Shown piece by piece: positions 1 through 32,648 of a stretch of 32,648 bases of DNA. The number at the start of each line of letters is the position of its first letter. Position 1 is the stretch's first letter. Under the pieces are notes generated by a model that searched no databases, was not told the DNA's origin, and was given only the letters and a program-made list of their open reading frames with translations. Position numbers and translations under genes: made by a program. The stretch is taken from positions 56,484 to 89,131 of the forward strand of contig PLTD01000168.1 in the NCBI GenBank assembly GCA_003165335.1, in the 5' to 3' direction. This DNA comes from Rhodospirillales bacterium. GTDB lineage: Bacteria; Pseudomonadota; Alphaproteobacteria; BOG-932; Roseiterribacteraceae.

Positions 1-86
1 GTGGCGGCGGTGGATTCCATGGCGGAGGCGGCGGTGGTCATGGCGGCGGCGGCGGCGGTGGTCACGGCGGCGGCGGGCACCGTTAG
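1..86 (+). CDS. Gly/His-rich protein, C-terminal tail (partial)
   Basis: Only the last 27 codons are in the window, read in the frame that ends at TAG 84-86. The visible tail is almost pure glycine with periodic His and one Phe (GGGGFHGGGGGHGGGG pattern) and ends in His-Arg. Nothing catalytic can be seen, so no function is assigned. The composition resembles the Gly/His-rich stretch of the surface-antigen-like protein at 19766-20629, and it may be a related envelope protein; that is inference from composition only. The gene is cut by the window edge. Confidence 0.55.
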   Translation, partial: GGGGFHGGGGGGHGGGGGGGHGGGGHR

Positions 87-271
87 GGAATTACAAAGCT
101 CGGCGATTTCCGGAGCCTAAAGTGTCTCGGCGAGCCAATTGGCAACTTCGTCGTTGCCCACTATCTTCCGTTCGCGGTTCCCACCCGGGGACGGACCCTA
201 TGGTGTCGGCCTACGACACGCTTTTGTGATAATCTGGGTAAGCACTCGCTGAATAGCGGATGGGGACGACG

Positions 272-775
272 ATGACTTTCCGGAAAAGTTTCGCCTCTTT
301 AGTCGTGGTCGTGAGTTCGCTGGCGGCGATGTCGTCGGCTTGGGCGGCATGCGATACCAAGCATCAAAATCAGACGCCAAATTCGCGGTACGTGATCTCC
401 GGAGGAGAGGCCTTTGACAAGCAGACCAACCTCACTTGGCAACGCTGCAGCTTAGGGCAGGAGTGGAAAGAACAGAGCGGTTGCGTTGGCGGGGTTGAAC
501 AATTGAGCTGGGGCCAAGCAAATCTCCAGGCAAGCGGCTTGTGGCGGTTACCCAGTAAGGACGAACTGATGACTTTGGTCTCAGCCGCTTGTAAGAATCC
601 TTCCGTTAACGATAAAGTATTTCCCAATATGGATCCTGAAAATCTGTGGTATTGGAGTAGTACTCCATACGATAACACTCTCTCACAGTTCGTAAATTTT
701 GGCTCGGGTCACCTCAGCGGTGTCGCTTTCCGCTTAGACCTATTTTCGGTTCGCTTAGTGCAGGAGCCGAAGTAA
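272..775 (+). CDS. secreted DUF1566-type (Lcl C-terminal-like) protein
   Basis: A 167-residue protein with a signal peptide (MTFRKSFASLVVVVSSLAAM, likely cleaved after SAWA). The body has the pattern usual for DUF1566/Lcl-type domains: FDKQTNLTWQRC near the start, then a WGQA segment, LWRLPSKDEL, YWSST and a final FSVRLV. Four or more Cys could form disulfides in the periplasm. The family occurs in extracellular or envelope proteins and has no known catalytic role. I start at ATG 272 because GGGGA lies just upstream; an in-frame ATG at 260 lacks such a site. It stands alone, with no co-directional neighbour within 2 kb. Confidence 0.7.
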   Translation: MTFRKSFASLVVVVSSLAAMSSAWAACDTKHQNQTPNSRYVISGGEAFDKQTNLTWQRCSLGQEWKEQSGCVGGVEQLSWGQANLQASGLWRLPSKDELMTLVSAACKNPSVNDKVFPNMDPENLWYWSSTPYDNTLSQFVNFGSGHLSGVAFRLDLFSVRLVQEPK

Positions 776-967
776 TCCAGCTCGGCAGCCCTACCGGGCA
801 CAGGGCTATGAATTTTGCGTTAGCAGTTCAGCTAAAATCAATTTCCCAATGCCCATCGCCGCAGGCGAAGAGGCTCGAGCATGCGCGATGCGGCGGTTTC
901 CATGATTTGGGCCGACTAACTGCTATCGTCTAAAACCTCTCGGTTTTAAGGTCACACGGACGGTCCC

Positions 968-1333
968 TCAATGCCCGGCCCGCAGACTTAGGATGAAACT
1001 GATCATCTCCTCCGCCTCATCGGCCGGCAGTTTTGGATTGGGCATATTCACCGAGGTTATTTCGGTCGCGTGTGTAGAAGCGAGGAATACGCGCAGGCTC
1101 TGAGCAGTAGTCCCTTGTCGATTTGCGATTGAGAGAAAGGTTGGCGCAGGTGGATTTAGGAGGGGTGTATAGGTTTGATCGGAGGAAACGACGTGGCATG
1201 GCGTGCAAAATTTGAGCGCAAGCCGATGTCCTTCCTTAGCAGAATCGCCAACAGCTGAGTCCTGGGCTTTTGCTGCCAATGCTGAAAAACACGCGAGGAT
1301 AGCGAAGGCGGCTATCCGTGTCCGATTATTCAT
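968..1333 (-). CDS. small c-type cytochrome
   Basis: A 121-residue exported protein: signal peptide at residues 1-23 (ends AAKAQ), then one haem c site FCTPCH (residues 42-47). A Met in SVNMPNP about 50 residues later is the likely sixth haem ligand, followed by the C-terminal helix AEEMISFILSL typical of class I cytochrome c. It would carry single electrons in the periplasm; its partner is unknown. The ATG is preceded by an AGGAGA ribosome site. It is the last of three leftward genes (2563 to 968), the previous one being another single-haem cytochrome, so the two may act together. Confidence 0.8.
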   Translation of the reverse strand: MNNRTRIAAFAILACFSALAAKAQDSAVGDSAKEGHRLALKFCTPCHVVSSDQTYTPLLNPPAPTFLSIANRQGTTAQSLRVFLASTHATEITSVNMPNPKLPADEAEEMISFILSLRAGH

Positions 1334-1503
1334 AACGATCTCCTGCCATTAAGGGCTCCATCGTCGCGACTACTTAGAGCCATGCACCTACATTAGCCAA
1401 TCGTGTGCGCGGCGATCATTTCGAAAAGGCTTGCACAGGCTCGATGAGCAGGGCCAAACCTACGCTAGATTTTTTGGCCGGCTCCAATAACGCGCGCGGC
1501 CGA

Positions 1504-2088
1504 TCATTTGCTCAGCGAACTGATGTAGATTGCCAATTGCTTAAGTTCCTCCGGGGAGAGGGTGATCGGGGACATCTGATGACCTGACGCTAGCGCCGCC
1601 GCCAACCGTTTCTCATCCCATATGCCATCGCGCGACATTTTATAAAACGAGCGGGCTTCCATTGTGCCGGTGAGATGACATGAAATGCAGTGCAAATCAG
1701 CGACCCTCTCTCCTAGAGGCGTGCCGGGTTCCAGCGAACAGACCTCCCCGGGACCTTTGGGCCTACCGTTGCAAGTGCGAATTTCCATTCGAAACAGCAC
1801 GTCGGCCACGTTCGCGTCGCGAGACTTTGGGACGTCGCTAAATTCGGGGTCATTAATGACGGCGTGAAGCTGATTTTTCTCATCCTCGCCAAGGTTTTGC
1901 AGAAACGGACCATCTCGCTTCAGTCCGTATTCTTCGGCGAGATAGCGGTAGTCACGATCGGTGAGGGTCGCTGCAAACGAAGCTCCGGCCAACATCGACA
2001 TGATTGCGAAAGCCAATAAGAAGGCCACCGCCTTCTTTCGAGACGCACCATGAGGGCCAAAGAGATACAAGAAACCCGGAAAAATCAT
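1504..2088 (-). CDS. c-type cytochrome-like protein, single haem site
   Basis: About 194 residues with a hydrophobic N-terminal export segment (AVAFLLAFAIMSMLAGASFAA, around residues 24-44) and a CISCH haem-binding motif two thirds along the chain. A Met-containing segment (HQMSPITL) is a candidate axial ligand, and the C-terminal LKQLAIYISSL helix is typical of cytochrome c. The 90-residue stretch between the export signal and the haem site has no motif I recognise. The open frame extends to a TTG at 2100, but ATG 2088 has a GGAG site seven bases upstream and is the better start. It lies between a surface-antigen-like gene and the smaller cytochrome, all leftward. Confidence 0.7.
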   Translation of the reverse strand: MIFPGFLYLFGPHGASRKKAVAFLLAFAIMSMLAGASFAATLTDRDYRYLAEEYGLKRDGPFLQNLGEDEKNQLHAVINDPEFSDVPKSRDANVADVLFRMEIRTCNGRPKGPGEVCSLEPGTPLGERVADLHCISCHLTGTMEARSFYKMSRDGIWDEKRLAAALASGHQMSPITLSPEELKQLAIYISSLSK

Positions 2089-2161
2089 GATCCACTCCAA
2101 GTTTCATAACAGTTTGTCGCATGGCGACCACGGCACGATCTAAACGCCGAAGATGCTTCTT

Positions 2162-2563
2162 TCAGTCGAACTTCCACGTGCCATCAGTGTCACGGCACCT
2201 TGTGTAAACATAATGCACCGGGCGATCCGTCTTTTTCGTCATAATCTCGTATGCGATCTCACGACAGGGTCTGGAGGCGATCGTCAACTTCCTCACAAAG
2301 GTCACCTTACCAGAACTCCCAGTACTAGGATTGCTCCATTCTGCAAAAGCGCCGTCCATCTTTTGGGGCGCGAGTTTGTGCGCGATCGCATCCTGCATGA
2401 TCGCAAGATCCTCGGCTGTCAGGCCCAGAAACGGATCAAAAGAAGAAAAGGACGGAGATAAGATCGGCACCTTAGCAAACGCACTCTGAACACCGACGCT
2501 CATCGTCAATATCTCGATTATCGAAACGACAGCGAGGTTCCTTAAGATCGAAATCGAGAGCAT
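2162..2563 (-). CDS. RT0821/Lpp0805-like surface-antigen-type exported protein
   Basis: A 133-residue protein with an N-terminal hydrophobic export segment ending near SAFA (residue 30). The C-terminal half follows the pattern of the rickettsial 17-kDa surface antigen family: W-x-NP-x-TG-x-SG-x-V, then PCREIAYE, then YTRCRDTDGTWKFD. Family members sit in the outer membrane or periplasm; no enzymatic role is known. No lipobox Cys is obvious near the signal cleavage site. An AAAGG site precedes the ATG. It is the first gene of the leftward group with the two cytochromes, but a functional link is not evident. Confidence 0.6.
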   Translation of the reverse strand: MLSISILRNLAVVSIIEILTMSVGVQSAFAKVPILSPSFSSFDPFLGLTAEDLAIMQDAIAHKLAPQKMDGAFAEWSNPSTGSSGKVTFVRKLTIASRPCREIAYEIMTKKTDRPVHYVYTRCRDTDGTWKFD

Positions 2564-2853
2564 TTGTGGCTGCCTTTAAGGAGAACCAAAATCTGAGTAG
2601 CCCAGCTCTTCATTCGTGTCCGTATGGTCGGTTGCGCGCCTTGACCCAAATCAAACTGACGTCGCGTAGCTGTCTGTTTCCGGGATCGCTCGATCGGCTG
2701 CAGGCGTCTGGCTTGGGTTGAATCGAGCCGAACGGCAAAAGTGGAACGAACGATAGGTACGGGTCCGGCTCGATCCAGAGCCGTCGTTCCGCTGCCGGCG
2801 AGTCCAGGTCCCCCTTCAAAGGGCGTTGTGGATTCCGGTAGGCGGGCGGCAAC

Positions 2854-4293
2854 TCACCCCAGGTGAATGTCTTTCTGCTTGGTTTCGTCGGCGCCGTCTC
2901 CGGCTTTCAATCTGCTGAACACCCCGGTCGACAGAATTGTGAAAACACCTAGCACCAGGAATGCTTCGTGCAGGCCGACAATCGTCTCGCCGGGATTGGA
3001 TCGCAACGTGTCCGGTATGAACAGCACTGTCGTCAGCCCAGCTGCCGCGACGCCGAAACTGATCGCCAGTTGCTGCATGGTGCTGGCGATCGAGCTTGCA
3101 TTGCTCGCCTTTTCCGGCGCGACGTCGGCATAGACCAGCGTGTTCATCGCTGTGTACTGGGTCGAGGTGAGCGCGCCGTAGCCAAGGGCCTGCAAGACGA
3201 TCAGCCAGATGGGCGTCCCGGTCCCGATCGTGGCGAACAGCATCAGCAGCACGCCAAGCATGATCGTGTTCGAGACCAGCACACCCCGATAGCCGACACG
3301 ATCCAGGACTTTCGGCATGAAGAATTTCGCACTCATTGCTGCCGCGGCCTGCGGCATGATCAGCAGCCCAGATTGAATCGGGGAAAGCCCGAGGCCAAGC
3401 TGGTAGAGCAGCGGCAACAGGAACGGCACTCCACCAATTCCGAGACGCGTAACGAAGCTGCCGCCCACGGCAGCAGCGAAAGTGCGGATCCGAAACAGGC
3501 CCAGTTGGAGCAGCGGATAATCGGTACGCGCCGCGTGCAGCCCATATCCGAAGATCAACGCAAATGAGATCGCGAGCAATCCAAGCACTTCGCCGGTGTT
3601 CAGCGTGTGCTCACCGAAAATCTCCAGCACATAGGAGAGCAGCGCGACCCCGGTACCAAACAGGATGAGGCCAACCAGATCGAGCGGCTTTGTGTTCTGT
3701 TCGCGATAATCGGGGAGGTGCATGTAGACCAGTACGAGGCCGGCGATTCCGATGGGGATGTTCAGGAAGAAGATCGCGCGCCAATGCAGATACCCGACAA
3801 TGAGACCGCCGGCGATGGGACCGAGCATGGGGCCGACCAAGCCCGGAATGGCGACGAAGCTCATGGCGCGAACGAGTTCAGATTTAGGGAAGGTCCGAAC
3901 CAAGGTGAGCCGGCCGACAGGCACCATCATCGCACCGCCGCCACCCTGCAGGACGCGGCACGCGACGAGCAAGTGAATGTTGCCCGATAGTCCGCACAAG
4001 AACGATCCCAAGGTGAAAATCCCGATCGCGGACGCGAATACCCACCGGGTGCCGAACCTGTCTGCCATCCAGCCGCTGATCGGAATGAAGACCGCCAAAC
4101 TTAGCGTATAGCTCGCCAGCACGGATTTCATGCTGAGCGGCGTTACCGCCAGCGCCTTGGCGATTACGGGAACCGCGGTGTTGAGGATCGTCGTGTCCAG
4201 CGATTCCATAAAGAACGCGACCGCGACCAGCCACGGCAGCATCCGCTTGATCGCGGCGGATGGAATTCCTGAAAATGTATCTGTCGCGGTCAA
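2854..4293 (-). CDS. DHA2-family MFS multidrug exporter (EmrB/QacA type)
   Basis: A 479-residue polytopic inner-membrane protein, of the size and order expected for the 14-helix drug:H+ antiporter-2 family. The diagnostic antiporter segments are visible: LDTTILNTAVP in helix 1 (motif D1), GWMADRFGTRWVF in the loop after helix 2 (motif A), RVLQGGGGAMMVP in helix 4, and GPMLGPIAGG in helix 5 (motif C). The C-terminal half is well conserved in hydrophobicity and ends in a charged tail. It probably expels hydrophobic compounds using the proton gradient; the substrate cannot be predicted. No membrane-fusion (EmrA-like) or regulator gene lies next to it, and it is transcribed away from the TonB receptor. 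Confidence 0.88.
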   Translation of the reverse strand: MTATDTFSGIPSAAIKRMLPWLVAVAFFMESLDTTILNTAVPVIAKALAVTPLSMKSVLASYTLSLAVFIPISGWMADRFGTRWVFASAIGIFTLGSFLCGLSGNIHLLVACRVLQGGGGAMMVPVGRLTLVRTFPKSELVRAMSFVAIPGLVGPMLGPIAGGLIVGYLHWRAIFFLNIPIGIAGLVLVYMHLPDYREQNTKPLDLVGLILFGTGVALLSYVLEIFGEHTLNTGEVLGLLAISFALIFGYGLHAARTDYPLLQLGLFRIRTFAAAVGGSFVTRLGIGGVPFLLPLLYQLGLGLSPIQSGLLIMPQAAAAMSAKFFMPKVLDRVGYRGVLVSNTIMLGVLLMLFATIGTGTPIWLIVLQALGYGALTSTQYTAMNTLVYADVAPEKASNASSIASTMQQLAISFGVAAAGLTTVLFIPDTLRSNPGETIVGLHEAFLVLGVFTILSTGVFSRLKAGDGADETKQKDIHLG

Positions 4294-4905
4294 CGCAAGG
4301 CTTCCTCTCTGCAGCGGACTTGAAGTCTAAACGCTTGTCCCACGTCGAGTTCCCGCCGCACGACCTTTCTATCGCAGCGGGTGCAATTAGGCCGGGCGAG
4401 AACGGGTGCGAAACCTGGCCGATGGTGTTCGCCCGCATCGACAGCATAAGCGCGCCTGACACCGACCCGATGCTAACTGAGCGGGCGATCTTTGCCGGCA
4501 GTCTTCGACAGGGAAAGCGAAGTCGGCGCGAAGCTGCCGGCACTCCGCCCCCTGAATATCTGCTTCCGGGATTGCCGGACCGGGCCACGAGCGACTGATT
4601 CGTGTCGGGAGCGGACTGGCTGCTTTGGAGCTGAGTGGCGCGGGCCAAGGGACTTGTGCGCCCGCGCCAAGTTCAGTTGTCAAAGCTGACGTAATTTGCG
4701 CACGCCGCATTTCCTCCCGGTCCCTAAATTCAAATGTGTTCGGTCGATAATAGCTTTGACACCTGCTTTCGAAATCCGCGCATGAATACCGATTGGTATC
4801 AAGTAACTACTTGAAATGACCGTTGCTTCGTGAACACAGTTCGTTACGGCTCGCAGAGATCGCTAACGATCCAGCAAATACAGAGCGGAAATGGGGAGGA
4901 TATCG
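4294..4905. other. gene-free stretch between exporter and TonB receptor
   Basis: About 610 bases separate the divergent exporter and TonB-receptor genes. Short open frames exist on both strands (for example at 4260-4598 and 4387-4710), but they have no ribosome site, no recognisable domain and arginine-rich composition typical of unused GC-rich frames. The only structure I can support is the pair of palindromes at 4786-4814, listed separately. Confidence 0.6.
4756..4814 (+). promoter_or_regulatory. candidate promoter and double palindromic operator of the TonB receptor gene
   Basis: A TTGACA hexamer at 4756-4761 is followed by two abutting inverted repeats: ATACC-gatt-GGTAT at 4786-4799 and TCAAGT-aact-ACTTGA at 4799-4814. 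They lie about 90-120 bases before the receptor start. Palindromes of this size at a promoter are typical of dimeric repressors such as TetR-family proteins. No good -10 hexamer is seen at the ideal spacing, so the promoter part is weak; the palindromes are directly visible. Confidence 0.4.
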
Positions 4906-7608
4906 GTGGGAAAACATAAAATTGCGGGGCTATTGGCCTGCACGGCGGTCGCGGCGCTCTGCCATCCATCCGCTTTGGCGCAGCAGGCCGCCAGTCCGTC
5001 GGCATCAACCGGGGGAAACCTGGAAGAGATCGTCGTCACGGCGCAGAAGCGCAGCGAGAATCAGCAGGTCGTCCCGGTCGCGGTGACCGCGCTTAGCCCG
5101 GCCACCCTGGCGAACGCCAGAGTCGAGAATGTGATGGATCTGGCCGGCCTAGCGCCGAATCTTTATGTCTTCCAGGGCGCCTCATTGAACGGCAGCAATT
5201 CGACCCCGTGGCTGACCCTGCGCGGCATTGAGGCCAACAATACCGGCACGGTACAGACGGACAGCGGCATCGGCATGTATGTCGATGGCGTTTATCTCGC
5301 GCGCGCCAGCGGGCAGGTGTTCGACCTCGCCGACGTCGAGCAGATCGAGGTGCTGCGCGGGCCCCAGGGCACGCTCTTCGGGCGTAACTCCGTCGGCGGC
5401 GCCATCAACTTCATCACCAAGGACCCAACCGGCAAGTTTGGCGTCACCGAAGACCTGTCGTTCGGCAATCTGGGCGAGTTTCGCAACAAGACCATCGTCA
5501 ACTTCGACGAAATCGAAGGGTTGCGGATCGCCATCACGTATCTGCACTCACAGAACGATGGTTACGTTAAGAATTTGGACGCCGGTCACTATATCGATCC
5601 GTCGGCGCTGACGTTCGGCGCTCAAGGCCCGGGATATTCGGCGCGCAATCTTGGCTCGTCGAACGTCGACGCATTCATGGCCTCGCTCCGCTACGATCCG
5701 CCCGCGGTCGAGGGGCTGACCCTCAAATACAGGTTCGACTATACCGGGGAAGACCAGACGCCACCGCCAATCCAAATCCTGGAGGTCGGGTCATATGCAT
5801 ATCAGCTCTACCCCAAGCCGTACGGACTTGGCCTGTATGGTGCCTATGCTAGGGGCACGATCGTCGTCAGCCCGACTCCGCAATACGCGGTTTCCAACTC
5901 TGAGGCGATCCCGATTCATCTGAAATCCTGGGGCCAGAGCCTTACGACCGAGTACGCGCTTAACGACGCCATTCAGGTCAAGGATATCCTCGCCTATCGC
6001 GCACTGTCGCAAGATTTCGTCAGCCAGTTGGACGGCGGCAACGCCCTCAATGTCGCGCCCGGCGTCGATTTCCTACCCTTTACCAGCTTCGGCAAGGTCG
6101 ACCAGCATCAGTTGAGCAATGAGTTCGACGTCAACTTCAAGTCTGACTATGTGGATGTGACGGCGGGGCAACTCTATTTCTATGAGCAGTATCATTACCC
6201 CAACGGGTACGTCCCCTTCGCGGTCGCGCCCGGCGGCCTTCTTCCGGCTGGTGGGACGATCGGCGATGGCACGGCTACCAGCATCGCTGAATATGCCCAG
6301 TTGACGGGGCATGTCCTGGACAATCTCGACATCGTCGGCGGGCTTCGTTACACGCGCGACGACAAGCAATCGCGCTATCCACTCACGCCTCAGTATTCCG
6401 CTGAAGCCATCCACCAGCGAGTCGATTGGCTGGCCGGCGTAAACTACCGGCCGACCGACAATATTCTCGTCTACGGCAAGGGAAGCTCAGGCTATATCTC
6501 CGGCGGATCGGACAATGGCACCAGTTTTGGACCTGAATCGATCACCCAGTTCGAGGTCGGGGAGAAGGCCGACCTGCTCGACAAGCAACTCAGGGTCAAT
6601 ACCGCGGCCTTCTGGTCGGACTACCGGCATTACCAAACCTTCGACTTCAATCCGGCGGACTGCAACGGCGACGCTGCCGGCTGCATCGTGAATGCCGGCG
6701 CCGAGCGGATCTGGGGGCTCGAATCTGAAATTACCGCCGTACCGACGGAGCGCCTTCTGCTGTCGTTGAATATCGGCATTACCCGGTATTCGGTGGATCC
6801 CAACGGGAATCCGTCAGCCATCCCCGAGAATCATGCCCCCAAACTGCAACTGGGTGCATCCGGCCAGTATGATTTCCCGGATTTCCGGGGGATGACGCCT
6901 TCGGCCAGAGTGGAAGTAAACTATATGGGCCTGGTGAACTGGGGAACGGACGCTACTGCCGCCCCAGGAGGGATATCGACTTTCGTGACGCCGGCGCAGG
7001 TGATCGTGAATGCGCGTGTCAGCCTGGGGGACATCGCGTTGGGCCCGACGACGGGCAAGGTATCGCTATGGGGCAAGAACATAACCGACCAGCGCTATAT
7101 CTCCGAAGTGCTGCCGGGAGCGGTGATCGGCTTTGTCGACGCCAACGTCTCACCGCCGGCAACCTATGGCGTGGACCTCTCACTCAAATGGGGCGCGTCC
7201 TCCGCCCCGGCTGAAACGCCCGCGGCTTATACACCGCCGCCAATTCAGGCTCCGGCGCCTGCTCCGCACAGCTATCTTGTGTTCTTCGACTTCAACAAGT
7301 CGGACCTGACGCCGCAAGCAGTCGAGATCGTCGACACCGCGGCCAAGAACGCCGGGCCGGCAAAGGTGACCCAGCTTACCGTGACAGGTCACACGGATAC
7401 CGTCGGTTCGGACGCATACAATATGCGTCTATCCCGCCGCCGGGCGGAATCGGTCGCGGCGGAGCTCGAGAAGGATGGCATCCCGTCATCCGAAATCTCA
7501 ATCGTGGCCAAAGGCAAGCGTGACCTGCTGGTCCCGACCGGCGACGGAGTCCGCGAACCGCAGAACCGTCGCGTCCAGATCGTCTATGAAGGTGGCCCGA
7601 CCTCGTAG
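4906..7608 (+). CDS. TonB-dependent receptor fused to a C-terminal OmpA peptidoglycan-binding domain
   Basis: A 900-residue outer-membrane protein with an unusual architecture. Residues 1-25 are a signal peptide (cleavage after SALA); a TonB box-like EEIVVTAQKR is at 40-49; the plug domain follows, with VENVMDLAGLAPNL, QTDSGIGMYVDGVY and the VEVLRGPQGTLFGRNSVGGAINF signature; then a 22-strand barrel whose last part is WGKNITDQRYIS...VDLSLKWG. Instead of ending there, the chain continues through a Pro/Ala linker (about 762-787) into an OmpA-like domain (789-896): YLVFFDFNKSDL, VTGHTDTVGSDAYN, LSRRRAESV and NRRVQIVY. The peptidoglycan-contacting Asp (D831) and Arg (R846) are both present at the family spacing. 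I use GTG 4906, which has GGGGAGGA five bases upstream; ATG 4891 would add five residues. The substrate is unknown. The sequence is GC-rich and uniform, without a frameshift at the junction. Confidence 0.9.
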   Translation: MGKHKIAGLLACTAVAALCHPSALAQQAASPSASTGGNLEEIVVTAQKRSENQQVVPVAVTALSPATLANARVENVMDLAGLAPNLYVFQGASLNGSNSTPWLTLRGIEANNTGTVQTDSGIGMYVDGVYLARASGQVFDLADVEQIEVLRGPQGTLFGRNSVGGAINFITKDPTGKFGVTEDLSFGNLGEFRNKTIVNFDEIEGLRIAITYLHSQNDGYVKNLDAGHYIDPSALTFGAQGPGYSARNLGSSNVDAFMASLRYDPPAVEGLTLKYRFDYTGEDQTPPPIQILEVGSYAYQLYPKPYGLGLYGAYARGTIVVSPTPQYAVSNSEAIPIHLKSWGQSLTTEYALNDAIQVKDILAYRALSQDFVSQLDGGNALNVAPGVDFLPFTSFGKVDQHQLSNEFDVNFKSDYVDVTAGQLYFYEQYHYPNGYVPFAVAPGGLLPAGGTIGDGTATSIAEYAQLTGHVLDNLDIVGGLRYTRDDKQSRYPLTPQYSAEAIHQRVDWLAGVNYRPTDNILVYGKGSSGYISGGSDNGTSFGPESITQFEVGEKADLLDKQLRVNTAAFWSDYRHYQTFDFNPADCNGDAAGCIVNAGAERIWGLESEITAVPTERLLLSLNIGITRYSVDPNGNPSAIPENHAPKLQLGASGQYDFPDFRGMTPSARVEVNYMGLVNWGTDATAAPGGISTFVTPAQVIVNARVSLGDIALGPTTGKVSLWGKNITDQRYISEVLPGAVIGFVDANVSPPATYGVDLSLKWGASSAPAETPAAYTPPPIQAPAPAPHSYLVFFDFNKSDLTPQAVEIVDTAAKNAGPAKVTQLTVTGHTDTVGSDAYNMRLSRRRAESVAAELEKDGIPSSEISIVAKGKRDLLVPTGDGVREPQNRRVQIVYEGGPTS

Positions 7609-7734
7609 GCGGCTCACAGCTAGAAGCTTGGGCCCGTATGGGCGACCGGGTGCACGGTCGTACTTAAACCCGGGCTTCTGGCGACTGACTTTGGTCGGAA
7701 GCAGAAGTTCAAACTGACCCGACCAATCTCCAGG

Positions 7735-7805
7735 ACAAACGGAGCCTGGGGCCCTGGATTTCTTCGCTTTGCTCGCAAAGACGGTGACGACAACTTTCAT
7801 CGCAC
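7735..7805. repeat. candidate intergenic repeat/hairpin between convergent genes
   Basis: The 200-base convergent gap between the TonB receptor and slyX contains a segment reading GCCTGGGGCCCTGGAT followed by a small hairpin CTTTG-ctcg-CAAAG and then GACGGTGACGAC. Segments of this kind, with a TTCGCTT..GCTCGCAA core, are recalled from dispersed intergenic repeats of alphaproteobacteria. A second small hairpin GCCC-gtat-GGGC lies at about 7631-7642 and could end the receptor transcript. Copy number elsewhere in the genome cannot be seen here. Confidence 0.35.
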
Positions 7806-7810
7806 GCCGC

Positions 7811-8032
7811 CTAATAATGCGGCGGCGGGGGTTCGGGGCCCTCGGGGGCGCCGGTGCTGTTCTCGAAATCACGCATCTGTTCGTTGAGCCGGGTCAGGCG
7901 GAAGGTCAGATCTTCGATCTGTTTCCACTGGTCGGCGATGGTCGAACTCAGCTCCTCGATCGTGTGGTCCTGATGCGCGATGCGGATTTCCAGCCCGTCG
8001 ATGCGCTCAGCCAGTATTTCGGTCTCAGTCAT
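7811..8032 (-). CDS. slyX: SlyX family protein
   Basis: A 73-residue protein of the usual SlyX length. The first 55 residues form a heptad-rich coiled coil (LAERIDGLEIRIAHQDHTIE then LSSTIADQWKQIEDL, LRRL-type repeats), and the C-terminus is the diagnostic PPPHY. SlyX is a conserved small cytoplasmic protein of unknown biochemical role. It stands alone, convergent with the TonB receptor and divergent from the GNAT gene. Confidence 0.9.
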   Translation of the reverse strand: MTETEILAERIDGLEIRIAHQDHTIEELSSTIADQWKQIEDLTFRLTRLNEQMRDFENSTGAPEGPEPPPPHY

Positions 8033-8294
8033 GGGGCGGTTCCTGTGCGGCGACGGCGGGGTGGATCAATCATATCATAAGCGCCGGTTTGGGTAGTTTC
8101 ACCGCCTGAGTTTGTATTCGGACGCGGGGCGATGGCGCATGGACGGTCATATTTCCGATAACACCGCCGTATCGCCGAAGTGGGAGGATGCGCGGGTCAT
8201 GCCCGGCTCAAGATGACCCAAGGTGACTAACATCCGCCATTCGCATGAAAATGCCGTGTTCCCGCCTAGGTCAAACCCGCATAGAGCGGCGGTC

Positions 8295-8945
8295 ATGATT
8301 CCACCCGCCCTGCCCTGTGCGCCACCGGATGCCGCCGTCATTTCGGGCCGGCTGGTCGACATCGAGCGGGTGGATATACCGCGCCACGCACCCGGACTTT
8401 GGGCCGCGGTCGGGGCGGACGCGAAGCTGTGGAGTCTGATCTCCCCCGGGCCCTTCGCCGAGCAAGCCGACTTTGCCGCCTGGCTGGGCGACAGGGCATC
8501 GCGGGCGAGCGACAGGCTGTATGCGATCGTCGACAAGGTCAGCGGGGAGACGACCGGCCAATTCCATCTGTTGAACGTCAATCAGGCCATGGGCACGGTC
8601 GAGATGGGGCTGGTCTATGGCCGAGGACTGGCGCAGCGCACCCAGGCGACCGAGGCGTTCTTTCTGCTGGCCCGCTATGTGTTGGAGGATTTGCGCTTTC
8701 GCCGGCTGGAATGGCGCTGCGGCCCGGACCATACGGCATCGCGCCGCGCCGCGGACCGTTACGGCTTTACCCTGGAAGGGGTCGCGCGCCAGACGATGTG
8801 GACCAAGGGCCGAAGCTGGGACACGGCGGTCTATTCATTGCTGGACCATGAATGGCCGCAGGCCTCGGCCCGCCTTCAGGGCTGGCTATCGCCGGAGAAT
8901 TTCGACGCCGACGGGCGGCAGTTGAGGGCGCTTAGGTCGGATTGA
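8295..8945 (+). CDS. GNAT-family N-acetyltransferase (RimJ-like)
   Basis: A 216-residue cytoplasmic protein resembling the RimJ/RimL-type acetyltransferases. Recognisable elements are an early SGRLVDIERV strand, LYAIVDKVSGETTGQFHL, the strand MGTVEMGLVYG followed by the acetyl-CoA-binding loop region RTQATEAFFLLARYVLEDL, then RRLEWRCGPDHTASRRAADRYGF and the final VARQTMWTKGRSWDTAVYSLLDHEW. It would transfer acetyl from acetyl-CoA to an amine or a protein N-terminus; the acceptor is unknown. The frame is open upstream to a GTG at 8223, but ATG 8295 fits the family start better. The 72 bases before it have no clear ribosome site, so the start is uncertain. Confidence 0.8.
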   Translation: MIPPALPCAPPDAAVISGRLVDIERVDIPRHAPGLWAAVGADAKLWSLISPGPFAEQADFAAWLGDRASRASDRLYAIVDKVSGETTGQFHLLNVNQAMGTVEMGLVYGRGLAQRTQATEAFFLLARYVLEDLRFRRLEWRCGPDHTASRRAADRYGFTLEGVARQTMWTKGRSWDTAVYSLLDHEWPQASARLQGWLSPENFDADGRQLRALRSD

Positions 8946-8969
8946 ATGGCGGGGCCCCAAAGATAAGAC

Positions 8970-9065
8970 TTATCCGCGGATTACACAGATTAAGAATTTC
9001 GCTGCGCGGCTTTGTGACGCCGAAGGCGGTAAGACCCGGATTTAATCTGCGCTAATCTGCGGATA
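8970..9065. repeat. imperfect inverted repeat, dispersed-repeat-like
   Basis: Arms at 8970-8993 (TATCCGCGGATTACACAGAT core) and 9042-9065 (TTAATCTGCGCTAATCTGCG core) are reverse complements with two mismatches and one indel over 23-24 bases, separated by about 48 bases. Each arm itself is two near-copies of a CGCAGATTA unit. Such sequence is non-coding and of a type seen as dispersed intergenic repeats. It lies between the GNAT gene and the 3' end of the permease gene. Confidence 0.6.
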
Positions 9066-9087
9066 GATCCTGCTTGCCGGGGCGGCG

Positions 9088-10374
9088 TTACCCCAGCCCG
9101 TAATGCACCACAAACAGGATGGCCAAAATCGCCATCGGCCAGCCGATCTCGCGGTAGCGGCCGGCAAGAAGCTTGATGCCCACATGGGCGATGAAGCCCA
9201 ACGCGATGCCGTTCGAGATTGAGAAGGTGAGCGGCATGGCCAGGGCCGTGACCAGGGCTGGGGCGTAATCGGTGGCGTCGTCCCAGGCGATTTCGGTCAG
9301 GCTGCGGACCATCAGACAGGCGACGAAGAGAAGCGCCGGGGCCGTCGCATAGGGCGGCACGCTGCCGGCCAAGGGCGCCAGGAACAGGCTGACGAGGAAA
9401 AGGGCTGCGACGGTGACGCCGACGAGCCCGGTGCGGCCGCCGGCCTTAACCCCGGCCGCGCTCTCAATATAGGACGTGACCGGAGAGGTGCCGAGCGCGG
9501 CACCCGCCAGGACCGAGAGCGAATCGGCCATAAGCACCTTGCGCAGCCGGGGCAGCGAGCCGTCGGGCCGAAGCAAGCCGGATTGATGGGCGACACCGAT
9601 CAGCGTGCCGGTCGAATCGAACAGATCGACGAAGAAGAAGGCGAGAATGACGGCACCGGCAGAGAGGCTGAAATTGCTCCTGAGGTCCATCGCCAGGAAG
9701 GTGGGGCCAAGACTGGGCGGCAGGGAAAAGACACCGCCGAAGGGCGAGATTCCGAGCGCGATCCCGGCGACGGTGACGCCCAGCACCGATATCAGAATCG
9801 CGCCGGGCACACGCCGCGCGTCCAGTGCCACCATCGCCACGAACCCCAAAGCGGCCAGAATGACCGAGGGGGAGCGCAGATTGCCCAGCGTGACGAACGT
9901 GTCCTTGTCGGCAACGACCAGCCCGGCGTTCTTGAGCGCGAGCAGCCCCAGAAACAGCCCGATACCAGCGGCGATCGCCATTTTCTGCGACCGCGGGATG
10001 CCGCCGATAATCCATTCCCTGAGTGGGGTCAGGCTGACGATCAGGAACAGAATGCCGGAGAGGAAGACCGCGCCAAGCGCGACCTGCCAGGGCTCGTGCA
10101 GGCCGATCACCACGCCATAGGTGAAATAGGCGTTGAGCCCCATGCCGGGGGCGAGCGCGATGGGATAGTTGGCATAGAGCGCCATGATTAGCGTGGCCAG
10201 CGCCGAGGCCAGGCAAGTGGCGACGAACACCGCCCCCTTGTCCATGCCCGCATCCGCCAGAATCAGCGGATTGACGAACATGATATAGGCCATGGTCAGA
10301 AAGGTAGTGAACCCGGCCGTAACCTCTGTCCGGACTGTGCTGCCCTGAGCGGTGATGGAGAAGAATCGGTCCAT
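9088..10374 (-). CDS. NCS2-family purine permease (AzgA/GhxP type)
   Basis: A 428-residue polytopic membrane protein of the NCS2 nucleobase:cation symporter family, subgroup of adenine/guanine/hypoxanthine permeases. Markers are the start MDRFFSITAQGSTVRTEV, the segment FTTFLTMAYIMFVNPLIL, NYPIALAPGMGLNAYF in helix 3, RSQKMAIAAGIGLFLGLLALKNAGLV in the middle, and the DLFDSTGTLIGVA and LAGAALGTSPVTSYIESAAGVKAGGRTGL segments that line the substrate site. It imports a purine base with protons. The frame reaches 10455 but the family start is ATG 10374. No purine-catabolism gene is next to it, and it is flanked on both sides by repeat-like DNA. Confidence 0.88.
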   Translation of the reverse strand: MDRFFSITAQGSTVRTEVTAGFTTFLTMAYIMFVNPLILADAGMDKGAVFVATCLASALATLIMALYANYPIALAPGMGLNAYFTYGVVIGLHEPWQVALGAVFLSGILFLIVSLTPLREWIIGGIPRSQKMAIAAGIGLFLGLLALKNAGLVVADKDTFVTLGNLRSPSVILAALGFVAMVALDARRVPGAILISVLGVTVAGIALGISPFGGVFSLPPSLGPTFLAMDLRSNFSLSAGAVILAFFFVDLFDSTGTLIGVAHQSGLLRPDGSLPRLRKVLMADSLSVLAGAALGTSPVTSYIESAAGVKAGGRTGLVGVTVAALFLVSLFLAPLAGSVPPYATAPALLFVACLMVRSLTEIAWDDATDYAPALVTALAMPLTFSISNGIALGFIAHVGIKLLAGRYREIGWPMAILAILFVVHYGLG

Positions 10375-10384
10375 CGGCGGATGG

Positions 10385-10470
10385 TGCATGATCAGCCGTA
10401 GTATGGGTAGAGCGCAGCGAAGCCCATAGACAAAATGGATACAGCAAGGCGCCAAGACACCAAGTTAAAG
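10385..10470. repeat. candidate dispersed repeat upstream of the permease
   Basis: The gap between the permease and the AtuA gene holds ATGGGTAGAGCGCAGCGAAG followed by CCCAT, where TGGG and CCCA flank the core, and then GGCGCCAAGACACCAAG, itself two near-copies of a CGCCAAGA unit. Both motifs resemble sequences recalled from proteobacterial dispersed intergenic repeats. No gene is supported here. Confidence 0.4.
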
Positions 10471-10496
10471 TCGGAAACCCAGTTTGGAATGACCCC

Positions 10497-12296
10497 CTAG
10501 GGTGAAACCTTCCCGTCCCTTACCCAGCCGGCGGGAACTGCGATGGGGAAATCCATCAGCATCTGGGCGTGAGCCTTGCCCTGCGGGTCATAGCGCAGAG
10601 AGGCGACGCCGCCGCCGCCGAGCGAGGCGTTGAGGATGAAGTTGAAGCCGTTCAGCCCCGGCCAGTCGTAACGTTCGACCGTGCCTTCGACCACATGCGC
10701 CATATAGTTCTTCACCGCCTCGGGCGTCAGTTGCCCGGCGATGAGGTCACGGTACTCAGGCTTGCGGGCCAGGATCGCGATGTTGCTGAGGTTGCCCTTG
10801 TCGCCGCTGCGCCCATGGGCGAGTTCAACTAGTGGTACCGTCTTGGTGGCACCCGAGGGCGCAGAGGTCGGCGCCGCAGGCTTGGGCTGATAGGGCGGAA
10901 CAGCCTGGCCTTCGGTCGAGACCGAAACCGGGATGGTCTTGCCGTCGAGCTCGACCGAGATCTTCACCCGGGCCTTGTCCAGCAGGAAGGAATAGAGGCG
11001 CAGCACCGGCTGCACACTGGGGCGGCCGCCGGCGAAGCCGGAAATGCCCTGGCCCATGCCGGTGGCGGCAGGTGCGATCTCACGTGTGAAGATATCGACC
11101 GCCTTCTTGTCCATGTGACGCACGCCGACCTTGAGGATGACCTCACGCACCGACCGCGCCCGGCCGTGCGGGCCGTATGTCGCCTCTGCGCCCAGCACCT
11201 CGATCGAGGTGTCGACATAATCGCCCAGCCCTTCGCGGACGAAAATCAGGCTAGTGCGTTTCAGGATCGCCTCGCCCATCGCCTGGGCCTTCTCGGCGGC
11301 GTCGATGCCGTTGACCATCAGGGTAGCGATCGAACGGAAGCCCTCGGGGTAGGTGGCGCTGACCTTATAGGTAGGGGTCGGGGCCTTGCCGCGAACGTTT
11401 GTCACTTTGACACGGTCCTTGCCGACCTGTTCGACACGGACGCCCGACAGATCGCAAACCACATCGGGCAGGATGTAGTTGGCCGGGTCGCCAGTCTCAT
11501 AGGTGATCTGCTCGGCCACGGTCTGGGTCGAGACCAGACCGCCGGTGCCGTCCGGCTTGGTGACGATGAAGCTGCCGTCGGCGGCGCATTCGGCGATCGG
11601 GAAGCCGATATTGTGCCAGCCTTCGGCGACCAGCCGCCAGTCGGTGAAGATGCCGCCTGTGGCCTGCGGACCGCATTCGATGACATGGCCGGCCATGGTG
11701 CCGGAGGCTAGTTTATCAAAATCGGCCGCGGTCCAGCCGAATTCATAAATCAACGGCCCCAGCGCCAGCGCGCTGTCGGCGGCGCGGCCGGTGACGACGA
11801 TATCGGCCCCGGCAGCCAAGGCGGCCGCGATCGGAAAGGCGCCGATATAGGCATTGGCGGAGACGATTGTCTTGGGCAGCGGTGCGCCGCTCTGCACTTC
11901 CTTGACGCCCTCGGCCCGCAGTTCCTCGATCATGCCGTGGATATCGTCGCCGACGATGGCCGCGACCTTGAGGTTCACGCCCTGATCGGCCAGCACCTTG
12001 GCGACGGCGTCGCGGCAGGCGAGCGGATTGACGCCGCCGGCGTTGCACACGACCTTGATGCCGCGCTCGGCAATTTCCCGGGCGTAAGGACCGATGAACT
12101 GGGACACGAAATCGGGCGGATAGCCCATGGCCGGGTCCTTCGCCTTGGCCCGGGCCAGCAGCGACATGGTGATCTCCGCCAGATAGTCCATCACCAGGTA
12201 ATCGACCTGGCCGGACTTCACCAACTGCCGCGCGCCCTCGGGCGTATCGCCCCAAAAGCCCGACGCCCCGCCCAAGCGGACGATTTTATCGCTCAT
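10497..12296 (-). CDS. AtuA-family (DUF1446) protein with C-terminal ferredoxin-fold domain
   Basis: A 599-residue cytoplasmic protein. Residues 1 to about 450 match the AtuA/DUF1446 family: IVRLGGASGFWGDTPEGARQ at the start, VMDYLAEITMSLLARAK, VVCNAGGVNP, VVTGRAADSALALGPLIYEF and ATGGIFTDW. A Pro/Ala linker (about 470-490) leads to the AtuA-like C-terminal domain beginning VPLVELAHGRSGDKGNLSNI and ending LRYDPQGKAHAQMLMDFPI. AtuA proteins are needed for degradation of acyclic terpenes such as citronellol and occur in acyl-CoA catabolic operons, but the reaction of this family is not settled. It is the last gene of a tight leftward operon with SDR, aldehyde dehydrogenase and enoyl-CoA hydratase genes (gaps 30-50 bases). 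I avoid the symbol atuA because the genuine atu cluster partners (atuC/F carboxylase) are absent. Confidence 0.85.
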   Translation of the reverse strand: MSDKIVRLGGASGFWGDTPEGARQLVKSGQVDYLVMDYLAEITMSLLARAKAKDPAMGYPPDFVSQFIGPYAREIAERGIKVVCNAGGVNPLACRDAVAKVLADQGVNLKVAAIVGDDIHGMIEELRAEGVKEVQSGAPLPKTIVSANAYIGAFPIAAALAAGADIVVTGRAADSALALGPLIYEFGWTAADFDKLASGTMAGHVIECGPQATGGIFTDWRLVAEGWHNIGFPIAECAADGSFIVTKPDGTGGLVSTQTVAEQITYETGDPANYILPDVVCDLSGVRVEQVGKDRVKVTNVRGKAPTPTYKVSATYPEGFRSIATLMVNGIDAAEKAQAMGEAILKRTSLIFVREGLGDYVDTSIEVLGAEATYGPHGRARSVREVILKVGVRHMDKKAVDIFTREIAPAATGMGQGISGFAGGRPSVQPVLRLYSFLLDKARVKISVELDGKTIPVSVSTEGQAVPPYQPKPAAPTSAPSGATKTVPLVELAHGRSGDKGNLSNIAILARKPEYRDLIAGQLTPEAVKNYMAHVVEGTVERYDWPGLNGFNFILNASLGGGGVASLRYDPQGKAHAQMLMDFPIAVPAGWVRDGKVSP

Positions 12297-12326
12297 CGCA
12301 CATGCCCCAATTCAGCTTGGTCAATC

Positions 12327-13097
12327 TTACTTTGCGGTAAAGCCGCCATCGACCGGAATGGCGACGCCGGTGATATAGGCGGATTCGTCCGAGGCCAGGA
12401 ACAGCGCGGTGTTGGCGATATCCTCAGGCTTGGCAACGCGGCCCAGCGGAATCATGCCGACGAAGCGCTTTTGCGTTTCAGCCGCCTGATCGTCGCTGGC
12501 GTTACGGCCCATGAAGCCGCGCAGCATCGGCGTTTCGGTCAAGCCCGGGCAGATCACATTGACGCGGATCTGCTCAGGCCCATAGCGCAGCGACAGCGAC
12601 TTGCCGAGGCCAACGACGGCGAACTTGCCCGCCGAATAGAGCGGCGAAAGCTGAGACCCGACGATGCCGGAGATGGAAGCGGTCAAAATCACCGAGCCGC
12701 CGCCGCGCTTGCGGATATGCTTCACCGCCTCGCCGACCGTCAGGTAGCAGGACCGCACATTCAGCGACATGGAGAGTTCATAGTCGGCCAGGTCGATGTC
12801 CTCGACCACGTCAGTGCCGGGAATGCCAGCATGAGCCCAGAATATATCGATGCCGCCCAACTTATCAGCGGCGGCCGCGATGGAGCCGCGGCATTCTTGA
12901 GCGTTCGTCAGATCGGCGCGGAGCGCGCAGGCTGTGCCGCCGGCGGCCTTGATCTCTTCCGCGACCTGGATCGCAGCGGCTTCGTTGATGTCGATGATCG
13001 CGACCTTGGCGCCCTCCTTGGCGAACAGCAGGGCCGCCGCCCGCCCCATACCCGACGCACCGGCGGTGATGACCGCCAATTTTCCCTTCAATCGCAC
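12327..13097 (-). CDS. SDR-family NAD-type oxidoreductase
   Basis: A 256-residue classical short-chain dehydrogenase. The nucleotide-binding motif GASGMGR is at 13-19, Asp36 at the end of strand 2 suggests NAD rather than NADP, HAG replaces NAG at 89-91, Ser141/143 precede the catalytic Tyr154 and Lys158 (YSAGK), and CPGLTETPM and a VDGG C-terminus follow. It would oxidise an alcohol or hydroxyacyl substrate in the same pathway as its operon neighbours. The start is a GTG with GGGGAA six bases upstream. It lies 30 bases before the AtuA-family gene and 38 after the aldehyde dehydrogenase. Confidence 0.88.
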   Translation of the reverse strand: MRLKGKLAVITAGASGMGRAAALLFAKEGAKVAIIDINEAAAIQVAEEIKAAGGTACALRADLTNAQECRGSIAAAADKLGGIDIFWAHAGIPGTDVVEDIDLADYELSMSLNVRSCYLTVGEAVKHIRKRGGGSVILTASISGIVGSQLSPLYSAGKFAVVGLGKSLSLRYGPEQIRVNVICPGLTETPMLRGFMGRNASDDQAAETQKRFVGMIPLGRVAKPEDIANTALFLASDESAYITGVAIPVDGGFTAK

Positions 13098-13134
13098 GCT
13101 GCTTCCCCTGTCTTAAGGTTCGTTGGCCCGACGC

Positions 13135-14613
13135 TTATTGAGCGTAGGCGTCGGCATAATTGCCGGTCAGATTAATGATCGTGGACTTGGTTTCGAAATA
13201 AGGCTCAAGCCCTTCCGAACCGTTTTCACGGTTGAGGCCGCTGATCTTGTAGCCGCCGTAGGGGATGTTGTAGCGCAGATAGCGATAGGTATTGACCCAG
13301 ACCATGCCGGCCTGAATTTGCGCCGCGACGCGATGGGCGCGGCCGACATTCTGAGTCCAAAGACCGGCGACCAGTCCATATTCGGTGTCGTTGGCTATGG
13401 CGACCGCCTCTTCCTCGGTCTTGAACTTGATGACGCCGACGACCGGCCCGAAGATTTCCTCCCGAGCGATCCGCATCGAGTTGGTGACATCGGCGAAGAC
13501 TGTCGGCTTTACGAAATAGCCGTCGCCCATCGAATTGATCCGCTCGCCGCCGACGACCAGACGGGCGCCTTCGTTGCGGCCGATATCGAGATAGCGCAGC
13601 GTCTTCTGGAGCTGTTCGTCGTGGGCTTGCGGCCCCATCTGGGTCGAAGGGTCCAGCGCATTGCCGATCCGAACGCGGGTCGAGCGGCTGGCGATTTCAT
13701 TCACGACCTTGTCGTAGACGCTTTCATGAACCAGCAGGCGGGAGCCGAGCGCGCAACTCTGGCCACAGAGCGCGAAGGCGCTGTGGGTCGCGGCATTGAT
13801 CGCCTGCTCGAGGTCGGCGTCGTCGAAGATGATATGCGGGGACTTGCCGCCGGTTTCGAACGACAGCCGCTTCAGGTTGACCGACGCGCCCTTCATGATC
13901 TCCATCGCCGTGCGATGCTCGCCGGTGAAGGAAATCTTATTGACGCCGAGATGACCGACCAGATGGGCGCCGGCCGTGGAACCCAGACCCGGCACGACAT
14001 TGATGACGCCGGGCGGCACGCCGGCTTCCGCCGCCAGCTTGGCCAATTCGAAAGCGGTGATCGGGGTCTGCTCGGCCGGTTTGATGACCATTGTGCAACC
14101 GGCAGCCAGGGCGGGCGCCATCTTCCACATTACGGTCTGCAGCGGTGCGTTCCAGGGCGTGATCATACCGACCACGCCGACGGGCTCGCGTGTCGTATAG
14201 ACATGGACCGACGGGTCCAACTGGATGTTGCGGCCGCTGATGTTCGCCGCCAGACCCGAGTAGTAATAATAATACTGCGGGTGCCCGGCGATGCCGGCCC
14301 GGCTGTCGCGGATCGGCATGCCGTTGTCGCTGGATTCCAATTCCGCCAGACGCCCTGCATTGGCGGCATAGAGGTCCCCCAACCTGCGCAGGATATTTGA
14401 ACGGTCCGTTCCGCTCATCTTGCGCCAGGGGCCTCGGAAGGCCTCGTTCGCCGCAGTCACGGCACGATCGATGTCCGCCGTGCCGGCATAGGCGGCAGTT
14501 GCCCATTCCTTGCCGGTCGAGGGGTTGATCGAGGCAACGACCTCACCATCCGTAGGCGCGACCCATTCGCCGCCTATGAACAGCTTCTCATGACGCAGCA
14601 AATCTTCGGACAT
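13135..14613 (-). CDS. NAD(P)-dependent aldehyde dehydrogenase
   Basis: A 492-residue ALDH-superfamily enzyme. Key residues are Asn155 (ITPWN), Lys178 (MVIKPAEQTP), catalytic general base Glu253 (SFETGGKSP) and nucleophile Cys287 (GQSC). IFGPVVGVIKF and the C-terminal oligomerisation strand follow. It oxidises an aldehyde to the acid, possibly the product of the adjacent SDR. Two small oddities are visible: the usual FTGSTEVGR segment reads FTGEHRTA, and there is a run of five Tyr at 114-118. ATG 14613 is chosen because GGGAG lies eight bases upstream; ATG 14628 sits on that site. It is in the leftward operon headed by the hydratase gene. Confidence 0.9.
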   Translation of the reverse strand: MSEDLLRHEKLFIGGEWVAPTDGEVVASINPSTGKEWATAAYAGTADIDRAVTAANEAFRGPWRKMSGTDRSNILRRLGDLYAANAGRLAELESSDNGMPIRDSRAGIAGHPQYYYYYSGLAANISGRNIQLDPSVHVYTTREPVGVVGMITPWNAPLQTVMWKMAPALAAGCTMVIKPAEQTPITAFELAKLAAEAGVPPGVINVVPGLGSTAGAHLVGHLGVNKISFTGEHRTAMEIMKGASVNLKRLSFETGGKSPHIIFDDADLEQAINAATHSAFALCGQSCALGSRLLVHESVYDKVVNEIASRSTRVRIGNALDPSTQMGPQAHDEQLQKTLRYLDIGRNEGARLVVGGERINSMGDGYFVKPTVFADVTNSMRIAREEIFGPVVGVIKFKTEEEAVAIANDTEYGLVAGLWTQNVGRAHRVAAQIQAGMVWVNTYRYLRYNIPYGGYKISGLNRENGSEGLEPYFETKSTIINLTGNYADAYAQ

Positions 14614-14664
14614 TTCCCATTCTCCCAATAGCGCGCAGGGCTGCCCCCTATCGCGCAGAACTGA

Positions 14665-15429
14665 TTAGCGGCCTTTCCAGACGGGCGCACGCTTTTCGGC
14701 GAAGGCTCTCGGACCTTCCTGAGCGTCCTCACTGAGATAGGCGGAGTCGAATGCGGCACGCGCGGCCTCGAGCGCAGCAGAGCGGCCCATCTCGGTCGCC
14801 ATATAGACCGACCGGCGGCAGGCCTGGACAGTCAGGGGGGCGTTGGCTGCGATCAGGTTCGCCATCTTCAGGGCTTCATCCAGCAGGTCGGCCAAGGGCA
14901 CGACCTTATTGATATAACCGAGTTCATACAGGCGCTGAGCGGGGAACGGCGCCGCGGTCAGTAGGATTTCCATCATCACGCGCTGCGGCAGCATGTGGAT
15001 CAGCGGCGTCGCCCAGGGCGAACCGCGACCGACTTTGGCCTCGGTGATGCCGAAGGTCGCGTGGTCGGCGGCGATGCAAAGGTCGCACATTTGCGAGATC
15101 AAAAAGCCACCGGCAAAGGCGACGCCATTGACGGCGGCGATGGTCGGCTTGGTGACGACGACATTGTCGCCGATCACAGGAACCAGACCGCGCGGCGGAA
15201 TGCGCAATGTCGTCGCGCTCATTTCCTTCAAATCCATGCCGGCGCAAAACGCCTTCTCACCGGTGCCGGTCAGGATCGCGACCTTGGCTTCCGGGTCCTT
15301 CTCGAAGCGGTCCCAAGCATCCCACAGGCCCTGGCGGACAGCGATGCCCAGCGCATTGCGGCGATCGGGCTGATTGATCGTGATGACTGCGACCTGGCCC
15401 TTCATTTCGTACAAAACTGCGTCCGACAT
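14665..15429 (-). CDS. enoyl-CoA hydratase/isomerase (crotonase) family protein
   Basis: A 254-residue crotonase. The oxyanion-hole segments AFCAGMDL (60-67) and AVNGVAFAGGF (99-109) and the C-terminal APVWKGR tail are present. One of the two catalytic acids of true hydratases is at Glu130 (GITEAKVG), but the first one is not: the usual GGG-x-EL segment reads GGFLIS. That suggests a different crotonase reaction (isomerase, hydrolase or lyase) rather than simple hydration; this is inference from residues. It is the first gene of the leftward operon, has a GAGAGGA ribosome site, and follows the IclR regulator after 120 bases. Confidence 0.85.
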   Translation of the reverse strand: MSDAVLYEMKGQVAVITINQPDRRNALGIAVRQGLWDAWDRFEKDPEAKVAILTGTGEKAFCAGMDLKEMSATTLRIPPRGLVPVIGDNVVVTKPTIAAVNGVAFAGGFLISQMCDLCIAADHATFGITEAKVGRGSPWATPLIHMLPQRVMMEILLTAAPFPAQRLYELGYINKVVPLADLLDEALKMANLIAANAPLTVQACRRSVYMATEMGRSAALEAARAAFDSAYLSEDAQEGPRAFAEKRAPVWKGR

Positions 15430-15470
15430 CCCCTAGTCCTCTCTAGCATGCCGCCCGGCGAGCCCCGCTC

Positions 15471-15537
15471 AACCGGTTCACGGCGGTGGACACCTATGTG
15501 CAGTTTGATGAACGGAGTCAACCGACCGCGACCGGTT
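15471..15537 (-). promoter_or_regulatory. candidate promoter/IclR operator for the crotonase-ALDH-SDR-AtuA operon
   Basis: In the 120-base gap between the IclR gene and the operon, the minus strand has TTGACT (15521-15516), a possible -35, overlapped by an inverted repeat AACCG-n8-CGGTT at 15520-15537. A perfect AACCGGTT palindrome lies further downstream at 15471-15478. The two share the half-site AACCG. Palindromes overlapping a promoter fit binding by the adjacent IclR-type protein, but the -10 is poor and binding is inferred. Confidence 0.4.
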
Positions 15538-15549
15538 TTTGAGTGACGC

Positions 15550-16290
15550 TCAGCGCACCGAATTCGCAGTATAGGCGCGCACCGCGTCACGCATCATCGG
15601 GCCGAGATCGGCCATCCGCCGCTCCATCCGAAAAGTCGGCCCGGCGACCGCCAACGACAACGGACGTCCGGCCAAGGGCAGCATCACGGCCAGCCCCAGC
15701 ACATCGGGCGTGAATTCCGTCGCTCCCTGGAACCAGCCCTGGGATAATCCCCGCGCAATCTCCGCTTCGACCGCAGCGATGCTCATCGGTGAGGACGGTT
15801 GGTATCGTTCGAACTTGATCTTTGCCAACAGGCTCTGCCGTTCAGATGGGGAATATTGAGCCAAAATCGCCCTGCCGGTTGCCGTGGCGTGGATGGGCAA
15901 GCGCTTTCCCACCTCGGCGAAATAGCGAATCACCGAATCGGATTCGACAACGTCGAGAAACACCACACGATCGCCGGCCGGTGCAGCGACATGCACCGTC
16001 TCGCCGGTATCCTTCGCCAGGTCGAGCAGCAAACGATGCAGCGACGGCGGAAGCGGCTCCGCCTCGGCGACGGCACGTGACAGTACGAGCCAGCGGGGAG
16101 TCGGATAATAGCCGGCACGCGGCCTGGGTTCGTAGAGAAATCCCCGCTCGACCAACGTCCCCACCATGTTGAAGGTGCTGGAGCGCGGCCAGCCGAATTC
16201 CTGCGCAATCTCCGATAGGGTCGCGGGTCGCCTGATGCGCGCGAAATACTCGAGTATGTCGAGCACATTTGCGGCTTGTTTGACGATCAT
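15550..16290 (-). CDS. IclR-family transcriptional regulator
   Basis: A 246-residue regulator of usual IclR length. The N-terminal winged helix (about 1-65) includes QAANVLDILEYFA, ATLSEIAQEFGWPRSSTFNMVGTL and a GYYPTPRWL wing. The C-terminal effector domain has the family marks VFLDVVESDSVIRYFAEVGKRLPIH with ATATGRAILA. The effector is probably an intermediate of the pathway encoded by the four genes directly downstream on the same strand. The frame extends to 16428, but the extra N-terminus has no family similarity; ATG 16290 fits. It is divergent from the DUF4105 gene, with an 80-base gap. Confidence 0.88.
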   Translation of the reverse strand: MIVKQAANVLDILEYFARIRRPATLSEIAQEFGWPRSSTFNMVGTLVERGFLYEPRPRAGYYPTPRWLVLSRAVAEAEPLPPSLHRLLLDLAKDTGETVHVAAPAGDRVVFLDVVESDSVIRYFAEVGKRLPIHATATGRAILAQYSPSERQSLLAKIKFERYQPSSPMSIAAVEAEIARGLSQGWFQGATEFTPDVLGLAVMLPLAGRPLSLAVAGPTFRMERRMADLGPMMRDAVRAYTANSVR

Positions 16291-16369
16291 TTCTGGGCGC
16301 GCGGCAAAGTCATGGGCGGAACATACCGACCGGTTGTGGAACGGCAAGCCTCGCGGGTACAACCGGACC

Positions 16370-17392
16370 ATGCTGGTCATGGAATTCGCCTTTATCGGCC
16401 TGTCGGCAATCTGGTGCCTGCTCGCCATCCATTATTCCGATCCGTCGGCGGGCTCGGACAGGCGCATACGGCGCAAAACGGCGTTAGCCGCCTGTGTCGC
16501 GATTCCGGCCCTGTCGATTGTCTTTCTGCCATCTGGCACGGCGACCGTCATTTCAGCCGCCATTCTGGCGGTCACTCTCATCTGGTTCGTGCGCCTGTCG
16601 CCGCATGATCGCGGCGATTGGGAAACCGAATATGCGCGCATGCCCGAGGTCGAGGAGGATGGGAACCTGATCAAGGTCAAGGGCGTCCGCGATTTCAGAT
16701 ATCGCAGCGTCGAGGATGTGATTCCAGCCTATTACGATGACGCCTACGACACCGACAGTGTAACCAGTATCGACCTTATCTGCTCATACTGGTCGGGCCG
16801 CGCGATTGCGCATGTGTTCCTCAGCTTCGGCTTCGCGGACGGGCGGCACGTGGCGATATCGGTCGAGACGCGGCGGCGACGGGGTCAGCCTTATTCGACC
16901 ATCGCCGGCTTCTTCCGGCACTATCAATTGATCTTCGTGGTCGCCGACGAGCGCGACCTGATCGGCGTGCGTACCGACATCCGTCGGGAAGAGGTCTATC
17001 TCTACCAGCTGCGTACGACCGCCGACGAGCGCAGACGGCTGTTCCGCGGCTATATGGAGCGCGCCGCCAAGCTGGCGCGGGAGCCGGAATTCTACAATAC
17101 CGTCTTCAATAACTGCACCAGCAACATCGTCTCGCTGATCGATGGCGGCCTGCCGCGGGGTGAGCGCCTGGGCATGAGTTGGCGGCTGCTGTTCAGCGGC
17201 TATGCCGACGAATTCGCCTATGACATCGGCCGTCTGAAAAGTCGGACGACGTTCGCCGAGTTGAAACGGCGAAGCCTGGTCGTGCGCCAAGCGAATGCGG
17301 TGATCGGGGCGGATTTCTCGGCCGCTATCCGATCGGGATCTCCGGCACTGCCAAGCGCGATGAGCGCAACCCCGTCAGCGCGATCAGGCTGA
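16370..17392 (+). CDS. DUF4105 (Lnb N-terminal periplasmic-like) membrane protein
   Basis: A 340-residue protein with three N-terminal membrane helices (FAFIGLSAIWCLLAIHY, ALAACVAIPALSIVFL, VISAAILAVTLIWFV within residues 1-85) and a large domain of the DUF4105 type. Family signs are VKGVRDFRYRS, AHVFLSFGFADG with VAISVETRR, and the strongly conserved FYNTVFNNCTSNIV (about 242-255), in which the Cys is thought to be catalytic-like. The biochemical role is not established; related domains occur with lipoprotein acyltransferase Lnb. Its last 68 bases overlap the 3' end of the transporter gene on the other strand. ATG 16379 is an alternative start. Confidence 0.8.
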   Translation: MLVMEFAFIGLSAIWCLLAIHYSDPSAGSDRRIRRKTALAACVAIPALSIVFLPSGTATVISAAILAVTLIWFVRLSPHDRGDWETEYARMPEVEEDGNLIKVKGVRDFRYRSVEDVIPAYYDDAYDTDSVTSIDLICSYWSGRAIAHVFLSFGFADGRHVAISVETRRRRGQPYSTIAGFFRHYQLIFVVADERDLIGVRTDIRREEVYLYQLRTTADERRRLFRGYMERAAKLAREPEFYNTVFNNCTSNIVSLIDGGLPRGERLGMSWRLLFSGYADEFAYDIGRLKSRTTFAELKRRSLVVRQANAVIGADFSAAIRSGSPALPSAMSATPSARSG

Positions 17393-18620
17393 TCAAAGCC
17401 GCGACGCCGAGATAGAGGCCGACGAACGGCAAGCCGCCGCGATCAGCCAGGCCCTGCGCCAAGATCGGGGCCAGCGCGCCGCCCAATATGCCACCGACAC
17501 TGAAGGCCAGCGAGGCGCCGGTATAGCGCACCCGCGCCGGGAACAGCCCGGGCAGCCAGGCGCCGATGGGCCCATAAGTAAATCCCATCATCAGCAGAAC
17601 CAGCGCCAGAAACAGGAAGATGAGGGCGAGCGACCCGCTGCCCATCATCGGCGCCAGCAGGAAGCCTGCCACGATCGTTCCCGCACAGCCGGTCATGAGC
17701 ACCCGGCGCGCTGCGAACCGGTCGGCGAGATAGCCTGCGGCGACGATGCCCACGCCCAAGAATACGATCGCGCCCAGCTGAACCTCTAGGAATGCCGAGC
17801 GGGCGTATCCCAGATTCGTCGTGCCATAGCCGAGTGCGAAGGCCGTCGCGAGATAGAAGATCGCGAAGCAGACGACGACCGCGAAGGTGCCGCCGATCGT
17901 CTGGCGCGGAAATTTGCGCAGCACCTCCGCCAGCGGAACGCGTGGCGGTGGGGCCTCGGCCAGGGCCGCGGCGAAGGCCGGGGTCTCTGTCAGCTTTAAT
18001 CGCACCCAAAGACCGAGGGAGACCAGAAGAACGCTGGCGAGGAACGGCAGGCGCCAGCCCCATTCCTGAAACTGGGCGGGCGTCAGCATCAGACCGAGCA
18101 GGAGAAACAGCCCGTTCGCGGCGATGAACCCGACCGGCGCGCCCAATTGCGGAAACATGCCGAAGCGCGCCCGCCAACCCGGCGGCGCGTTTTCGACCGC
18201 AAGCAGGGAGGCGCCGCCCCATTCCCCGCCCAACCCAAAGCCCTGGCCGAAACGCAGGATGCACAGCAGCAGAGGGGCAACCCAGCCGGCAGTCGCATAG
18301 GTGGGGAGGAACGCAATCGCGGTGGTCGACCCGCCCATGATCAGCAAGGACGCGACCAGCGTGGACTTGCGCCCGATCCGGTCTCCGAAATGGCCGAAAA
18401 AGACCGCTCCCACCGGTCGGGCAACAAACGCCAGTCCGAAACTCGCATAGGCGGCCATCAGTTGAGCGGACGGCGAAGATGACGGAAAAAAGAGCGGCCC
18501 AAACACGAGCGAGGCTGCCGTGGCGTAGATATAAAAGTCGTAAAACTCGACCGCAGTCCCGATAAGGCTGGCCAAGAGAATATGTGCGGTGGGCGTGCGC
18601 GACGCCTCTGTTGTTGCCAT
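17325..18620 (-). CDS. MFS transporter, metabolite:H+ symporter (MHS) family
   Basis: A 431-residue, 12-helix inner-membrane symporter. The MHS pattern is clear: IGTAVEFYDFYIYATAASLVFGPLFFP in helix 1, RPVGAVFFGHFGDRIGRK (motif A) between helices 2 and 3, RFGQGFGLGGEWGGASLLAVENAP in helix 4-5, and YLADRFAARR in the second half. Relatives import organic acids such as shikimate, proline/betaine, citrate or phthalates; the substrate here is unknown. The start is ATG 18620 with AGGA upstream, rather than the longer frame to 18698. Its C-terminal codons overlap the DUF4105 gene by 68 bases. Confidence 0.87.
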   Translation of the reverse strand: MATTEASRTPTAHILLASLIGTAVEFYDFYIYATAASLVFGPLFFPSSSPSAQLMAAYASFGLAFVARPVGAVFFGHFGDRIGRKSTLVASLLIMGGSTTAIAFLPTYATAGWVAPLLLCILRFGQGFGLGGEWGGASLLAVENAPPGWRARFGMFPQLGAPVGFIAANGLFLLLGLMLTPAQFQEWGWRLPFLASVLLVSLGLWVRLKLTETPAFAAALAEAPPPRVPLAEVLRKFPRQTIGGTFAVVVCFAIFYLATAFALGYGTTNLGYARSAFLEVQLGAIVFLGVGIVAAGYLADRFAARRVLMTGCAGTIVAGFLLAPMMGSGSLALIFLFLALVLLMMGFTYGPIGAWLPGLFPARVRYTGASLAFSVGGILGGALAPILAQGLADRGGLPFVGLYLGVAALISLIALTGLRSSRLAVPEIPIG

Positions 18621-18795
18621 TTCCTGTCCAGCCAGCCTAGTCGACGTCGTTGATAGGGCACAGTCGCCGGATGTGCCAATGCCCAAAGCAGTTGCCACGA
18701 CATACTGCCGGTCGTCCTACCTTCCAATTCGGCCTTTCCGATTGGCGAAAAACCGCAGACACTTGCACCTATATTCACATCGATTCGAGTCGGTC

Positions 18796-19665
18796 ATGAG
18801 CGAGATTACCGTTCCCCAAACAAAACTGACCCGCGAGGGCTTGTTGAAGTCGCTCCACCTTGGGCGAATCCTCAAGATCCCGCCCGATATGCCCGCGGTT
18901 CTGGAAATCGCGCACAAGATGAAGGAAGCCGGCGACATCCAGCCCTATTCGCCGCGCGGTGAAAACGCATTCTGCCTGACTCCCGGTGGCCTGGCAGAAG
19001 CGGTCAAACTTTATGGACCGGTCATAGCGGAAATTCCGATGGCGACAGAGCTGGACCTCGCCATCCCCGATCTTTCAAAGTCCGCCGCCGGAGCCGCCAA
19101 GGACGACCAGCTCGCCGAGTTTGCCCGCGCACTGCGCCTGCGTTTTCGTTATATTTCTGCGTCGGACGAATTGTCGGACCCGACCTCGGTCATTCATGGC
19201 GCAGACAACAAGGAGCCAGTCTTCGTGCTGCGCGGCCGCGACATGCTGTCGGGACAGGTCGTGGGTTGGTGGATATGGCTAGCCCAGAATCGCGGCGTCG
19301 GCGAAGACAAGATCGACCGGGCGCGGGTTCAGCAATCGGCGCTGATCAACTGGGCCGAGAAAGCCTTGCCGCAGACGGGCCGGCGCCCCGAGCATGTTCA
19401 GACGGCGGACGAGCAGTTCGCCCTGCCCAGTTCGACCCTGAAGCGCGCGCACCCCGACGAGCCGGTATTCGTCCTGCGCGGCGCCGACGTGCTGGCGGCA
19501 AAGACCGTGGAATATTGGGCCTATCTCGCGCATCTGAATGGATCGGATGCCGCGACCATCACCGGCGCGCTGAAGATCGCGCGCGCCATGCGGGATTGGA
19601 CCCGCAAGATGATCCCGGGCACGGTCAGCCTGAAGCGGCTGGCCGAGGCGGATGTGGACGGCTGA
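18796..19665 (+). CDS. hypothetical protein with internally duplicated EPVFVLRG domain
   Basis: A 289-residue soluble protein that I cannot assign. Its C-terminal half contains two copies of a roughly 55-residue unit. The first starts at about residue 140 (EPVFVLRGRDMLSGQVVGWW ... LINWAEKALP) and the second at about 221 (EPVFVLRGADVLAAKTVEYW ... MRDWTRKMIP). Both keep FVLRG, a Trp/aromatic-rich helix and a Trp before the last basic pair. The N-terminal part has no motif I know. No signal peptide or membrane segment is seen, so a cytoplasmic location is likely. The unit may be a ligand- or protein-binding module; that is inference. ATG 18796 begins a well-formed N-terminus; upstream frame sequence looks non-coding. 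Confidence 0.7.
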   Translation: MSEITVPQTKLTREGLLKSLHLGRILKIPPDMPAVLEIAHKMKEAGDIQPYSPRGENAFCLTPGGLAEAVKLYGPVIAEIPMATELDLAIPDLSKSAAGAAKDDQLAEFARALRLRFRYISASDELSDPTSVIHGADNKEPVFVLRGRDMLSGQVVGWWIWLAQNRGVGEDKIDRARVQQSALINWAEKALPQTGRRPEHVQTADEQFALPSSTLKRAHPDEPVFVLRGADVLAAKTVEYWAYLAHLNGSDAATITGALKIARAMRDWTRKMIPGTVSLKRLAEADVDG

Positions 19666-19765
19666 GTGCCGCACCCGAGTTGTGCTCCGCAGGGCGGCTA
19701 CCTATCTGTGAGTCTTGTTAGTTAGAGATGTCCGGCTGCCGGGCATCCGGTTCGGAGTCGCTCAA

Positions 19766-20629
19766 ATGTCCATCATCGCCTCGGGTCGATCGAAACCCGG
19801 TTTCGGGATTGCCAAGCTGTTTGCCACCGCGGCCTTCGCGCTCGGTATTGGGTTGTTCGCGTCCGGTCCGGCGGCGCTGGCGCAACATAGCGGCGGCGGT
19901 GGATCGCACGGCGGCGGAGGCGGAGGTTCCCATGGCGGCGGCGGAGGGTTTCACGGCGGGGGCTTTCGCGGTGGATACGGTCGCGGCTGGGGCGGATTTT
20001 ATGGCGGTTTCTATCCGGGCTACGGCTTCGGCTTCGATCCCTTTGACCCATTCTGGTACGATTATTACGGTCCGGCGCCGCTGGCCTTTGGCCCGGTACC
20101 GTTCGGCTATGCGCCGCCGCTTGAGGCCTATGGCCCGCCGCCGATCGACTATTATCAGCAGCCGCAATATTCCGCGCCGATCACGTCGGGCGAGGGTCTG
20201 CCGACCGACAATAGCCGGGGCTTTTATACTTGGCAGCTTGGCGTCGAGAACGGGTCCTGCAACCGGCACTATCTGCAGCAGATCGCGGGGAACCTGACGG
20301 GCGCCACGCCGGCCAGCCTTCAGCGCGGCGCCAAGCTGGGCGGAATCGCGGTGATGCCGGTCATCGGCGGGCGCATCGGCCCGCGCCTGGACTTTACCGA
20401 CCAGGCCTGCGCGACGGAGACGCTGGAACATACACAAACCGGGACCACAGTGCGGTGGCAAACCGAAGCCGGCATTCCGGTCACATTTCTGGTGACACGG
20501 ACCTACGATTCCCAAGACGGAAAACCGTGCCGAGATTTTGAGGCTTCAGCTCAATTCGGCAGCCATACCGATACGGTTCGCGGGGGCGCTTGCAAGTTTT
20601 CCGACGGTAGTTGGCGCGCCAAAAGCTGA
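19766..20629 (+). CDS. Gly-rich exported protein with RT0821/Lpp0805 surface-antigen-like domain
   Basis: A 287-residue exported protein. Signal peptide at 1-39 (AALA cleavage), then a low-complexity Gly/Ser/His region (GGGGSHGGGG repeats, 42-70) grading into Gly/Tyr/Phe-rich and Pro/Tyr-rich segments to about 145. The C-terminal 90 residues resemble the rickettsial 17-kDa surface antigen: VIGGRIGPRLDFTDQACATE, LEHTQTGTTVRWQ, VTRTYDSQDGKPCRDFE and GGACKFSDGSWRAK. It would sit at the outer membrane or cell surface; no catalytic role is expected. GGAG lies nine bases before ATG 19766. The gene at 2162-2563 carries a related domain without the Gly-rich part. Confidence 0.78.
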   Translation: MSIIASGRSKPGFGIAKLFATAAFALGIGLFASGPAALAQHSGGGGSHGGGGGGSHGGGGGFHGGGFRGGYGRGWGGFYGGFYPGYGFGFDPFDPFWYDYYGPAPLAFGPVPFGYAPPLEAYGPPPIDYYQQPQYSAPITSGEGLPTDNSRGFYTWQLGVENGSCNRHYLQQIAGNLTGATPASLQRGAKLGGIAVMPVIGGRIGPRLDFTDQACATETLEHTQTGTTVRWQTEAGIPVTFLVTRTYDSQDGKPCRDFEASAQFGSHTDTVRGGACKFSDGSWRAKS

Positions 20630-20649
20630 TCGGTGAGCGATCAGCCAAA

Positions 20650-21171
20650 CTATCGAGTTACAAGTTCGGCGGCCATTTGGGCCAATTTAGCCACGGTATT
20701 CATGTTCCGTGCGGTGCCGCGCCTGGCAGCGGGTATTTTCAATTTCGATTTTCCCATGCCGTGGGGATAGTAGACGAAGATTCCACGCCTACCGATCCCG
20801 AGTTCTTCGTCGGACTGATAGTGAACCGATTCCAGCGCATCGGCCGACGGTACTTCATCGAGAAAGATCGCAACGATGTGGTTGGGCGGGGCTTTTGGGA
20901 ACGGATTGGAGGCTAGAATGGCGGCGATTTCTGCCGCCGTGCGAATAAAAACGCCAACCGGCTTACCGCAACGTCCGGCCAGGGAGGCCTCCATTGCCGA
21001 TTTCACATCCGCTTCTGAGCGAGGTGACTCGAAAACTACATTGCCGCTGGCGATATAGGTCCTAACGCGTTCGAAGCCCGCAGATTCGCAGATTGTCTTA
21101 AGCTCCGCCATTGGGAGCTTTCCTGTTCCGCCCACATTAACGGCGCGCAATAGGGCAATGAACACAGTCAT
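20650..21171 (-). CDS. DUF1697 domain-containing protein
   Basis: A 173-residue cytoplasmic protein of the DUF1697 family, with normal length and the characteristic N-terminus MTVFIALLRAVNVGGTGKLPMAELK, then VRTYIASGNVVFES, FIRTAAEIAAILASNPFP and a C-terminal ARNMNTVAKLAQM. The family is widespread and its function is unknown. ATG 21171 has AGGA six bases upstream; the longer frame to 21186 is less likely. It ends 20 bases from the convergent surface-antigen-like gene and starts 25 bases from tRNA-Gln. Confidence 0.88.
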   Translation of the reverse strand: MTVFIALLRAVNVGGTGKLPMAELKTICESAGFERVRTYIASGNVVFESPRSEADVKSAMEASLAGRCGKPVGVFIRTAAEIAAILASNPFPKAPPNHIVAIFLDEVPSADALESVHYQSDEELGIGRRGIFVYYPHGMGKSKLKIPAARRGTARNMNTVAKLAQMAAELVTR

Positions 21172-21195
21172 TGAGGTCCTAAGCACCAGAAAGTC

Positions 21196-21270
21196 TGGCT
21201 GGGGCGGGAGGATTCGAACCTCCGGATGCCGGTACCAAAAACCGGTGCCTTACCGCTTGGCGACGCCCCA
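21196..21270 (-). tRNA. tRNA-Gln (anticodon TTG)
   Basis: Read on the minus strand this 75-base segment folds as a tRNA: acceptor TGGGGCG/CGCCCCA with the U1-A72 pair typical of tRNA-Gln, D arm CCAAGCGGTAAGGC, anticodon stem ACCGG/CCGGT around the loop TTTTTGG-type with anticodon TTG, T arm with GGTTCGAATCC, discriminator G and an encoded CCA end. It reads CAA (and CAG by wobble) codons. Confidence 0.95.
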
Positions 21271-21485
21271 ACAATGCCGAATTCAGCGAGCCGGACACTA
21301 AGCTGCATTACCGGCCCGAAACAAGGTCGCGGCCGACGTTTTGATCTATTTATTGTCCGGCTGCAACCGGGCGGGCAAAAAATCCTGGTCCCAACCTCGT
21401 GACAAATGCCAACAATTGCGCGATGACAAGGCCTTGCGTTTCAATCGCGCTCTAAAATTACGCAATCACGCATGGGGAATCGGAA

Positions 21486-22382
21486 ATGCCTAAAATAGCC
21501 ATCGGTGTGTATGGGCTACAGCGCTGGTTCGACGGCGATTTTGCGCCCGTCGTCGATGTCGTGCGCCACGCCGACGAGGCGGGCATCGATCAAGTGAGCA
21601 TTACCGACCATGTGGTCATGGGCGAACATCTGGAAAACTATCCCTATGGTCCGTTCCGCGACGGGCTTGAGGCACCCTGGTACGAGCCGGTGACCGCTCT
21701 CGCCGCCTTTGCCGGAGCGACGAAAAAAATTCGCCTCTCGATGGGAATTCTTATCGCGCCGCTGAGGCCCGCCGTTTTGCTGGCAAAGCAATTGGCAACA
21801 TTGGATGTCCTATCCCGCGGTCGTGTCGACGTCGGTCTGGGACTGGGTTGGCAGAAAGAGGAATACGATGCGGCCGGCGTTCCGTGGGAGGGACGCTATG
21901 GCCGCATGGAGGAACAGATTCGGGTTTGCAAGGCTCTCTGGACCCAGGCACCGGCGGAGTTTCATGGTAAAACCGTGTCCTTCGAGAAGATCCACGCCTA
22001 TCCGCGCCCGGTACAAAGTCCACTGCCTATCTGGTTCGGCTTAGCGCCGACAGAGAAGAATTTTGCCCGTATCGCCGAATTGGGCGACGGCTGGATACCG
22101 ATGGAGAACGAGCCCGAAAAGTTGGCGCCTCATGTCGACAATCTGCGTAGTGCGTTTAAAGCCGCCGGGCGCGATCCCGCCAAGATCGATGTGCGGGTGG
22201 TCGCCCCATATGTCTTCCGTGAGGACTACAGCTGCGACCTGGAAGCGACGCTTGCGAAGATACCGGCGCTGGTGAAGGCCGGCGTCACGGTGGTCGAATT
22301 TCACCCGCTGTATCTTTGTGCCGGCCCGGACGATCTCGATCGCTTCTTTGGCGCCATACTGGCCGCGAAATCGGCAAAATGA
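21486..22382 (+). CDS. LLM-class flavin/F420-dependent oxidoreductase (TIGR03619-like)
   Basis: A 298-residue luciferase-like TIM-barrel oxidoreductase. Family signs are IAIGVYGLQRWF at strand 1, VRHADEAGIDQVSITDHVVM, LSMGILIAPLRPAVLLAKQLATLDVLSRGRVDVGLGLGW with the WQKEEYDAAGVPWEGRYGRMEE stretch, and PLPIWFGL with GDGWIPM near the end. Such enzymes use FMN or F420; the cofactor cannot be decided here. It opens a rightward catabolic cluster: its stop overlaps the next ATG by four bases (ATGA), so the NTF2-like gene is translationally coupled to it. Confidence 0.85.
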   Translation: MPKIAIGVYGLQRWFDGDFAPVVDVVRHADEAGIDQVSITDHVVMGEHLENYPYGPFRDGLEAPWYEPVTALAAFAGATKKIRLSMGILIAPLRPAVLLAKQLATLDVLSRGRVDVGLGLGWQKEEYDAAGVPWEGRYGRMEEQIRVCKALWTQAPAEFHGKTVSFEKIHAYPRPVQSPLPIWFGLAPTEKNFARIAELGDGWIPMENEPEKLAPHVDNLRSAFKAAGRDPAKIDVRVVAPYVFREDYSCDLEATLAKIPALVKAGVTVVEFHPLYLCAGPDDLDRFFGAILAAKSAK

Positions 22383-22822
22383 GCGACACAGATTTGTCTC
22401 TAATGCGCGATGAATGGGCTCTGCGCAAACTCGCCATGACATATGCCCGGTGCGTCGATCGTGGCGATGGCCCTGGTTTTGCTGCACTGTTCACAGAGGA
22501 TGCCGCTGTCGAAGGACCGGGATTCAGAGTTCAGGGCTATGTCGAGATTTCCGGAAACCCGGGCATGCTGAAGCAGATGTATAAGTCGACGATGCACGCG
22601 ATAATGAATCACACCGTAACGGTCACCGGCGACACGGCCGAAGGCGAGACCTACTGCATCGCCCATCACATCAATCATCCTGAGAATGGGATTTACACCC
22701 GGCTGGATTGGGCAATTCGCTACCAGGACAAATATGTCCGGCGGAAAGGCCAATGGCTTTACCAGCATCGCCAACTGCTGGTCGAATGGACCGAAGTTTC
22801 GCCGGTCACCATGATCGGCTGA
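22379..22822 (+). CDS. NTF2/SnoaL-like protein (ketosteroid isomerase-like fold)
   Basis: A 147-residue small alpha+beta-barrel protein of the SnoaL/nuclear transport factor 2-like superfamily. The signature is visible in ALRKLAMTYARCVDRGDGPGFAALFTEDAAVEGPGF, then MHAIMNHTVTVTGDTAEGETYCIAHHI and the C-terminal YVRRKGQWLYQHRQLLVEW. Members include isomerases, dehydratases, cyclases and hydrolases of hydrophobic ring compounds, so a substrate cannot be named. Its start overlaps the LLM gene stop (ATGA), and an SDR gene follows after 45 bases. Confidence 0.82.
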   Translation: MSDTDLSLMRDEWALRKLAMTYARCVDRGDGPGFAALFTEDAAVEGPGFRVQGYVEISGNPGMLKQMYKSTMHAIMNHTVTVTGDTAEGETYCIAHHINHPENGIYTRLDWAIRYQDKYVRRKGQWLYQHRQLLVEWTEVSPVTMIG

Positions 22823-22867
22823 TATCGGCATTAGTTTCAAAGTAGAAAAATCTTCGGGGAAAGAGTT

Positions 22868-23710
22868 ATGAGCGGAAATAATGCATTAGCGGGCAAAACC
22901 GCTTTCGTGACCGGCGGCGCGGGCGGCATCGGCTCAAATTGCGCCAAGCTGTTGTTGCGCGACGGCGCGGCGGTTCTCATCATGGGCCGCAGGAAGGATG
23001 CGTTAGAGAAGACGAAGGCTTGGCTGCTGGAATCTGTGCCTAACGGCAAGGTCGAGATCCACGCCGGCGACGCCTGCGAAGAAAAAGATGTGCGAGCAGG
23101 TTTGGACAAGGCCTTCGCTATGCAGGGCAGGCTCGATATCATCGTCCCGACAGTCGGCGGCGGGGGCTTCAAGCCACTGCTGATGCTGGATGCCGATACT
23201 TTCCGCGCCGAACTGAACGTCAATATCATCAGCGCGTTCCTGGCTGTGCGTTACGGTGTCCCGATGATGGAAGGCGGATCGATCGTCTGCATCTCATCGA
23301 CCGCAGCGACACTGCCATTCGCCTATCTGCCGGCCTATCACACATCCAAGGGCGGGCTGGAAAACTTCGTTAGGGCCGCCGCGGAAGAATTGGGTTCGGC
23401 TGGAGTCCGCGTCAATGCAGTGCGCCCCGGATTAACCCGTAGTGACGCAACCGGACCGATGTTCGCCAGCCCGGATATCCTCGACCGTTTCGTCGCCGAG
23501 TTCCCGTTGGGGCGTGCAGGTGAACCTGAGGATATCGCCGAGGCGGTGCGCTATCTGGCCGGACCGGAATCTTCGTGGGTCACCGGTCAAAGCTTTGCCG
23601 TCGACGGCGGCAATGAGATTCGCAAGAATCCCGACCTGTCCGACATGATCGCCCTGATGTTCGGTCAAGAAGCGCTGGACACGGTCAAGCGCGGCAAGTC
23701 CCCGGTATGA
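22868..23710 (+). CDS. SDR-family oxidoreductase, paralogue 1
   Basis: A 280-residue short-chain dehydrogenase. TGGAGGIG (15-22) binds the dinucleotide and Arg41-Arg42 after strand 2 suggest NADP. Ser143/144, Tyr157 and Lys161 (YHTSK) form the catalytic set. The usual NNAG segment is replaced by VPTVGGGGF, which is unusual and is shared only with the third SDR of this cluster. The chain has a C-terminal extension past VDGG (NEIRKNPDLSDMI...VKRGKSPV), also shared with that paralogue. Its stop overlaps the ATG of the next SDR by four bases. Confidence 0.88.
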   Translation: MSGNNALAGKTAFVTGGAGGIGSNCAKLLLRDGAAVLIMGRRKDALEKTKAWLLESVPNGKVEIHAGDACEEKDVRAGLDKAFAMQGRLDIIVPTVGGGGFKPLLMLDADTFRAELNVNIISAFLAVRYGVPMMEGGSIVCISSTAATLPFAYLPAYHTSKGGLENFVRAAAEELGSAGVRVNAVRPGLTRSDATGPMFASPDILDRFVAEFPLGRAGEPEDIAEAVRYLAGPESSWVTGQSFAVDGGNEIRKNPDLSDMIALMFGQEALDTVKRGKSPV

Positions 23711-24480
23711 GCGCGGAGCCGATCTGGGCCAACGTCCGCTTCGATTATAGCGGGCGGCATGTGCTGGTCGTCGGCGGGACCAGCGGCATCGGCGGTGCAA
23801 CCGCCCGCGCCTACCGCGAGGCCGGCGCCACGGTGACGATTACCGGCCAGCGCCCGAGTTTGGCCGATTACGAAGGCCTGGCCGGCTTCGGCTATCACAA
23901 GTTGGATGTTACCGGGACCGACGACATGGCGACGGTCGCGGATGCTCTGCCCGCGCTCGACATATTGGTCAACAGCGCCGGTGTCGGCTGGGTCGGCGGC
24001 GGCCAAGGCGAACATGAATATGAGCCGGAGATTTTCGATAAGGCGATCAGGATGCATCTGACCGGGCCGTACCGGATGGCGGATGCCTGTCATTCCAAGC
24101 TGTCGCAGAGCACACTGCCGGGCGGCGCGAGCATTATCGGCATCGCCTCGATGACCTCGTTCTTCGGCAACGAGGTCGTGCCGGGCTATGGCGCGGCGAA
24201 GGGCGGGCTGGTGCAGATGGTCAAGACGCTGGCGATCCACTGGGCGCGCGCGAATATCCGGGTCAACGCCGTTGCGGCTGGATTGACGGAAAGCGCGATG
24301 ACGGCGTGGATGCTCGATATTCCCGAAGCAGTGGGGCCCACTTTGGAGCGCACGCCGCTGGGCCGAATCGGTCGAGCGGAAGATGTCGCCGGGGCGGTGC
24401 TGTTTTTGACCAGTGCAGCCGCCGGCCATATCACAGGCCAGACGGTCGTTGTCGATGGCGGATATTCGATCTTCGGATAA
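23707..24480 (+). CDS. SDR-family oxidoreductase (middle gene)
   Basis: A 257-residue classical short-chain dehydrogenase, clearly different from its two neighbours. GGTSGIG (23-29), a normal NSAG (89-92), Ser148, Tyr161 and Lys165 (YGAAK), and a C-terminal VVDGGYSIFG are present. A 15-residue N-terminal extension precedes strand 1. It starts inside the stop codon of the preceding SDR (ATGA), so the two are probably made together. The reaction is likely oxidation or reduction of an alcohol/ketone in the same route as the LLM enzyme. Confidence 0.88.
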   Translation: MSAEPIWANVRFDYSGRHVLVVGGTSGIGGATARAYREAGATVTITGQRPSLADYEGLAGFGYHKLDVTGTDDMATVADALPALDILVNSAGVGWVGGGQGEHEYEPEIFDKAIRMHLTGPYRMADACHSKLSQSTLPGGASIIGIASMTSFFGNEVVPGYGAAKGGLVQMVKTLAIHWARANIRVNAVAAGLTESAMTAWMLDIPEAVGPTLERTPLGRIGRAEDVAGAVLFLTSAAAGHITGQTVVVDGGYSIFG

Positions 24481-24509
24481 AGCGTCCGGTTCAAAATTAA
24501 GGTGACGGC

Positions 24510-25355
24510 ATGAGCGACAATCGGCCTTTGGCAGGTATGACTGCGCTGGTCACCGGAGCCAGCGGTGGCATCGGTTCGGCGTCGGCAGAACTGCTGCTGC
24601 GCGACGGGGCGACGGTGGTGATACTGGCGCGCCGCCCGGACGTGCTGGAGGAAACCCGCGCCGAGTTGATCGCCGCCGTGCCTGACGGCCGTGTAGAGCT
24701 GTTCGTTGGCGACGGTATGGCCGAGGACGACGTCAAGGCCGCGCTGGCCAAGGCGCATGCCATCGCCAACCGCCTCGACATTGTCGTCGCCACGGTGGGC
24801 GGCGGCAATGGCTTCAAGCCGATGATGATGCTGGACGCGCAAACCTTCCGCGACCAGTTCGACCGCAATGTCGTCAGCGCCTTCCTCGCGATCCGCCATG
24901 GGGCGCAGCTGATGCAGCCGGGCGGTTCAATCGTATGCATCTCGTCTACCGCCGCGAAATTGCCGTTCGGCGGCCTCGCCGCTTACCATACCGCCAAGGG
25001 AGCATTGGAAAACTTGGTGCGTGCGGCGGCCGAAGAACTGGGCTCAGCCGGCATACGGGTCAATGCGGTGCGGCCGGGGCTGACGCGCAGCAAGCGGGTC
25101 AGTTACCTGTTTACCGACAACTCGATCTTCGACAAGTTTCTCGATGAATTCCCGATCCGGCGCGCCGGTATGCCGATCGATATCGGCCAGGCTGTACGCT
25201 ATCTGGCCGGGCCCGAATCGTCCTGGGTGACTGGTCAAAGCTTCGCGGTCGACGGCGGGCAGGAACTCCGTAAGAATCCCGACCTTTCGGACATGATCGA
25301 AGAAACAGTGGGGGCCGAAGCGATGGCCGCGGTTAAGCGCGGCAAGATTCCTTGA
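24510..25355 (+). CDS. SDR-family oxidoreductase, paralogue 2
   Basis: A 281-residue short-chain dehydrogenase closely matching the first SDR of the cluster over its full length: TGASGGIG (15-22), Arg41-Arg42, ATVGGGNGF in place of NNAG, SSTAAKLPF, Tyr159 and Lys163 (YHTAK), VRAAAEELGSAG-RVNAVRPGLTRS, YLAGPESSWVTGQSFAVDGG and the same RKNPDLSDMI tail. It must have arisen by tandem duplication. Its stop is 7 bases before the left attachment site of the integrated element, so the element marks the present end of this cluster. Confidence 0.9.
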   Translation: MSDNRPLAGMTALVTGASGGIGSASAELLLRDGATVVILARRPDVLEETRAELIAAVPDGRVELFVGDGMAEDDVKAALAKAHAIANRLDIVVATVGGGNGFKPMMMLDAQTFRDQFDRNVVSAFLAIRHGAQLMQPGGSIVCISSTAAKLPFGGLAAYHTAKGALENLVRAAAEELGSAGIRVNAVRPGLTRSKRVSYLFTDNSIFDKFLDEFPIRRAGMPIDIGQAVRYLAGPESSWVTGQSFAVDGGQELRKNPDLSDMIEETVGAEAMAAVKRGKIP

Positions 25356-25362
25356 GAAGCGC

Positions 25363-25382
25363 TGGTTGGGGGACGTGGACTC
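25363..25382. other. attL-like core (duplicated tRNA-Gln 3' end)
   Basis: The first 17 bases equal 31078-31094 exactly, and 19 of 20 match if extended to 25382. After that point the sequence no longer resembles the tRNA, so it is a site duplication and not a second gene. Confidence 0.8.
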
Positions 25383-25443
25383 CCAGCCAAACGATGCCCG
25401 CAAACGGCGGAAATCCTGGGTTTCGGCGTCCAGGGAGATCGAT

Positions 25444-25479
25444 TTGTGTCACACGAGTGTATCACCCGCAAGGGTGATC
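25444..25479. repeat. left copy of terminal 23-24 bp repeat with hairpin
   Basis: TTGTGTCACACG followed by AG and TGTATCACCC (25444-25467) matches the sequence at 30985-31007 except for one short indel. It continues into GCAAGGGTGAT, making an ATCACCC/GGGTGAT hairpin. It lies 65 bases inside the left attachment core and may be an integrase arm-type binding site. Confidence 0.6.
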
Positions 25480-25501
25480 TGACTTCCGAAACGCAAAACC
25501 A

Positions 25502-25996
25502 TCAGGGCAGTTCTGATGAAGCTGCCGGATCGGACCCGCCGGTATAACAATCCGGTCCTGCCGGGGCTGTTCGCTTCCGGGGTGCAGAGCCGTGGGCAAC
25601 CTTTGCCCAATCGCCGGCGCGCCCTTTCCAGCCCACCGAAACGTTCAGTCCGTAAATGATACGACGTGCGTTTTCTGGATGACGTGCGCGGGTAATGACA
25701 CGAAGTTCGACCAATCTTCGAATCGATCGGTTTACGTTTGGCTGTTTAATCTCAAGTTGCTCGGCAATCGTTCCCTGGCTCACCTCGATAGCGTTGCCGT
25801 AGTCGAGGCGGAACATCAAAACCGCGAGCACCCGCCAGTCGGTCGCCGTCAGGCCGGAATTCGCGAGCAACGTGAGACCGTTGGCAAAAATGGTTAAGAA
25901 ATCCATGCCTTTGGGGTAACGCGCACCGCGCACCACTAAAAGCCCGGAGGCAACCTCCCCGGTAGTTGGATTCATCCAGTCTGTTTCACGAAGCAT
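25502..25996 (-). CDS. RepL-like winged-helix replication protein
   Basis: A 164-residue protein with a central winged helix-turn-helix (about 47-118): LTATDWRVLAVLMFRLDYGN, VSQGTIAEQLEIKQPNVNRS and IRRLVELRVI, then ARRIIYGLNVSVGWKG. The order LT-x-x-x-WRVL, EVSQ, K-x-NV-RSI and the closing N-x-x-x-GWKG correspond to RepL-type plasmid replication initiators. A role as a regulator of MarR-like type is the alternative. The C-terminal 40 residues are polar and probably disordered. It fits the plasmid-like mobilisation genes next to it. No strong ribosome site is seen; ATG 25975 is another possible start. Confidence 0.6.
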   Translation of the reverse strand: MLRETDWMNPTTGEVASGLLVVRGARYPKGMDFLTIFANGLTLLANSGLTATDWRVLAVLMFRLDYGNAIEVSQGTIAEQLEIKQPNVNRSIRRLVELRVITRARHPENARRIIYGLNVSVGWKGRAGDWAKVAHGSAPRKRTAPAGPDCYTGGSDPAASSELP

Positions 25997-26017
25997 ACGT
26001 CACACAATCGATATCAT

Positions 26018-26059
26018 GGTTGGGATGCTCAAATAGTCCCCAAGATATATGTCCCAACC
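26018..26059. repeat. inverted repeat upstream of the RepL-like gene
   Basis: GGTTGGGA (26018-26025) and TCCCAACC (26052-26059) are perfect 8-base arms with 26 bases between them in an AT-rich stretch, about 20-60 bases upstream of the RepL-like start. It could be the replication protein's own operator or part of an origin. The rest of the 150-base gap (to the relaxase end) holds no gene. Confidence 0.45.
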
Positions 26060-26145
26060 TGAACCCATTGATTTATATGTTTCTTTTTAACCTTCCTTTC
26101 ATTCTTCTCTGCGGCCCGAGACGCCAAGGGGTTAATTTACGCCCA

Positions 26146-26979
26146 TCATTCACGCACCCTCACCCGCCGTAACGGCTGTGACAGTTCGCTTTCATCGTCG
26201 GTCGCGGCAGACACCCGAACGAACTTGAGCACAGCCTCGGCGTCGGCCCGCCAGTGCAAGACCGGCGCGTTGAAGGTGGAACGCCGCCGATTCTCGTCAC
26301 CTCTCAGGGCCTCGATGCCCCGCCTCTCCAGGCGGCCCGCCGCCGGCCCGAGTTTCACCTGTGGCAAGACCTCCGGTGCGCCGTTCGCCCGCGCCTGGCG
26401 AGCGTGGCTTCTGTGATCGATCATGGGCAATCCGCGACGACGGAGAGCCTCGGAGCAAAGTTCCGCCCATTTCTCGCGCCACGCTTCAATGTGCCCGCGC
26501 CCATATTGCCGCAGGTCGAGTTCGCGCGTCTTCTCACCGAAAGTGCCGGCGACATCTACGCGCCTGACTGTCAGCATCAGATGCGCGTGATGCGCCCGCG
26601 CGTCGCTGCCCTTGGGCGGCTCGTGCAAGGCCCAATCACCCGCGACGCTGTGCCGGCAACACAGCCACGCGCTGAAATCCTGCGTGATGCGTTGCCGTTC
26701 GGCCGGGGAAAGCTCATGTGGAAGGGCAACGACTAGTTCGCGAGCGACGACCGCGTTCCGCTTCCGCTCTGCCGCTTCCGCCGTGTTCCAGAGCGATGAT
26801 CGCGCCCCACTCCGGCCAACAATGCCTGTCTCGATGACACCTAGCCGCCGCCGAAAATCGAATGTCTCGCCCGTTCGCTCGTCGCGGATACGCTCCCCGC
26901 GCCGGTATGCGGCGGCAGCGGTCGCGCTTCTGCCTGTGGCACGGCTGATGGTTTGGACTGCGAGAAAGAAAATCGCCAT
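26146..26979 (-). CDS. MobA/MobL-family relaxase (MOBQ), compact form
   Basis: A 277-residue conjugative relaxase. It opens with MAIFFLAVQTISRATGRSAT and AAAAYRRGERI, where Tyr25 is the likely nicking residue of the family, followed by LWNTAEAAERKRNAVVAREL and the HUH metal site HHAHLML (130-136). It nicks one DNA strand at oriT and stays covalently attached to the 5' end during transfer. It is shorter than many MobA/MobL proteins, because there is no helicase or primase extension. oriT lies directly upstream on the opposite side, and the small mobilisation protein is divergent from it across that gap. Confidence 0.85.
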   Translation of the reverse strand: MAIFFLAVQTISRATGRSATAAAAYRRGERIRDERTGETFDFRRRLGVIETGIVGRSGARSSLWNTAEAAERKRNAVVARELVVALPHELSPAERQRITQDFSAWLCCRHSVAGDWALHEPPKGSDARAHHAHLMLTVRRVDVAGTFGEKTRELDLRQYGRGHIEAWREKWAELCSEALRRRGLPMIDHRSHARQARANGAPEVLPQVKLGPAAGRLERRGIEALRGDENRRRSTFNAPVLHWRADAEAVLKFVRVSAATDDESELSQPLRRVRVRE

Positions 26980-26999
26980 TTCGACGGCCCGCCCGATTC

Positions 27000-27030
27000 A
27001 GCGAACACAGTTCGCTTAGTCGCGCCCTTG
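27000..27030 (+). other. oriT (MOBQ-type nic region)
   Basis: A 7-base inverted repeat AGCGAAC-aca-GTTCGCT (27000-27016) is followed at once by TTAGTCGCGCCCTTG. The last part matches the MOBQ nic consensus (RSF1010/R1162 TAAGTGCGCCCT; Ti-plasmid type GCGCCCTTG). It lies between the divergent relaxase and TraD-like genes, the usual oriT place. A second 7-base inverted repeat GGGCGCT/AGCGCCC is at 27052-27085. The predicted nick falls near 27028/27029. Confidence 0.72.
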
Positions 27031-27118
27031 TTTGTTCTTTCGATCAACATCGGGCGCTAATCGTCCCAGGCAATCCCGAGCGCCCTATGTTCTTGGCAAT
27101 ATGTGAGAGGGAATCGCG

Positions 27119-27379
27119 ATGAAAAGCTGGGAAGATGCAACCACGCGAATTATCGAGCTTGAACGCCGCCGCGACCAACTCGAAGCGCGGCTTGCTCGGA
27201 CAAAAGCCGTCGCAGCGATCAACGATAAGAAGCGAGAAAATCGCCGCCGGTTTCTGGCTGGCAGCGTCTTGCTCTCACTGCTTGATGGAAATGATGAAAC
27301 CTGGAGCATTGTTGCCGGTGTCCTACTCGACCGAACACTCAAACGGCCAAGCGAGCGAGGCCTTTTCGGCCTCGATTAG
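27119..27379 (+). CDS. small TraD/MobC-like mobilisation protein
   Basis: An 86-residue basic protein. The first 45 residues form a charged coiled coil (IIELERRRDQLEARLARTKA), followed by DKKRENRRRFLAGSVLLSLL and the C-terminal segment RPSERGLFGLD. This layout and the final R-x-LFGL are typical of the small TraD/MobC-like accessory proteins that accompany MobA/MobL relaxases on alphaproteobacterial plasmids and that help it at oriT. GAGAGGGA precedes the ATG. It diverges from the relaxase across oriT and ends overlapping the 3' end of the next gene on the minus strand. Confidence 0.72.
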   Translation: MKSWEDATTRIIELERRRDQLEARLARTKAVAAINDKKRENRRRFLAGSVLLSLLDGNDETWSIVAGVLLDRTLKRPSERGLFGLD

Positions 27380-27768
27380 AGCTCGGGTTGGCGCTCATTC
27401 GTAAGCCGCTCGCGCCCGCGTTCGCGCTGGGGCCCTGGTGGTTTTGGCATGCGGTAGGGGTTCCAGTCCCACAACGCGAGGCGCGTAATCACACCGCGCC
27501 GCTCCCGGTGCCAGTCTGCTATGTGCTCCTGCTCGCTGACGGGGCAATAATCCATCGGGCCGATGCGGAATGCGGCTTCTGTTCCGAACTCGTCATCGTC
27601 GAGCCAACCGATGAAATCAGCGAGCGCGCGGCGGTAGCCGGGGGCTAGGCCATCGACAAACCCCTTGGCGGTCTTGATAACCGCAGAACTTGGCTCTTCA
27701 AGCAGCAACGCGGCTGCAATCGCGCGGCGGCGTTCAAGTTCGTCCTTAAAGTTTCTTCGACGGGCCAT
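27376..27768 (-). CDS. hypothetical protein of the mobilisable element
   Basis: A 130-residue polar protein I do not recognise. It begins with a basic RRRNFKDELERRR helix, has AIAAALLLEEPSSAVIKTAK and GLAPGYRRALADFIGWLDDDEF, and ends in a Pro/Arg-rich tail. No membrane segment or signal is seen. ATG 27768 has GAGGAGGA upstream and is preferred to 27801. Its 3' end overlaps the TraD-like gene by four bases. Position suggests a plasmid maintenance or transfer accessory. Confidence 0.55.
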   Translation of the reverse strand: MARRRNFKDELERRRAIAAALLLEEPSSAVIKTAKGFVDGLAPGYRRALADFIGWLDDDEFGTEAAFRIGPMDYCPVSEQEHIADWHRERRGVITRLALWDWNPYRMPKPPGPQRERGRERLTNERQPEL

Positions 27769-27827
27769 GGCGTCCTCCTCTGTCGCTGATGATCGCGACA
27801 TAGGACCTGGTGCCCAGTTATCAAGTT

Positions 27828-27853
27828 ATCCAACCGGGTTCATACGGTTGGAT
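27828..27853. promoter_or_regulatory. 9-bp inverted repeat between glycosyltransferase and hypothetical gene
   Basis: ATCCAACCG-n8-CGGTTGGAT is a perfect 9-base stem. It lies 60 bases after the glycosyltransferase stop and 60 bases before the hypothetical protein start, both leftward. No T-run follows on either strand, so it may be an operator instead of a Rho-independent terminator. Confidence 0.45.
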
Positions 27854-27912
27854 TTGGATTGGATGTTCGCTAGTCTGTCTTGCTTGATGACCATCTCACT
27901 GAGGCGGGCGGG

Positions 27913-29625
27913 TCACGATGCTAATTTAAGAGTATCGCAGAAGCCGTTGTGAGATTGAACGATCATCACTCTCGGACTTGCTGGTGGCCCCCAACTTGGC
28001 GTCGCTACGTCGTTTCCGATCAAAATCGTGGCTGGGAGTTGTCTCAGTGCGTGCAGTAATACGTTGAAACGCTGAATCTCTGCGTTCCGATCAGGCGTAC
28101 CACCCAGAAAGTCCGTGTTGCGAATCTCGCTGGGTAGGATGAACGTTCGGCCACCCAGCGAAGACGCGGCACAGATATCGTGCGCGATCTCGTCCATCCC
28201 CACTTCGACTCTGGGATAATTCAGCCTGTTGATATCGAGGGCATGAATGTGCAAGTCGCCCGAGATTTCGATTTGCCCAATATTCTTGAGCGAGTTGGCA
28301 CGGAGGATCGCCTGGGTTCGTGTGTCGCTCCTGGTGGCAACGTCCGTCGCATTGGCGGTCGAGTAATAAAGCATGGGCAATATCACGATAGCAGCGAGCA
28401 GCACAGCGACTAAGACAGACGCCTCGATTCGTAGTAGTCGCACTTGTAAGCCAGCAAAAAGCCGAGATATCTGAAAAATTCCATAGCCGATGTAGAGGCA
28501 AATAAACGGGTAGAGCTGCACGAAATTGCGATGATAATCCGGGGTCGTCGTAGACATATAAAGGACAAACAAAACCGGGAACGCGACCAGGATCAACAAG
28601 GCTTTGCGGGACCGCTGGGCGACAATCAGCCTGCCTAAGCCGACTACGCCCAGGAGGGCGCCCACAAGTCCTATATTGTCCTCAAATTGCCGCAGAATCA
28701 GTCCAAGATGCCGCATACCGGGTTTTGCCCGCGCCGGCCCCGTCGCGTGATAGGACGAGACCGATTGGGCCAGATCTGTGATAAATCTTTTGAAATCAAG
28801 TACGGCGAATGGCATTACAGTCAAGAAGGTTATAGCTGGAACCGCTATCAAAAAAGCCCAGTGCCACCAATACACCGATCCTTGTTTGTCACTAAGACGA
28901 AGCATAAGCGCCACAAGTGGCGATATTAGAATCAGCCCTGAATTGTACTTTGTTGCGGCGGCCAATCCGACGCAAAGCAAACTAGTTAAGAACGCGGTTA
29001 GCCCACCTGTTTCGGCGAAGGTCAGCGCCGCCAGCGTTGCAGCGCCAACCATGAAGGCGACGGGAACGTCAGTGGTGGTCAGCCCAGAATGGATGATATG
29101 TATCGGCAGAATGGCTAACAACATGGGAGGTAGAAAAGCCATAGCACCTTCGATGAATCTCCGCGACATGGCATAAGTCGTGGCGATCGTGAGCGTCCCG
29201 AATATGGCTGTAACGTACCGGTCCCAAAGATAAAAGCTTGGATGAGATATCGTCCAACTCCAGACGGGCGTTCCATCCATTGGTGCGACGATACTGTTGA
29301 TCATATTAATTTGATCATAGGTCATCATAGATTCGGATTGACCGCTAGAAAGGCCAGCGAGCCGCAGATAATTTGCGGCGCTAACGATCGTATCGAGGTA
29401 GATCATAAGCGAGCCATAGGCAAAAAAATGCGGATTTAAATCGCCCGTCTTCATAATGTTCAGTGCATGAGCGGCAACTTGCGGATCGTCAAAATTATAG
29501 ACATAGGGTAGCCCCAGTCGGCTCTGCACGGCGCGTAATAAGAAGCCAACGGCCAGAATCAGGAAAATGACCACTGTTCGCCGTTTGGCCACGCCAAACA
29601 TGGATTTCCTCGTTTCCCGGATCAT
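27913..29625 (-). CDS. GT39/ArnT-like membrane glycosyltransferase (GT-C fold), cargo gene
   Basis: A 570-residue inner-membrane protein with about ten or more membrane helices. It has the GT-C layout: a first helix, then the first periplasmic loop with an acidic pair (YNFDDPQ, Asp46-Asp47) and the segment MKTGDLNPHFFAYGSLMIYL, characteristic of GT39-type polyprenyl-phosphate-sugar transferases. A soluble C-terminal domain follows from about residue 430 (IGQIEISGDLHI...). It would transfer a sugar from a lipid carrier to lipid A, polymer or protein in the periplasm; the acceptor is unknown. AAGGA precedes ATG 29625. The gene looks lower in GC than its chromosome neighbours and lies inside the integrated element, which fits acquisition by transfer. 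Confidence 0.82.
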   Translation of the reverse strand: MIRETRKSMFGVAKRRTVVIFLILAVGFLLRAVQSRLGLPYVYNFDDPQVAAHALNIMKTGDLNPHFFAYGSLMIYLDTIVSAANYLRLAGLSSGQSESMMTYDQINMINSIVAPMDGTPVWSWTISHPSFYLWDRYVTAIFGTLTIATTYAMSRRFIEGAMAFLPPMLLAILPIHIIHSGLTTTDVPVAFMVGAATLAALTFAETGGLTAFLTSLLCVGLAAATKYNSGLILISPLVALMLRLSDKQGSVYWWHWAFLIAVPAITFLTVMPFAVLDFKRFITDLAQSVSSYHATGPARAKPGMRHLGLILRQFEDNIGLVGALLGVVGLGRLIVAQRSRKALLILVAFPVLFVLYMSTTTPDYHRNFVQLYPFICLYIGYGIFQISRLFAGLQVRLLRIEASVLVAVLLAAIVILPMLYYSTANATDVATRSDTRTQAILRANSLKNIGQIEISGDLHIHALDINRLNYPRVEVGMDEIAHDICAASSLGGRTFILPSEIRNTDFLGGTPDRNAEIQRFNVLLHALRQLPATILIGNDVATPSWGPPASPRVMIVQSHNGFCDTLKLAS

Positions 29626-29639
29626 TAAATTCTATCCTT

Positions 29640-29830
29640 AAGGCGTTTTTACCAGATTCAATCTCGGCTGGGTCGGCACACAGTCTTTATACCATCAGTG
29701 TCGGAACGGTCGCGATGAAGACGTTCAGCTACCGCGATAGAGCGCGGCATTCGCTACTGCATTGTAACTGATGGGTTATCGACTCATCGGTGAGGGCGCA
29801 ACTCCGAAAACCGCGCCACAAGGCCGTGCA
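29640..29830. other. gene-free stretch between glycosyltransferase and intron fragment
   Basis: About 190 bases with no open frame I can support and no clear intron signature. It probably contains the rearrangement point where the intron's 3' part and the integrase's 3' part were lost, and the promoter of the glycosyltransferase. Confidence 0.4.
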
Positions 29831-30311
29831 GCAAGGACACACGTTACTTCAAGTCACTCGACGTCGGCCCTTTCCGACACGGACCGGTGCGGCCAAAAGC
29901 CGCCCGGCCGGGCATGAGATCTCCCAGGTTCCGACGCGTTCCTTCCGTGCGTGATGTGGCCTTAGACCCCGGCAGGGCGACAGAACCTCGCATAGCGGTC
30001 CCACACATGTTGCCTTCGACAAGTCTGACTGCCTCGGCCCCTGCGATTTCACGAATATCGTGGCTCAATCCCACACCCACACGATTGCTGTGTACGCTTC
30101 GCCGTGGTCGTCGCCTTCCACGCCGCAACACTCGCTACTGGGCGGGCGCTACCCCTTACCCAGGCCGGACTTGCACCGGCTAGAACTCGCCAGCTTTCCT
30201 GGCGCACCAGACATTTCGTCTCCTCCATGCCTGCTCCGGTTGCTTCCGGCTGGAGCGGTTGCCGGGTGGGATTTGCACCCACAGGAAAAGCGCCGCCTTC
30301 TCACGGCGCAC
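29830..30311 (-). mobile_element. group II intron, 5' fragment (ribozyme part only)
   Basis: On the minus strand the integrase reading ends at a GTGCG (30311), the conserved 5' end of group II introns, then GTGGGTGCAAATCCCAC and ACCCGGCAACCGC. Further on are CCGGTGCAAGTCCGG (near 30180-30165), GGGTAGCGCCCGCCCAGTAG and, at about 29920, GGAACCTGGGAGATCT, typical of domain I of bacterial introns. A second GTGCGCC at 30207, also followed by GGTGCAAGTCC, could be the start of a second intron. No maturase and no domain V hairpin are visible, so the copy is truncated at its 3' side and cannot splice. The end at 29830 is approximate. Confidence 0.7.
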
Positions 30312-30962
30312 ACCCAAGTAGGTCGTTTGAACCGGTGTGGGTCTGGCGGTGAAAGCGCCGCCCGTGGCTGGCGCGCCGAACGCCTGCCAAACGGTAGGAA
30401 GCGGCATCGAGCCTTGTGCATCCTCCTCGTATTCTCCCAGGCATCGCATCGCGTCGCGAATGTAGCCATTCGATAGACCGCGCAGCATCGCCCGACCAAA
30501 CTCACGCCAGGCTGTGCTCTCGGGATCGATGGAGATTTCCCGCTGATGGAGAACTTCGTGCATCAACGCTTCGACCGATTCGAAGTCGTTCGACATCAAC
30601 CCGTCTTTGCAGGAAGCGGCATAGCCGACACTGTTCTGCGCCAAGACGGCTGACCGTTCTGGCGACAGGTCATATTCCGCGCGGCGAAGCTCAAACTGTT
30701 CAAGCTCCATCGCCACCGCGTCTGAAACGAGGATGGCGAGTTCGTTGGGATCGAGTCGGGTTCCAGACATCATGATCGAGTGGAAGAGCACATCCGCGAA
30801 AACGTCAAGGCGACGGACAAGCTTTCGGGCAATTTCCCGTTTATCGGTTTTGAGCCCGTAAACGAGTTGTGGTCGGCCAAATGCGATTCTCAGTGCGAGC
30901 GGAACCCTCCGTCGCCAGTAATAATGACTTCCGCGACGTAGCAGATGCTGCAAGCGAGACAT
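30312..30962 (-). pseudogene. tyrosine recombinase/integrase, N-terminal fragment
   Basis: 217 codons of a phage-type integrase. The N-terminus MSRLQHLLRRGSHYYWRRRV with VPLALR and the FGRPQLVYGLKTDKREIARKL segment is the DUF6538-type domain found at the start of many proteobacterial integrases; a helical arm- and core-binding region follows to about residue 215. The catalytic domain (R..HxxR..Y) is absent: after codon 217 the sequence becomes group II intron, in frame only by chance to a stop at 30180. The gene starts 116 bases from tRNA-Gln and is read away from it, as expected for the integrase of an element inserted there. Confidence 0.78.
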
Positions 30963-30984
30963 AATCCGGCCAATCCGTTGGCCG

Positions 30985-31014
30985 TTGTGTCACACGCTGT
31001 ATCACCCAGGTGAG
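30985..31014. repeat. right copy of terminal 23-24 bp repeat
   Basis: TTGTGTCACACG then CTGTATCACCC (30985-31007), with a short TCACC-ca-GGTGA stem, matches 25444-25467. It sits between the integrase start and the tRNA, 71 bases from the right core and in the same orientation as the left copy. Confidence 0.6.
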
Positions 31015-31077
31015 GCACATCCGGCTGAGCGGACGCCGACTAGATCAGAATTTCAGACACTTACGAGCGCTCAGGAT

Positions 31078-31151
31078 TGGTTGGGGGACGTGGATTCGAA
31101 CCACGATAAACAGAGTCAGAGTCTGTTGTCCTACCGTTAGACGATCCCCCA
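31078..31151 (-). tRNA. tRNA-Gln (anticodon CTG), integration target
   Basis: The minus strand reads as a 74-base tRNA: acceptor TGGGGGA/TCCCCCA (U1-A72), D arm with AACGGTAGG, anticodon stem CAGA/TCTG around loop CTCTGAC giving anticodon CTG, T arm CGTGG-TTCGAAT-CCACG, discriminator A and encoded CCA. It reads CAG codons. The gene is complete because the inserted element supplies its 3' end again. Confidence 0.93.
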
Positions 31152-31311
31152 ATAGACAACCCGGCTTTTGGAAAGCCGAAGGACGCGCCTGTTAGCATGC
31201 CGGAAACGATTTGGGTAGCGTCCGCGACAAAATTAAGCCGTTTGCACCGATCATTTCGCCAACAACCGCCTGTGGCCTTGGTCTTGGCTAATGCACAGGG
31301 CATGATGGAGC

Positions 31312-32046
31312 ATGACCGATAAATCGAAAAACAAAGGCTGCGGCAACGCGAGGCCGGGCAGCGCCAAGCTCAGCAATCGCCCGATGGCTGTCCGCGTCAA
31401 GACCGCCAAGTCGCGTGATCTGGCATCCACTCTTTGGCTGGAACGACAACTTAACGACCCTTATGTGGCCGAGGCCAAAAAACTTGGATATCGCAGTAGG
31501 GCCGCGTTCAAGTTGGCCCAACTCGACGATAAATACCGGCTGCTAAAACCAGGTATGCGTATCGTCGACCTGGGGGCAGCACCCGGAGGTTGGACACAGA
31601 TCGCGGTCGAACGCACAAAAGCATTGACCTCCAATGCCAAAATCGTGGCCTTAGACATTTTGCCGATGGACCCAGTTCCACCGGCAATCGTACTGCATCT
31701 CGATTTTCTGGCCGACAAAGCACCAGAGATATTAAAGCAGGCGCTCGAAGGTGAAGCCGATCTAGTGCTGAGCGACATGGCCGCCCCTACAACCGGTCAT
31801 CGCGAAACCGATCACATCAGGATTATTGCGCTAGCGGAGATTGCTTATGAGTTCGCTGCCGAAGTTCTGGCGCCGGGCGGTGGATTTATCGCCAAGGTGT
31901 TCCAGGGCGGCTCCGAGAAAGATCTGCTCGCCCGATTAAAGCAGGATTTCGTGTCGGTTCGCCACGCAAAGCCTCCGGCAAGCCGGGCAGGATCCGCAGA
32001 GGTCTATGTCGTAGCTCAAGGGTTTCGCAAGAAGTCTATTACTTAA
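31312..32046 (+). CDS. rlmE: 23S rRNA (uridine-2552-2'-O)-methyltransferase RlmE
   Basis: A 244-residue FtsJ/RrmJ-family enzyme that methylates U2552 of 23S rRNA in the large subunit using S-adenosylmethionine. The catalytic tetrad K-D-K-E is complete: Lys67 (YRSRAAFK), Asp155 (LSDMAAPTTGH), Lys195 (FIAKVFQGG) and Glu230 (SAEVYVVA). The SAM motif VDLGAAPGGWTQ is at 85-96. A basic N-terminal extension of about 35 residues is common in alphaproteobacterial forms. Its stop overlaps the 3' end of the cytidine deaminase gene by eight bases on the opposite strand. Confidence 0.95.
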   Translation: MTDKSKNKGCGNARPGSAKLSNRPMAVRVKTAKSRDLASTLWLERQLNDPYVAEAKKLGYRSRAAFKLAQLDDKYRLLKPGMRIVDLGAAPGGWTQIAVERTKALTSNAKIVALDILPMDPVPPAIVLHLDFLADKAPEILKQALEGEADLVLSDMAAPTTGHRETDHIRIIALAEIAYEFAAEVLAPGGGFIAKVFQGGSEKDLLARLKQDFVSVRHAKPPASRAGSAEVYVVAQGFRKKSIT

Positions 32047-32461
32047 AACTGAAAGCGCCGGGCAGCAGCGCTTCTGCGGTCACGGTCACCGCGGCGTTTT
32101 GCGCGTCGGCACGGAATATAACCTCCGCTCCGGGACCGAACTCGATAATTGCTTGGCGACAGGCCCCACAAGGTGCGCACGGTACCGGTTCGCCCGATGG
32201 ATCAAGCGCGACTATCGCAATGGCAGACAAACGCATCGCATGACCTTCGGCCGCAACCGCCGCAGCGATGGCGTGGCGTTCGGCACAGCCGCCGACCGGA
32301 AAGGCAGAATTCTCGACATTACAGCCGATATAGATCGACCCGGATTGAGACATCAGGGCTGCCCCGACGCGAAATGCCGAGTATGGCGCGTAAGCATTGA
32401 GGGCGACCTCAGCCGCGCGCACGGGGAGAATAGACAGAGGGTCGCTCACGTCGGCACCCAT
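32039..32461 (-). CDS. cdd: cytidine deaminase
   Basis: A 140-residue zinc enzyme that converts cytidine and deoxycytidine to uridine forms in pyrimidine salvage. The motifs GCNVENSAF (47-54) and CAE (Cys59, Glu61) bind zinc and provide the proton shuttle; PCGACRQ supplies the other zinc ligands, Cys98 and Cys101. This is the homotetrameric short-form length. ATG 32461 is chosen over an upstream GTG at 32503, because that extension would run through the terminator-like hairpin and has no family match. Confidence 0.93.
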   Translation of the reverse strand: MGADVSDPLSILPVRAAEVALNAYAPYSAFRVGAALMSQSGSIYIGCNVENSAFPVGGCAERHAIAAAVAAEGHAMRLSAIAIVALDPSGEPVPCAPCGACRQAIIEFGPGAEVIFRADAQNAAVTVTAEALLPGAFSFK

Positions 32462-32493
32462 CCCGGATAAAACCTTCCGCACCAGAAATGAAA

Positions 32494-32521
32494 CGACCGG
32501 CACCCATAGGAGCGCCGGTCG
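32494..32521 (-). terminator. terminator-like hairpin after the Gly-rich gene
   Basis: An 8-base stem CGACCGGC/GCCGGTCG with a 12-base loop lies 26 bases after the stop of the Gly-rich gene on the minus strand and is followed by TTTCATTTC. The U-tract is interrupted, so termination may be partial. Confidence 0.5.
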
Positions 32522-32546
32522 ATCAGTATTAGCTTAAAGCGCCGAA

Positions 32547-32648
32547 TTACCAGCGACCGCCGCCGCCGCCAAAATCGTCGCGGCCACCGCCGCCACCACC
32601 GTAGCCGCCGCCGCCGCGGCCCCGGCCACCGCCGCCACCGCCACCACC
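32547..32648 (-). CDS. Gly-rich protein, C-terminal tail (partial)
   Basis: Only the last 33 codons are present, ending at TAA (32547-32549). They are nearly all glycine with scattered Arg, one Tyr and a RDDFGGGGGRW end. A Gly-rich tail ending in aromatic-basic residues is seen in TPM-domain (YgcG-like) membrane proteins and in some RNA-binding proteins; which one cannot be told from the tail. The gene continues beyond the window. Confidence 0.6.
   Translation of the reverse strand, partial: GGGGGGGGRGRGGGGYGGGGGGRDDFGGGGGRW

Follow-up and report, generated by a model that had tools for sequence, protein, structure and literature searches.

What is an OmpA-type domain doing at the end of a TonB-dependent receptor? 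The question is raised by a gene at 4906-7608 (+ strand) of the window, by which we mean the whole stretch of 32,648 nucleotides analysed. Translation gives a single open frame of 900 amino acids without an internal stop, and the gene contains no base N. The GTG at 4906 is favoured as the start because GGGGAGG sits 6 nt 5′ of it; an ATG at 4891 is in frame and leads to the same stop at 7608. A signal peptide ending in ...HPSALAQ (4906-4983) was assigned by eye from the translation. The TonB box, EEIVVTA (residues 40-46, 5023-5043), was also read from the translation; it follows the signal peptide, close to the mature N-terminus, and is conserved in relatives. Three Pfam domains score above their curated cut-offs: the plug (PF07715, residues 54-166, E = 1.4e-14, 54.9 bits against a cut-off of 23.9; domain at 5065-5403), TonB_dep_Rec_b-barrel (PF00593, residues 297-725, E = 3.1e-29, 103.6 bits) within the barrel at 5440-7194, and OmpA (PF00691, residues 793-888, E = 1.5e-19, 70.5 bits against 27.2) within the domain at 7267-7587. 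The last barrel strand (7162-7194) has an aromatic residue shortly after it, a beta-signal that is now internal, and gives way to the Pro/Ala linker AAYTPPPIQAPAPAP (7195-7266), which is of the same type as in other fusions and has low pLDDT. The original prediction of plug, barrel, linker and OmpA domain in one frame is therefore borne out. With about 135 residues beyond the last strand, where a receptor chain would normally end, the protein is a variant architecture among TonB-dependent receptors. It is no classical OmpA or OprF either, as the N-terminal barrel is that of a 22-strand receptor and not of eight strands.

A full-length AlphaFold model, built with 14 relatives, has 22 barrel strands, the last at residues 758-768 (counted from the ATG), followed by a disordered linker and an alpha/beta domain of low confidence. 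Foldseek matched the barrel best to FyuA, and also to Fiu, PqqU and FecA. When the tail was folded alone with 35 relatives the pLDDT rose to 81.5, and this model matched Pal, OprF and A. baumannii OmpA (3td3, 3td4 and 3td5), with bound diaminopimelate or peptide. No PDB chain found by sequence match spans both the receptor and the OmpA parts. As the number of strands is even and the plug is periplasmic, the model supports a periplasmic location of the tail; the linker is predicted to leave the barrel on that side, as had been supposed, and the C-terminus does not end up outside the cell. The two residues predicted to hold diaminopimelate, Asp-831 (7396-7398, equivalent to D271 of A. baumannii OmpA) and Arg-846 (7441-7443, equivalent to R286), are both in place and 15 residues apart as originally noted, and these positions are Asp and Arg in all 74 related tails. 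A degenerate or decoy OmpA domain was rejected on the strength of these invariant ligand residues. Their retention favours peptidoglycan as the ligand, and on this sequence evidence we would expect the tail to bind it. OmpA-like domains can also bind proteins, and the fold matches include Pal-TolB and YfiB-YfiR entries, which might suggest a partner other than peptidoglycan, such as a Tol, TonB or BAM component. The invariant Asp and Arg argue against this, as does the closeness of the tail to the classical OmpA tail of the same genome, and we regard such a partner as very improbable.

Could the joint between receptor and tail be an error? A frame error or chimera in the window gene was considered and rejected. 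In an independent assembly, its ortholog (L255) joins barrel, linker and tail in the same way, and the isolate Roseiterribacter gracilis TMPK1 (G003, BOPV01000001.1) encodes a fusion of 882 aa without interruption, near 732,400-735,060 of a 4.23 Mb contig; an error of frame or assembly at this locus is thus very unlikely. A broader artefact can be imagined, in which contigs were misjoined at near-identical tails, since the tails are repeats, some contigs end in or near them and the assembly of the window's genome (G000, 5.19 Mb) consists of 265 contigs. The intact fusion of the isolate contradicts this, the ortholog shares the linker as well as the joint, and the tails differ from one another at many sites. 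We give the artefact next to no credence.

The surroundings of the gene may bear on its substrate. Catabolic genes occupy 10500-16428 (- strand) and 21486-25352 (+ strand) of the window and encode an AtuA-type acyclic terpene utilisation protein, an aldehyde dehydrogenase, an enoyl-CoA hydratase, short-chain dehydrogenases, an IclR regulator and a luciferase-like monooxygenase. These genes perhaps point to a terpenoid or a related compound as the receptor's substrate, though they do not lie next to the receptor gene. Downstream of the receptor a small SlyX-like ORF (7811-8032, - strand) was recognised by eye. A MobA/MobL relaxase-type gene (26149-26979, - strand) lies among apparently chromosomal genes; together with the tRNA-Gln genes at 21196-21270 and 31078-31151 it is possibly the remnant of an integrated mobile element. 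A sequencing adapter had been suspected in the translation of the ORF at 9088-10455; none was found there.

The window receptor is one of many. Profile searches of its genome returned 33 OmpA-domain matches, and, counting TonB-dependent receptors from 550 aa upwards, about 21 of 44 are fused to an OmpA tail. Twenty of these tails are whole, one of them on a receptor frameshifted in the barrel (L159), and the remaining receptor (L191) is cut off inside the tail by the end of its contig. In the congener, the metagenome-assembled genome (MAG) RYN_452 (G002, 64 plug domains), about 27 of 54 receptors are fused, one with a stop before the tail. Five fused receptors follow one another on contig C234 of the window's genome (L161, C234:14500-34400). 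The same locus holds a decayed orphan tail (about 5100-5601) that is broken by stops and frameshifts and may be what is left of a sixth. In the receptor at L272:1304-4030, one in-frame stop interrupts the linker just ahead of an otherwise intact OmpA tail. Other barrel classes carry the tail too. Pfam identified it on autotransporter beta-domain proteins (L172, and L044 in the congener), on a PagL-type barrel (L175) and on a classical 8-strand outer-membrane protein (OMP_b-brl, L176). In two BBP2 porins (L173 and L174, contigs C217 and C55) the OmpA module is N-terminal, before the barrel. The single fusion first reported thus stands, and has turned out to belong to a genome-wide family with tail exchange.

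This inventory bears directly on function. The original prediction proposed that the anchor resists the pull of TonB or fixes the receptor's position, and a TonB-specific anchor, resisting or using that pull, would suit a tail placed on a complete receptor with a TonB box, in a genome where TonB receptors bear most of the copies. Yet the autotransporter, PagL, porin and 8-strand proteins carry the same tail, 23 of the 44 receptors do without it, and one fused receptor (L157) has an ortholog (L296) that is 80% identical and unfused. A mechanical role specific to TonB is therefore unlikely to be the main role of the tail, and we consider this explanation improbable. The other half of the proposal fares better: fixing of position, or a general tethering of membrane to wall, fits the distribution of the tail over barrel classes.

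Beyond these two genomes the fusion becomes rare. TMPK1, an isolate with slender filterable cells, has one fused receptor against 47 plug domains, and RYN_451 (G004) one against 52. With the exception of TMPK1, the fusion-bearing genomes of the family are fragmented drafts, at least three of them metagenome-derived; RYN_452, RYN_451 and a further relative, BOG_genome_mining.73 (G001), are MAGs. The search for receptor and OmpA domain in one chain, proposed with the original prediction, was run over samples of 385 alphaproteobacterial and 398 Pseudomonadota genomes, and the full-length profile matched through the tail only in the window's own family. Among the matches listed from beyond the family, all stop at the barrel or cover the OmpA domain only; scoring took in the best two candidates of each genome, so that a rare fusion may exist elsewhere. 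Outside the family, the nearest OmpA tails are those of ordinary OmpA-type proteins, most of them about 310-475 aa long. One fused receptor (L039) lies on a contig in a MAG labelled Acidobacteria, which is probably a binning error involving DNA of the window's family, or a transfer. We found no description of a fusion of TonB receptor and OmpA domain in the titles or abstracts of the open-access literature searched.

How did so many receptors come by the same tail? A tree of 108 receptors mixes fused and unfused barrels, with 21 changes of label, of which at least 16 are forced by well-supported branches; it is a quick tree in which some branches are long, which leaves the exact number uncertain, and as some unfused labels may be losses the changes do not give the number of gains. 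A single ancestral fusion followed by simple duplication does not fit the polyphyly of the fused barrels. Between orthologs the state is mostly stable: in 21 reciprocal best pairs, both members are fused in 11, neither in eight, and two differ. In L296, the unfused ortholog of L157, the chain stops at the last strand, where L157 runs on into the linker. We searched 3′ of L296, of the second unfused ortholog (L313) and of three other genes (L164, L193 and L201), and found no tail remnant except the complete tails of neighbouring genes; gain or loss has thus been traceless at the loci checked. Two further loci (L315 and L312) are simply cut off by contig ends within the tail or linker.

As to the source, L176, a classical OmpA gene, falls outside the tails of the TonB receptors in the DNA tree, and its tail is 71% identical to that of the window receptor. 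A gene of this type is the likely donor. The fusion shared by TMPK1 and RYN_451 may be an independent one, as its tail clusters with OmpA genes of its own genus and its barrel sits with an unfused receptor; alternatively the tail may have been homogenised there. Frequent gain or loss could also reflect ordinary domain shuffling, with an OmpA tail joined by duplication and recombination and tolerated at little functional consequence, and the broken tails (the in-frame stop in L272 and the orphan in L161) would fit. Tails that are in frame and highly conserved in amino-acid sequence, with Asp and Arg invariant in 74 of 74, speak against it, as does the retention of the architecture in 11 of the 13 orthologous pairs with a fused member. 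Shuffling of this kind strikes us as a shade less plausible than the TonB-specific anchor.

The tails have a history separate from that of their barrels. Among the fusions of the window's genome, median amino-acid identity is about 94% in the tails and 26% in the barrels. In a tree built from the DNA of 74 tails, clustering mostly follows the genome and not the orthology of the barrels. When orthologous receptors of the window's genome and RYN_452 were paired, the tail was nearer to a same-genome paralog than to the ortholog in nine of ten pairs, with nucleotide identities of 90-93% to the paralog against 79-85% to the ortholog; the barrels of orthologs are 71-74% identical (eight pairs measured). 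Along paralogs, identity stays close to background in the barrel (0.25-0.4 before the linker), rises within the linker, reaches 0.7-0.93 in the tail and drops to 0.25 right after the stop, so that the homogenised block spans linker to stop codon. The window's own tail is the exception, being 89% identical to its ortholog and 82% to its best paralog. With that exception, paralogs resemble one another more than orthologs do over a bounded block, which is the pattern of concerted evolution. Since the tails are alike within a genome over this block and the barrels have diverged, the data indicate gene conversion confined to the tail, homogenising the copies within each genome.

Taken together, we consider it likely that the OmpA module on many barrels serves as a distributed, non-covalent tether between outer membrane and peptidoglycan, spread and homogenised as a tail. 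Each barrel would insert in the outer membrane, with its linker running from the last strand into the periplasm, where the OmpA domain would bind the diaminopimelate of peptidoglycan non-covalently. Tagged barrels would then provide many protein points at which membrane and wall are tied together, and would themselves stay held in place; the points would be many because roughly half of the TonB receptors bear the tail, as do several further classes of barrel. The tail itself would derive from a classical OmpA gene and would have been gained or lost on barrels many times, with gene conversion from linker to stop codon keeping the copies alike within a genome. In this soil-bacterial lineage the outer membrane is thus probably tied to the wall through many of its own proteins. 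On balance, though with somewhat less assurance, we also favour the wider proposition that the lineage has made the OmpA domain an exchangeable tail of its outer-membrane proteome, by which barrels are pinned while gene conversion keeps the tails alike. A Pal-like gene (L203) is also present, so the tails would not be the sole tether, and competence to bind diaminopimelate would not by itself make an OmpA domain the main tether. E. coli assembles its new outer-membrane proteins where peptidoglycan is being synthesised (PMC9242858); by analogy, this is a setting in which tails could fix the position of a protein.

If correct, this would be a proteome-wide non-covalent tether distinct from Lpp, Pal, OmpM and LD-transpeptidase links, with a bearing on how bacteria without Lpp hold their outer membrane and on whether the wall fixes outer-membrane proteins. 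A natural test is at hand in dozens of related receptors, some with the tail and some lacking it, among them the 80% identical orthologous pair; to these the cultured relative TMPK1 adds its one fusion among 47 plug-domain receptors. The architecture implies that an internal beta-signal with a folded periplasmic domain behind it is tolerated by receptor barrels. The tails, for their part, are a clear example of what looks like gene conversion restricted to a C-terminal domain, among paralogs that have diverged widely.

Among known systems, classical OmpA and OprF (an 8-strand barrel with PF00691) share the barrel, the Pro-rich linker and an OmpA domain with the diaminopimelate-binding Asp and Arg, but in the present proteins a 22-strand TonB-dependent receptor, or a barrel of another class, forms the membrane part. 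Receptors of the FyuA, Fiu and FecA type share the TonB box, plug and 22-strand barrel, whereas here the chain continues past the last strand into an extra periplasmic domain predicted to bind the wall. Photosystem I PsaB (PDB 7f4v, from what we take to be Gloeobacter) is also a large membrane protein with an OmpA-like C-terminal domain, though not an outer-membrane barrel. In Negativicutes, the portion of PMC5491611 drawn on here describes a wall-binding SLH domain on the OmpM porin, or C-terminal on trimeric autotransporters; the layout is of the same kind, a wall-binding domain fused to a porin or placed after an autotransporter barrel, but the SLH domain binds a polyamine-modified wall in another phylum, and TonB receptors are not among the carriers described in that portion. 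LD-transpeptidases of Agrobacterium, Brucella and Coxiella tether beta-barrel proteins covalently to peptidoglycan (PMC11527210). There, too, several barrels serve as wall tethers in bacteria without Lpp, alphaproteobacteria included (PMC11527210); that link is enzymatic and covalent, whereas here a fused binding domain would serve.
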